Shown here: piece by piece, positions 1 to 64,000 of the stretch
Layout: every line of letters begins with the position of its first letter
How positions within the stretch are numbered: the first letter of the stretch is position 1
NCBI GenBank assembly: GCA_030765065.1
Contig: CM060975.1
Location: forward strand, 166,628,993-166,692,992
DNA from: Deroplatys truncata
Taxonomy: Eukaryota; Arthropoda; Insecta; Mantodea; Mantidae
Length of the DNA: 64,000 bases
Direction: 5' to 3'
Notes under the pieces: model-generated
What the model was told of the DNA's origin: nothing
Databases searched by the model: none
Seen by the model: only the letters and a program-made list of their open reading frames with translations
Translations under genes and position numbers: made by a program

Positions 1-388
1 TAAGTCTCTTGTTTACTGTTGCTAGTAGTTCTCTTCCATACAATAGGTTAGGTTTTATGTACGTTTTATATGTATTATTAAGGAGGTCCATGTTTCCATC
101 CCATTTTATACCTGCTAAACCTTTTAAAATGTTCTTTTGTTGATTTTATTCCTTACATTGTTTGCATGTTCTTTCATTGATAGTTTTTTATCTAATTCTA
201 TCCCTAAATACGTTGTTGTAGTTCCTTCTTGTATTTCTTTGTTGTTGATTTGCAGGCATATACTTTCTGTTTTATGCTGCATTGCGAATAGTTCATATTG
301 AGTTTTTTGTACTTATTTCCATATTGTTATTATTAGTCCACTGTTCTAGGGTTATGATTGTATTCTCCATTGTTGCTTATAGTTTTTT

Positions 389-496
389 GTAATGTTTCCC
401 AGAACTTATTTTCTTTTCTGGAGTCCATATTACCACGTCGTCAGCAAACATTCCTACTTGTATGTTACCTATTTTCTTTAGTACATTTACTAGGTC

Positions 497-527
<31 letters not shown>

Positions 528-946
528 TGAACAGAATAGCACTTGTAACTTGAGGTATTCTAAATCTCGTTTGTTTCCATTTAGATGTGGCTGTTTTGTA
601 TTGTACTGCAAACCATCTTTGGGATAGGAAGGTTTGAAACCAGTTTAGCATGTGGCCTGATATGCCTGTAATGTTTCCCAGATCTTATTTTCTTTTCTGG
701 AGTCCATATTACTACGTCGTCAGCAAACATTCCTACTTGTATGTTACCTATTTTCTTTAGTACATCTACTAGGTCATTTATATATTGAACAGAATAGCAC
801 TTGTAACAGAGCATTGAGGTAGTCCAAATCTCGTTTGTTTCCATTTAGATGTGGCTGTTTTGTATTGCACTGCAAACCATCTTTGGGATAGGAAGGTTTG
901 AAACCAGTTTAGCATGTGGCCTGATATGCCATATGTCTTCATCTTG
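389..946 (-). repeat. 279-bp tandem duplication inside the LINE
   Basis: Bases 389-667 and 668-about 946 are near-identical direct copies, both starting GTAATGTTTCCCAGA. The duplicated segment encodes the FADD-containing catalytic part of the reverse transcriptase. The first copy carries an expanded AT run (501-526) that the second lacks. The copies differ at few sites, so the duplication is younger than the element. Confidence 0.85.
501..526. repeat. AT dinucleotide microsatellite
   Basis: An uninterrupted alternating AT run inside the first copy of the LINE tandem duplication. The second copy has only a short ATATA at the same place, so the run expanded after duplication. Confidence 0.95.
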
Positions 947-1011
947 TATAGTAGCATTTCTCGCCATGCTGTGTTAAATGCATGAAGTCGACAAACAGTG
1001 CTAGTGTAGTC

Positions 1012-1046
<35 letters not shown>
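1012..1046. repeat. ATT trinucleotide microsatellite
   Basis: About eleven TTA/ATT units. On the minus strand they add a poly-Asn run to the LINE reverse transcriptase frame without closing it. Confidence 0.95.
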
Positions 1047-2239
1047 TAAATTTGCATTAATGTCCTGTGTGAGTCTTACAACCTGGTGTATTGCTGAGCT
1101 GGCCTTCCTAAATCCAGCTTGTTCAGGGAATAATAGATTTTGTGTTTCTAGATAGTATGTCAGTCTTGTTGCTACCATTCTTTCTAAGAGTTTTACTGTG
1201 TTTGATGTTAAGGATATCGGTCTATAGCTATCTATCATTTGAGTTGGTTTTCCTTTCTTCTTAATGGGTATAATTTTTGCTTTTTTCCACAGTGTTACTG
1301 TGTTATTTCTGGTTGTCCAGATTTTATTGAAAATGTTTAATAAAGTATGGAGTGCTTCATGTCCTAAATTCTTGAGCAGCTCTGGATGTATGTTATCAGG
1401 ACCTGGGCTCCTTTTATTTTTTACTGTCCTTATTGCTTGCTTTATTTCTGGCTCATTGAAGAAGTTTTGAAAGCTAGACATATCTTCAAGGTTGCTATTT
1501 CTTAAGTATTTATTCTGTTTTTTATTTTTATTTTTTAAGGTGGTACTAGTTTTATAGTATGTTGCCAATTTTTCTGCTATAAGGTTATCCTCGTATAGTT
1601 CTTTATTATGAACATTCAATGGCTAATTTCGTTGGTTTTCTCTATTTATTTGTTTAATGTAATTATGTACCTTAGTACTATTTGTTCTATAGTCTACTTT
1701 TTTATAAATTCTTCAAAGCTCTTTTTTTGACAGTTTTATAGCCTGTTTTAACTTTGCGTTTGCTTTTCGCCATTCCATAACATCTACTTTGTCTTGTGTT
1801 CTTTCTGTTTTTTCTCTAGTTTTATCTCTTTTTGGTTTGAGTTGTGTTAACTGTTCATTCCAGAAGCGTTTGTATTTATGAATTTTCCCTCTTGGGATAC
1901 TTGTTTTGCAGCTTTTAGAATTGTGGCATTTAGTTGTTTCACTACTTTGTTTATGTTTTGTTCCAATTTAATTTCTTTGACAAGTATGTTTGTTGTCGTT
2001 TTGTATTCTTCCCAGTGTGCCTTTTAGAAATTCCATTTAAGCCTTATTTTTCTGTTTGTTCTAGGTGGTTGATGATTTGGATCTGTTTTTTTATTATGGC
2101 TCTATGTCCAATACCACTATCTTCAATTACTTTTTTTGTAGTTTTATCTTCTAAATCAGTTGATATGATAGCATTTTGAATATTGAAGTAAACAAATTAC
2201 TGGCAGACAAGCCCATGCGCTAATTTCGGGCCCAGGCGG

Positions 2240-2413
2240 TAAGCAGTGCGAGATTCCCTTCATTCTAACTAGATCTAAGTTCGCAGGTGTTGTTGGCTAT
2301 CTTACGGGCCATAAAACATTGCGCAAATTAGGACTTATACAAGATGTAGTCAATGTAGAAGGGAAAATGAAACTTCTCAGGATATACTATGCGAATTGGA
2401 GGGTTTTGCCACG

Positions 2414-2460
<47 letters not shown>

Positions 2461-2580
2461 TTAGGCTTCTTTTTCTTGCAATCTGAGAATATAGGAAGGG
2501 CAAGTAACAAGGACGTGGTCCTTTTATGGGATCATCGTCTTTGATTAAATGCCAGTCTAAGCGGCACAAAGGGCTCCAGA
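2240..2580 (+). pseudogene. LINE 3' end relic (post-RT/RNase H-like tail)
   Basis: On the plus strand around 2258-2345 the frame reads CEIPFILTRSKFAGVVGYLT, followed by GHKTLRKLGLIQDV. This matches the 'LTGH..LR+HL..+GL..D' pattern at the C-terminus of R1/LOA/I-type LINEs. It points opposite to the neighbouring LINE and is a separate insertion. The (AT)n run at 2417-2458 interrupts the rest, and the sequence to about 2580 still looks like a LINE tail but has no open frame. The clade is an inference. Confidence 0.5.
2417..2458. repeat. AT dinucleotide microsatellite
   Basis: About 21 uninterrupted AT units. The short ORFs with Ile-Tyr runs across it are by-products of the repeat. Confidence 0.97.
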
Positions 2581-2989
2581 GCCTACGTGTAAGCCTTTAT
2601 AATGTCACTTCTTTCATCACCTTCATCATGAGGGCCTCAAAGCTTTCGAATATAATCTCTATGAAAAATTAGGGTCGAATGCAATATTTCTTCTACCTTA
2701 GGTACGCAAACAGTGGAGGAAATAAAAAGAAGATTAAGCATGGCTGTTGGACCCTGAAATGTGTGTTGTTAATCAATGTAACCCTATAGATTTGTTCCTG
2801 ACATAAGTCACGTTACTAGTGAGGTGCTTACATACAGTTTGATGAAATAACGTTTATGGCTTTAATGCGCTTTGTTTTTCCTATTTTACTTTCTCTAATA
2901 CACAACTATAGTGAGTATAGAGGAAAGTATGTTTTCCACTCAGAAATTCCATACCGAGAATTCAACGTAAATACACGATATTCTCTGTG
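2581..2989. other. No feature seen
   Basis: AT-rich sequence with stops in all frames. No repeat partner elsewhere in the window was found by eye. Confidence 0.5.
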
Positions 2990-4725
2990 AATGAAAAAGC
3001 ACGTTTAAAAAATCGTCCGTGTGTGTGTGTGAGGTATGCATCCGGCGGGCGCGCTGACCTGTCTGTGAACAGCATAAATCAAAAACAAAAATTTTTATGA
3101 ATACCAAACTTGGTATTTAAGTTCAGCGTCCTTCAAGGATGTGGCTCGATGACTTTTAAGAATGTCCCCAATCTATCCTTTACTTTGAGATATGTTCGTT
3201 AATTTTTTGTTTTCATTAAGTAGGGAAAGTGTTGCATCCAAACAGGGAGATTCCATTGGAAATATACGTTTTGAGGTCCCATGAATACAAAAAACCAATC
3301 ATAGAAAAATATCCATATATGTGAGTATATGTTCGTGCTTGTGTCTGCATGTGTGTGAGTGTCCATGTGTCTGTTTGTGAACAGCATAACTCGATAAGGA
3401 AAAAGTAAAGGTACGCATTACGGAGGAGCCCCGGAACCGGGGCAGAGCACCGCATGCAGGCCAGTCGTCCACTGTGCTTCCAACGTGACCCCTGGGAGGG
3501 AAGGATAAGGGGAGAGACCCGAAGGGCGAATCAAATCCGAATACCGATCGGACGCAAGCATGGACGGGGCCCTAACGTTTCCAGATAGAACGCATCCGTC
3601 GCCGCACGATCTTTGCCCACAAGCTAACAACCTCCAAGGAGCCGCACGCTGAGGAGAGACCTAACTGAGCGGTACCGCAACAGAAGAAACCTTTATAAAG
3701 CGCAAGCTACCGCGCAGCCGCAACCCGCGGAAGACCGTCGCCTGGTTTTACAACCCTGAAACAGATGAGAAGGAAGATGATGGGTACAAGAAATGAGATA
3801 AAGAAGAGTTGTGGTAGAAGTGGGCGGTCGCCGGGGATCCCGCGACTCCAGAATACGGGCCACAGGCGTAACCGCCTGGGCCATCCCGCACGGTAAAACG
3901 AAAAGTTGCTTACATAACCAAACTTAGTGTTTAGGTTCAACATCTTCTTAGAATATGACACGGAGCTTTTTAACAAAATGTACAAAACTGCCGTTTAAAT
4001 TTAATTATTTTTGATTTTCTCAAAAATGTATCTAGGTAATAATTTTCTTTAGAAAATATATGTTTAATATATGTTCATGACGAATAAAATGTACATCTTT
4101 AATTTTCTGGGAAAAGCATGTGCCTTCTTCATTAAAAATGATTCGTGTAAAATTGGTAAACCGTAAGCAATAAATAAAATGCAGCACACAATTCATGTCA
4201 AATTACACGTTTTGCAAAGTATTTCTTTACTATGTTTTTTAATTTTAAAATAGGTCTTATACTTTTTTCAAGTTGTTAATCGCTGTTCGCTTGGTGGTGC
4301 AAAGAACAGGGAATTTCAAAGCCTTCACATTGCGACCCGCTTTTTAAACATCTTACTATCGCTTTAGGCTACTGTACTCTTCTTATACCCATGGCTAAAT
4401 GTGTAAATGTTTATCTCTGTTATCAAAAATTAAATAGAAGAATAATATTTAGTAAGTATAGTTTGTAGAAGAGTTAGTGGAGAAAGTCATGTGATGCAAC
4501 ACATCAGATGTTTTCTCATGTACACATATGGAACATGGAATTTCAAATCTGACTATCGCTTTAGTTTACAGCATTCTTCTTGTGCCTACGAATTTGTAAA
4601 TGTCTAATGAAAGTTTATCTCCATTAACAAAAAGTGGACAGAAAAAAAGCTTTTGTTTGAGTATTTTGTAGAAGAGTGAGTAGAGATAGTCATGCGAATG
4701 TATCACATACTATACTTTCAGGGAG
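2990..4725 (+). repeat. Dispersed repeat family D1, copy 1
   Basis: An unclassified interspersed repeat. Landmarks are AACAGCATAA, ACCAAACTTGGTATTTA, GACGAATAAAATG, AAATTGGTAAACCGTAAGC and a later block with GACTATCGC and GTCATGTGA. The same landmarks occur in the same order at 40070-40925 (plus) and, on the minus strand, at 19560-20375 and 54890-55560. This copy has internal direct duplications: the AACAGCATAA block recurs (about 3070 and 3382), and a 200-bp block recurs at about 4310-4510 and 4540-4720. A SINE (3407-3898) splits it. There is no coding capacity. It could be a non-autonomous transposon; its termini are not resolved. Confidence 0.7.
3407..3898 (-). mobile_element. tRNA-derived SINE, subfamily I
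   Basis: On the minus strand the head (3898 downward) reads like a tRNA: an A-box-like TGGCCCAGGCGGTTACGCC, then CTGTGGCCCGTATTCTGGAG and a degenerate B box. A GC-rich body of about 400 bp follows. The same head and body recur at 18415-18995 (plus) and 46480-47045 (minus). It is inserted in a D1 repeat, whose AACAGCATAA...ACCAAACTT block is interrupted here but continuous at about 40210-40260. A short AAAAGT-like duplication flanks it (about 3400-3406 and 3903-3909). Confidence 0.7.
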
Positions 4726-5648
4726 TCAGGGAGCTAAACGTTATGCCGTGAGTTATAAGCGAATAATTTAATATATCTATTAGGTATGAATAAATAAGTG
4801 CAGCAGATGAATGTAAATTGCGCAGTAATGTAATAAACTGCAATATAAATAATATAATGTAATTTCAGTGCATAAGGCATCATTAATATAATAAGATCTT
4901 GTGAATAGGGAGAAATAGTTCTCAGAGTATTAAAATGTGCGGTCAAGTTATACAATGCTGGAATCAAATTAGAAAACACTGGCAACAGTAAATATTCGAG
5001 GTTGAAAGTTTATCGCAAGACAATGGCTGATGGATGCAAACCAAAATGAAGAAAAAAACAAAGAAACTGAAAAGAAAAACAGTAAAACCGTTACACAGAA
5101 TAGGAATAAGTTTACTTGAAGCACCAAATGAATTATATCTTGCCATGACAAAGTATATCGTTTAGACGAATTTACCGGGATGACCACTGCGGACTCCAAG
5201 GTAGCGATACCAACACAACAGCGAGCATTTTACACTTAAAAAATAGAGTGCAACTTTACATTTCCAGACAAGGATGATAACGGTGTTGTCAAAATATAGG
5301 AAAGAAAATAACTCACCTTATACGAAAAAAATAAAACTTTGCAGATTTTTGGTTCAATATAAAATGGAAAAATGCACAGTTCGGGCGATTGGTATTAATA
5401 AGTTCTTTATTGTTTCCAGTTGTATAGCTTTATACTAGAAAATTCCTCAAAGCTCCCGGTCATAGGTTTAGGAATACTTTATATATTTTGAAGCGTCATG
5501 GAGAAAGGAAGTCGTCATTAGTGGCTAGGTGTATTTAGAGGAGTATATTGATGAGAAGATTGACATCACTGGAATTAAATGGAAAATCACCTGAACCAAT
5601 AGCGGGAAAAAATTGGAATGAGATAGAATACTGGGCAGTGCTAAATAT
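4726..5648. other. No feature seen
   Basis: AT-rich and without gene-like ORFs. Short ORFs here show no domain pattern. It ends at the 5' LTR of the next element. Confidence 0.5.
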
Positions 5649-5876
5649 TGTGACATTTGTGATATAATTGGCATTATTGCGTATGTGTCCTGGCGGCCCA
5701 GATCGGAAATGTTGCAATAGTAGTGGGGATAGAAACCGGTTCCTAGTGTAGCGTGCCTGACGGTAAGATAGCGTGGGTTAGTTAGTCGAGTCGAGTTTCT
5801 GCTTGCAACCAGGACAGTGTGTGTGTGTAGCTTATTCCTTTTCTTTATTAGTTGTACCAGCTGGTCAAATACAACA
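5649..5876 (+). repeat. 5' LTR of the deleted retroelement
   Basis: Direct partner of 6835-7088. It contains CAGGACAGTGTGTGTGTG and then diverges because about 50 bp are missing relative to the other copy. The border is placed at ACAACA before the putative primer-binding site. Confidence 0.65.
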
Positions 5877-6834
5877 TTGGGATCCGAAATAATTTACTAT
5901 ATTTGTGTTGTGTTATTTTGTGTAAACAATGGATGTAATTGATATAATATTTATGTATTCTGGACCTTTCATGTCTCCTTACTTGGATTCTAAAGCAGTT
6001 CTTGTCAAATTTTGGATGGTAACCCCTTGAAAAATTCAGATTTTATGTCAATGTGTAGTCATTTTTTTTCCTTTGCTAAACACTAAACTTGACTGTTTGT
6101 AAACTTTGGCCAACTTTGTGACATTTTCTGTTCACCTTAGTGTAAATGACATACTACTTGCTTCTTTTATGTATGATGATCTTCTGGGAGCACAAGTTGT
6201 ATTCACTTGTGATTCATGTTATAGTGCTTTTGCTGGTTCCGGAGCTCGAGTGTCCAGAGGAGTAACCCCGCTCTACAGACACGCCAGAGGTTGCAGATAC
6301 ACCAAAGGAGAGCTGTCTTTAGTCCACTACACTGCAGTGGCATAAGGAGCCACTATCTCGGGGGGGGGGGGGAGTCCAAGTCTGCGATTGCTCCCCACAT
6401 CTTCAGCGACTTACAAAACAGGAAAGACCCTGCAGCTGAAATTTCATCGTTGTGGGGGATGTGGAAATTACACCCACAAACAGTTACGTCGAGACTTGGT
6501 GCAGTGTAGTGCGTATGCAACAGCGGCAGTACGGTGTAGTGTGCGTGTACGGGGTACTCGTAACTAGGCAATACATCTTGAAATAAATCGTCGGTGGCAC
6601 TCGAGACTCCATAATGTTTGAATTAGCTTCACATGTTCACAATATATTTGTAACTTCTTCATTGAGAGACATTTCTGCTCCCTCCTAGCTTTCTGAATGC
6701 CCAGATATTGTTTGCTTTAATCTAATTTTGTAAAGTATGTCATATTTTTTTCTTGTCTCTGTAATTCTATGTCAACACAAAAAAAAATCCTTCTTGTTTC
6801 GACGGGGACGTCGATCTGGGTAGCCAGGGGGAGA

Positions 6835-7088
6835 TGTGACATTTGTGATATAATTGGCATTATTCCGTATGTGTCCTGGCGGCCCAGATCGGATATGTTG
6901 CAATAGTAGTGGGGATAGAAATCGGTTCCTAGTGTAGCGTGCCTGACGCTAAGATAGCGTGGGTTAGTTAGTCGAGTCGAGTTTCTGCTTACAACCAGGA
7001 CAGTGTGTGTGTATGTGTAGCTCGTTTGCGCGTACAGCATGGCGTCCCACCGACAGGCAAGGAGGTATTGTAATTCCTTTTTATTGTA
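6835..7088 (+). repeat. 3' LTR of the deleted retroelement
   Basis: Starts TGTGACATTT directly after the purine tract AGGGGGAGA and repeats the 5' copy with few differences. The end is approximate. Confidence 0.65.
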
Positions 7089-7093
7089 AAATA

Positions 7094-7737
7094 TATTTGT
7101 CATCCAGTGCAAATTAATTTGAATTTCTGTAGTAGATAGATCCTTCCTTTATCCCACATAATGATTTAGGAATATTTTTAGTTTTCTTTAGGTGTATTTA
7201 GAATTTTGTTAAGCGTGCACCGTCGGACCTCGTGTAAATTGTTATAATGCTAGATCCTGTTCACGGTACCTATTGCTCTACCCCCATTGAGCTAAAATAT
7301 GTAAAGAGGTTACCAATATTAATGTGTCCAATTGTAAAAGCATATAGCATTGGTGTGTAAAGGCAAATAATTGTATATTTGTTTTTATTTCTTAATGGTG
7401 TATTAGTTCATTAGTTTTATTTATTATCGTGTCTCTCTTGCGCAATACTATGAATTCTGCTGTTTGTATTTGTATTCACAACGAACTTTATTTAACGAAA
7501 AGAGAGAAGTAAGCTATTTTATTTCACTGTCACAGGAAAAATGACTACCTTGATAGTATTAATAATGCTGCCGGCTAAACTGGGCTATTATTTATTTTTA
7601 AAAGTTTCCTTTCTGATGGACCCGCCACCTTCATTTATCGAAGACGCTTTCATTTACCTTAAGGTTCGCGAAGTCGCGACTTATGTGTTTCTCCGTCCTC
7701 ATTTCCTGCTAATACATACCTCATTAAATATAACATT
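7094..7737. other. No feature seen
   Basis: AT-rich sequence between the LTR element and a truncated LINE. The 84-aa ORF at 7541-7795 is open by chance: its last part overlaps the LINE in the wrong frame. Confidence 0.5.
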
Positions 7738-8850
7738 CTCATTAGTGAACAGTTCGGCTTTCACGCCAAACACTCTACTACACTACAACTCTTAAGGAAA
7801 GCAGAAATTATCACCAACGGATTTAATACTAATCGATCAACGGGCGCTGCTTTAGTAGACTTTGAGCGCACATTTGATAGAGTATGGAATGCCGGCCCAC
7901 TCCGTAAATTTGTCACCATCAATATACCCGACACAATCACTAAACTTATAGCCAATTACCTAGACAACAGATACCTTTATTCTTTAGTCAATCACTCCAA
8001 ATCCACCGTAGTCCTATCCTTGCTGGCGTACCACAAGGTAGATTAATTGGACCCGTTTTATTTAATATTTATATCAACGACATACACAAAACTTTCAACA
8101 CATCCTTATATTTATACGCTGACGACACTTCCTTTACAACACAAGCCAGTAGAACCACAACTTTACACAGCAGACTACAAATAGCACTCACTACCATTCA
8201 ACCATGGCTGAAAAAATGGCGCATCAAGGTCAACAACAATGAATCCAAAGCTATATTTTCACTAAGCTCAGATTACATCAATACCTTACACATTCACTTC
8301 CTCCCCTCCAATTATTTGAAAAGAACATCAACTAGACAAACCAGGTTTCCTACCTTGATGTAGTCATGGACCAAGGTTTAACCTGGAGAGCAGATATTAA
8401 AGCTGTCAGAAACAAGGCCCAAGCACAGCTAAGGGAACTTTACCCCTATTAAATATTAACAATGGATTAAGTCCTAAATTAGGAACCGCTATATACAAAA
8501 GCTTAATTCGACCAATTATAACCTACGCTGATCCGGTTTGGGGATATGCTGCCCCAACTTGCATCCAAATTCTCCGAATTGTAGCCAAAGTCCCTCCTTG
8601 TGCTCCAGCTTCTAAATTACACGATGAACTCCACATGCCACTCCTGAACAATACATCAAAATACTCGCTTACAACCTATACTACAACATACCCAACCATC
8701 ACAATCCACTCATTAGTTCCTTAGGTAACTATGACACAGACAACTTACAACATAAACGTCCTCTACACCTCTTTGACCGATTTCTCACTACCGACAATTC
8801 TGCCATTGATGTAGCTATACATCTATACAACTTTACACGTAACTTAAACA
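7738..8850 (+). pseudogene. 5'-truncated LINE reverse transcriptase (YADD), frameshifted
   Basis: The plus-strand frames carry RT motifs in order: SEQFGFHAKHSTTLQLL (from 7741), TGAALVDFERTFDRVWNAG (about 7843), then after a frameshift near 8010 AGVPQGRLIGPVLFNIYIND and LYLYADDTSF (catalytic YADD codons 8114-8125). The thumb region reads WLKKWRIKVNNNESKAIF, and after another shift near 8340-8360 GLTWRADIKAV and YKSLIRPIITYADPVWGYAA. This order and these signatures are those of the jockey clade. At least three frameshifts make it non-functional. The N-terminal RT part and endonuclease are missing, as in ordinary 5' truncation. It is unrelated in detail to the LINE at 1-2175. Confidence 0.9.
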
Positions 8851-10250
8851 TTTGATTTTTCATTTTAGAACCCTGCAATAGATCCACAGAATGCTCATCT
8901 TAGCCTCGAACCAGTATATCAGCACCACGGGTCCGCACCTACACTTTAGGTAGGCAGCCAGCCTGTGAGTACTACCATACTACAGTTCTCTACAGTAAGT
9001 CTATACCAGGTAATACATCAACATCCTCCCCCACCATCCACCACACACTTCAGACCACACCTCACGCATCGTGCCAGTCAGTCCGTCCCTGCTAATGCAA
9101 CACACTCCACTAGTCCGTCTGTCAAACCACTATAGTACTCAACTGTTCTTACCATCACTCATTTCACCAGGGCTCTGCAAAGGCTCCGGTATGTGCGGAA
9201 CCCGGGCAATCATCGTTCACTTGCATGTATTTGCAGGTCATCATGTTCGTCTGTACTTTCCGGGGTGCTCAGCGGAACCCATTTCACCTCTACCTCTCCC
9301 CTGTCTATGCTTAGATTGCATGTTGCATGGGGAGACGATGTAGCTCCTGCGGATGATCGCCACCGAGGGCGGTGGGTGTGGGGCCGCCCCTAAAAAAACC
9401 TCTCCTGCTAACTTTTTCCTCGGGTTGTCTATGTTACGACACTTGATGGCAGACTTAGAAAAAATCACTTGATAATTTTCCGTCGAGTTCTTTACCGACC
9501 GTCGCTCTTGCTAGTTTTTGAATTTCCACACCTTTTGCCATTTTGTATAATCTCTCCCACTTTTCTTATATTTCATTTCGTCTTGGGTTAAAAACGTATC
9601 ATGTGACATGTATGCGATCTTTCATTCGGTATCACTTTATTTCATAACGTTTCTTATTGGTCCTTCCCACTTCGGCAACTTCCACGTTTAATTCTGAAAA
9701 CTTATTTTAAATCAAAAATCTTCCCACGAGCCTTCTTAGATCGAAGATAGAACACGCACACTCTCTGACCGTGCTAAGCTTATGATATTTTGTCCGTGTC
9801 ACGTCCGAGCTGAGATATAGACGTAGACTTCACGGCACCATATGTGACCGTAAGCTACTTCCCACAGAGCAGGTACATGTCTACCTGGCCCTTCGCTAGA
9901 AAACAAAGTTTGCCTTCCTTTCTTTTCGCCAAAGTTATTTCTGGTGAGAATTTACATCGCGACGCATTCATTTATTATTTCACTTGATTTACTTTTTGCA
10001 CATTTATGACCCTTTTAACTGATTACTCCCTATACCCAATCGTGCTTCACAGATTTATCTCAGGTTATGAATTGTATTAAATATTATTAGATTTTTATCA
10101 ATATTATTTTCTGTATTAAGATTTATATTCAATGTATATATTGTATTATATTAATATTTATTGCTCGCCTTGGCCTCGGTAACCCACTTCATACTATAGG
10201 AAATTCTCTTTGCGAAAAATAGTCTCAAAAAAGAGGGAATGCAGGAAATA
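8851..10250. other. LINE 3' flank and unassigned sequence
   Basis: 8851-9470 is less AT-rich and may be the 3' untranslated part of the preceding LINE; no poly-A or target duplication could be fixed. ORFs at 9071-9393 have no domain pattern. On the minus strand near 9650-9700 one frame contains KLPKWEGPIRNV, which recalls the integrase C-terminus of gypsy-type elements, but stops surround it and I do not call it. Confidence 0.35.
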
Positions 10251-12629
10251 AATAAAGTTACTTTATGATTGAGACTGACAATGTGAACCATTCAAGGAAT
10301 CCTTTAAAGGAATCTCCATACCTAGGTGTCTTATAGGACAACGTACTTCTCCCAAAGTACAGGATTAGATGGATCACCTTGGCATATCAAGTGAAAGAAA
10401 ATCTTACGAAACCTTAATAACATTGTGAATATCCCCTGTAAATCTTCGCCGCAAGATTGTGGAAAAATCTTCTTTAATTTATTTTCGTTCGCATTACAAC
10501 CTTAATAAATATTATAGGATGTTTTCCTGTTATTTTGGCCAAAGAGAGAAAATTTATTTGCTTTTCACTTTAATTATGTGAGCCACTCAAAGCGAGATTT
10601 TCGAGAGCAGTGTTCCATAAAAAGCTTAACGCCGAAGTTCTCAGTAATTGTGATCTCAGTGGCAATAATTAACCCGTCACGCAAGCTATAAAGCCGCACC
10701 CGTAACTGCCGATTCCGAAAAGTGATACTAACATTTTACATATTTTTATAATGACATTCATTGGATTGCTTTATTACAACAAGCACGACTTTAGAAGAAC
10801 ACGCTCTAAATCATGTTATCAGAAAAAACTGAATTTAATTATCCTTTCTCCTTGTGCGAATCACCGTAAATTTCACTGTTTAGCACAATCATGTATATTT
10901 ACGAGGAGTGGACGTATGCAGCATTTATTCATATTTTACATTTAATGCTGGGGGTACCAAACTTTTAAGCTTGTAATGATTGCAAATTGATTTAATATCG
11001 TCTCATTTCTAAGGCTTTCTATATGGCCTATGACCTTCTGGGATACCTAATTACACCAAGCGATGACTAGAACCATTTCTACATGGAGGCACCCATCTGG
11101 CGGAAGCCGTTGCCTCCGATGGTAGGGTGATGATGAGGATGGCGGTGGAATGAGAGGATCTAAAGCTTTTACCATGTATCCGAACCATTTGGGCCTTGGA
11201 GATACTTCATATGAGCAAGTCAGAGGTGAAGATGTGGATACAGCGAACTTAAAATCGCCATCGCAGAGGCGAAAATATTAATTATATGAGTGATGAATTT
11301 TACCCTGATTTCGGAACGGTTTGTTGATGATGGTGATTATAATAATGATAATAATCTATCTATTTTTGTTATATTATTATTGCTTTTCAAACTTAAGGTC
11401 GATTAACCCGATGAGCCATATTTGACAGCGAGTAGGTGAAATAGGCAAAATTATGCTCAAACGAGTAAGAGGTCAACTGAATATAAAGTTACTCGACATT
11501 CACCTTCTGAGGATAAGAATTAATGTCAAAGAAATTTCATCCAGGTAACACATTTCAACCGAGATTCAGACTTGAGAACTCTTGAATGTGAGGCAGACAT
11601 GCTAATTGGACACCATGGAAGTGAGCATGATAATTATTATTGCTTGGACTATTTCAAAATAAAAAAATTAATAACATAAAAATAGAGAACAATATTAAAG
11701 AATATTAATGCACTGGAGAAATACACTTCTGGTAACCGGGCTAAAGCACATTAAAGCTTGAAAAGCCCTCATTGCAGGGATCATGTCTAAGGCTATAATA
11801 GATATTTCTAAGCAAACTAAGATATCGAAGTAAATTAAGTACATAAAGGCTGTAAACATGCATATCAAGGCAAGATGGGAATAGATGTGTACCAAGCGAT
11901 CATGTTTTGTTTATGAACCTATGTCCAGAAACTCTCCGTTTACTCGCTAGAGCCTCCGAAACGGTAAGGAGAATGCTTATAAGTAAACAAACCGTAGCTA
12001 CATCAACTGCTACGTTTAGGACGGCAGTCCTTCACCATATCTACTGCCAACGGTAGTATTTACGCTATTATTCTCATTAATTGGTTCATACTCTACAGCA
12101 TTCAATTTTGTAGCTATGTGAAGTGAAATGAACAATGGCGGCTTTGTACACAAATGTAGACTGGGTACACCGAGGTGCTTCTCAACTACAGGGAAGGCCG
12201 AAGGAATACAAGAGATGCTTGCTGACTCCATCAACAACGTTATCCCAAATGGCGTCACCCAGCCCACACCACGTTTCCAAAATTGAAGTGGTTTTAAAGT
12301 GAAACAGGCAGCTTACGTCTGAACAAACACTCCTGTGCACGTTGTCGGACACGCCGTACTCCAGAGTTTCGATATCATATTACCGGCGATGCACAAAATA
12401 TATCGAAGCTGGGGCAATCTTTCAGGACATATTCAGTAGTTGATTAACATGTTGTTTTGTTTACTTGTAAGATTTTAGTCTTCTCTTATACTTTTTTCTG
12501 TCTTTTGTGATTCGCACTAAGTTCTCCTCCATACTTGAGATGTACACAAGGCGTTGCTGGACATTGTTAATTAACAAAATATGACCACATGGTACCCATA
12601 TATCTACCACTAGCCTTGTAACTACAGAG
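10251..12629. other. No feature seen
   Basis: Unassigned AT-rich DNA. ORFs up to 83 aa (12016-12267 minus) show no domain, signal peptide or splice context I can defend. Confidence 0.45.
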
Positions 12630-12980
12630 TGGACCATTTAATTTGCGAGTTCAATATCTCCAAAACTAAGCGTTGTAGAAAGAAATGTATTGAATAAAAG
12701 TTGCTTGATATTATGGGGAGAAAGTAAATGCCATTAGTAGTGTTTTATTTGGAGTTTATTGCAATGGTCATTTTAGGGTAAATTTAAATTCACCCTAATT
12801 GTAGGTTCCCATTTAAAAAAATTAAAGTGATCCTAAAATTACCATCATAACATCCTGCAAACAAAACACGACTAATGGTATTTGCATTACACCACAATAT
12901 GAAGCAATTTTTATTAAAGACATTTATTTCTACAACGCTTAGCTCTACAGATGTTGTACAATCTCAAATTAAGTGGTCCA
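12630..12980. mobile_element. MITE-like element with ~150-bp terminal inverted repeats
   Basis: The outer ends read TGGACCATTTAATTTG on the left and, reverse-complemented, TGGACCACTTAATTTG on the right. The match continues inward with indels over about 150 bp: CTAAGCGTTGTAGAAA, AATAAAAGTTGCTTGATATT against AATAAAAATTGCTTCATATT, then CCATTAGTAGTGTTTT against CCATTAGTCGTGTTTT. Only about 40 bp separate the arms. Nothing is coded. The target duplication is not clear and the superfamily cannot be assigned. Confidence 0.75.
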
Positions 12981-15900
12981 TCCTTTATATTTATTTATCC
13001 ACTTTATATCAAAATAAATGAAGGTGTTACCAACAACAGACTTCGCTGGAAACACATATAGACAGACTACCACCACAAAAATGATCAATCTTCTTTTAAA
13101 GCGAGACTGGAAAGTAACAGAAAAAAGAGAGAAAAAAAACTTTAACAATTTGTCTGTATTTGACACCAGTAAGGCTGGGAAGAGTTGTTAAAACAGTAAT
13201 TTAAATCAGAATGTTGAGCATGTTTGAGTCAAATTCAAATACTGGCCACAATGTAGTTTTATTGGAGTCTACTCTATAAATGCATATAGAACTAGCCATC
13301 TGTATACTACAGAATCTGTGTACAATAGGTATGTATTAGAAAGGAAGGGCAGAGGACAGACCGCAAATGGTAATATTTGGCTGAGAAATATGATTATGTT
13401 CGAAATGTGTAAAAATAAAAATATTAAAAGTTCACGCCTGTGATATAGTGCCTGTGTAAGTAAGACAGACGGGTAGGTAGAATGATTGATCTGAGCATAG
13501 AAATGCATATTAACGTCAAAGAGAAGGAGGCGAAAACCACCCATCCCCAAATACAACACACGTGTTAAGCTGTGTCATTGATTCTTAAGTTGTGTCTTAT
13601 GATTCTTCGCTTGAAATACTGAACAGGTATAATGCTATCAGCATATGTTAATGTGTTATATAGTAGGCAATATGATACGTAATAGAGAGAGAATATTGCC
13701 TTAATACACTATCGAATTTGCGTATTTCTTTTGCAAATATTTCGTGGAAAGGTTCACGTTATATTAGTATTTAAGGAGTAGTAAAGCACATATGAGCATT
13801 GTTTTATATACAGTAAATGCATTAAGTGTAAACACACCTGTACCTAAGTGCATAATAATCCTGGCTTTACACCGAACATGTTACCTATACACCTTTCTAG
13901 CGAAACCCAGAAAGATGAACGGAGGAGAGCGTTATGTAAACGTTTTCCGACTACAACGTTTTAATGTTACAAAAACAAGTGAGTACAGAATTAAAAACAC
14001 TATCATCAGTAGATTTACTTCGTGGTGTCCAGAGAGGAACTAAATAAGGCATTTTCTTCTTAGACAAACGTGTTTTACAGGTTTACATGCCTGTGTGTAT
14101 ACCAGTGAAGATTGTGCGGAGTGTAGGGCTAGCAACGGAAAGAAACAGAGTAATTTGTTCCTTTAAACGGTCATCTTAGGATATAAAAATAAAACAAGAT
14201 TGCTGGTACGGTTAAAAAACTTGCTACCTACGAACTCTTCGTTATAATTTTCTATGGATATAGATTTATAATAAGTTTAGTATAAATAAATAGCTAAACT
14301 CAAATCATGTAGGAGATTTAGAAGTTGTGTGTTCGTGGTTCATCTGTTGCCTTCCCTGTAGATCAATTATATTTATGTGCTCAAACATGACAAAATGTTA
14401 ATATGATGAGCAGGCATATACGGCCGTGTGAATGGTAAGGATTTGAAACTGCACGGTGTCTGCAGTTTATTACCTAGTTGCTGAGAAAGGACCTGTAGCA
14501 CTACAAACTACGCTATAAAAGGACCGAGAGTAGTTGATAAAATTTCAGTAATTGTCACATGGAATTTGGATTTGGCTGTAGTGACTCTCAAAAACGCGTT
14601 GAAAGGTTCTATGAGCAAAACTTTTATGTTTACATTCAAAGTGTTTCTGTAAACCAATGTGCTATATAATTCTTTCATAAATTGTTTATGACTCAAACTA
14701 CTAATTTTTAGTCTTGTATTCAGAAGAGAGAACATGTGGCAGATGTAATACGAAACTTTTTTAATACAAAACAAATCTTCAAGGTATACAACATCAAGTG
14801 AAATAGGTTCGTATTGTGTGTGTGTGATCTTATTGCCTTTATTTATTTTGTTGCCTCCACATATTGGAAGCAGCTAGTGCAAAAATTATATTTATTATGA
14901 ACTCTCTCACAATTTAAATATCTATCATTTTAGACGAATGAGCTTGGGAGGATCTACAAATTCGCCTGAGATTAATCCTTTTTTAATTTCTATTTGCATT
15001 ATACAATCGGGCGAGGACCAGCTTAAAAGACTACAATTTTGCATAAATCCTTTGTAGTTTTAACTGAGTAAGCATTTAAAGTCACTATGCTTCATCGACG
15101 TGTAGCATATCCTGTGAAACATTTGGGCAACGCCCTGAGGGAAGCTTGCGAGCGTAGAAACATTAAGAAGACTTTGAACAAAGCTAAGGATTGACAATTT
15201 CGAACATTTAATGTGTTACTGTAACATGTATTTAAGGCGACTCATTAGTAATATCAGTAAATTTTCTCCTTTTAATAATAACTCAGAAGCTAGACTATTT
15301 TAGATAATATATTATTTTAGGGGAAGCTGATGAACTTTCTCCCTCCAACTTTCCATTACTCTTGATATACAAAGATGAATTTATGTCTTCCATAGCTTTA
15401 AACAATACGAAATCTCTTCCTTTTCTGGGAGAAGTAAGTGCAGAAATCGAAGTGTTTAAATCAGGGCAATTTACGTTTGACGTTCTCTTACTGAAGAGTA
15501 TTCCAAAATAGAACTGTGTCATTATAACAGACATTTTCTATCAGTTTAAAGATTTATGCATGGTATGTAAACGAAACCTTTATAATATATTTTGACAGAA
15601 GAGAAAGTTTTGCATTTTGCTGAACAATTTGTATACCATTTGAAGTGTGATGTAGTGCATACAATTAATATTATTAGTAGCGGTGTATAGAAATATAGCT
15701 AAACCTGAATATAATTGATAATGTTTTCATGGGTGATTAGTCAACAATATCTTCTTTGGTTGTAAAGACTCCTAGGCCTTTTCACACCAATATTAAACTA
15801 AGTTTTATGTACCTTTCGAGACAGAAATATTGGCATTGCACGCTGAAAGTAGTGTAAGTTACGTGGTATAAGTTTTATGAACAGTAAACTAGAGTTTATG

Positions 15901-16890
15901 CCACCGAGACATCAGATTAGTTATTTTTTACTTAATTTCAAGTTTTTAATTAAAATATTGTTAATTACAGTTAATGAAACATTCGCAAATAGTTCTGCTA
16001 CAGTAGTGTCACTGCCATCCTAAGGCACAATAATGACAGCTTCAAAAGCTATAAAAAGTAAATGGTATGTTATATATAAGTATACTCAAAGAAAGAAAAT
16101 TAATGGGTCGCTTAAAATTTATAAAGACTCCCACAGGTGATACAGCTCACTTCGCTACTGAAATAACGAAGTACTACCGTCTTTATCATGACATGCTGCG
16201 AAGAAGTTGATTGCATTCGACAGAAAGAAATAAATAGGATTTAATTATGTTCATTATCATTAGAAGTGAATACAAACATTATCGCACTGGATTGCAAATA
16301 TATTCATGGAGTGCTAGTAGTTGCTTCGCAAATATTTTCCTCGGTAGTACAGTGCTAATATTCCTGCTTGTCACGTGAAAGACCGAGATTCTGTTGGCCG
16401 CTGGGAAACATGATGTTAATCTACTTTAATAAGCATTAAATGTGTTGAACGTATTCGTAGTCATTTCAAAACTGGATGAATATTATAAACCCTCTTTTAT
16501 TTTACATCATTAGACGTATTTAAACATCTCAGAATTTGCGTTTGGAATCGCCTGGTGCACCACTTATAATCTTTTCTCAAATTATAACAACATTGTCAAT
16601 AAAAGCGTCTCAAATATTAGGGAATATCATAGGTTTATGAAAGTTAAAGCCGAGAAGCAGCACCGTCTTATGGCAAATTCATTTTAGTAACAAAATAGAA
16701 TTATGTCTATTTAAACGCAACCTGAATTAAAAAGTGGGCAATGTATTAGTTTAACTCATTTTGGGGGGAGATATCTGCTCAATATTATTTGCGGAAAGAT
16801 AAACTGTACTTTAGTTTTAAAGACACATGAAGCTTAATAAAAGGCTACTTATTTTTGGCAGATTAAAGTACATGTGTCTTGAAAAATCAA
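12981..16890. other. No feature seen
   Basis: About 3.9 kb of AT-rich sequence. All ORFs are under 100 aa and lack recognisable motifs. A GT run occurs near 14815. Confidence 0.45.
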
Positions 16891-16894
16891 CTAT

Positions 16895-17020
16895 AATATT
16901 GTTAAAAGGAGAAAACCCTCACTATTAAGGAGATATGAAGCAGGTGTCGGATGAAACATAGGCAGACGCTTTAACCACTCAGTCACAAAATCAGAAACGA
17001 TGTTTCGATCAACGCGCATG
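16895..17020 (-). repeat. tRNA-derived SINE head fragment
   Basis: On the minus strand the stretch TGACTGAGTGGTTAAAGCG followed by TCTGCCTATGTTTCATCCGA strongly resembles the 5' half (A box) of a tRNA-Leu/Ser. No proper anticodon arm or T arm follows, so this is a SINE or tRNA relic and not a gene. Confidence 0.5.
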
Positions 17021-18414
17021 CGTATCTTGAAAGGAATGTTACCATGAACAGGATGCCTTGAAAGCAGCTCCAAGTTTCCTTCAATTCATTTTTTCACTTT
17101 GTACAAACAGCGTCGTATGAGATGCGGAACCCTCCTTCAGCAATCAGGTCACAATCGGGACAGGGTGAATATTCGAAATTTAGACCTCCGAAATGTCTAG
17201 AATAGAATATTCTGGAAAGGGGTGACTATTACTACTGATGAATCAGCCGCCCTTAGATTTTCCTATCTGTGCAACTGCAGTTTCTAGTCTTGCATGAAAA
17301 TATCACCCCCTTTCCCAAAACAATATGTTCGTCTGCAGTTACAATTCTTGCAACAGGTTTAGTTCCTAACTAGCCTTAATAACGTTATATATATGTGAAG
17401 AAGCCATATAATGTTAAGAAAAACAAGATTGGATAAATGTGAATTACGAAGTCACTAATGGAGTACGCGCGAGTGGAGCAAAATGAAGAACCAGTCAGCT
17501 CAAGCACCTGGAGGGCAAAGTGCAATAATTGCAAGCATAACGGCATTTGAGCAATGGCTAAACGACGATATTTATTCAAATAGTAATTGTTTCACAAACA
17601 AATCTGATTAAACATTATTTAGAAGCTGTCCGGTTGGTATACTCCTCTTTCCCCTACATTACTTAAGAGACATATGTTCCAGACCAATTGCTGCACAAGT
17701 GGTGGGAACATGGGTTATTACGTCTTCTCTACGAATCACTATTTTTGCATCCTTATCATGCTCCAGGAAACCCGGATTGGCGGTGGTGGGTTGTACCGAC
17801 AGCAGCGCCAACATCTAGTAGGTGGCCTCCCGGGGGAGTGAGATAAGTCATTGCACTTATACACTGTGCCAAGGCAACTGTATTTTTAGGTTTTCAGCTC
17901 TGCGCGGCCAAACGACATATGCTACATTCACGGCACTTTTCGGCCATTGTCAAAATTATCACAAATTACGCTTTCCGTGAGTAACTTTCAAAATTTCAAC
18001 CTCGTGTTGCGGATAGTATTAAAAAATCGTCCGGAAAGGAAATTTGTCGGCGTTGATTTGAAATACATTTCATTGCTTTGTTTAAATGGTAAATTTAGCG
18101 AGACAGAAAAGAAACAAAATTCATGCGATTCTTTGTATTGTACATGTTATTCAAAAGTGTTTTTCAATGGAGAGATAAAGTTGCTTTATTATATTAGTCA
18201 TTATGTATAGCTAGTTAAACTTAATGAATTATAAATTTTACGAGCCCAAAGCTTTCATGTAACACAGGAAAAATAAATAACATAATGGTCTTTACTCCAA
18301 AAGTGAAGGAAATCTAAAATTAAAGGTTTTTCTTTTGGGTCGGGGTGTGCATTCAGAATTAGAATTTGTGGTTATGTTAGAGATAAAATGTTTAATACTC
18401 ATAACAATGGGAGG
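17021..18414. other. No feature seen
   Basis: Unassigned. A short GC-richer patch lies at 17770-17880. The 87-aa ORF at 17947-18210 has no domain pattern. Confidence 0.4.
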
Positions 18415-18995
18415 AACTCGGCAGAAACCGAGTGGGATAGCTCAGTGGTAATGTCTGTGGCCCGTATTCGGTAGGTCCCGACTTCGATCACAGGCGATCG
18501 CCCACGCTGATCCATAGGTTTTTTCGAGGGGTTTCCCGAATCGCCAGCCGAATGCTGGAGAGATTTGTTTCATCCCCCGAATCTCCTGTCTCTCCGTTTC
18601 GTTCCATTTATCATTTAATTCATCTTTCACCTCGTTTGGTCTATTTCAGGGTTGAAAGTGTCCGTGATAGTATTTTGGTGCAACTTGGCAGAGAAACTAT
18701 TGGAACTTTCCCCGTCCTGGGCTTCGGCTCGTTGCCGGGATATAAGGGCCGCCCCTTGGGGGGGTAGTGCTGGACTCTGTGAGGGTGGAGTTCCCGATGC
18801 CGACGCCGGGGCGTTATATCTGGAAACCGTAGGGAACCTGTTATTGCTGTGCCGGCATTCCTGGTTCCGGGCGCCCGGTGTCTCCCTTCACCGCAAGCCT
18901 CACTCCCGGGCGTCTCCTCGAGGAGTGTTGGAACGATATCCTCATTCTGATCGGTGCCAATCCCCTCCGCTCCATAATCCAATCCAACTCAGCAG
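18415..18995 (+). mobile_element. tRNA-derived SINE, subfamily I
   Basis: The head reads GGGATAGCTCAGTGGTAATG (A box) and CTGTGGCCCGTATTCGGTAG, with a degenerate B box near 18480. The body contains TTTTTTCGAGGGGTTTCCCG, CCGAATGCTGGAG, TTTCATCCCCCGAATC and a GC-rich 3' half. The 46480-47045 element matches the body and 3' half on the opposite strand, and the 3407-3898 element matches the head. The ORFs of 113 and 119 aa across it come from the SINE's GC content and are not genes. Confidence 0.75.
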
Positions 18996-19559
18996 AATAA
19001 AATACTTGTAGTAGCTATACATTTTTAGTGTTTACAAAATATTTATAGCTATAATATGTAATTTTTAGTAAATTCTGAGTTTACTAAATATTGTTACAAA
19101 TCAATAGTAAAGTGAATTATTATGATTGTGCAAATATAGCTGTAATTTCGAGATGCTAGACTGGGAAGACGAAAATAAACACTGAGTTTATTGTTCAATT
19201 AACAGAACATTTGCTTGGTAATAGACAGCCGTTTCTTTCAGAAAAATATATAAATTATTTCTATCTGAGCGTCCTTAAAACGAATTACCTACCTATGTGT
19301 TCACTGGAGAAACAGCAAAAAAATACTACTGAGAGATAAAAAGGGCTGGGAAGTAGGTACATCAAGTTGAGGATTAATTCACTGAGTACTGCACAAGTTG
19401 GTGCTGTTCTTGTATTTATTACTCTGAAACTGTGTATAAATTCTCTTATTCATATTTCACTTAATATTTGGTTATTTCAATATATGTATCTATTTCCATA
19501 TTCCCCAAATATCTGTGTATTCTATCGGTAATAAATGAATACTTTCATAAAATAAAAAG
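18996..19559. other. No feature seen
   Basis: AT-rich, no ORF of note. Confidence 0.45.
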
Positions 19560-20375
19560 TTAATGCTCTATATTCACACGATTTTTCTACCTGTTATCGT
19601 TTATTTTTAAAAAAACCTTCCACAAATTATTCATACGAAAGCTTATTTTTCTACCTTATTCATGTTCATTGTAATAAACCTTAGCAGAAATACTTTCATT
19701 AAACATTTCGTTGTAAGTACAACAGGTTTGAGAAAACCAAATAATCAAATGTTTAAAAGCGAGCCGCTATATGCTGGACTAGAAATTTCACACTCTTTCT
19801 AGGACAAATATAAATAACTGCAATGACATGACTTTCTCTACCCTCTATCGTTTAATAGTAGCTGTACAAATTATTCTTACGAAAGTTTATTTTTCTATCT
19901 AATTCATTTCATTTGAGATAAAAATTTGCAGAAATGGCGACATTACATATTTTCGTAATAGGTACAAAGAGAACAACGATAGTCAAATGTTTAAAAACTG
20001 GACGCTATACACTGGCCTTAAAATTCCATACTGTTTCCATGCAACTGTGAAAAACAACAGAAAATCAACAGGACTTAAAAACAATGGCAAAGTATTGAAA
20101 ATTCTAGCCATTAGTAACTGATATTTCGGAAATGCCTTGTGCTGCAAAAAAAGTTATTTGGAATAAATTGTGTATTTTAAAGAAATTTCATCTTTTGTGC
20201 AGTACAATTTCTTCTATACTTGATATTTACCAGCTATATGCAAAATCCTTTCCGAAAGAAGATTTCACGGGTTCTTCTTAAAGATTTCAAGATATACATT
20301 TTATTCGTAATTTATTTTTATGGTATTTTAATAAAAAAATTTAGATCCATTTTTGAGAAAATAAAAAGCTTCCTA
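19560..20375 (-). repeat. Dispersed repeat family D1, copy 2
   Basis: Read on the minus strand it follows the 40480-40900 copy closely, with the same CAAAAATG..., GTACTGCACAAAA, TATGGAATTTTAAGGC and AAACATTTGACTATCG landmarks. A block of about 270 bp is duplicated in tandem (about 19570-19830 and 19850-20080). Confidence 0.7.
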
Positions 20376-20529
20376 AAACCTTCTTTCTAAAGGGAAGTTT
20401 GCGGTGGAGAATTTTGTTGTAAATCTTAGTGCCTCATCCTTGTAAACTTTGTAAGTTATTTTTTCTTTTAAATTGAGATACATTTTCATAGCACATTTAT
20501 GCATTTTATTGTAGGTATAAGAAAAATGA

Positions 20530-20960
20530 ATTAGGCTATGCCGATTATCTGCGATTATTCCGTGAGGGATATTATTCCGTCTCGTCTCATACCCTTTGGC
20601 CACGCTCTCACGGTTGAGTTTGGAGGGCGGTTTACCTTTCGAAGTTGGCCATTCTGCTTAATGGGCTGTTGGTTTTTCTCTGGCTGGGTTTGGCTGTTAG
20701 TGAAGGAATCGCTCTTAGTTTGGTTGAGCTTTCGCTGTTTAAGCGAGGCATTTTTTCGAATACCCAAGAAGGTATGCGATGAGACTTCGCGATTTCGCAC
20801 GAGAGAGAAACGTGTGGCCCGATGGCCGACTCAGTTGGATTGGTTGGAACCTGCTTTTGGGATTTTGCTCTGATTGGAAGATGAGACGACTTCGGTCATA
20901 CTACAGAAACAATATTAAGCAGCCTTCCTTCAAGGTGAGGGTATGTAAGGCTCCCATTTT
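20530..20960 (+). other. Unclassified GC-richer island
   Basis: Compositionally distinct from its AT-rich surroundings. It holds overlapping ORFs of 111 aa (20538-20873) and 67 aa, none with a recognisable domain. It ends near a good donor-like AAGGTGAGG at 20932. It could be a first exon, an LTR fragment or an old repeat; the sequence does not decide. Confidence 0.3.
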
Positions 20961-22080
20961 TATACTGTATTTCCAGGAGTAATTAATTCATTTCTGTAGT
21001 ACCTAGTCCGGTATATGAGAATCAGTCCGACTCACTATACACGTAACAGACATGCTTATCCATAATTATTTTCTTGTATACCACAAATAGATATATGTTA
21101 TACTACAAATTAACACTGTAGATAATATATTTAAAACATTTATTAAAATTATTCACACCTGTGTTCATTATAACCAAAGTTATACACATGCATCCCACCC
21201 AAGGCATTATGGGAACATGTTTGCCCTGCCAACATAGTTCGGGACTGAGGGCCCTAAGCCTCAAAGCGTAACCGGGGAAGTCTTTTATAAATAGAGGACA
21301 GGGCGTAGCCGTAGGATCTATGAAGCTAAATCCCTACATCACTTTCGTAGCGTTTTCAAATGTTGGCATCATAGATTTACCGACCTTTAGCCGATTACTT
21401 CTGCAGCCTTTCACCAGCTTCCGTTTCAAAATGGAGTCAGCTTCTCCTATATAAATTTTGTTGCTAAAAGAGGTGGATGGTTGAGTGGGTTAGACGATTT
21501 CGTTTGGGCAACATCTAGTGCATAAATTGTTTCATTTTAATTCAGATTATTGTACATGCGTTCTGTTCTCGATTTCGTAAATATTATTAGTTTTGGTAAA
21601 AAAAAGAAATTATTCATGTCTTGAAGGACAAATTTTTCTAAGTCCCATAAGGCACAACGCCTTGTTTACACCATAAGCAATATAGTTGTGTAGCCGCTGT
21701 AGGAAGTTGTACGCTTTACTAAACAAGCTACCTTCCCTGTGTATTTTCTGTAGAGCTGTGACAAACCGCAGGGTACTTCTGTGGTTTAGACCGCAGATAC
21801 GCTTCTCGCATGCAACAAACACATTTTTTTTCTTCTGTTACTAATGTTTAATCAACACATAGTGACTACTTATTTTCAATATACTGCATTTCATACACGG
21901 CATTTGGTAAAGTTCATAATAGAATCGTTACTACAATGCAAAATACGTGCTTCATAATTTCATCATTGTCCCATATCTGTATGTTGTTGGATATACATAT
22001 AAGGGACGGTCTAGGTGTGTTGTGGCATTTTCGATACATTAAACAATGCCGTGACAATATTTTGATTCCTTCTGTGGGGT
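20961..22080. other. No feature seen, apart from a TATA-like box
   Basis: Unassigned sequence upstream of the transposase relic. TTTATAAATAGAGG occurs near 21282 in GC-richer surroundings and could be a core promoter, but no ORF follows. Confidence 0.35.
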
Positions 22081-22081
22081 C

Positions 22082-22311
22082 ATAGGATATCCCCATGCAA
22101 TTGTTCAACTGGTACAGGATAATCATCCTCTCCACATATGTCCAAAGGTTTCAAATTGGTTCTCGGAGCGGCAGGATATCAGAGTCATAGACTGGCCTCC
22201 CTATTCAACAGATCTGAAGCCTAATGAAAATGTGTGGACTGAAGTGAAAAAGGAGTCGCGCTCGAATTTCCCTGTAGATTGGCAAGTAGGAACAAAAAGC
22301 CGGTTCTGGAC
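22082..22311 (+). pseudogene. Tc1-like transposase, upstream part (split by the giant inverted repeat)
   Basis: The frame reads VQDNHPLHICPKVSNWFSER and then VIDWPPYSTDLKPNENVWTE. These are the second catalytic Asp (codon 22118-22120, in QDN) and the third catalytic Glu (codon 22226-22228, in NEN) of a Tc1/mariner-superfamily DDE transposase. I count 35 residues between them, so DD35E-like. Stops further 5' (in 22040-22060) and missing N-terminal domains make it a pseudogene. The frame continues as NFPVDWQVGTKSRFW and then runs into the inverted repeat at 22312. The missing C-terminus lies 17.1 kb downstream at 39445-39604 on the same strand. Confidence 0.85.
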
Positions 22312-22314
22312 CAC

Positions 22315-22530
22315 GGAGAGATGCCGACAAGCGATAAGCTTCTTTGTTCTACGCCGACAAGCCCGCCGGTTCCCTTTGAGGTCTCACATGCCGCCAGGTC
22401 TCGTGTCGCCAGGCCCCGCCCCCTCTCGCTTTGTGTGCTTACCTAATGCCGACAGTGTCTGTGCCGACAGGTCCTACCCCCTCCCCCATGCGTTCTACTG
22501 TGCCGTCCTGACTTGAGGGAATTGTTTTCT
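22315..22530 (+). repeat. Subterminal GC-rich repeats, left end
   Basis: Degenerate repeats built on GCCGACAAG or GCCGACAGG followed by C-rich tracts (CCCCGCCCCCTC or CCTACCCCCTCCCCC) recur here: ATGCCGACAAGCG, ACGCCGACAAGCC, ATGCCGCCAGG, GTCGCCAGGCCCCGCCCCC, ATGCCGACAG and GTGCCGACAGGTCC. The composition is far from the AT-rich interior. Such subterminal arrays are often transposase-binding sites, which is an inference here. Confidence 0.7.
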
Positions 22531-22699
22531 CGAGGCCTACCGCCCCTCGGCATATTAATTAGGTAATGTTCGTCAATCATTTTTTATGACTACTAATGCC
22601 TGCACATTGCATCCTCGAGCAATTAAGTATTTTTTTGATTAATTAATTGTATATGAATTGACCCAAGCGTGAGTGTTAGCGTGTATAAGTAGCGCGCTC

Positions 22700-23058
22700 A
22701 CGGAACAACCCGCCATGTTACGAAATAAACCCTGCAACCTACTTCTGACTGAGGAAAGCGGTTGTCCATTAGCTGACAATGTTAGACGCTTTCACCACAT
22801 TAATAGACTTTTAAGTTTGCATTCCGGATCTGTTTACGTACATTAGCGAACAACAGCCCGGCATGTAATGAAAACCAGCAACCTACTTCTGCCTGGTGGT
22901 AACAGTGACCTCCATTAGCTGACAACGTTAGACGCTTTCACCACATTGGCGAATAACAGCCCGGCATGTAATGAAAAAACCCGCAACCTACTTCTGCCTG
23001 ATGGTAACGGTGACCTCCATTAGCTGACAACGTTAGACGCTTTCACCACATTAGCGAA
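22700..23058 (+). repeat. Three ~100-bp direct repeats upstream of the arm promoter, left arm
   Basis: Units at about 22702-22803, 22850-22948 and 22952-23056 share CAACCTACTTCTG, CCATTAGCTGACAA and GTTAGACGCTTTCACCACAT. The last two are closest. They end about 70 bp before the TATA box of the inward-reading gene. The mirror set is at about 38670-39030. They may act as an enhancer or a protein-binding array, or may only be expansion products. Confidence 0.8.
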
Positions 23059-23126
23059 CAATGTCAGTAATTGTTTTCCTAAGTGCTCTGCACAACTCTC
23101 ACCACTTCAGCTTTTAGCGAGGAAAT

Positions 23127-23134
23127 TATATAAA
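23127..23134 (+). promoter_or_regulatory. TATA box of the inward-reading gene, left arm
   Basis: TATATAAA followed by AGCAGCAGC, about 100 bp upstream of the ATG at 23236. It is conserved in the right arm (38604-38597, minus strand). Confidence 0.65.
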
Positions 23135-23635
23135 AGCAGCAGCTTCTCCAATGATTTTCACACTATCGTAAGAACACTGTGATCTAAGCACTCTGCAAAC
23201 TTTATTCTTTCAACGTGGAAATTACATCCAACATCATGTCTGGTAAGTTGTATCACCAATTCATCTTCATTAAAACGTTAACTTATTACTTAGTACATTT
23301 AACCTATATTTGCGTTCTTGTTTTTAATGACGGACCTTTATTTGTAAATAGCTGAGTATTCTAAAAGTTAATAGCTATACAGTTGAATTTTTCTGAAATG
23401 TGAACAGTTTAGTTAAGTATTCATTTTAGGGAAGCTCATTCTACATTTAATAGCTAACTGCGCGAATTCTCAAAATATGTGAACAATTTAGTTGAGTATT
23501 CATCTTGTTGAGTAATTATTATTCCAGATATTTAAATACAGGATTTCACAGACTGAATTAATTTCCTTTCTAGACAAAATACAATTACTTGAATACCCTA
23601 CGACTCGAATAAAGAATGTTCTGTATAAATATTCT

Positions 23636-23770
23636 TCCAAGGGTAACCGGCGGTATTCGATCCGGGGACTTCATGTTTGCATGCATTGATCGAACATTCA
23701 TCAGTTAATGTTTCATTCCTCTTGTGCATTTTATTTATTAAAAACTTCCAGCCTGTTTCCGTCACGTTAA
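23636..23770 (-). repeat. Short interspersed repeat in intron 1 (partner of 24127-24260)
   Basis: Shares GGACTTCATGTTTGCATGCA, TGATCGAACATTCATCAGTT and CTCTTGTGCATTTTATTTA with 24127-24260. On the minus strand the B-box-like GGATCGAATACC suggests a tRNA-SINE relic. The right-arm copy (about 37990-38090) lacks ~75 bp. Confidence 0.55.
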
Positions 23771-24126
23771 AAGGAGATATTTTCCACGAGTGTGTCGAAT
23801 AATACAAGTGCTTTATTTTGTCATAGAAATTTCTCAGGTGTTTAAAAATACATCGACATTTCGCTGTATAAGCAATGCGCAATAAAGTAAATTAACTTAA
23901 TAATATAACTTTTCTTAAAAAAATAAGTAAATAAATAAATAAATAAAAATCTAACGTGTAAATTAATTACGTTTTTTCAGCATCCAGTTCTGCTAACGTA
24001 TCTGAGACGTACATCCAGCTCCAGCAGGATACCCGCCACCGGCTGCAGGATCGTTCCTCAAATACAGTCATGATTCAGGCACCCGGACAACCGAATGGTA
24101 AGCATTCTTCAGAGTTTAAAAGAACT

Positions 24127-24260
24127 TTCGAGGGTAACCGGTGGTAATCGATCCTAGGACTTCATGTTTGCATGCAATGATCGAACATTCATCAGTTAAC
24201 GTTTCACTCCTCTTGTGCATTTTATTTAGTAAGAACTTCCAGTCTGTTTCCATCACATTA
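24127..24260 (-). repeat. Short interspersed repeat in intron 2 (partner of 23636-23770)
   Basis: Same sequence as the intron-1 copy at roughly 90%. It is kept in the right arm at about 37555-37680. Both copies predate the arm duplication. Confidence 0.55.
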
Positions 24261-24711
24261 AAAATTAACGTTTTTGCTTTAGAATATTACAAAAAGTCTG
24301 TTGCGCGAATCATTCACTCTAACAAAGTAAATGTTTACATTATATTAAAACATTTAAATCGGAAAATATAGTACTTAATGAACTTCATTAGTGAATCAGA
24401 ACCTCAATTATATTTACACATATCATTTTTATTATTATATTATACAGAAAAAAGTTAATAATTTTGTAACTTTCAAATATATGAAATTTAGTTATGCAAC
24501 ACATTCTCTAATAAAGAATATGTTTTTTTCTCTTCCTGATGCAGAAAGTTTGACATCTCAACTTAACACATTGGCTGAGGGTAGCATTTACCCGACCGTT
24601 CAAAGACTACAAGATCTTCAGCCAGAGGAGCCTTATAATATAAAATCCATAAGAAAAATTGATACGAGATACGGTGCTAGAGTGGTTGCAGTTTTAGACA
24701 ATAAGCAAGTG

Positions 24712-25068
24712 AAATTAATGAAATTAATTGTTCCTTCACACAAGCCGTGTGTTGGACAGGGTTGGAAAGGTAGAATCAGGTGACTGAAAAATTCAATGCC
24801 ATAGCCGGGATTTGAACCACGGATCTCCCGGTCTCCGTCCGGTTGCTCTAACCACTGAGCTACCATGGCAACATGCCGACACGACATTAAATTCTCCAGC
24901 TGATTCGCGTTTTTCCCGGTAATCCACAAGGTGATCTCAAATTGTATTGAGATGTCATACCCCAATGGCGACTTACTTTATAGCAAGTACTTTAAGTCCC
25001 GGGCTTTATAGTTGCAACCACTATTAGGTCAATTAATGAAATTAATTGTTCTTTCACACAAGCAAGTG
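24712..25068 (-). mobile_element. SINE-type insertion in exon 3, left arm only
   Basis: Absent from the right arm, where AAGCAAGTG runs straight into TTTCTTCCG. Here AAGCAAGTG appears on both sides (24703-24711 and 25060-25068), a 9-bp target duplication. The insert holds a tRNA-like segment on the minus strand (24798-24869): 7-bp acceptor stem GCCATGG/CTATGGC, D stem GCTC/GAGC, A box TAGCTCAGTGGTTAGAGC, T-loop TTCAAAT, but a mismatched T stem and a C at position 33. Both insert ends carry the same ~33-bp direct repeat containing AATTAATGAAATTAATTGTT (24713-24745 and 25031-25063), as in a dimer-like or circularly permuted SINE. Confidence 0.8.
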
Positions 25069-25269
25069 TTTCTTCCGACAAGATATTCAACCCTAACAAG
25101 CCAACAGTTGGAGGAAATGCCAGGAAAGTTTCAAATGGTATATCATGGTGTAGTACCATCCGGCAAGTTTAAGACATGTAAATTGTCTTTTCTTCCTGTT
25201 AAGGTTTGTAGAAATAATTCAGCTATCCTTTCAAAGCTTCATTTAGAGTTACATTTGTTGAGTTTATAA

Positions 25270-25600
25270 ATTCATACTTCACTAGGATAACATTCATCTA
25301 AAGTATACATCACTGTGTAAATAACGCCTAGGATGTAGTCTGGGCGAGGACCTGCAGAAAGAAGTTTAATAGTCAATTCACTGATTCTTTACCTCAAAGC
25401 AGATACCTACAGCAAGTTGCAAATAATTTCCATTAGGATAGCAGTTGCCAAAGCATAAATCACTGTATTAAAACAAATATGTGTAAATAATGTCTAGATT
25501 GTAGTCTGAGTGATTTCGTACAGAAAGAAGTTTAATACCCTTTGCATTGATTCTCCGCATCGAAGTATATACCTACAACAAGCTACAAATAATGTGAATG
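25270..25600 (+). repeat. ~165-bp tandem duplication in intron 3, left arm
   Basis: Two copies (about 25270-25440 and 25441-25600) share CACTGT, GTGTAAATAA, CAGAAAGAAGTTTAATA and ATACCTACA.CAAG. The same duplication is in the right arm (about 36560-36890), so it predates the arm duplication. Confidence 0.65.
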
Positions 25601-26011
25601 TTTGTTACAGGAATGTCCAGATGAATGTAAATGAAGAGGAAGAAGGAGATAGCCTAAAACAACATGAACAGAAATGTGTTACGAACATTCTCAACATGAA
25701 GAATTGCAGCACCGTGCAGCATGGAACATTTGCGTGTGTAGAATATAGCAATAATATATAAATTATGTACTCATTATTACTGCTATACCTGCCAATACCA
25801 TTGATTTCATAAATAATTTCATAATTGTTTAAAGAAGAATGTATTATCTTAAAACATTGATGCCACATGAAATCTAAACAAAAACTTATTGAACTATTAC
25901 TGAAAGAGACTTGAATAAATGGGAATCTAGAAGCCAGAACCATCTTAATATTGGACTGTATGATATGAGGTGTATAAAAAGATTAATAAAAATGAGGGCT
26001 ATGTAATATAA

Positions 26012-26122
26012 ACAACATTTATTTTTTATAAAACATTATCCTATTACATTCCTTGACAAAAAACCGAACATATTTCCTAAAGACAAAAGTGATAGTCTAG
26101 ACCTTCTAAACATGCAGTTATA
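26012..26122 (-). repeat. Second copy of the zinc-finger gene 3' region, left arm
   Basis: About 110 bp matching 28317-28430: CATTATCCTATTACATTCCT, CATATTTCCTAAAGACAAA and GTGATAGTCTAGAC. It keeps an AATAAA on the minus strand. No zinc-finger coding sequence is attached, so an ancestral second gene copy may have been lost. The mirror copy is at about 36022-36140. Confidence 0.7.
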
Positions 26123-26149
26123 GGGGAAGGGATGCTCTTCTGAAACATT

Positions 26150-26745
26150 AGGCCTCTAGACAGAAGCATTTATAGGGGAGAGATAGGGAATACCAGGGCT
26201 GAATCTAGGCTAGTCAGATGCTAAAGGAGGGAGGGATATGCTTTATACGAGAGAGATAGGGAATACAAGGAAAGATGCTATACTAAAAGGGACTTGAAGG
26301 GTAGAATATGAGCGATATAGCGAACCGAGGAGCGGTATTAGGATAGGAGTTTTGAATGATAGAGTAGGCGTTTATATGCGAGAGATAGGGAATACGAGGG
26401 TCGATGCTAGGCTAGACGGTGTTGAATGAGGGAATGCATCTTATATGAGAGAGGTAGGGGAATATGAGGAGAAGTGCTAGGCTAGTCGGGAAGGTCTGAA
26501 TGACAGAGTATACGTCTATATGGGAAAAGATAGGGAAAACGAAGGTAGGTGCTAGGTTGAGAGAGTCTTCAAGGAGGAAAATGCATTTATATGAGAGCGG
26601 TAGGGCATACGAGGAGAGGTGCTAGTCTAGACATGGTTTGAGGAGTAGAGTATACGTTTATATGGGAGAAATATGGAAAACGGGAGAGATACAAGGATAG
26701 ACAGAGATTGAAGGAGGAGGAATGAAGGTTTATACGGTAATATAG
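26150..26745 (+). repeat. ~75-bp tandem repeats, left arm
   Basis: About eight degenerate units of 70-80 bp, each with TATATGRGAGAGATAGGGAAT, then ACGAGG...GATGCTAGGCTAGA, then a GAATGA or GAAGGAG tract. Mirror array at about 35420-35995. It sits between the small inward-reading gene and the Myb/SANT pseudogene. Confidence 0.75.
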
Positions 26746-27360
26746 AGAGTAACTCGATTATAAAACTTTTCTCATCCAGCGTTACAACACTTTTATATAC
26801 TTATTTTCTAAACCTTACAAACTTTATATATGTTAAACAGTAGTGCGCGAGACGGAGAGGGACAAACAGTATATCGGTTTACGGTGAAGTATACGTCCTA
26901 ACCTATTCCCACCTTGTTTGTTCTGGATCTTCTCATTGTCTATCATCATCTAACGTAACCACGTAACAAGACGTAATACAGGAAATCATACATATGGCAC
27001 ATTAATAAAAAAATAAATAAAGGTATATATAATAAACATAAACAAGTAGACGGAGGGTCATCGATACACAGAAAACCAGGAGTTGTATGTACTGAGACCA
27101 TAGATTAGTATAGGCAAACAACAAAGAAGTGAATTTATAGTGTAAATAGCCTAATATTTTCAAATATTATTATAGTCTAAAAGTATATAACTTAATTATG
27201 TACCGAGTATTGAGAAATAAACGTTATTCATTATTCACTAATCTCAGATCACTGCAATTGTTTTGAATCAATTCACAATTGCTAATGCCATTCAACATTC
27301 ATTTGTCTCTGATACATAAAAAAATTGCAAAATGTAGAAGGACGAAAGCAATAAAAAGAC
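26746..27360. other. Arm spacer, no gene seen
   Basis: AT-rich sequence conserved in the right arm (34800-35415). It has no ORF or domain. It may contain the promoter of the Myb/SANT gene, but nothing is clear. Confidence 0.4.
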
Positions 27361-27367
27361 TCAGGCA

Positions 27368-28004
27368 GCAAATTTTAAGAAAGAAGAGAAAGATATATGA
27401 CCGACATTGTTTTTAGAACACAAATTAGTGTTGAAAATAAAATGACTGATAGCTCTGCTAAGCGTAAGGAAGAGACATGGAAATAAATTGCAAACGAGTA
27501 CAATTCTAGGAAGATCATCCAGTGTGAATGAAAATCCCTGAAATGATATTATGAGAACATAAAGAAAAGAATGAAGCAAGCAAATGCCATTGACAAGGTA
27601 CGATTGTACAAAACTGGAGGCGTATGTATGTACCGCCTTTCTTAGACAATAGTAGCCAAATAACAATTGTTGCTCTTCTATTCAATCGCCAATGAGTTTG
27701 ATGATGAAGTTGGATTCCATTCAGAAGTAATCACCACAGTGAAGGACATTGAAATAGTAAATCCAGATCCAACATGTCATTCAGCAATTCTAATAACAGG
27801 TGAGGAATTTGAAGAAAGAGAAAGTGTAAAGGTAGCGTCTGCAGTTCCCATACAGAACTTTCAACGCCATTGCCTGAAAAGAACAAAGATGGCATAAGGG
27901 GGGGTTTTTATGAGAGGAGGCTTGAGTGTTTGGAAGAAGAGTACACAGTGAAAATGAAGATCTTGAAATTGGAACCAGAAATGAAAGAATCTAAGAAAAA
28001 TTAA
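27368..28004 (+). pseudogene. Myb/SANT-like DNA-binding protein pseudogene, left arm
   Basis: Read through stops, the frames give VENKMTDSSAKRKEETWK, IANEYNSRK, YYENIKKRMKQANAIDKVRL and YKTGG. This is the helix pattern of the insect Myb/SANT-like (FSBP/zeste-type, Myb_DNA-bind_5-like) domain. An acidic middle part follows (ANEFDDEVGFHSEVITTVKD, 27690-27749). After one frameshift comes a C-terminal coiled coil, FYERRLECLEEEYTVKMKIL, ending at TAA 28002-28004. In-frame stops at IANEYN-1, after IIQCE, before YYEN and twice before LLLFYSIANEF kill it. The right-arm copy has the same stops. Many transposons and insect gene families carry this domain, so it does not identify the element class. Confidence 0.8.
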
Positions 28005-28316
28005 GCGTTGTTAGTAACTTATACAACCATAAATATATTACAAAAATGTAATGAAACAGGCAAGGAATAATACGGATAAAGAAACTGTTAAGCAGATCTA
28101 CTACGCTTTCATTTATTTGCACATACTCAAAGTATGGAATTACACTTTCGGGAAATATTGCAGAAATAGACATGAAAAAGATATTTACGCAAAAAATAAA
28201 AAAAGGACTTAAAATATTAGAAAAAGAAGATAAACAGCATTCATGTTAACCAATTTTAAAAAATCAGTTTACCTGAATACCTGTAAAAAACATATCACTT
28301 TACAAAAAGTAATGCA

Positions 28317-28430
28317 GACAACATATATTTTTTATAAACATTATCATATTACATTCCTTCACAAAAAAACCATACATATTTCCTAAAGGCAAAGGTGATA
28401 GTCTAGACATTCTAAACACTCAGTTATATA
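28317..28430 (-). repeat. 3' region of the left-arm zinc-finger gene
   Basis: Partner of 26012-26122. The right arm has a proper AATAAA here (33832-33837); the left arm reads AATATA on the minus strand, so its poly-A signal is mutated. Confidence 0.6.
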
Positions 28431-28588
28431 ATCATATACATCACACAGAAAGAGACCTGCATTATCAGTAAAAAAAACTAAACATCTCAACAATGTCTGA
28501 TTGATGTATTTTATAAGTACAAGTTTTTGATATTTCAAAGTTCCTGTTAACCATGGCCGTAATTGATTAACACAATTTCTCGATCCTG

Positions 28589-29056
28589 TCATGCTATAAT
28601 TTTAGAAGCTTTCAGCTTACTTATAATTTCCTTAATCTCTTGTGTGTGACTATTATTACCAGCATCCCTCGATTCAATTAGTAACCTCAATATATTTACT
28701 AGTCTATTCGGATTTTCAAGCGTAGATATCACTGAATCGTCATCATTTGAAGATTTCATATTCTCGTAACTTCCGATGTATCCAGATTTTTCACCAACAG
28801 TAGTCTCCAGTGAAGGACAGAGGCTTGATCCGGTATAACATTCCCCTCTATACATCTTCGGAGCTTCGAGTGCAGGGGAGAGAGTCGATTCAGTATAACA
28901 TGTTGCTCTATGAAACTTAAATCTTGACAAAGAACGATTCTTAAAAATCCGCCCGCATATACAGCATCTAATAGCGCGTTTTCCTCCATGTGTAATATAT
29001 GAAAAATTGAGTTTCTCATTCGTTAGTGTCACAGATTTTCTCGGGCAGTAGCTCAT
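28589..29056 (-). CDS. 155-aa C2HC zinc-finger protein, left-arm copy
   Basis: An open single-exon ORF starting MSYCPRKSV. It has one zinc-binding pattern, C31-x2-C34-x14-H49-x3-C53, around CCICGRIFKNRSLSRFKFHR; spacing is like BED or C2HC fingers, so DNA binding is likely but inferred. An internal repeat follows: CYTESTLSPALE (53-64) and CYTGSSLCPSLE (73-84). The tail is Leu/Ile/Lys-rich (NRLVNILRLLI... EIISKLKAS) and could form a helix or dimerise. A TATATA lies about 90 bp upstream on the minus strand (29151-29146). The right-arm copy (33103-33570) is also open and differs at eight codons. By my reading only one of the nucleotide changes is silent. The name and partners are unknown. Confidence 0.65.
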   Translation of the reverse strand: MSYCPRKSVTLTNEKLNFSYITHGGKRAIRCCICGRIFKNRSLSRFKFHRATCYTESTLSPALEAPKMYRGECYTGSSLCPSLETTVGEKSGYIGSYENMKSSNDDDSVISTLENPNRLVNILRLLIESRDAGNNSHTQEIKEIISKLKASKIIA

Positions 29057-29145
29057 GCTAAAACTAAAAGAAATTAAATGAATACGTGAATGCTAACGCT
29101 CGAAGGAATTAAAAGCGAATGAATGAATTCATAACACGCAACTAT

Positions 29146-29151
29146 GTATAT
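29146..29151 (-). promoter_or_regulatory. TATA box of the zinc-finger ORF, left arm
   Basis: TATATA within GGGATATATACATAG on the minus strand, about 90 bp upstream of the ATG. It is identical in the right arm (33011-33016). Confidence 0.5.
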
Positions 29152-29375
29152 ATCCCAGAGGAGGACGACGGAGGGAATCGCGATCTGTGCATAGCAGCGG
29201 GAAAGGATGCTCTCTGGAAACACTCGTCATCCGCACAACGGATTGTCCCTAACATTGCCAGATTTCGGACCGTTCAACATCGTGACGCGTCCCTGTCATC
29301 TACATTTCGACGAAATTTTACCTCCTGAATTAAAGTTTGGTGCTCTGTATAGATCTGTACAACATGCATCACGCT

Positions 29376-29466
29376 GTGTGTCCTACCGTTTCCAGCTCCT
29401 GAATCGTCCCAGCTAGTGGACTGCTTCTACCATGTTCATGTCAACGATCTGTTACTCTGAATTAAA
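29376..29466. other. Unpaired junction between left arm and satellite
   Basis: About 90 bp without counterpart on the right side. The word CTGAATTAAAGTTTGG occurs both inside the arm (29325-29340) and again at 29457-29472 just before the satellite, so the junction was rearranged by a local duplication. Confidence 0.6.
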
Positions 29467-32400
29467 GTTTGGTTAGCGTGATCAGATTGTTATATAGCGT
29501 GATTAGGTTGTTACATAGCGTGATCAGGTTGTTACATAGCGTGATCAGGTTGTCACATAGCGTGATCATGTTCTACATAGCGTGATGAGGTTGTTACATA
29601 GCGTGATCATGTTGTTACATAGCGTGATCAGGTTGTTGCATAGCGTGATCATGTTGTTACATAGCGTGATCATGTTGTTACATAGCGTATACAGGTTTTT
29701 ACATAGCGTGATCATGTTCTTACATAGCGTGATCAGGTTGTTACATAGCGTGATCATGTTGTTACATAGCGTGATCAGGTTGTTACATAGCGTGATCATG
29801 TTGTTACATAGCGTGATCATGTTGTTACATAGCGTGATCACGTTGTCACATAGCGTGATCATTTTGTTACATAGCGTTATCATGTTGTTACATAGCGTGA
29901 TCATGTTGATACATAGCGTGATAAAGTTGTTACATAGCGTGATCATGTTGTTACATAGCGTGATCATGTTGTTACATAGCGTGATCATGTTGTTACATAG
30001 CGTGGTCATGTTGTTACATAGCGTGATCAGGTTGTCACATAGCGTGATCATGTTGTTACATAGCGTTATCATGTTGTTACATAGCGTGATCATGTTGTTA
30101 CATAGCGTGATAAGGTTGTTACATAGCGTGATCATGTTGTTACATAGCGTGATCAGGTTGTTACATAGCGTGATCATGTTGTTACATAGCGTGATCATGT
30201 TGTTACATAGCGTGATCAGGTTGTTACATAGCGTGATCATGTTGTTACATAGCGTGATCAGGTTGTTACATAGCGTGATCATGTTGTTACATAGCGTGAT
30301 CAGATTGTCACATAGCGTGATCATGTTGTCACATAGCGTGATCATGTTGTTACATAGCGTGATCAGGTTGTTACATAGCATGATCATGTTGTTACATAGC
30401 GTGATCATGTTGTTACATAGCGTGATCAGGTTGTTAAATAACGTGATCATGTTGTTACATAGCGTGATCATGTTGTTACATAGCGTGGTCATGTTGTTAC
30501 ATAGCGTGATCAGGTTGTTACATAGCGTGATCAGGTTGTTACATAGCGTGATCAGTCTGTTACATAGCGTGATCAGGTTGTTACATAGCGTGATCAGTCT
30601 GTTACATAGCGTGATCAGTCTGTTTTCATAGCGTGATCAGGTTGTTACATAGGGTGATCATGTCATTACATAGTGTGATTATGTTGTTACATAGCGTGCT
30701 TATGTTGTTACATAGCGTGATCATGCTGTTACATAGCGTGATCAGGTTGTTACACTGCGTGATGAGGTTGTTACATAGCGTGATCAGGTTGTTATATAGC
30801 GTGATCATGTTGTCACATAGCGTGATCAGGTTGTCACATAGCGTGATCATGTTGTCACATAGCGTGATCATATTGTTACATAGCGTGATCAGGTTGTTAC
30901 ATAGCGTGATCAGGTTGTTACATAGCGTGATCAGTCTGTTACATAGCGTGATCAGGGTGTTACATAGCGTGATCAGTCTGTTACATAGCGTGATCGATCT
31001 GTTACATAGCGTGATTAGGTTGTTACATAGCGTGATCATGTTGTTACATAGCGTAATTATGTTGTTACATAGCATGTTTATGTTGTTACATAGCATGATC
31101 AGGTTGTTACATAGCGTGATCAGGTTGTTACATAGCGTGATCATGTTGTTACATAGCGTGATCCGGTTGTTACATAGCGTGATCCGGTTGTTACATAGCG
31201 TGATCATGTTGTTATATAGCGTGATCATGTTGTTACATAGCGTGATGAGGCTGTTACCTAGCGTGATCAGGTTGTTACATTGCGTGATCATGTTGTTACA
31301 TAGCGTGATCATGTTGTAACATAGCGTGATGAGGCTGTTACATAGCGTGATAATGTTGTTACATAGCGTGAATAGGTTGTTACATAGCGTTATCAGGTTG
31401 TTACATAGCGTGATCATGTTGTTACATAGCGTGATCAGGTGGTTACATAGCGTGATCATGTTGTTACATAGCGTGATCATGTTGTTACATAGCGTGATCA
31501 GGTTGTTACATAGCGTGATCATGTTCTTACATAGCGTGATCATGTTGTCACATAGAGTGATTATATTGTCACATAGCGTGATCAGGTTGTTACATAGCGT
31601 GATCACGTTGTTACATAGCGTGATCATGTTGTTACATAGCGTGATCATGTTATTACATAGCGTGATCATGTTGTCACATAGAGTGATTATATTGTCACAT
31701 AGCGTGATCAGGTTGTTACATAGCGTGATCATGTTGTTACATAGCGTGATCATGTTGTTACATAGCGTGATCATGTTATTACATAGCCTGATCAGGTTGT
31801 TACATAGCGTGATCAGGTTGTTACATAGCGTGATCATGTTTTTACATAGCGTGATCAGGTTGTTACATAGCGTGATCAGTCTGTTACATAGCGTGATCAG
31901 GTTGTTACATAGCGTGATCATGTTGTTTCATAGCGTGATGAGGCTGTTACATAGCGTGATCAGGTTGTTACATAGCGTGATCATGTTGTTACATAGCGTG
32001 ATCAGGTTGTTACATAGCGTGATCATGTTGTTACATAGCGTGATCATGTTGTTACATAGCGTGATCATGTTGTTACATAGCGTGATCAGGTTGTTACATA
32101 GCGTGATCATGTTGTTACATAGCGTGATCAGTCTGTTACATAGCGTGATCAGGTTGTTACATAGCGTGATCATGTTGTTACATAGCGTGATCAGGTTGTT
32201 ACATAGCGTGATCAGGTTGTTACATAGCGTGATCATGTTGTTACATAGCGTGATAAGGTTGTTACATAGCGTGATCAGGTTGTTACATAGCGTGATTAGG
32301 TTGTTACATAGCGTGATCATGTTACATAGCGTGATCATGTTGTTACATAGCGTGATCAGGTTGATACATAGCGTGATCATGTTGTTACATAGCGTGATCA

Positions 32401-32797
32401 GGTTGTTACATAGCGTGATCAGGTTGTTACATAGCGTGATCATGTTGTTACATAGCGTGATCAGGTTGTTACATAGCGTGATCATGTTGTTACATAGCGT
32501 GATCAGGTTGTTACATAGCGTGATCATGTTGTTACATAGCGTGATCAGGTTGTTACATAGCGTGATCATGTTGTTACATAGCGTGATCAGGTTGTTACAT
32601 AGCGTGATCATGTTGTTACATAGCGTGATCAGGTTGTTACATAGCGTGATCTGGTTGTACATAGCGTGATCATGTTGTTACATAGCGTGATCATGTTGTT
32701 ACATAGCGTGATCTTGTTGTTGCATAGCGTGATCATGTTGTTACATTGCGTGATCAGGTTGTACATAGCGTGATCATGTTGTTACATAGCGTGATGC
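29467..32797 (+). repeat. 21-bp minisatellite (~158 units), core of the palindrome
   Basis: A head-to-tail array with the 15-nt core TACATAGCGTGATCA plus a variable T/G and GTTGT, total 21 bp. Units differ by single changes. The T/G position alternates strictly near 32380-32645, giving a 42-bp higher-order unit; elsewhere it is irregular. A 126-bp (six-unit) segment is duplicated (CATAGAGTGATTATATTGTC at 31551 and 31677). Because 21 is divisible by 3, long ORFs (up to 447 aa, heptads such as LLHSVIM or ITLCNNM) open on both strands; these are a by-product of the period. The right arm begins inside a final unit (AGCGTGATGCATG), so the array may have grown from an arm-end sequence. Confidence 0.97.
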
Positions 32798-33010
32798 ATG
32801 TTGTGCAGATCTATACAGAGCACCAAACTTTAATTCAGGAGGTAAAATTTCGTCGAAATGTAGATGACAGGGACGCGTCACGATGTTGAACGATCCGAAA
32901 ACTGGCAATGTTAGGGACAATCCGTTGTGCGGATGACGAATGTTTCCAGAGAGCATCCTTTCCCGCTGCTATGCATAGATCGCGATTCCCTCCGTCGTCC
33001 TCTTCTGGGA

Positions 33011-33016
33011 TATATA
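33011..33016 (+). promoter_or_regulatory. TATA box of the zinc-finger ORF, right arm
   Basis: TATATA within GGGATATATACATAG, about 90 bp upstream of the ATG at 33103. Confidence 0.5.
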
Positions 33017-33102
33017 CATAGTTGCGTGTTATGAATTCATTCGCTTTTAATTCCTTCGAGCGTTAGCATTCACGTATTCATTTAATTTCTTTTAGTTTTA
33101 GC

Positions 33103-33570
33103 ATGAGCTACTGCCCGAGAAAATCTGTGCAACTAACGAATGAGAAACTCAATTTTTCATATATTACACATGGAGGAAAACGCGTTATTAGATGCTGTAT
33201 ATGCGGGCGGATTTTTAAGAATCGTTCTTTGTCAAGATTTAAGTTTCATAGAGCAACATGTTATACTGAATCGACTCTCTCTCCTGCACTCGAAGATCCG
33301 AAGATGTATAGAGGGGAATGTTATACCGGATCAAGCCTCTGTCCTTCACTGGAGACTACTGTTGGTGAAAAATCTGGATACATCGGAAGTTGCGAGAATA
33401 TGAAATCTTCAAATGATGACGATTCAGTGATATCTACGCTTGAAAATCCGAATAGACTAGTAAATATATTGAGGTTACTAATTACATCGAGGGATGCTGG
33501 TAATAATAGTCACACACAAGAGATTGAGGAAATTATAAGTAAGCTGAAAGCTTCTGAAGTTATAGCATGA
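33103..33570 (+). CDS. 155-aa C2HC zinc-finger protein, right-arm copy
   Basis: Same ORF as 29056-28589, reading outward from the satellite. The zinc ligands C31, C34, H49 and C53 and the internal CYT..S.L...LE repeat are kept. Differences from the left copy are T10Q, A28V, a later A to D, Y to C, E to T, two K to E and I to V. It has an AATAAA poly-A signal at 33832-33837, unlike the left copy. A 69-aa ORF (33567-33776) overlaps its stop codon by ATGA and is probably 3' UTR. Expression is unknown. Confidence 0.65.
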   Translation: MSYCPRKSVQLTNEKLNFSYITHGGKRVIRCCICGRIFKNRSLSRFKFHRATCYTESTLSPALEDPKMYRGECYTGSSLCPSLETTVGEKSGYIGSCENMKSSNDDDSVISTLENPNRLVNILRLLITSRDAGNNSHTQEIEEIISKLKASEVIA

Positions 33571-33831
33571 CAAGATCGAGAAATTGTGTTAATCAATTAC
33601 GGCCATGGTTAACAGGAACTTTGAAATATCAAAAACTTGTACTTATAAAATACATCATTCAGACATTGTTGAGATGTTTAGTTTTTTTTACTGATAATGC
33701 AGGTCTCTTTCTGTGTGATGTATATGATTATATAACTGAGTGTTTAGAATGTCTAGACTATCACCTTTGCCTTTAGGAAATATGTATGGTTTTTTTTTGT
33801 GAAGGAATGTAATATGATAATGTTTATAAAA

Positions 33832-33837
33832 AATAAA
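33832..33837 (+). terminator. Poly-A signal of the right-arm zinc-finger ORF
   Basis: AATAAA about 260 bp after the stop codon. The left-arm equivalent is AATATA. Confidence 0.5.
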
Positions 33838-34155
33838 TGTTGTCTGCATTACTTTTTGTAAAGAGATATGTTTTTTACAGGTATTCAGGTAAACTGATTT
33901 TTAAAAATTGGTTAACATGAATGCTGTTTATCTTCTTTTTCTAATATTTTAAGTCCTTTTTCTATTTTTTGCGTAAATATATTTTCATGTCTATTTCTGC
34001 AATATTTCCCGAAAGTGTAATTCCATACTTTGAGTATGTGCTAATAAATGAAAGCGTAGTATATCTGCTTAACAGATTCTTTATCCATATTATTCCTTGC
34101 CTGTTTCATTACATTTTTGTGATATATTTATGGTTGTATAAGTCATTAACAACGC

Positions 34156-34795
34156 TTAATTTTTCTTAGATTCTTTCATTTCTAGTTCCAATTTCAAGAT
34201 CTTCATTTTCACTGTGTACTCTTCTTCCAAACACTCAAGCCTCCTCTCATAAAAACCCCCCTTATGCCACCTTTGTTCTTTTCAGGCAATGGAGTTGAAA
34301 GTTCTGTATGGGAACTGCAGACGCTACCTTTACACTTTCTCTTTCTTCAAATTCCTCACGTGTTTTTAAAATTGCTGAATGACATGTTGGATCTGGATTT
34401 ACTATTTCAATGTCCTTCACTGTGGTGATTACTGATGAATGGAATCCAGCTTCATCATCAAACTCATTGGCGATGGAATAGAAGAGCAACAATTATTATT
34501 TGGCTACTATTGTCTAAGAAAGGCGGTACATACATACGCCTCCAGTTTTGTACAATCGTACCTTGTCAATGGCATTTGCTTGCTTCATTCTTTTCTTTAT
34601 GTTCTCATAATATCATTTCAGGGATTTTCATTCACACTGGATGATCTTCCTAGAATTGTACTCCTTTGCAATTTATTTCCTTGTCTCTTCCTTACGCTTA
34701 GCAGAGCTATCAGTCAGTTTATTTTCAACACTAATTTGTGTTCTAAAAACAATGTCGGTCATATATCTTTCTCTTCTTTCTTAAAATTTGCTGCC
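34156..34795 (-). pseudogene. Myb/SANT-like DNA-binding protein pseudogene, right arm
   Basis: Mirror of 27368-28004 with the same in-frame stops after the SAKRKEE, IIQCE and SLK positions and before LLLFYSIANEF. It also has its own changes (for example the Trp of KEETWK is lost by TGG to AGG). Shared lesions show the gene was already dead when the arms were copied. Confidence 0.8.
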
Positions 34796-35419
34796 TGAGT
34801 CTTTTTATTGCTTTCGTCCTTCTACATTTTGCAATTTGTTTATGTATCAGAGACAAATGAAAGTCGAATGGCATTAGCAATTGTGAATTGATTCAATACA
34901 ATTGCAGTGATCTGAGATTAGTGAATAATGAATAACGTTTATTTCTCAATACTCGGTACATAATTAAGTTATATACTTATATACTATAATAATATTTGAA
35001 AATATTTGGCTATTTACACTATAAATTCACTTCTTTGTTGTTTGCCTATACTAATCTATGGTCTCAGTACATACAACTCCTGGTTTTCTGTGTATCGATG
35101 ACCCTCTGTCTACTTGTTTATGTTTCATTATATATACCTTTATTTATTTTTTTATTAAGGCGCCATATGTATGATTTCCTGTGTTACGTCTTGTTACGTG
35201 GTTACGTTAGATGATGATAGACAATGAGAAGATCCAGAACAAACAGGTGGTAATAGGTTAGGACGTATACTTCACTGTAAACTGATATACTGTTTGTCCT
35301 TCTCCGTCTCGCGCACTACTGTTTAACATATATAAAGTTTGTAAGGTTTAGAAAATAAGTATATAAAAGTGTTGTAACGCTGGATGAGAAAAGTTTTATA
35401 ATCGAGTTATTCTCTATAT

Positions 35420-35995
35420 TACCGTATAAACCTACATTCCTCCTCCTTCAATCTCTGTCTATCCTTGTATCTCTCCCGTTTTCCATATTTCTCCCATATA
35501 AACGTATACTCTACTCCTCAAACCATGTCTAGACTAGCACCTCTCCTCGTATGCCCTACCGCTCTCATATAAATGCATTTTCCTCCTTGAAGACTCTCTC
35601 AACCTAGCACCTACCTTCGTTTTCCCTATCTTTTCCCATATAGACGTATACTCTGTCATTCAGACCTTCCCGACTAGCCTAGCACTTCTCCTCATATTCC
35701 CCTACCTCTCTCATATAAGATGCATTCCCTCATTCAACACCGTCTAGCCTAGCATCGACCCTCGTATTCCCTATCTCTCGCATATAAACGCCTACTCTAT
35801 CATTCAAAACTCCTATCCTAATACCGCTCCTCGGTTCGCTATATCGCTCATATTCTACCCTTCAAGTCCCTTTTAGTATAGCATCTTTCCTTGTATTCCC
35901 TATCTCTCTCGTATAAAGCATATCCCTCCCTCCTTTAGCATCTGACTAGCCTAGATTCAGCCCTGGTATTCCCTATCTCTCCCCTATAAATGCTT
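35420..35995 (-). repeat. ~75-bp tandem repeats, right arm
   Basis: Mirror of 26150-26745, with the same order of units and only scattered differences. Confidence 0.75.
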
Positions 35996-36021
35996 CTGTC
36001 TAGAGGCCTAATGTTTCAGAA

Positions 36022-36140
36022 GAGCATCCTTTCCCCTATAACTGCATGTTTAGAAGGTCTAGACTATCACTTTTGTCTTTAGGAAATATGTTCGGTTTTT
36101 TGTCAAGGAATGTAATAGGATAATGTTTTATAAAAATAAA
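36022..36140 (+). repeat. Second copy of the zinc-finger gene 3' region, right arm
   Basis: Mirror of 26012-26122, with GTCTAGACTATCAC and AAATAAATGTTGT. Direct partner of about 33740-33845 in the same arm. Confidence 0.65.
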
Positions 36141-36523
36141 TGTTGTTTATATTACATAGCCCTCATTTTTATTAATCTTTTTATACACCTCATATCATAC
36201 AGTCCAATATTAAGATGGTTCTGGCTTCTAGATTCCCATTTATTCAAGTCTCTTTCAGTAATAGTTCAATAAGTTTTTGTTTAGATTTCATGTGGCATCA
36301 ATGTTTTAAGATAATACATTCTTCTTTAAACAATTATGAAATTATTTATGAAATCAATGGTATTGGCAGGTATAGCAGTAATAATGAGTACATAATTTAT
36401 ATATTATTGCTATATTCTACACACGCAAATGTTCCATGCTGCACGGTGCTGCAATTCTTCATGTTGAGAATGTTCGTAACACATTTCTGTTCATGTTGTT
36501 TTAGGCTATCTCCTTCTTCCTCT

Positions 36524-38495
36524 TCATTTACATTCATCTGGACATTCCTGTAACAAACATTCACATTATTTGTAGCTTGTTGTAGGTATATACTTCGATG
36601 CGGAGAATCAATGCAAAGGGTATTAAACTTCTTTCTGTACGAAATCACTCAGACTACAATCTAGACATTATTTACACATATTTGTTTTAATACAGTGATG
36701 CATGCTTTGACAAGTGCTATCCTAATGGAAATTATTTGCAACTTGCTGAAGGTATCTGCTTTGAGGTAAAGAATCAGTGAATAGACTATTAAACTTCTTT
36801 CTGCAGGTCCTCGCCCAGACTACATCCTAGGCGTTATTTACACAGTGATGTATACTTTAGATGAATGTTATCCTAGTGAAGTGTGAATTTATAAACTCAA
36901 CAAATGTAACTCTAAATGAAGCTTTGAAAGGATAGCTGAATTATTTCTACAAACCTTAACAGGAAGAAAAGACAATTTACATGTCTTAAACTTGCCGGAT
37001 GGTACTACACCATGATATACCATTTGAAACTTTCCTGGCATTTCCTCCAACAGTTGGCTTTTTAGGGTTGAATATCTTGTCGGAAGAAACACTTGCTTAT
37101 TGTCTAAAACTGCAACCACTCTAGCACCGTATCTCGTATCAATTTTCTTATGGATTTTATATTATAAGGCTCCTCTGGCTGAAGATCTTGTAGTCTTTGA
37201 ACGGTCAGGTAAATGCTACCCTCAGCCAATGTGTTAAGTTGAGATGTCAAACTTTCTGCATTAGGAAGAGAAAAAGAACAATTTTCTTTATTAGAGAATG
37301 TGTTGCATAACTAATTTTCATATATTTGAAAGTTGCAAAATTATTAACTTTTTTCTGTATAATATAATAATAAAAATGATAATATGTGTAAATATAATTG
37401 AGGTTCTGATTCACTAATGAAGTTCATTAAGTACTATATTTTCCGATTTAAATGTTTTAATATAATGTAAACATTTACTTTGTTAGAGTGAATGATTCGC
37501 GCAACAGACTTTTTATAATATTCTAAAGCAAAAACGTTAATTTTTAATGTGATGGAAACAGACTGGAAGTTCTTACTAAATAAAATGCACAAGAGGAGTG
37601 AAACATTAACTGATGAATGTTCGATCATTGCAAGCAAACATGAAGTCCCAGGATCGATTACCACCGGTTACCCTCGAAAGTTCTTTTAAACTCTGAAGAA
37701 TGCTTACCATTCGGTTGTTCGGGTGCCTAAATCATGACTGTATTTGAGGAACGATCCTGCAGCCGGTGGCGGGTATCCTGCTGGAGCTGAATGTACGTCT
37801 CAGATACGTTAGCAGAACTGGATGCTGAAAAAACGTAATTAATTTACTCGTTAGATTTTTATTTATTTATTTACATATTTTTTAAAGAAAAGTTATATTA
37901 TTAAGTTAATTTACTTTATTGCGCATTGCTTATACTGGGAAATGTCGATGTATTTTTAAACACCTGAGAAATTTCTATGACAAAAGTTTTTACTAAATAA
38001 AATGCACAAGAGGAATGAAACATTAACTGATGAATGTTCAATCAATGCATGCAAACATGAAGTCCCCGGATCGAATACCGCCGGTTACCCTCGGAAGAAT
38101 ATTTATACAGAACATTCTTTATTTGAATCGTAGGGTATTCAAGTAATTGTATTTTGTTTAGAAAGGAATATAATTCACTCTGTGAAATCCTGTATTTAAA
38201 TATCTGGAATAATAATTACTCAACAAGATGAATACTTAACTAAATTGTTCACATTTTTTGAGAATTCGCGCAGTTAGCTATTAAATGTAGAATGAGCTTC
38301 CCTAAAATGAATACTTAACTAAACTGTTCACATTTCAGAAAAATTCAACTGTATAGCTATTAACTTTTAGAATACTCAGCTATTTACAAATAAAGGTCCG
38401 TCATTAAAAACAAGAACGCAAATATAAGTTAAATGTACTAAGTAATAAGTTAACTTTTTAATGAAGATGAATTGGTGATACAACTTACCAGACAT
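36524..38495 (-). pseudogene. Four-exon gene for a ~149-aa protein, right-arm copy (stop and frameshift)
   Basis: Minus-strand exons 38495-38489, 37824-37708, 37255-36955 and 36547-36524 mirror the left-arm gene with conserved splice sites. Exon 3 is not interrupted by the SINE, but codon 35 in exon 2 is TAG in place of CAG (minus strand 37729-37727), and one A is missing in the A run of exon 3 near 37145, shifting the frame before the TRYGARVV block. So this copy is broken independently of the left-arm copy, and no intact copy exists in the window. Confidence 0.75.
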
Positions 38496-38596
38496 GATGT
38501 TGGATGTAATTTCCACGTTGAAAGAATAAAGTTTGCAGAGTGCTTAGATCACAGTGTTCTTACGATAGTGTGAAAATCATTGGAGAAGCTGCTGCT

Positions 38597-38604
38597 TTTA
38601 TATA
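38597..38604 (-). promoter_or_regulatory. TATA box of the inward-reading gene, right arm
   Basis: TATATAAA on the minus strand, about 100 bp upstream of the ATG at 38495. Mirror of 23127-23134. Confidence 0.65.
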
Positions 38605-38667
38605 ATTTCCTCGCTAAAAGCTGAAGTGGTGAGAGTTGTGCAGAGCACTTAGGAAAACAATTACTGA

Positions 38668-39030
38668 CATTGTTCGCTAATGTGGTGAAAGCGTCTAACG
38701 TTGTCAGCTAATGGAGGTCACCGTTACCATCAGGCAGAAGTAGGTTGCGGGTTTTTTCATTACATGCCGGGCTGTTATTCGCCAATGTGGTGAAAGCGTC
38801 TAACGTTGTCAGCTAATGGAGGTCACTGTTACCACCAGGCAGAAGTAGGTTGCTGGTTTTTCATTACATGCCGGGCTGTTGTTCGCTAATGTATGTAAAC
38901 AGATCCGGAATGCAAACTTAAAAGTCTATTAATGTGGTGAAAGCGTCTAACATTGTCAGCTAATGGACAACCGCTTTCCTCAGTCAGAAGTAGGTTGCAG
39001 GGTTTATTTCGTAACATGGCGGGCTGTTCC
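38668..39030 (-). repeat. Three ~100-bp direct repeats upstream of the arm promoter, right arm
   Basis: Mirror of 22700-23058 with the same three units. Confidence 0.8.
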
Positions 39031-39194
39031 GTGAGCGCGCTACTTATACACGCTAACACTCACGCTTGGGTCAATTCATATACAATTAATTAATCAAAAA
39101 AGAACTTAATTGCTCGAGGATGCAATGTGCAGGCATTAGTGGTCATAAAAAAATGTTTGACGAACATTACCTAATTAATTTGCCGAGGGGCGGC

Positions 39195-39420
39195 AGGCCT
39201 CGAGAAAACAAATCCCCCAAGTCAGAACGCCACAGTAGAACGCATGGGGGAGGGGGTAGGACCTGTTGGCACAGACACAGTCGGCATTAGGTAAGCACAC
39301 AAAGCGAGAGGGGGCGGGGCCTAGCGACACGAGACCTGACGGCAAATAGTAGAGCACAAAGAGGGGGCGGGGCTTGTCGGCGTAGAACAAAGAAGCTTAT
39401 CGCTTGTCGGCATCTCTCTG
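39195..39420 (-). repeat. Subterminal GC-rich repeats, right end
   Basis: Mirror of 22315-22530 and slightly longer. Read on the minus strand it has an extra stretch CTCTTTGTGCTCTACTATTT between two GCCGACAAG/GCCGTCAGG units that the left arm lacks or has replaced. The GGGGGCGGGG and GGGGGAGGGGGTAGG tracts could also form G-quadruplexes. Confidence 0.7.
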
Positions 39421-39444
39421 TGTGCTTAAACATACATTTCTATT

Positions 39445-39604
39445 ACTACTTGGGCAAAGTACAAAAGATGGCTTCTGGGCACAAATTAAAGACGTATGGG
39501 ATGTTCGAGCTTCTCGTTCACGTTACTACAGGGATTTAATTTCATCTACAACCCGAAAATTGAGGGCGGTTATTAGTGCTCAGGATTCATACACCCTATA
39601 TTAA
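39445..39604 (+). pseudogene. Tc1-like transposase, C-terminal part
   Basis: The frame reads STKDGFWAQIKDVWDVRASR and YYRDLISSTTRKLRAVISAQ, ending DSYTLY and TAA at 39602-39604. This is the standard C-terminus of Tc1-like transposases (W..I.+.W......YY..L+.S...R++AVI.A....T.Y). It completes the fragment at 22082-22311. The first ~30 bp (GGCAAAGTACAAAAGATGGCTT) resemble the last ~30 bp of the left fragment, so the target may have been partly duplicated. Confidence 0.8.
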
Positions 39605-40069
39605 TTTTGTTTATTTTTATTGTTTTAGTTTTTGGAAGATTGATTATTTGCATTTATTTCTTTAGTTATTTAAACTGGGTGTTTTAACAGGATTAATTTT
39701 TTGTATGCATAGATATGCCTAAAACTTAAAATGCTAGGTTTTATATTAATGCAATATTATGTTCTACACATCCAGTCGTAAAATTAACAACATAAAAAAT
39801 ATCAGTAACTAATGCGAGATGTGAACCGAGGAGCTTACGAGCTCAAGCAGCGCCTTCTTAACTCTGGGCCAACGAAACGTTGGTTGGTGCTCGCTTTTCA
39901 GAGCTTATAAGCGTCACCACCGAGAAATAGTATTATAAGGTGATCATTGCCCTCAGAGGCACAGACCATTCTAAAGTTCCTGCACGTGCGTTGTAAACAC
40001 GGCTATTACGAATGTACACGAAGCCCTCCCGATCGTCATGTGGAATCTGGTGATGACCTCTTTTGTCCA
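39605..40069. other. No feature seen
   Basis: Unassigned sequence. A short tRNA-like patch may exist near 39810-39880 (GATGTGAACCGAGGAGC), too degenerate to call. Confidence 0.35.
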
Positions 40070-40925
40070 CGTGTGTACATAGTAGGTAGAGAAGGTATTT
40101 CATTCCACTCAAAAGTTTGATATCGATATTTCACGGGAAATGCATATTTTTGGGCCTCCTGAATCCAAAAGAAAAAAGCATTTTTAGAAAATGGTCCGTG
40201 GTTATGTCTGTGAACAGCATAACTTAAAAACGAAAAGTAGGATGAACACCAAACTTGGTATTTAGATTTGGTGCTTTCCAAAGAGGCGACACAAAAAGTT
40301 TCAGGACAATCCCTCCATTCCAAGCTACCCTTTACATGGAAAAATTTTCGGATTTTTTTATTTTCTTGATTAATACCACATATTAATAATATTTGCATAA
40401 CAAATAAAATATATTTTGAATTTTTTGGGAGTAGCCTCTGAAGTCCTCTCCATTTGGAAAGAGTTTGAATAATCTTGTATAACTAGTAAACGTTAAGCGA
40501 TAAGACGTACTGCACAAAAAAGTAGATCTCTTTAAAACACACAATTCATATTAAATAACTTTTTTGTACAGCAATCCATTTCCGAGATATTAGTTATCAG
40601 TGGTTTCAATTGTTCATTACTTGGTCATTATTTTAAGTCCTTTCAACATTCAATTGTTTCTCACGATTGCATGGAAGCAGTATGGAATGTTAAGGCAGCG
40701 TATAGCTCCCAGTTCTTAAACATTTGACTATCGCCCTTCCCTTCGTATCTGTAACGAAATGTGTAATGTAGTTATTTTTGCAAAGGTTTATTTGGATAAA
40801 ATGAAGTAGATAGAAAATACGCTTTGGTAAGAACAGTTTGTATACCCACTAATGAACCATAGAGGGTGTAGAATGTCATGTGACTCTATCACATCGAATT
40901 TTTTTATGTAAACCGTTCATTCCAT
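40070..40925 (+). repeat. Dispersed repeat family D1, copy 3
   Basis: Carries AACAGCATAACTTAAAAACG, ACCAAACTTGGTATTTAGAT, GTACTGCACAAAAAA, TGGAAGCAGTATGGAATGTT and AAACATTTGACTATCGCC in D1 order. It is the cleanest copy, without insertion or tandem duplication. The 120-aa minus-strand ORF across it is spurious. Confidence 0.7.
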
Positions 40926-41559
40926 ATATGGGAGTTATGGCATAACTTGTAATTGAATTTAGTTACGTGTTTAATTTCCAGTAACTCGTGTTATTTTAAA
41001 TTATGCTTTCTGGTTCCGATAGTCCTCTGCCATTTTAGTAAGTGCTAGGGCTTACCGGTAGGGAGGACCTACCTGTTCGTTTGTGAATTAAATATAGTAG
41101 ACTAAAACCTGTGGGTAGCCGTCTTTGTGTTTGGCTGTATCAGAGACCAACGTTAACTCCATTCATTTGTGGAAGTTCACTTACTATATACATATTGAAC
41201 GCATTACTCTGCTATTAACGTTTGGAGTATTGCAGTAGCTAGCATGACATGCAATATCGCCGTGCTACAAACGTTGATTAGTTCTGCCAGGGTGTACGCT
41301 GGCAATCAGTAGTTAATTCTCGGACACCAGCTGGGTCCTAGGAGCTTTACGTTATGGCGTCTGGTACATTTAAACGAACCCGAGGCAATAACAGTTACTT
41401 TGTCAACGAATTTGCAATTATTGAAGGACAAGTGTGGTGCACTACTAATTGCACCATTAATTTGTGGTGAAAAAGAACATTAAGTATTGAAGGATAGGAG
41501 GCCCAGCTTGTTGGCACAGCTTAAGATAATTTTCTTGCATTTTTATGTATTTACTGGCT
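40926..41559. other. No feature seen
   Basis: Unassigned sequence without ORFs of note. Confidence 0.4.
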
Positions 41560-42445
41560 GCATTTTGATACCATAATTACTTATAGGAATATATAAATAA
41601 TTAAATAAATGATAGTAAGATAGAGAAGTAATTGGAATAAATAAGTTCTGTATATTAAATCAATATATACTGTAATAAGCACTAATTGAAAAGATCTGCC
41701 CAGAGAAAAACTTCATTAGCGAGACATGTTAAGCAAAGCCATTAGCAGTAGCATGAGTTACGAACGGGCCAAGCATAAAGATTCCTGGAATGCAGTTAAG
41801 CTTTAGGTTCAGTAGGTTTCAGTCACGTAGACAAAAATTCTATATAAGAGAAAGGCAAATTAAATTCTTAGATTGGGGGAGATACCGCCTAGTAACAGTG
41901 CCATATAGGCGTATGTAAGAGTTTTGAGACTGGACGCATGTGAAAGACCGTTGGTGGGGTTGTTCTAAATTAGGCGGAGCTTAAGTAATAAAAGAGCGTG
42001 TATTGTAGCGTTTTGTCGTCTTGGTTTTCTTCGATCACAACTCTAGGGGCTCTTACGGTGATCGGTAGTTTATAGCGCTTAAGACCGCATTGTCAGTTAC
42101 CTAGCGGTAGCTGCGAGGGGTTTTTGTCGGGAAGCATTTTAGCGACTTACGGCAAGTTACGCGTTTAGTTTCTTCTTTGCAGAAACAGTGTAAAATTTAT
42201 ACTACAGAAGCTAGCAGGTATAGTAATTCAACTGTTATGATTTCGAGTGCTACGATTCATAATCAATTTCATTCTTTACCTTCAATCTGTCGGCAACTCG
42301 CTTCAGTAGCTGATGTATTAGATTACATTAAAGTTCTCAGTCAATTTAAACTAGCGTTATTCTTTTACACTACGCCCACGCATACACTGAGAGAAATAGC
42401 TCATAGCCAACCATAGTAGCAACCGGCAGCAGAATTAACAGCAGA
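41560..42445 (+). repeat. Dispersed repeat family D2, copy 1
   Basis: Roughly collinear with 48680-49690. Shared words include GTTAGCAGGTATA or GCTAGCAGGTATA, GAAGCATTTTAGCGACT, ACGCCCACGCATAC, GGCAGCAGAAT and TAGGCGGAGCT. Identity is perhaps 70-75%. A 79-aa ORF (42177-42416) in this copy is not kept in the other. It could be a non-coding retroelement end or a non-autonomous transposon. Confidence 0.6.
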
Positions 42446-44414
42446 TATTGGAGACGATGTCAAAAGGTGACAGTGGCGATTCGTTGTCAAAAGTGACGAC
42501 CGTCGACCGGCTTTGACTTCTCTTTGTTATATATCTGTTGAGACTACTGAATATTTACAAGGATTCTTGGTTAGCTAAAGCACAGTCTAATTTGCACGTA
42601 CAGTTTTACTGCAGCGGTGGTTTAGGGTTCTGTTGACCTTAACTTTTAGCCTGTGCATGTACTCATTTTGAACTATATTTTCTTGGTTGAATTTATTCCC
42701 GTGCGTTTTGATTTAATAGCTGAATATGCCTTAGTTCAGTATACATGTAATGGGAGAATTTCTACTTTTTTATTGGTATATATAATTTCTATACCTACCA
42801 ATAACAAAGTTGTTATGTGTAGTATGTATATTTATATATACAGCGCTGTTTGAAACGATTACCTCATTCTATTAACATGCACAGCAAGTAATCCATATTT
42901 GGTAGCGCGCTCTGCTATTAGAACAATTACGCAATTAAGAAGCGTATCTGTTGAAGGAAATGTGGAATTCGTAGGTGTTCATTATGAATTTGACCTGCCA
43001 CTTCGATCTAACTTTAAATATCTGCTTTACAGTAATTTTCTCCAGCGTATCCTAAGTCGTCCGCGATCTCCTCTAGAAGGAGTGAGAGGGAGAGGAGGTA
43101 ACATAAAATGAATTGTAATAATGCTTTAGCAAAGAGAAGTAAATGTTGCACAGCAGCGCTTGAGGAGCTAAACCGGCCAGGGAGCTATACCGGTTGTGCA
43201 ACACAAGTAAGGTAACGCATGTACATATTAAAGTAGAACTATGATAATTAAATGTAACAAAATTTGTAATTTGTAACCTGAAATGTGAACAATAAACTAT
43301 ATACAATTAATCACAATCCTCTCGGCATCCAACGCTGTATTGGGAGTTCTGATATTTCCCATTCTTAGTAAACGTTCTGTAAATCTTTTCGTTATCGAAT
43401 ATTTTCTTATATACTGAATCGACAGTTATTCTTTCCTAACATGTTTATTTTTTATCCTATCATCCTCGTAGATCATGTTTCACTCCTTAGGAATTTAATA
43501 TTTGTCGATTGGATTTTTCTCAGTGGTTTTTGAGCCAGTACCCAGACTTCAGTGCCACAAAGCAACGTGGGTAACGCCATTTCTTAAATATAAACTACAA
43601 AATAATAAATAAAAGTATAAAGATATTGTGTATCAGATTTTGTATAATTCTAGAAACTACAAGTTTTACATTGGGTTGGCTCAGAGGAGTTGAAAGTGGT
43701 GAGCTATTTCTTTGCAACAATGGACTAATCAATTTCATTGGTAAACCAAAGTTTTAAATATATTTTTTTCTGTTTGCGTGAATACTATTGAAGAGGTTCT
43801 TCACACAACATTGATCGTGAAATATATCGCTGGTTTATCGTGTGACTAAAAGGTCGCTTTACACATAGGGTAGTAACCTTATTTTAAAAATCCTTAACTT
43901 AGGCTTATTATTTTATATAGAACTTCCATTAGTTATTTTAAACTGAATTTAAACACAGCAAAACTGTAATAAATTTTATTCGTTATTTCATTTAATGTCA
44001 ACACTCACTCCAAGAGAAAGAAGAATAGCGTTAAACACATTTTCATGTTGTTTTTCACTCTATCCGAAATGTTTTAAAATGTCCTCCATTTACTTGTAGA
44101 ATATGTCTCTCTCGATACAGGCTGGATAACATGGCTATAACTCCTTTTCAGTTTGTTTAGGGACGCCAGTTAAACCTTAACATAGCCTACTGAAAAATCA
44201 AGTGTATTGGAGGTCTGTGTGATCGTGAGAGCAATAGATGAAGTCAATATCGTTCACTCCATTGCACGAAAGTTTTCTATTTAATTTCTCACAAATTGAA
44301 TGAGCATAATATAAAGTAGCTCAATCCCGCTGTCTTATCGTTTATTTACTGCCATAAATCTAGCAGTTACAATACAATGCTATCCAGTGATTCACCTCAA
44401 GTATTCTGACTTAA
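42446..44414. other. No feature seen
   Basis: About 2 kb of AT-rich sequence. ORFs up to 78 aa have no domain pattern. Confidence 0.4.
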
Positions 44415-44885
44415 CAGTGCCGTTAACCCTGCGTGGTAAACTTTGATGCTCGCATTCGGGAGGCCCCGGGTTCAATTCCATTCTGGCTTAGGGTTATTTC
44501 TTGGTTTTTGCTGTTAGGCGAATTCTGGGGTAGTTTCTATTTCTACTATGACTTTTTTCCCTCATTTCCCTTTTATTCCGTTTCTTTCTCAAGTTTCAGG
44601 TGTGTTTCGGGGTTTCGTGGCGTGGGGCGGTGCCGGACAGATGGCACGAATGCTTTCTCCAAGTAACGAGTATTCGCCATGGACACCGGAGGGCTGCCTC
44701 TTTACAAGGTCGTTCATCGCCCTTTCTAGGCAGCTCCGAAAGTGGATCAGATATTAGAACCCGATCGGGTGTTGATCGGGCCAGGAAATGTTAGGGTTTC
44801 TGCGCGTCTCTATGCCTGTCTGCCTGCTACCTGTAGCCTCCTGTAGTTGCTTCAATTCATCCATATCGCAGTGCACGAGGTGCTC
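44415..44885 (+). mobile_element. tRNA-derived SINE, subfamily II
   Basis: The head has CCTGCGTGGTAAACTTTGAT, then CTCGCATTCGGGAGGCC and a good B box GGGTTCAATTCC. The body has CCCTCATTTCCCTTTTATTC, CGTTTCTTTCTCAAG, GGTTTCG, ATGGACACC.GAGG, CGTTCATCGCCCT and CTCTATGCCTGTCTGCCTGC. It matches 48015-48475 along its length. Overlapping ORFs here are spurious. Confidence 0.75.
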
Positions 44886-46479
44886 CCCTCTTCCGCTGTA
44901 TAAGCATACATTGCCATGAAAACCACTTGTTCATAACCATTTAACCCAATTTACCTAAGGTAACTTTTGGAGTACTAAGGTTATTGACTTCACTGACCCA
45001 CATTGAGTTTTATTTATTTTTTGTATTACTCGAGCTTTATGAAATACAGAAGTAAGTAAATAAACGCAATATACTTGCATTGTGTTGTACATATATACCA
45101 ATGTTTATTGCTTTCGAGAAAGTTAATTTTTCCATATGCCCCGCGCCATTTTGTCACAATGTATACTTATGTTTAAATGCGTGTCCGTGCGTCGCATGTC
45201 TCTTTACAGTCCTGGATCCGCCCGCAACTAAGTGCATTCTAGTTTCATTATAACTGAATGGGTCAATCAAAACAGTACCATAATGCGTATTACCTACTTT
45301 AGAAGAAACTAAATTTTGTATTGACTTATATCAATAAATGAAAACGTTAGAATAAACCTATGATGTGCCACAGAATTCTAAATGAATGAAAGCAACATAT
45401 GTATTAAATGAATTACAGCTATATTGAATTGCAAATCAAAGAGATAGACATTCTTAACACGTATATCATTGTTATGAATACATTGTGGTAAATTTCTAAA
45501 TTAGGATTTTTGAAAAATACTGTATAAGAGGTTTAATATTTGCAAGGAATGCTTATTTTATGAGAAATCAATTAAAACTGTATAATGTAAAAAGAAAAGA
45601 ATGGGAAAATTGAATAACGTAAAAATAGAAAATACGTTAACAGGAATGAAAGAAAACATTGTATTCTCAATATTTTAAGCACACTAGGAAATTAAAAATG
45701 TCAACAAAAGAGAAAAATAAAATATAAATATATTAAAGAATGAATTTATATTGTAAACATGTTATTTATATTAAAATGTGATCTCTTTAACTTAAAGGAT
45801 CGTGTATAAGCTATATGTTATTTTGTTACATGTAACAACCAGGTTAGAAAGAAAACAATGTTCAATTTTTTATTACCTTAAGAAAATTTTCGCTGTGAAG
45901 CAGACAACTTGAGCAGGCTCACAGAAAATTATTTAAATTATAACGCACATTGTATTGTTTCATATAGAAAAAGAAATTAGCTATTAAGCTTTATCAAATA
46001 CAAAGAATCAGGGAACAAAAGAGAAAATTGGAGTAAGTGAAATTGAAATACAAAGGTACACGATATTATTCAATTACCTGAAAGAACATAAACCAGTTTT
46101 CAATGAATATCATTATTATTGCTATAAATGATTTAAAACGCCTTACCTTTTCTAAACACGTAATAAAATCCTTGATGAGAGCAATTGTTACGACTGAGCC
46201 AAGCGTGTTTTAAGATCACTTAAAATAAACCGGACAATACTAGCAAATTAAAATAAAGCTTTCACAACATTCTAGTAGCGTAGCGCACGCTAACACAGTT
46301 CAATAATTACTGAGTTAAACTCATAATCACCAAGACTCACTTCTGCCACCCCAGGCAATTGCAAGTTATAGTGTACGAGATAACGGGAAGCTTCCAGATC
46401 GTGATCCAGACTCAGAGACGGATCTGTGACGAGATCGAAACACCTGACCGCTACAAAATCCTGCATCAGATGTCTATTG
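44886..46479. other. No feature seen
   Basis: Very AT-rich. No ORF or repeat partner was recognised. Confidence 0.4.
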
Positions 46480-47045
46480 TTGCATTGGATTGGAATGGAT
46501 TGTGAAGCAGAGGCCATTTGGCACTGATCTAGGAATGAGGATATTGTACCGACGTCCCACAAGGGGGCGCCACCAGGAGGTAGGAAGGAGGTGAAGGGAC
46601 ACACTGGGCGGCGAGAGCCAGGAGAGACGATACAGCAATGTCAGGGTCGCTACAATTTCCAGATTGAGATTCCCCGGCAGTCGAATAGACAGATCGGTGG
46701 CCCCGCTCCACATAGGATCCAACGCCACCCCCGAGACAGATATAGTTCACAGAGAGCAAGAGAGCATCCTTTTTCCTGGATACGCTGCACCGAAACACAT
46801 CCCCGAAACTTGCAACGCTGAAAGAGAATAAACGAGGTAAAGGATGTATGAAGTGATTAATGCAACGAAGTGGAAGGACTGGAAGTTCTGGGATGAAAGA
46901 AACCACACCAGCATTCGCCTGACTACCAGAGGAAAACCCCAGATAAAATCCATTGGTCAGAGTTGGCGGTCGGCGGGAATCGAACCCGGAACCTCCCAGA
47001 TGTGGGCCACAGACCTTACCATGAACCTTTCCGCTCCGTACCGTT
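46480..47045 (-). mobile_element. tRNA-derived SINE, subfamily I
   Basis: On the minus strand the head has GTCTGTGGCCCACATCTGGG and B box GGTTCCGGGTTCGATTCCCG. The body has GGATTTTATCTGGGGTTTTC, GAATGCTGGTGTGGTTTC, and a 3' part with CAATATCCTCATTC. It pairs with 18415-18995. ORFs up to 125 aa overlap it and are not genes. Confidence 0.75.
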
Positions 47046-48014
47046 TATTGCATCCTCTACCCTAAGAATTTAGTAATTTGTAACATCCACTATTAACTTT
47101 TTCCCGAAGTCGCTATTAAACAGTTCTAGGCAATCTGGTTCCCTATTACTTTAGATACTTCACACAGAAGATCAATGGCAATGGTCACAATAAACCTGTT
47201 TTCCCCCAAAAATAAATAAGAGAGTTTGTTAGCAGTTTTTCCTTTTAATGAATTAATCACACCGCTGGTAGTTATTCGATATTAAAATTCACTTAAGTGT
47301 TTCTTTGACTAGCCAAATGAGTAGGCAGAGAAATCTCTGTGAAATTATAAAGGTTTTAAGCGTGTGTGTTTGTCACCGGAATAAAAATTAATGGCTAAGA
47401 AATCTGAGGTAATGTTTTCTTGGAAAGAGTCCTGTAATTTATCAGCATTAAGGTGAGAAAGCTAACATAAGGTCCAACACTGAATTGCGTAGATATTTTT
47501 TATCTAGCTACCGTAATAGAGAAAGGGAGAGCGCTCTCGGCAGGAAATTTCCGGTCATTATAGCTTCACCACCACAAATCTTTCCTTGCGGCAGTGCTCA
47601 TGAAAGTTTTCTCCTTCCATGTCGGAAGTGGTATGCTTTGCAATTTATGTGCAATTAAAACTGTTACCGAACAAATTATAGCAAGAATGCTACCTCTGAT
47701 AGTCTTTTTATGGGATTATGAATCACCGTTGTTTACTTTTGAGTCACTTTGTAGTGCCTACACATACCTGACAAACATAGGAAGATATAATATTTCCACA
47801 TTTTTAGACGTGAATAGAAATAAATTAGAAAAACCCACGGCTCTAATGCATATGGATTCGGGAAGACGAGGAGAATTGAAAGAAACGATAAATAGATTAT
47901 GTTTTTAACTTAAGATGTTTTCAAAGAATTTTGCAAATGTTCTTTATAAAATGTTTGCAGGTGATATATTTTGAATATATGAAATATTTAAATATTAAGC
48001 CTGGCTTAATGGAA
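47046..48014. other. No feature seen
   Basis: The 104-aa ORF at 47594-47908 has no domain, signal peptide or splice context that I can recognise. I leave it uncalled. Confidence 0.4.
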
Positions 48015-48475
48015 ATATTAGCTAGCGAGATGGCTCCGCGGTAAGTCTGAGGCTTGCATGCTGGTGGTCCCGGGTTTAATTCCTGTTCGAACGCCCACTC
48101 TCACCTTGGATTTTTCGTGGTTTTCCCTGGTCGGTAAGGGAGTATGCTATGGTGTTTCTCTTTTACCTCTACTTCCTTTCCCTCATTTCGCTTTCATTCC
48201 GTTTCCTTCTTATGTTTCTTATGTGCTTCCAGGTTTCGCAGTGTGAGGTGGTGCCGACATTGGCGCAGTTGTTTGTCCAAGGAAGTAGTATTCCCCGTGG
48301 ACACCAGAGGACGTTTGGTTGAATGAGTCGTTCATCGCCCTCTCTGAACAGCTCCAGTAGTAAGGCGAGTCTTCAAGCTAGGAATTTTAGGAACTTCTGT
48401 GCATCTCTGTGGTCTGTCTGCCTGCGCCCTATAGCCTCCAGTGGTTCCTTTATCCCTCTTTTCTATAGGGTGGTA
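48015..48475 (+). mobile_element. tRNA-derived SINE, subfamily II
   Basis: The head has GATGGCTCCGCGGTAAGTC and B box CCGGGTTTAATTCC. The body has GGATTTTTCGTGGTTTTCCC, CCCTCATTTCGCTTTCATTC, TGGACACCAGAGG, CGTTCATCGCCCTCTCTGA and GTCTGTCTGCCTGCGCC. Partner of 44415-44885. Confidence 0.75.
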
Positions 48476-48679
48476 GCCATAATAGATCTATATAGGTAGA
48501 GGTGCGTAAAGCATCCCCCTTCATTGTGTTACCTAAACCTAGGATCCGTTCCATATAACCTTGTCCCGTATCTCTTAACCGTTAGGCCACTAGCCACCTC
48601 TCACTAACTTCTGCCATGGAATAGGTTATTATTTGGTACAAAATAGATTCTTATTTAACATGATAATTGATCTTAACAT
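48476..48679. other. No feature seen
   Basis: Short spacer between a SINE and a D2 repeat. Confidence 0.4.
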
Positions 48680-49690
48680 ACTCAAAGTAATTAAATTTTA
48701 CATTATCATAACCGTGATGCTATAATTATTGTCAGGCAGATATACATAAATAAAGAAATAATAGTACGATAGAGAAATGATTGCAAAAAATAATTTCATG
48801 TATTAAATCAGTGTACAATGTAACAAGACTGAGTTGAAGTGTTGTTCGGAAAGACGAAGGTAATAGGAAGTCAGGTTAGCGAAAGTCATTAGTATCAACC
48901 GAAATGCGAACGCATTAGCTTAAGGATTCTGGGAATTCAGTTAAGTTATAAGATCTGTACGTTTGTAGTCACTAGGTAAATTCTGTAAATTAGAGCGGCA
49001 AAAGAAATTCTGAGAAAATTGAAAGACTCAGTTAGCGACAAAGTAAAAGATGTGCAAGTACTGGGCGAGAAAAAATTTAAAGTTTAAAGGGGGGATCATA
49101 TGTAGGCGGAGCTAAAAGCAACAAATGCGTACAATTTTAAATCACAGAGTTAAAATTTTAAATCAGAGAGGTACTGACACCTAAAGTCGTTCGTGCACAC
49201 AGTTGTGCATACATTGCTCTCTCTGGTACTGTCTTCGGTACATACTGATCGGTGATATTTTAAGCGCCTAGTGATGCGCTTGTGTAATCGCAGCTTTCGC
49301 GGCTATTACGAGAGGTCTCGTTGATAAGCATTTTAGCGACTCACGGTGGGTTACACTAGCAGTTTCTTTTATTGCGGAAACAGTTTATTTCAAGTTTTGA
49401 TACTACAGGAGTTAGCAGGTATAATATTTCAGTTGTTACAATTTCGGTGCTAGATTCATAATCATTTGCATTCTTTATCGTCAAACTGGCGGTAACTGGC
49501 TTCAAAAGCTCTAGTATTAGATCATATTAAATTTCTAGTCTATTTAAACTGGTGTTATCCTTTAGCAATACGCCCACGCATACCCTGAGAGAAAGATCCC
49601 TCCTACGACTAGAACAGCTGGCGCACGAGACAATAGAACGAACTACATATCACGGCAGCAGAATCAACAACGAAGCAGGTAAAGTAAACG
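48680..49690 (+). repeat. Dispersed repeat family D2, copy 2
   Basis: Same word order as 41560-42445, in the same orientation, with more insertions. No coding frame is shared by the two copies. Confidence 0.6.
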
Positions 49691-49884
49691 GCTTCAAATG
49701 TGCCGATCATCGTCCTGCTTCAATCGTATAAATTAAATATATTGCGTAACAGAGTTAAGAGTTAATGCATCTGAAATGCATGCAAATTCATGTAATCAAA
49801 TAAACGGGAGGATCCTTCGGTTTAAACCTGCCTCTCAGAATACGAAAGTACGTGCATCTATCACAACACTGTGTTTATATAGCT

Positions 49885-50255
49885 TTTATCCCCTCCCCTT
49901 TGTTTCCATTCAAAGGTGTACTAGTCGGCCACAATATGAGTGCGTGGGAAGAGGAACTAAACAGTTACGGAACAATGAGTGGGGCATCGCAAGGACAGTC
50001 AGGTAAAGAAAACAACCGCAGGCCTCATTTACGAGTGCCTCGCTAGTAAATGAGACCTGCAAATGTTGTACTGTGTTCATTGTGCAACTGCACATTCCCT
50101 TATCGCCTTGTCCCTCACTCCCCTCTGATCCCTAACCTTGATGACGTTCGCAGTAATCACCAAAAACACTGACAGCCTCCTCTAAGCGCACTCATATCGT
50201 GGCCAACTGGTACGTTAGTCAACCAGTGGAAACGGGAAGGAAACGCATCGCGGAA
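49885..50255. repeat. Imperfect foldback with central hairpin
   Basis: The left side has GGCCACAATATGAGTGCGTG and the right side reverse-complements to GGCCACGATATGAGTGCGCT; similarity extends about 60-100 bp on each side. At the centre GCAGGCCTCATTTAC (50018-50032) pairs with GTAAATGAGACCTGC (50046-50060) around a 13-nt loop. It looks like a small foldback or MITE. Confidence 0.55.
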
Positions 50256-52614
50256 GAATACTTGTATGTGGGGCAAGGTTATAAGAAACAGGGCTTAAAC
50301 CTAATCTAAACGAAACAGTTTAGTGACAGTACAGTTTGCCAAAGTCTTGTATTATGTGGTTGTAGCAGCTTGATGGTTTTACGCACAACCGAACTATCGT
50401 AAATTATAAGAGATTGTCGTTCTATTTTCTTGGAAAACTTAGGTTTTCTGTATCGTTTGTATAATTATGTTCCAAAATATTATTTATGCCTTTTCTCTTA
50501 ACTGTTTCCTAAAAAAATCGAAAATAAATACCTACGTTTACTCTGGGATAGTGATAGAAATAAGGCATAAGATCTGTTAGGTCAACTGCCAAGAACACAA
50601 TAGCATCGCAGTTGTGCCAAAGGTTTGTCTCACAGATATATCTCTGAGATCAATGAAGTGACACTGGGAAAAGAAAGGATTGCCCATTCAGCTGTAATAA
50701 CAGACAGCACGGACAGTTATTCTTTTGTTTACATTTTAGATGGAGTACCAAACAAGAAATAAGCAGAGAAATTGCTGAAAGTATACTTTTCTTACAATAA
50801 AATGTCAACGCTTCTTTTTATACAATTGATTTTATGCTCCATCAAGAGAATTCATTTAATGAGCTTACAATGAGCGTATTTACTGCAGGGGTACATTTTA
50901 AGAATGTGATATTTTTATCCCAGGTGAGTGAGCCTGGTATTGTAGTTTTATACAATCAGCAATTTATACTCTAACATGAAAACATCGGCTCCTATGGTAG
51001 GATCTACCCAAAACGTGTAACATGGATGTTTTTGGTTGCACACTCAACGAAATTATTAATAATATAGCCGATGTTATTGTATTGCCTTTGAATACACTTC
51101 AAAACGCAGCTGACGTTTGCGCACTGAAGATGTGTAAGTACTGGGACAAGCAAATACTATATACTATGTAAATTGACTGTGAATCTTTCATGTTTCTAGA
51201 TAACTCAATAGAACGAGCGCGTGGTTTGTAAACAATCCATCTGCAGTATAAGTGGCTCGAATCACTTGCCTATGCTAGATTTTATATATTGTAACAGTCA
51301 TAAATAATCTTAGTTTAAACTAGAATTATGTTTAACATTGTTATCATCATTTTAATTTGCAACTCTTATTTTTATTTGCATTTAAATGCCATTATTGTTA
51401 GTTCTTTATTGTTAAACTGCATGTAGATATCTGCATAAGCGACATAGTACATTTGATGTAGATGAAATCAGGATTTTACTCATTTGATCTAAGACAATAA
51501 GGAAATTGCATATCACAGTTTAGTACGGAAGTTTTAATGGCTTCACGATTTTGGTTCTTTGATCCAGTAAATAGAAGTGTATTTTGTTATTATTATGTCA
51601 TCTAGTGCTGGATTTAATGAGAATACATATAAAATAAATAAAAAAAGTACAAGTTCTAGACACTGTGATTAGCGCATAGCATACAGTCAGAATTCCACTC
51701 CGCTACTTGGACGATTGTTGAACATATTCTGGGTTGACCTTAGAGTTTACTTCCCGGGCGCCTCGGCAATGTCACCTTGTGACTTTCGTGTATATTCCAG
51801 CCTTCTAAGACAGCTTAAATTCTTTGTTAAACCTTTTAACATTATTATTTAAATGGCATATGCTATTCTGTATATTATTTGAGATATATGAGACGTAGTT
51901 TACGCCGTTCAAAGATTAAAATAAATCTTTATTTAATAATCTGTGTAACTTGTTTGTACAGCGTCCATTGTGGATATAGGCCTACCTCTAATTTGTCGTA
52001 GCCTATCCCGTTCTGATTACAAAATTCCGGCATTTTCCTTTGAGCTGATTTTAGTGGACTGATATGATAGGTCCATTTTAACAGAGACGTTTACTGAATT
52101 GCATGGATATGTATACTGCAATGTAAAAGTTTATAAAATCGGCTGGAAATCCGGAATTTCCTCTCAGTAAACGAGTCGTATGTTTTTGAGTTGCACTTTA
52201 GTGCGGAGAATTCTGTGTCCCTTAAACCGCTTTTCCCCTGAATTTTTAGCTTTCGTCTATCTAATAACCTCAAGTAATAAATATTGGTAAGCGAAGAAAA
52301 TGAACTTATAGGGCAATAATAGTTTGAAGGGTGGTCTATCTTCCAAAAACGGACGGGGCGATTGACTCATCTAGTATATATTAACTTCAATATCGGTAGT
52401 AATATATTGTATATGACGTACAATATGAGTGGCTGTGAATGCATTTCTTGCATAACGCTTTCTTTTAGGATTTAGCAATTTTTTCTTAGTCCCTCAAACT
52501 TCAAACAACAATAACAACTGACGGCGTGATTTTAAAGTAACCTGTTGTTTTATATTTATTTTTATTTGTCAACAGTGACAACAACTGGGCTTTCTTATAT
52601 TCTCAGTATTTCCA
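50256..52614. other. No feature seen
   Basis: About 2.4 kb of AT-rich unassigned sequence with only short ORFs. Confidence 0.4.
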
Positions 52615-52700
52615 TTGAAAGGTCGAGTGGTCAGCGTTCTACTTCTCAGTCTAATGGTCCCGAGTTGAATTCTTGGCTAAGGCGGGAAATTCTTTTTAAC
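52615..52700 (+). repeat. tRNA-like SINE head fragment
   Basis: GGTCGAGTGGTCAGCGTTCT followed by CTAATGGTCCCGAGTTGAAT resembles a tRNA A box and B box at normal spacing. The body downstream matches no other element here. Confidence 0.45.
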
Positions 52701-53917
52701 CAAAACAAATGCCTATTTTCGTAGAGTCTGGAAGTATGAATGTGGGAGTGTATGTGAATGTGTTTAATAGCAAAAGGTATTGAAAATCAAAGTTAAGATA
52801 ACCTACAATTCAACGATTAATAACACCATGAGTTGTTTCTGAAGTTAAAGCCCCGATATATCATGGAAGTTAAACCAGCTATAGAAATGAATAAATAAAG
52901 AAATAAGACATGAGTTAATTGTAAATGTGGCACATTTAATGTTTAGTGGTACAGGGATCTAATTTATAAAGTAAGAGTGATTACAGTGAAAAAATTACTG
53001 ATAAGAGTTTTGATAAAAGGGTGAAAATGAATATGAAATAAACAAATCCAAAATTACTGAAACAAACTAAGAAAATGATTAGACAAACTAAAACATGCCC
53101 ATCCAAAATCTCCGCAATTGTGGTGATGGAGAAAATACGGCCTCGCCAGTACTTTTGCCAGGTCCAAGTACTTTAACGGAAGAATATTAAAATGAATACT
53201 TTTTTTCACTCCTTGCTTTATTTATTTATCATTATTTATAAAAATATTACCTGTATTATTAGGGGATTTCATTAAATAGATTTATTTTCTTTTAGTTTTA
53301 ATATTTGTGTTGTCAATAATAGGTTTACAGTTACCAGACTTCAGTTCTGGTCACTGCTTTCGATGTTAGAAATTATATTGAAAGTAAGAAAATTGACGAT
53401 TTTCTAAAGCATAATGTGTTATTAAATCCATAGCAGCCTGAAAATGCTATAATTTCAAGAATGACATAGATGGTATAAATAGGGTATTTTGTTGGAACTG
53501 ACTATTACTACAACCAAAGATGACTTATTTTAAAGCAACAAAAGGTGCGCTTTGTAACTGTGCGTACTTTTACGACCACGTGTAACCCAAGGCAGTACTC
53601 ATGGGGTATCCATAAGCGTTCATTCACTAATTGCAAAATGTTTAATGAGTATTCAAAAATACATGTAAATTCCTATTGGCGTAAAGATGCTGTTCGAAAG
53701 GCAATCAATATTTCCTAAATGCTACTTGGTTATAATGAGCGTAGTAAAATGACTGGGAAAATTGGCGAATTACAGCAAATAATACCTAATAAGTATCCCA
53801 ATGTAGATTTGTTTTACTGTGCTGGCCATGGGTTTAGTTTAGCTATAAATAATTGAAATCCCATTTTGGTTTATTTTATTTTAAATAAATTATTTATTTT
53901 TAATGCCCTATGCACTG
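52701..53917. other. No feature seen
   Basis: AT-rich, unassigned. Confidence 0.4.
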
Positions 53918-54175
53918 CTACCAATTGTGCTTCCCTTCACTTAATCTCCTAAACTGCTCCTTCGCAAAATCTGTAGGTCTCTTACTAGGCACTTCTTGAA
54001 ATCCTTGCAATGGCATGATGTTTTTATTTATGCATTTAACCCTAAGGACTGTGAGAGCTTTACAGACACATAGCAAATGAGATAATGTTTCATTTGCTCT
54101 TCCGGATTTTCTACATATTTGATCGACTGCTTTGCTGATTTTGTAGATAGAGATGCCCATACAGCTGACTGTGTC
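53918..54175 (-). pseudogene. LINE C-terminal fragment (zinc-knuckle region)
   Basis: The minus-strand ORF (80 aa) contains ICRKSGRANETLSHLLCVCK followed by ALTVLRVKCI. This matches the 'CR.CG..EET..HLLC.C.AL...R' tail of R1/LOA/I-type LINEs, with the second Cys replaced by Ser. It probably belongs to the same broad clade as 2240-2580 and 63800-64000. Most of the element is missing. Confidence 0.6.
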
Positions 54176-54889
54176 TTGTTAATAAACGAATTGTCCTTTG
54201 TAGGGCAATTAAATCATTTTAAGCATTTTCTATGTCCTGATTATTATTATTTCTTTGATAAGACCCCTTGAATGCTTGTATCCTGATACATACTCCCAAT
54301 ACTCATTGTGTTTTTTCCTAATGCATTCCCGAGTCTGGGTTCAAGACCTATAAAAGGATTTGTCTGAGTGTCCCTCATTAAAAAGTTTTGGCAGACTTTT
54401 CTCTACACGCGAGATTATTACTTTATTGAAGCCATTATAAACAGAAGTTTTAACTAACGATATATAGTATCGTTGTTAAATGGTAATGGAGATTGGGGTG
54501 TGACTGTTACGCACAAAACATTTAACAAACCACTCATTTAACACCAGAAGTTTCTTTTAATTAGCAAGCTTTCTCCCGGTGTTTAAATTTTCATTACTGA
54601 ATAGTTTCAGGCGAATAAATTAACTCCATTATCCTGTTCAATGATTTGCTTATTTAACAGTTACTTGGATCTTACCCAACTTCAATAATAAACTACTGTG
54701 ACTTTTAATCATTGTGGTTAAAGCCATATAAAAACCACTTCGAATGGCGAGCAATATTGGTTTAAAACATGGTGTAAAATAAATCAATCTTCGCGTAAAT
54801 AACGCCGGGCAAAAATTCTGATGTGTTATATTCATTACATTCATATATCTTTCTCTAACCATTCTTAGACAAAATATTGTTTTAAAAGG
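54176..54889. other. No feature seen
   Basis: AT-rich, unassigned. The 70-aa ORF at 54650-54862 has no domain. Confidence 0.4.
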
Positions 54890-55560
54890 TTATTATTGTA
54901 TCCACTTCATATTAATCGAGATTAACTATTTGCAGAAATGGTTTTATTGCATATTTTTTTGCAGGTACTAGAGGATTAGGGGAATATAGTAGACTTAAGC
55001 GACAGTGAAACCTTAGGGATCGCTATGATGGCTTTGAAATTCTGTTCTCTTTACATGAACACGAGAAGAAAAGAAAAAGCGAGGAAAGAAAAGAAATACC
55101 GATTTTCCTCCTGAGAAAACTTTAATATTAAAACCGATAACAAATAATATACAGAGAATGGTTAACGTCGCAAAAATTTTTATTTAGCATAAATAAATAT
55201 TGTGCTTTAATGAGATCTACACCTTTTCTCTGGAAAGATTTTGTATGTCTCTTACCGTTTACCAATTATACAAAACTGATTCAGAAAAAAGAGTACTTCA
55301 TACGCTCTTCCCACGAAATTAAATAAACATTTTATTCGTCATGAAAGTATCTTAAACACATGGTATTTTAATAAAACACGTTAGCCCTTTTTAAGGAAAT
55401 CGAAAGTAAAGAAACATTTTCCCCGTAAAGGGTACAAAATCCTCGTATTGTATCTTTGAAATACCAAGTTAGGTATTTATTGGGATCTTAATTTTTAATT
55501 ATCTCATTCATAGACATCCACACACACCTACATAGAGACTGGTTTATAAATATGGTTTCT
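54890..55560 (-). repeat. Dispersed repeat family D1, copy 4
   Basis: On the minus strand it has CCTAACTTGGTATTTCAAAG, then CATGACGAATAAAATGTTTA and AATTGGTAAACGGTAAGAGA, matching 3095-4160. The distal end is less certain. Confidence 0.6.
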
Positions 55561-56579
55561 TTAATTCAAGGGACCCTAAAACGTGTATTTCCAGTGAACT
55601 GTTGGTATCAAATTTTTAATGGAACACAATTCTTTCTCAACTTACTGTACGTAGTTATAGATAAAGCAATAATGTAATGAAGGGCACTTAGTCTTATCCT
55701 ATGTTACATAATTATCTTTGCAAACTTCGCAGCAGATTTGTGTCGTTTTAATTTTATGACCATATAGTTTGCACGTAAATTTTACTATAGAGATTATATC
55801 CCCTTCTTTAATATTCTCCTCCTTAGAAACCTATGATGTATCGATTCGAAAGCTGTTTCGAAATCTATAAGCACAGTAAAAATTAATTAAATAACATATT
55901 AAATTCCCAAATTTGGTCATGTTTTCTTTTCGAATAGATTCGGTTGTACAGATTTCCTTTGTATATGCAAATATCACTATAAATAGTAATAAATAGTTAT
56001 ACCATTTAGTTACTTATATGGTTAATATATATTTACTTATTATGTATATCTCATTTAGATAAATGAGCAAATTAATTATCTACTTATAATGCGTTTTAAT
56101 AAAGTAGGGGGTATTTTTAAAAGATCATCTGCATATCACTGCTACAGAGGATTAGTTCACACATTTATAAATGTTTCCTTATTTTATCTTCGGATTCCCA
56201 TTCCATTGTATTCTAGAATATTCTTATATGTAATGTTCTAAAATGGAAATATGGACCTGAATTTTTGGCAGCAGTAGGTGTACGACTCGAATCCTTGCCT
56301 CATAATCAGTTCGAATTTCGGTAAGTGAACAAAATCGACCGATTAACTGAATAAAATGTTTTCTGTTAACTCAATAGATCGTTTAGTAGCTGTGTCCGCG
56401 CATCAACTAAGAAATACTAGTTTCAGCTGAATGGCGGTATGCAGCTTATACGGGAGCCAGCCAAATATACTGTATTCCCTCTATGGAACTTCAAAGAGAA
56501 ATAGCATTTTATTTTGGGATATTTCCATACCTAAGAACATGCTTGGAAGCTACCCCACCCACCCACACACACACATATT
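55561..56579. other. No feature seen
   Basis: AT-rich sequence. A degenerate tRNA-like patch near 56275-56330 is too weak to call. A short CCCACACACACACA run occurs at about 56565. Confidence 0.4.
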
Positions 56580-57011
56580 ATGACTTGGTCCGGTTTTTCA
56601 ACTGTCACTTTTCTCACTTTGACCTTCACTTAACCAATGTCACTCACTAAGATGCACTAGTTCAATTCTCCGTCTGATCACTTCCTTCGTGACTCAGCCT
56701 CTTCACGCCGGACTGTTCACTTCATTCGGGAATCGTCGAACACAAGACTTCCACAACCGTCGCTCCGCGGTAGCACTTGCTGCACGTCACAAAAGCGTCA
56801 TCAACTCGCCCGAGAAGCGCTCTTGATGTCGCACGGGAAATTCGCCCGCCAACTCGCTCGCTCACCGATTGGTCGACGCGACTCACCCTACTGTCACCAC
56901 TCGCAGTGACTTGACTCGCCACTGCAGCAACTCGACATGCATGCACTCGCTTGCATTTCGCGACTGCCTCGACTGGCACTGATTGACTGACTGCCCGCGA
57001 AAGCACTCGCT

Positions 57012-57017
57012 TATATA
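57012..57017 (-). promoter_or_regulatory. TATA box (minus strand)
   Basis: TCTATATAAGCG on the minus strand, 20-100 bp downstream of the heat-shock elements and about 30 bp upstream of a CAGTCAGT start-like site. Confidence 0.65.
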
Positions 57018-57036
57018 GACGGTGAAACCTTCCACA

Positions 57037-57049
57037 GAAGGTTCTCGAA
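57037..57049. promoter_or_regulatory. Heat-shock element, proximal
   Basis: GAAGGTTCTCGAA: three alternating GAA/TTC modules at exact 5-bp spacing, the binding pattern of HSF trimers. A further TTC (57030) and AGAA (57056) lie nearby off-phase. Confidence 0.75.
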
Positions 57050-57103
57050 CCGTCTAGAACTATTTCGACGCAATTCCTGGAGGAGGGGAGGGGGAGATAA
57101 AGC

Positions 57104-57116
57104 TTCCAGAAAGTTC
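57104..57116. promoter_or_regulatory. Heat-shock element, distal
   Basis: TTCCAGAAAGTTC: three TTC/GAA/TTC modules at exact 5-bp spacing. Confidence 0.75.
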
Positions 57117-57347
57117 TAGTTATCTCCCATTAACACCTCGGGTGTTTACGCTGACAAGTGGCATTATCGTAGTTTACTCGGACCGCTCGGCGCCGGACTC
57201 CCGATAACTACGGCCATGGCCGCTGCGTCACAATACGGAAATTTCTTTGATTTAACTCTTGATGGTTTTCATTAGTGACTTTTAGTACAGATGATTCTTC
57301 AAAAAGAATGATATAATTATTAGTTTTCTTCACGCATATGGTAAGTA

Positions 57348-58242
57348 CGAGGTGCATTCAAGTTCTAAGGTTTCTGATGAGTTTTCTCACAACTGGGAGC
57401 AGGTAGAAACCTGCGGTTTGGCTTAAAATATGAGTACACTTTGTGAATGTGGACAGAGACGGCATCACTGTATGGTGTACATAACCATAGTGGATACAGC
57501 TAGAATATGGAGTATTTTTATGTTTAAAATGGTGACGTTCTCATTACAAGAACAGCCAGTAGTCATTCGTTTTCTCCACTTGCATGGTGACATTGTGTGA
57601 GGCATGTGGTGAAGGTGTCATGAATGTGAAAAATGTCCGTTCGTGTGGGTAGGTCACTCCCCAAGAAGATGGAACGCCGTGTGACACCGAAACGACACAA
57701 CCTCAGCCTCGTACCAGCGGGTCAGACATCATGCTTACGCGAGTGAAATAAGTTGAATTGGAGGATCGCTGATTAAGTGTGGAAGAAATTTTGGGTAAGC
57801 AACATAATGTAAAAAATAATGATTGGCATGGGACAGTGATGGTGTAATCCTTACTCATTGTGCTCCAAAAGATACTACGTTTACAGGAACATTTTTTCTA
57901 GATGTTTTGAAGTAAATCCTTTCATATTGCGAGAAAAACGGATGAAAAAAGCCTGTACGTCTTTCACGATGACAATTCACAGAAGGAGTTCTCGTGAAAA
58001 CTGCTTTTAAATGGTTTCTTATTTTCCCTACTCACCTGATCTAACTCCTAGCGATATTTGACTTTTTCCAACTATGAAAGACTATATCGTTCGTAGATGT
58101 CATGAAGTCATGGTGTTGACGTTATGAAAAATGTGTATGTCCACAAGGAGATTACGTTGAGAAGTGACAGAAGTTTCACATTTTGGTACAAATAGTTTGT
58201 GAGAAAAAGAAACTGGACACCTTGGAACATGAATGCACCTCG
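57348..58242 (+). mobile_element. Deleted mariner-family element
   Basis: The ends CGAGGTGCATTCAAGTTCTA and, reverse-complemented, CGAGGTGCATTCATGTTCCA are inverted repeats of about 28 bp flanked by TA on both sides (57346-57347, 58243-58244). Inside is a broken mariner transposase: MVTFSLQEQPVVIRFLHLHG from 57529, then RVK..ELEDR.LSVEEILG with stops, an internal deletion, GVILTHCAPKDTTFTGTFFL, a HDDN-like catalytic region near 57970, and a PYSPDLTPSDI-like motif out of frame near 58030. At 895 bp it is shorter than a full mariner (about 1.3 kb) and full of stops, so it is non-functional. Confidence 0.92.
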
Positions 58243-58244
58243 TA

Positions 58245-58605
58245 TCACTAAGTGAATACATGAAAGTATACCTTCTCTATACAGGAGTTTTCTGCATTAG
58301 ACCGAAAAATTATGCAATTTGAAACGGCAACTCTAGGCCGAGCCCGAGAGCTGTAATTATAGATAATTTATTAATTAACTTTTATTGATGTTAAATCATA
58401 CTATGTAAATATCTTTTTCTCATACTGCTTGTATATTTTAAGAAGGGTGATTTAACGTTATGTATCTATTTAGGTTACTAATATTAGTAGAGTTATAAAT
58501 GGTTTAATGTAAATAATTTAAGCGCTATGTTAAAATACTGTCCACGACGAAATGTTTTAGCTACAGGAATAGTGCTTTCGAAGGCACTCAATCTAGTTTT
58601 ATGAC
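58245..58605. other. No feature seen
   Basis: AT-rich spacer. Confidence 0.4.
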
Positions 58606-59173
58606 ATGTCTTTGGGTCGCAGTGCCATTATTCCTACAGCGAGGGTGTAACGCCTTTGTCCCTTTATTTGATAATTCGCCGTGACCAAGTGAGAGAGACA
58701 GATAGCTTAACGGTAAATGTAGGAAAAGCCGCGATTTATATTAAACTTGGACCAATGAGATCCCTGGAAGTTTATATGAAATAGTTAGACGCGTCGAGTG
58801 GCGCTAAAAATGGACCAATAGGAAAGGAAGCAGCCTCAGTAGCCTGAGACTATAAATGGATCTGTTTGGAGCAAATTCGGGACAGTTTTGTCATGGCAGT
58901 TTAGCATTGCAGTTTGTTTGACGGTTTTGTCATGTGTGGTCAGGGAGAGATGCTGCAGGATGTGTGAGGTATCGCGCCAAAAAAGGAAATCAAGACAGTT
59001 TTAGAAACACACCTAAGATCCGCTACTCGTAAAGAGATAATAAGCATATTTGAACTTCGTGTCATATCCGCGCCGCATTTTAACAGCGGGGGACAGTATT
59101 TTAACAGCGGCAATACCAGTTTTGTATACTACGTGTGTTAGTTAAATAAAAAGAAACGGCAGTGTCATCTTTA
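58606..59173 (+). mobile_element. Candidate solo LTR / promoter-like block
   Basis: It has two CCAAT boxes (GGACCAATGAG at about 58750 and GGACCAATAGG at about 58812), a TATA-like GACTATAAATGG (58849) and an AATAAA (59145), in the order of an LTR's U3-R-U5. A short repeat TTTTAACAGCGG occurs twice (59079 and 59099). Borders and a second LTR are not identified, so this could equally be a host promoter. Confidence 0.35.
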
Positions 59174-59699
59174 CATAAACAAAGCACGTCTATGTCTTCC
59201 TATATCATCACCCGAGATCTACGCTTCCTTTACCGAGGATAAGTCCATGCTCCTATATAGGTTAAAGAAAACTACTGCAGCTAGCCGAGGATAAAATTGA
59301 AGAGAACCAACACACGGCGAACTTCTGGAGCCAACGGGAGAAGCATCAAGGTAAGCCTACACCTACGGACGGAGGAGGTGACGGCCGCAAATCAGATAGA
59401 TAAAGTTCTTTGAAACACTTCTTGTTAAGGCGTCCGTGGACTCCAACGCTCCATTTGTGGTCCAAAAGGGGTTTGTGTGATTAAATTTCTCGATCCTAGA
59501 GGAAGGGATTGAGGTAACTATGTGCATGAAACTTGAATAAATAAAGCATTAATGTTACAGATAGTCTGTTTATTCACCCAAAAATACAATAAAAACATAT
59601 CGAAGGAAGAGGAAAAGTAGGGTTTGTCAATAATACTAACACCCAGTTGGCTTATTCTTTCAAACATATTTTGTTTACTTCCGGAGCTCGATATTATGC
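59174..59699. other. Leader-like sequence, no gene seen
   Basis: Unassigned. A donor-like CAAGGTAAGC occurs at 59347, but no exon is recognised after it. Confidence 0.35.
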
Positions 59700-60160
59700 T
59701 TCCTTGTTTACATGCAGACCAGGAAAATTTGCGTAGGTATATGGCGTACGTGGCAGCATCTGGTTTTGGCTGTGCGCATCAGAGGCTTTACCAGAAACGA
59801 TTTCCAAACCGAGTTCTTCTCCACAGTACCATTTGCCAGCATTCATCACAGGCCAACTCGAAGTAATGCTCGGTAAACAGAGAACCATCCTTTGGCGAAT
59901 ACTCGAACTATCCCTCACCAATTGAACATTAGCCATTCGACAGTCTAGAAAATTCTGCAGGAACAGCCATTGCATCCAGTCCATGCTACTAAGTCAGGTG
60001 AATGTCCATATGGACAGCAGTTTTGTAGTCGGTACTTGAACCAAAGTCCGGCACGTGTGTTATTCACGGATGAAGCATACTTCACAATTCAGCGGTTTTT
60101 TCAACTCTCAAAATTCCCATTCCACATTTGTACGTCAAAGTGTGGGCGGGATTGTGAGTA
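59700..60160 (+). pseudogene. Transposase-like relic with N-terminal helix-turn-helix and FTDEA motif
   Basis: The first part reads GCAHQRLYQKRFPNRVLLHS, the signature N-terminal helix region (DUF4817-like) of a transposase family common in insect genomes. After a frameshift and a stop it continues SHSTV.KILQEQPLHPVHA, then CSRYLNQSPARVLFTDEAYF. LFTDEA holds the first catalytic Asp of a Tc1/mariner-superfamily DDE domain. The catalytic domain ends soon after, so it is truncated and broken. The family assignment is from memory of the motif pattern. Confidence 0.7.
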
Positions 60161-63100
60161 ACTATATATACAAATAATTGGTTAAGTTAATTATGGTTTC
60201 AGTTGCAAACAAAAGGAAATTTTACACAAACACAACAAATCTAAATTCAATTCACGCTGGCTAACACTAGAACGATGCAGTCCCGAGTTCAAAGTTCGTG
60301 ACGTCATAAGCACCTTCTACAATCGACAGCTACAGAAATATACTTGCAATGACATGCAATAAATGACGTTACAATGACTAATGTAATGATGTTACATTAC
60401 AATGACTATTCATATGCCACATGTTTGATATCCATCATTAATTTTAGCAATACCTCGGATATCGACCAATCGAGGTATTTATCTAGTAATATGCTTGAAA
60501 GGCTGCGACTTTATCGGATAACATTTACTGAACCTTATTAGTACCAGCATACAGTGATTAATACTCATCAATCTCTACTGGAGAAATTGGCGAAATCCTA
60601 CTACCTCAACGTCCACTTCCGTCCATTTCACTTCAGTTTCCATTACTGAAAACCAGCATATTAATTCCACTTCAACACTGAAAGTTGCCAGTATTGGTAG
60701 TATATTGGTAAAATATCCGATTGTTTATTTACCATGGCGTGCTGTGACAGTAGACAATTGTAGTTCGATTTCGAACAATAAAAGTAAGATAATTAATATC
60801 TACACAATCCGTTACATTAAATGTAAATGAATAAATTTTATTCATGCAGTAGTCCTAATAAATCCTTTTCGAGGTTACGAATTTCATCAGATAAATTCAC
60901 TGGTGCTACACACTCGAATCTATCGATAAACTCACAATCTGTCCGGAGATTACCCATGATCAAGCTGTTTGATTAATCAATTTTATTGCCGACTGCTCTT
61001 TTAAAACCAACAGTTGACGTGGTATCTAACGTGCATTTTATAGCTAATGTGGAGGTGTTGGGGGAATACAATATATATATACAGGAATAATTTCAGCAAG
61101 TTTTACATGCATTTTCCTCTATTGGAGGAATACGGGCATTAATAACGATTTATTGTCTCTTACATAATGCGCAACGAATTCCACGGAATTTAAATTTTAA
61201 GCTCATCAAATACTGAAAAGCCAATTATCCGCTTTAGATGTTCTATTTAAATGTCACTTCTGCATTCAAAACATTTACTGATTATTTGTCACTGATGTTC
61301 ATTTCTGGGCCGCATAAAAACCTTTGTGTATTGTGAGTACAACAGCGTACTAATAGTATTTATAATGCGTTGTACCTTTGGCTGATGTAATGGGAAGACC
61401 ATGCTTTCACATTTGGTTTTTATAAGAAGCCGATGGGTTAATAAACATTATAACTCAAGACATTCATAACCATTGGAATTTAAAGCTCAAATTTTTGGCC
61501 ATCGCATTCTATTAAAATGTTAGAAAGAACTCTGAGTTTTCAAAACCTATGATATATACGAAATACATATTCATTTTTAATTCATATAAAGGGTGCTATC
61601 TGCGTTTTACTATTCTGGGTCTGCGTAATACTCAGCGAATTGGTAACACTGTTTCCCAATGAGAGAATTACCTTCAAACAAAATACTGGATGCATCAGAA
61701 GGTGGTTAAGGATGGTTAAGTTGAAGCTTTGACGAATGTGAATGTTGTTACTACGAATTAAAGAAAAGCGACAGGAGGGGAGAAGTTTCGAAATCAACCA
61801 AATAAGAGCGAGAAGCTAGAGGACAACAATAACACGTTACAAAGAATAGCGTTTTTAATAGTGAAAGAACTGTCAGTTCGGTAGATGGTGTCTGAGATTA
61901 CTCTGGACGAACAACTACAAACAACAAATACGTTTTTTCTCCAAATAAAGGTTATCAGAAACACAATGTGCAGCCCCAACTAGGAGAAAATAAAGTAACT
62001 AAGCGCCAATTAATATCTCCGTAATGCTCACTACCGTTGTAATCACACTAATGCTATTGACGCGATATGGGCATTAGTGTTTTTTTCACAGCCTATTGTG
62101 AGTTACCGTAAGCGCTGACGTGACCAATCTTTTACGCATGCGTCACTTTATCGCAACGAAAGCACCAATAACGTAACACAAATGCTAATTCATTCGGCTT
62201 GAGGGTTTACGATAAATGTCATGAGTTTATTTCAACACAAACGACGTTCTAATTATTCCGTTTCGAGAGGTTATTTCTGCAAACCCTTACGAGATCATAA
62301 AGCTTATGGAAGGAAATGCATGCAAAAAATTCAGACATGTTCAAACTCCCTGTGACCATGGTCCCAAGAGTATTAGCTCCTTCTTTTCCAAATGGAATTA
62401 CAGTCGGTAGTCTTGGTCGTTTATTTTATTTAAGACCAATATAGAATTATGCAACCTGGTTCCTGAATTGCGATTCTTCTATTAATATGAAGCTTCATTA
62501 TATCCTTTAACAAATCGTTTCTATTATTTGAAGTATGGCGTTATACATTAGGTCCTCAATTTTATCTATTATGTTGAGAAAACATATCGGTGACAAAGGC
62601 AAAATCTCTAGCTTGTTAAAAGACATTATTGCATTTACGCTAGATAAATTCATGAAACGCCACACAGACTCACAAAACCGCAATTTCAACTCTCTATTGA
62701 ATGGCTTTTGTTTCGTAACACTGGAAAGACAAACTACAAATAAATTTTGTTTGAATCAGATTCCAGTTAAACAGTTGACATTTGTCCGCATTTAGATACT
62801 AAGTTGGTAATTTTAAAATTTTACAAAATTTATATTATCATGCTCATAAATCTTTTAAACACTTATTGTAGGTATCCACATTATCTACGTATCTATATGA
62901 TGAAAAAGAACATTAGAAACTCTCTATCCAAGAGGTTATTTTTGCCCCTTGGAGAGGTAGTGGCCCTTAAAACAGGCATAGTTTACGTACAAGCAACGTA
63001 CCCTCTAATGCTTAAGTTCGCCATGATATTAATGATTACATTTCGTTCGAGAGAAAAGCTTGATCAAACGATTTGATAGCTAAAAGAGTATCAGAATCAG

Positions 63101-63799
63101 TGCATCCGCCACTGAAGTGAGCTGATTAAATCAACAAGTTTGGTGATTAGAGCCCTGAATAGAAAGCCAAGTCATTAAATTTTCTGGATATTTCCTGGGG
63201 CTTTACTCAAGCTTGATCCACTCGTAACTTTGAATACGTTTTCCAGGGTCATACATGCATTCATTTCAATAATTACACAGATTTTGTGATTTTGCTGTTT
63301 TAGATATTCAGGTCTTTTTATAGTAATTTCCATGTCCTGATTCCAAAAATGAAATCCATATTATCGTATCAGATACCATTTCTTTCAAAATTCATATATT
63401 TCATTTTTATTTATTTGTGTACCTTTTATGTGATCATGAACCATTACACCACTGCAACAATGCCATCTATTGGAATAAAGCATCTAAAAGGAAATAGTTG
63501 ACTGTTTTATGGCAGGTGGCAGCACATTCTAAGCTGCTTACACCATTTTGTATTGAGAATTCATCTGTTACAGGCCTTAACAGTTGTTGTATAAAGCGAG
63601 AAATTAAAATTTAAATAATTCCATTTTGTTATCTTTATTATATGTAACTCAGTACAGCATAATGGAAAGAAGGTGTGTAAATAATCCAAATTTCTTTTTG
63701 TTATATTTGTGGTAGTTTTATTGTGAAGAAGCAGTAAAAACAACCTCATTTGTAAGAAAAGCGTACAAAGCTTACTTCGGAATTGAAATAGGAGATCAA
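60161..63799. other. No feature seen
   Basis: About 3.6 kb of AT-rich unassigned sequence. A perfect 10-bp inverted repeat ACACTAATGC/GCATTAGTGT occurs at 62045-62080. ORFs up to 90 aa (62535-62795, 62804-63076) lack recognisable motifs. Confidence 0.4.
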
Positions 63800-64000
63800 T
63801 CCAAGTCTTAAAAAGTCGTTTGGACCACATAAATCGGCAGGCCCTTATTTAATCATTCCTGCATTTCTACAACATGGTATTGATTCAGTTCAATCCCTAC
63901 TTGTAGTATTTTTAGAGTTTGTCTAGCCTATGGATATATACCCATGGCTTGGAGACAAACAAAAGTGGTGTTTATGCCTAAACCGGCGTCCTAGTTACGC
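63800..64000 (+). pseudogene. LINE reverse transcriptase N-terminal fragment, cut by the window end
   Basis: One frame reads KSAGPYLIIPAFLQHGIDSV. After a +1 shift near 63905 it continues FRVCLAYGYIPMAWRQTKVV and FMPKP. These match RT motifs ('KS.GPDGI.P..LQ' and 'CLA.GY.P.AWR..KVVFIPKPG') of R1/LOA/jockey-type LINEs. A frameshift and a stop after PKPAS indicate a dead copy. The rest would lie beyond 64000. Confidence 0.8.

What the first reader, a model, noticed from the sequence alone, without database searches (positions are those of the whole stretch)
22312..39422. 17-kb palindromic element with gene-bearing 6.6-7.1-kb inverted arms around a minisatellite core
Seen: two arms, inverted and about 97% alike where compared, meet at a 3.3-kb tandem array, and the block has matching outer termini. 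Each arm carries a small spliced gene, a Myb/SANT pseudogene, a zinc-finger ORF, internal repeats and GC-rich subterminal repeats. Known: foldback elements and Galileo-type P elements have long inverted repeats with tandem repeats. Inference: this is a foldback-like element of unusual size with duplicated genes and no recognisable transposase, possibly an undescribed family.
Basis: partly seen in the sequence, partly recalled or inferred. Interest (0 to 1): 0.92.

Follow-up and report, generated by a model that had tools for sequence, protein, structure and literature searches.

The report
Palindromic satellite-like Maverick (Polinton) elements
The 17-kb mirror-image block is a mobile element that shares its ends with a virus-like transposon of the Maverick/Polinton kind but lacks its main genes; similar mirror-image copies sit at over a hundred places in this animal genome and may be copied as self-complementary DNA by that transposon's enzymes.

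Summary
Two inverted arms (137 mismatches in 6,629 aligned bases, 97.9%) surround about 159 copies of a 21-bp repeat. The true element is slightly longer than reported: 22285-39450, with AGTAG ends and a 6-bp target duplication (TTGGCA/TGGGCA, 5 of 6). It sits inside a Tc1-like transposase gene; joining the flanks gives a 68-residue peptide whose best genomic relatives align over all 204 bases with no gap. It is not a classical foldback element. Its ends are shared with copies that encode integrase, packaging ATPase, a phospholipase A2-like protein and capsid protein, one of them also DNA polymerase B; end motif and duplication length are those of Mavericks/Polintons. It is best read as a core-less, palindromic derivative. 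At least 108 genomic loci carry one of its two small genes as a close inverted pair. In 8 of 8 copies put into trees the two arms group together; in two copies chosen for symmetry, 1,200 of 1,200 bases match. I infer copying as self-complementary DNA with helper enzymes; later gene conversion is the rival. My literature searches, in an open-licence library only, found nothing like it.

The parts
22279..22284 (.). Left target-site duplication TTGGCA
   Evidence: 5 of 6 with the right copy. Of 13 copies examined (window plus 12) 7 have 6/6, 4 have 5/6, 2 were not called
22285..39450 (.). Whole palindromic non-autonomous Maverick/Polinton-derived element (17,166 bp)
   Evidence: AGTAG termini as in other genomic copies; flanking Tc1 reading frame resumes and matches paralogues without a gap
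22285..29379 (+). Left arm, with the ~350-bp SINE-like insertion
32784..39450 (-). Right arm
29380..29473 (+). Spacer present only on the left of the array; same arrangement in copy C9
29474..32804 (+). 21-bp tandem array (~159 copies), one orientation
   Evidence: arrays of the same unit near the centre of 6 of the 7 other palindromic copies (C5a, C9, C7, C14, C16b, C16c; not C16a)
22319..23096 (+). End region shared with core-gene copies; GCCGACA motifs, GC boxes, 105-bp repeats
   Evidence: matches both ends of C10 (94.0% on one side from 22364; within a longer 94.5% match on the other)
23236..25634 (+). Gene A, small spliced gene, left copy: exons 23236-23242, 23981-24097, 24545-24711 plus 25060-25203, 25611-25634 (exon limits read by eye); interrupted by the SINE-like insertion
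   Evidence: 68 codons of exon 3 without a stop in 150 of 150 scored loci; no Pfam family at gathering score
36524..38495 (-). Gene A, right copy (limits read by eye); carries its own stop and a one-base deletion
24712..25059 (-). tRNA-Ser-like SINE insertion, left arm only
26353..26682 (+). 145-bp repeats, left arm
35477..35808 (-). 145-bp repeats, right arm
27442..27621 (+). Myb/SANT pseudogene, left arm; stops shared with right arm and with other loci
28592..29056 (-). Gene B, zinc-finger-like ORF, left arm (155 aa)
   Evidence: no Pfam family at gathering score; C-terminal tail resembles an ORF of core-gene copies
33103..33567 (+). Gene B, right arm (155 aa)
39451..39456 (.). Right target-site duplication TGGGCA
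22055..22284 (+). Host site: 5' part of interrupted Tc1-like transposase remnant
   Evidence: (DDE_3 E 2.1e-8)
39457..39604 (+). Host site: 3' part of the same transposase remnant, to its stop

Best explanation
The block is a non-autonomous, palindromic derivative of a Maverick/Polinton family. SHOWN: it is one insertion with a 6-bp target duplication (5 of 6 here); its ends are those of core-gene Maverick copies in the same genome; inverted pairs of its genes occur at over a hundred loci; in every palindromic copy put into a tree the two arms are closer to each other than to arms of other copies. INFERRED: the integrase and protein-primed polymerase of core-gene copies act on its ends in trans. 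Because both ends would be replication origins and the halves are complementary, a displaced single strand folds into a hairpin and is completed using its own other half, so new copies leave with identical arms, which then diverge like the two LTRs of a retrovirus. The palindrome probably arose by a fold-back between the 21-bp array and an inverted near-copy of the unit at the inner end of the arm. The arms carry two small genes of unknown function and one gene that was dead before the spread.
For: Ends: the first 500 bp have 43 listed matches of over 400 bp, 30 of them forming 15 inverted pairs (the window's included), 14 pairs 9.9-17.4 kb apart and one 54.8 kb (40 of 3,866 candidates scored, so a lower bound). 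Target duplications: 6/6 in 7, 5/6 in 4 (this one included), not called in 2, of 13 copies; two further fetched pairs were not scored. Empty site: the flank-joined peptide matches relatives over 68 codons in 204 bases. Core copies: C10 shares the end and encodes double-jelly-roll capsid (3.4e-108), phospholipase A2 (1.5e-12), Pox_A32-type ATPase (1.1e-6), rve integrase (2.7e-8) and DNA_pol_B_2 (1.6e-11); C4 has the same set except the polymerase; the integrase has 127 scored loci, 126 without a stop. Palindromes: of the first 10 fetched pairs 7 are palindromic, one (C5b) has 2.4-kb inverted arms and an unlike centre, two are C4 and C10. Gene A exon: 60 close neighbour pairs, all +/-; gene B: 52, all -/+; union 108 loci. 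Palindrome as mobile unit: W (the window copy) and C9 share the same lopsided centre at different sites. Arms: UFBoot 100 for the arm pairs of W, C9 and C5a over 3,981 columns; five other pairs 93-99, C9 88 in a second set. Two copies chosen for symmetry: 1,200 of 1,200 identical within, 99.67% between.
Against: No element of this shape has been seen moving, and no replication intermediate is shown. Gene conversion after insertion could also make arms alike: mismatches are clustered (chi2 79.9 on 25 df in W, partly from its variant outer end; 45.1 on 26 in C9; 81.9 on 27 in C5a; 69.6 on 23 in C7). On short segments the own arm was nearest in only 26 of 30, 7 of 12, 13 of 18, 6 of 14 and 4 of 4 cases. 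The arms are not simply one half of a core-gene copy: the outer 1.8 kb matches one end of C10, inner parts match the integrase-side region of C4, and exon 3 of gene A was not found in the fetched pieces of C4, C10 or C6, so several recombination steps are needed. The window's own duplication is 5 of 6, and two of 13 copies gave none. The 21-bp unit was not found (17 of 21 or better, ungapped) in the held pieces of C4, C10 and C6.
Confidence: 0.74

Rival explanations
1. Same element and same family, but arms are alike because of gene conversion between the arms of the integrated palindrome, not because of copying as self-complementary DNA.
For: Mismatches are over-dispersed along the arms of W, C9, C5a and C7; in W the four bins from 25562 to 26561 hold 1 mismatch in 999 aligned bases against an average of about 2%.
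Against: Two palindromes chosen for coordinate symmetry have fully identical arms over the 1,200 bp sampled while differing from each other, and nested coordinates are symmetric to within 0-4 bases in eight palindromes: identity looks like the starting state, though all of these come from lists of best-scoring loci. The SINE and the frame lesions of gene A in W were not spread to the other arm.
Confidence: 0.25
2. A true foldback element (Mutator/FB or P/Galileo type) that captured Maverick-like end sequences.
For: Foldback anatomy: very long inverted arms, internal tandem repeats, no transposase; Galileo can reach 4.2-4.7-kb arms with no transposase (PMC4168063 section 6).
Against: 6-bp duplications, AGTAG ends, and ends shared with rve/PolB/capsid copies. 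Tm1 makes 8-10-bp, Tetris 8-10-bp and Galileo 7-8-bp duplications (passages).
Confidence: 0.04
3. Inverted segmental duplication or inversion breakpoint, not a mobile element.
For: Inverted duplications arise by fold-back in many genomes (titles and abstract starts in a search listing).
Against: Flank-joined reading frame fits paralogues exactly; at least 108 loci with inverted gene pairs; target duplications.
Confidence: 0.01
4. Assembly artefact from hairpin-shaped reads.
For: Palindromes are a known artefact of some long-read libraries (general knowledge, no call).
Against: Arms differ by 2%, one has a SINE insertion, termini carry target duplications, and different copies have different centres. 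The two copies with identical arms cannot be judged by this argument.
Confidence: 0.02

Closest known systems
Maverick/Polinton self-synthesising transposons
   Same: AGT-type ends, 6-bp target duplications, similar length, ends shared with core-gene copies in this genome
   Different: None of ten core-gene ORF pieces found in the arms; arms of ~7 kb, where intact vertebrate Mavericks have TIRs of 46-1,447 bp (PMC8097293); palindromic with a tandem array in the centre
Galileo (P superfamily), longest D. willistoni copy
   Same: Only two long arms (4,246/4,680 bp), internal tandem repeats, other TEs inside, no transposase (PMC4168063)
   Different: 7-8-bp duplications, P-type transposase elsewhere in the family, the single longest copy of its genome; here over a hundred loci and Maverick ends
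Foldback elements of Mutator type (Tm1) and Tetris
   Same: Composite arms with tandem repeats; non-inverted terminal bases reported for Tm1 (PMC3169594, PMC4079207; passages)
   Different: 8-10-bp duplications; Tm1 is filed as Mutator/Foldback; the complete Tetris copies have no conserved ORFs
Snapback sub-genomes of adeno-associated virus
   Same: Self-complementary, partial genomes carrying part of the viral genes (PMC8235507, abstract and outline)
   Different: Parvovirus of about 4.7 kb (listing), not an integrated transposon family; analogy of mechanism only
Teratorn of fishes
   Same: External and internal termini both used for integration (PMC6431247 passages), compare the two end types seen here
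   Different: Giant piggyBac-like/herpesvirus element, unrelated

Membership tests
Maverick/Polinton | 6-bp target-site duplication | tested here: met
   6/6 in 7 and 5/6 in 4 (window included) of 13; 2 not called. Feature from PMC8097293
Maverick/Polinton | 5'-AG/AGT end motif | tested here: met
   AGTAGG (left) and AGTAGT (right) in the window; AGTAG in the 10 other copies called, by a script that looked for AGTAG after it had been seen by eye; (AGT)2 is the commonest vertebrate motif
Maverick/Polinton | Terminal inverted repeats shared with core-gene family members | tested here: met
   C4 and C10 share the end region at about 90-94%
Maverick/Polinton | rve integrase, pPolB, ATPase, protease, capsid genes | tested here: not met
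   Ten ORF pieces of C10 give no hit in the window arms at E 0.01. Present in C10 (the protease was not confirmed by Pfam) and, polymerase apart, in C4. So it is a non-autonomous derivative, not a full member
Maverick/Polinton | Mobilised by the family's integrase and polymerase | not testable with these tools
   Inferred only
Foldback (FB/Mutator type) | Long composite inverted repeats with internal tandem repeats | tested here: met
Foldback (FB/Mutator type) | 8-10-bp target duplication and Mutator-type transposase kin | tested here: not met
   Duplications are 6 bp (comparison); the kin sharing these ends carry rve integrase
Galileo (P superfamily) | 7-8-bp target duplication, P-type transposase kin | tested here: not met
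Self-complementary (snapback-like) replicon | Arms identical when a copy is born | tested here: inconclusive
   1,200/1,200 in each of two copies chosen for symmetry, arm pairs group in 8 of 8 copies in trees; conversion not excluded

The most novel reading that the evidence does not exclude
The palindromes are a satellite of an animal Maverick: a self-complementary linear replicon with its own two genes in duplicate, which borrows the polymerase, integrase and perhaps the capsid of the virus-like helper and has outgrown the state of mere deletion derivative. The 21-bp core would be the fold-back hinge that makes and maintains the palindrome.
Probability: 0.35. Interest if true: 0.9.

Novelty: new variant of a known kind. 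Interest (0 to 1): 0.78.

Why it matters
How animal Mavericks replicate is, as far as I know (recalled), inferred mainly from gene content. A large family whose two halves are re-copied from one another would be a genomic record of self-complementary replication, and of parasitism upon a virus-like transposon. The arm-to-arm divergence could give each insertion its own clock, as LTRs do. The family also supplies a control inside each copy: two genes open in the founding lineage and one dead gene carried along with the same stops.

Tried and rejected
Tried without result: Pfam for gene A and gene B gave nothing at gathering score; PDB sequences gave one chance-level match for gene A (E 1.7); IMG/VR scans for gene A, gene B, Tc1, the end and the array unit found nothing; a GTDB scan for gene A found nothing; the phage collection found nothing. 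Structure prediction of gene A never ran: the machine was busy. I had recalled an OB-like fold for gene A; that is untested and not claimed.

Rejected: my first guess for the target duplication, TTCTGG at 22304 and 39473, fell when other copies showed AGTAG as the terminus. Scores of joined Tc1 peptides against an IS630 model did not separate the joins. A direct similarity test of the two flanks was below shuffles. Selection on gene A exon 3 is undecided: 11 variable codons among five arms, and the dead SANT copy is as uniform as the open genes, so lack of stops can be explained by recent spread.

The odds did not change.
Full report
WHAT IS THERE. A self-comparison of the window shows two inverted arms, 22312-29379 and 39422-32784. 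A global alignment gives 137 mismatches in 6,629 aligned positions, 97.9% identity. Between them lies a 3,331-bp array of a 21-bp unit, about 159 copies, in one orientation. The left arm alone holds an insertion of about 350 bp with a tRNA-Ser-like sequence, and the right arm lacks a 70-bp piece.

TRUE ENDS AND INSERTION SITE. The assembly of the window's own genome is 4.29 Gb in 818 contigs. The first 500 bp of the block have 43 listed matches longer than 400 bp, the window's own two included; 30 of the 43 form 15 inverted pairs, 14 of them 9.9-17.4 kb apart and one 54.8 kb. Of 3,866 loose candidates 40 were scored, so this is a lower bound. I fetched 14 of the pairs and compared their ends. 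The family begins with AGTAG, and a 6-bp direct repeat lies next to the insertion. For 13 copies, counting the window, the repeat is 6/6 in seven, 5/6 in four (the window among them) and not called in two (the window's). The script looked for AGTAG, which I had first seen by eye. Two further fetched pairs (C16f, C16g) were not scored. In the window the element is 22285-39450 with TTGGCA on the left and TGGGCA on the right. Both flanks belong to a Tc1-like transposase gene. The left part matches Pfam DDE_3 (2.1e-8); the right part alone matches no family. Joined at the duplication the frame continues to its stop, and a 68-residue peptide across the join finds 150 scored loci in the genome, the two best and many others over all 68 codons in exactly 204 bases, at 78% identity or less. 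That is an empty-site test, passed.

WHOSE ENDS THEY ARE. Of the first ten fetched pairs, seven are palindromes (C5a, C9, C7, C16a, C14, C16b, C16c), one (C5b) has inverted arms of 2.4 kb and an unlike centre, and two, C4 and C10, have inverted repeats of about 1.0 and 0.7 kb only and long ORFs. Ten ORF pieces of C10 were scanned: they include double-jelly-roll capsid (3.4e-108), phospholipase A2 (1.5e-12), Pox_A32 ATPase (1.1e-6), rve integrase (2.7e-8) and DNA_pol_B_2 (1.6e-11); four pieces, a presumed protease among them, reached no gathering score with any Maverick family. C4 has capsid (in two frames), phospholipase, ATPase and integrase (rve 1.2e-6, just under the gathering score) but only a short remnant of the polymerase. 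These are Maverick/Polinton copies. The C10 integrase has 127 scored loci in the genome at 97-100% identity, 126 without a stop. Reference features: 6-bp duplications, (AGT)2 or (AG)3 ends, sizes of 12.7-24.6 kb and TIRs of 46-1,447 bp in intact vertebrate Mavericks (PMC8097293, passages and section 7); gene set and 15-20 kb (PMC4028283, passages). The window element meets the end motif, duplication and size; none of the ten C10 ORF pieces is found in its arms at E 0.01. I therefore file it as a non-autonomous derivative.

ANATOMY OF AN ARM. From the end inwards: about 0.8 kb with GCCGACA motifs, GC boxes and 105-bp repeats; a small spliced gene A; 145-bp repeats; a Myb/SANT pseudogene; gene B on the other strand, a zinc-finger-like ORF; then the array. 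The arm is a mosaic. W (the window copy) 22319-24127 matches one end of C10 at 94.5%, the end beyond its polymerase ORFs; W 28864-29215 matches C4 near its integrase gene at 94.6%; W 26371-26980 matches C4 at 88%; the tail of gene B matches the tail of an ORF of C4, C10 and C6 at 83-85%. Exon 2 of gene A is also present in C10 and C6, while exon 3 was found only in W, C9 and C5a among the pieces held, with a diverged relative in C5b.

THE PALINDROME IS A FAMILY AND A UNIT OF MOVEMENT. With 68 codons of gene A exon 3 as query, 150 loci were scored of 6,525 candidates, none with a stop. Sixty pairs of neighbours lie within 25 kb, all +/-; none -/+ or same-sense. With gene B, 150 were scored of 7,088, none with a stop; 52 pairs, all -/+. 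The union is 108 loci with an inverted gene pair, a lower bound because only best-scoring loci are listed. In eight palindromes where two nested pairs could be compared, the sums of the coordinates agree to 0-4 bases. W and C9 share the same lopsided centre (left spacer, one array orientation, right arm joined at the same place) yet lie at different sites with their own duplications, so the palindrome itself moves.

ARMS OF ONE COPY BELONG TOGETHER. Over 3,981 columns the arms of W, C9 and C5a are 98.6-98.7% alike within a copy and 97.0-97.8% between copies, with full support for each pair; the pairs of C7, C16c, C16b, C16e and C14 were recovered with 93-99, and C9 with 88 in a second data set; one segment was missing for one arm of C16c and for C4. 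The other fetched pairs were not put into these trees as pairs. Against this, short single segments gave mixed nearest neighbours: 26 of 30, 7 of 12, 13 of 18, 6 of 14, 4 of 4. Two palindromes picked because their coordinates are symmetric have arms identical in 1,200 of 1,200 sampled bases, while the two copies differ from each other (99.67%). Identity of arms thus looks like the state at or near birth. Mismatches are unevenly spread along older arms, so some conversion afterwards is likely too.

HOW IT PROBABLY WORKS. Mavericks carry a protein-primed polymerase and a retroviral-type integrase (PMC6431247, passages). If both ends serve as origins, a displaced strand of a palindrome can fold on itself and be completed from its own half; every cycle then makes the arms identical. 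This is inference. A likely hinge is visible: the inner end of the arm reads ACAACATGCATCACGCT, one base longer than the matching stretch of the complement of the array unit, and in W and C9 the right arm passes straight into the array at that place; an ungapped search does not list this near-copy because of the extra base. Snapback sub-genomes of AAV are the nearest analogue I found (PMC8235507, abstract and outline). Whether gene A and gene B help the element or the helper is unknown.

A BUILT-IN CONTROL. The SANT remnant has the same stops in both arms and, in the genome, 147 of 150 scored loci show the same two TGA and one TAA, the query having X at these places. So that gene died before the spread, and the uniformity of the open genes need not mean present selection. 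Eleven variable codons among five arms do not settle it.

KNOWN OR NEW. Long-armed foldback derivatives exist: a Galileo copy of D. willistoni has 4.2-4.7-kb arms without transposase (PMC4168063 section 6), and in D. [quoted passage not shown] Tetris and Tm1 are further cases (passages). For palindromic Mavericks/Polintons my searches found none in the listings: Polinton with foldback and palindromic (3 papers), two or more of Polinton, snapback, palindromic genome, inverted duplication, long palindrome, foldback element (14 papers), and broader Maverick/Polinton searches of which only the top rows were listed (20 of 38; 20 of 44; 15 of 19; 8 of 57). The library holds open-licence papers only and no preprint server, so this is not proof of absence.

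VERDICT. A real and abundant palindromic class of Maverick-derived element; a new variant of a known kind. Kinship by ends and integration is firm; the replication mechanism is a supported guess.

Noticed in passing
Window 22285-22311 and 39423-39450: The two ends of this element belong to different end variants of the family (AGTAGGAACAAAAAG... and AGTAGTAATAGAAATG...), while the 10 other copies called have like ends (18-25 of the first 25 bases): a recombinant copy.
   Followed up: partly
L029-L036 (copies C5a, C14, C4, C9): These copies are longer at both ends, by 238-392 bp on the left, and end in a second AGTAGG... terminus, also with 6-bp duplications: alternative outer and inner termini.
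   Followed up: partly
G000:C16:370537459-370592310: A 54.9-kb interval bounded by family ends with a 6/6 duplication; in the pieces held, inner-arm material lies on one side only. Possibly a copy enlarged by nested insertions.
   Followed up: no
G000:C16:256919917-256921860; L040 267-1316: Head-to-tail repeated end regions, about 485-525 bp apart in the first and twice in L040: tandem ends.
   Followed up: no
Window 24712-25059: tRNA-Ser-like SINE with short terminal direct repeats and an apparent 8-bp duplication (read by eye), inserted in gene A of the left arm.
   Followed up: partly
Window 942-1622 (-) and 7663-8043 (+): Remnants of LINE-like reverse transcriptases (RVT_1 E 2.4e-8 and 8.9e-6, the second under the gathering score).
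   Followed up: no
Window 12630-12980: A 350-bp self-inverted repeat (75% alike), possibly another palindromic remnant.
   Followed up: no
Window 19826-20205 and 40507-40881: A 78% inverted repeat pair outside the element, not symmetric with it; probably another dispersed repeat.
   Followed up: no
G000, 127 scored integrase loci: Core-gene integrase copies are many and very alike (97-100%), so the family spread recently in this genome.
   Followed up: partly
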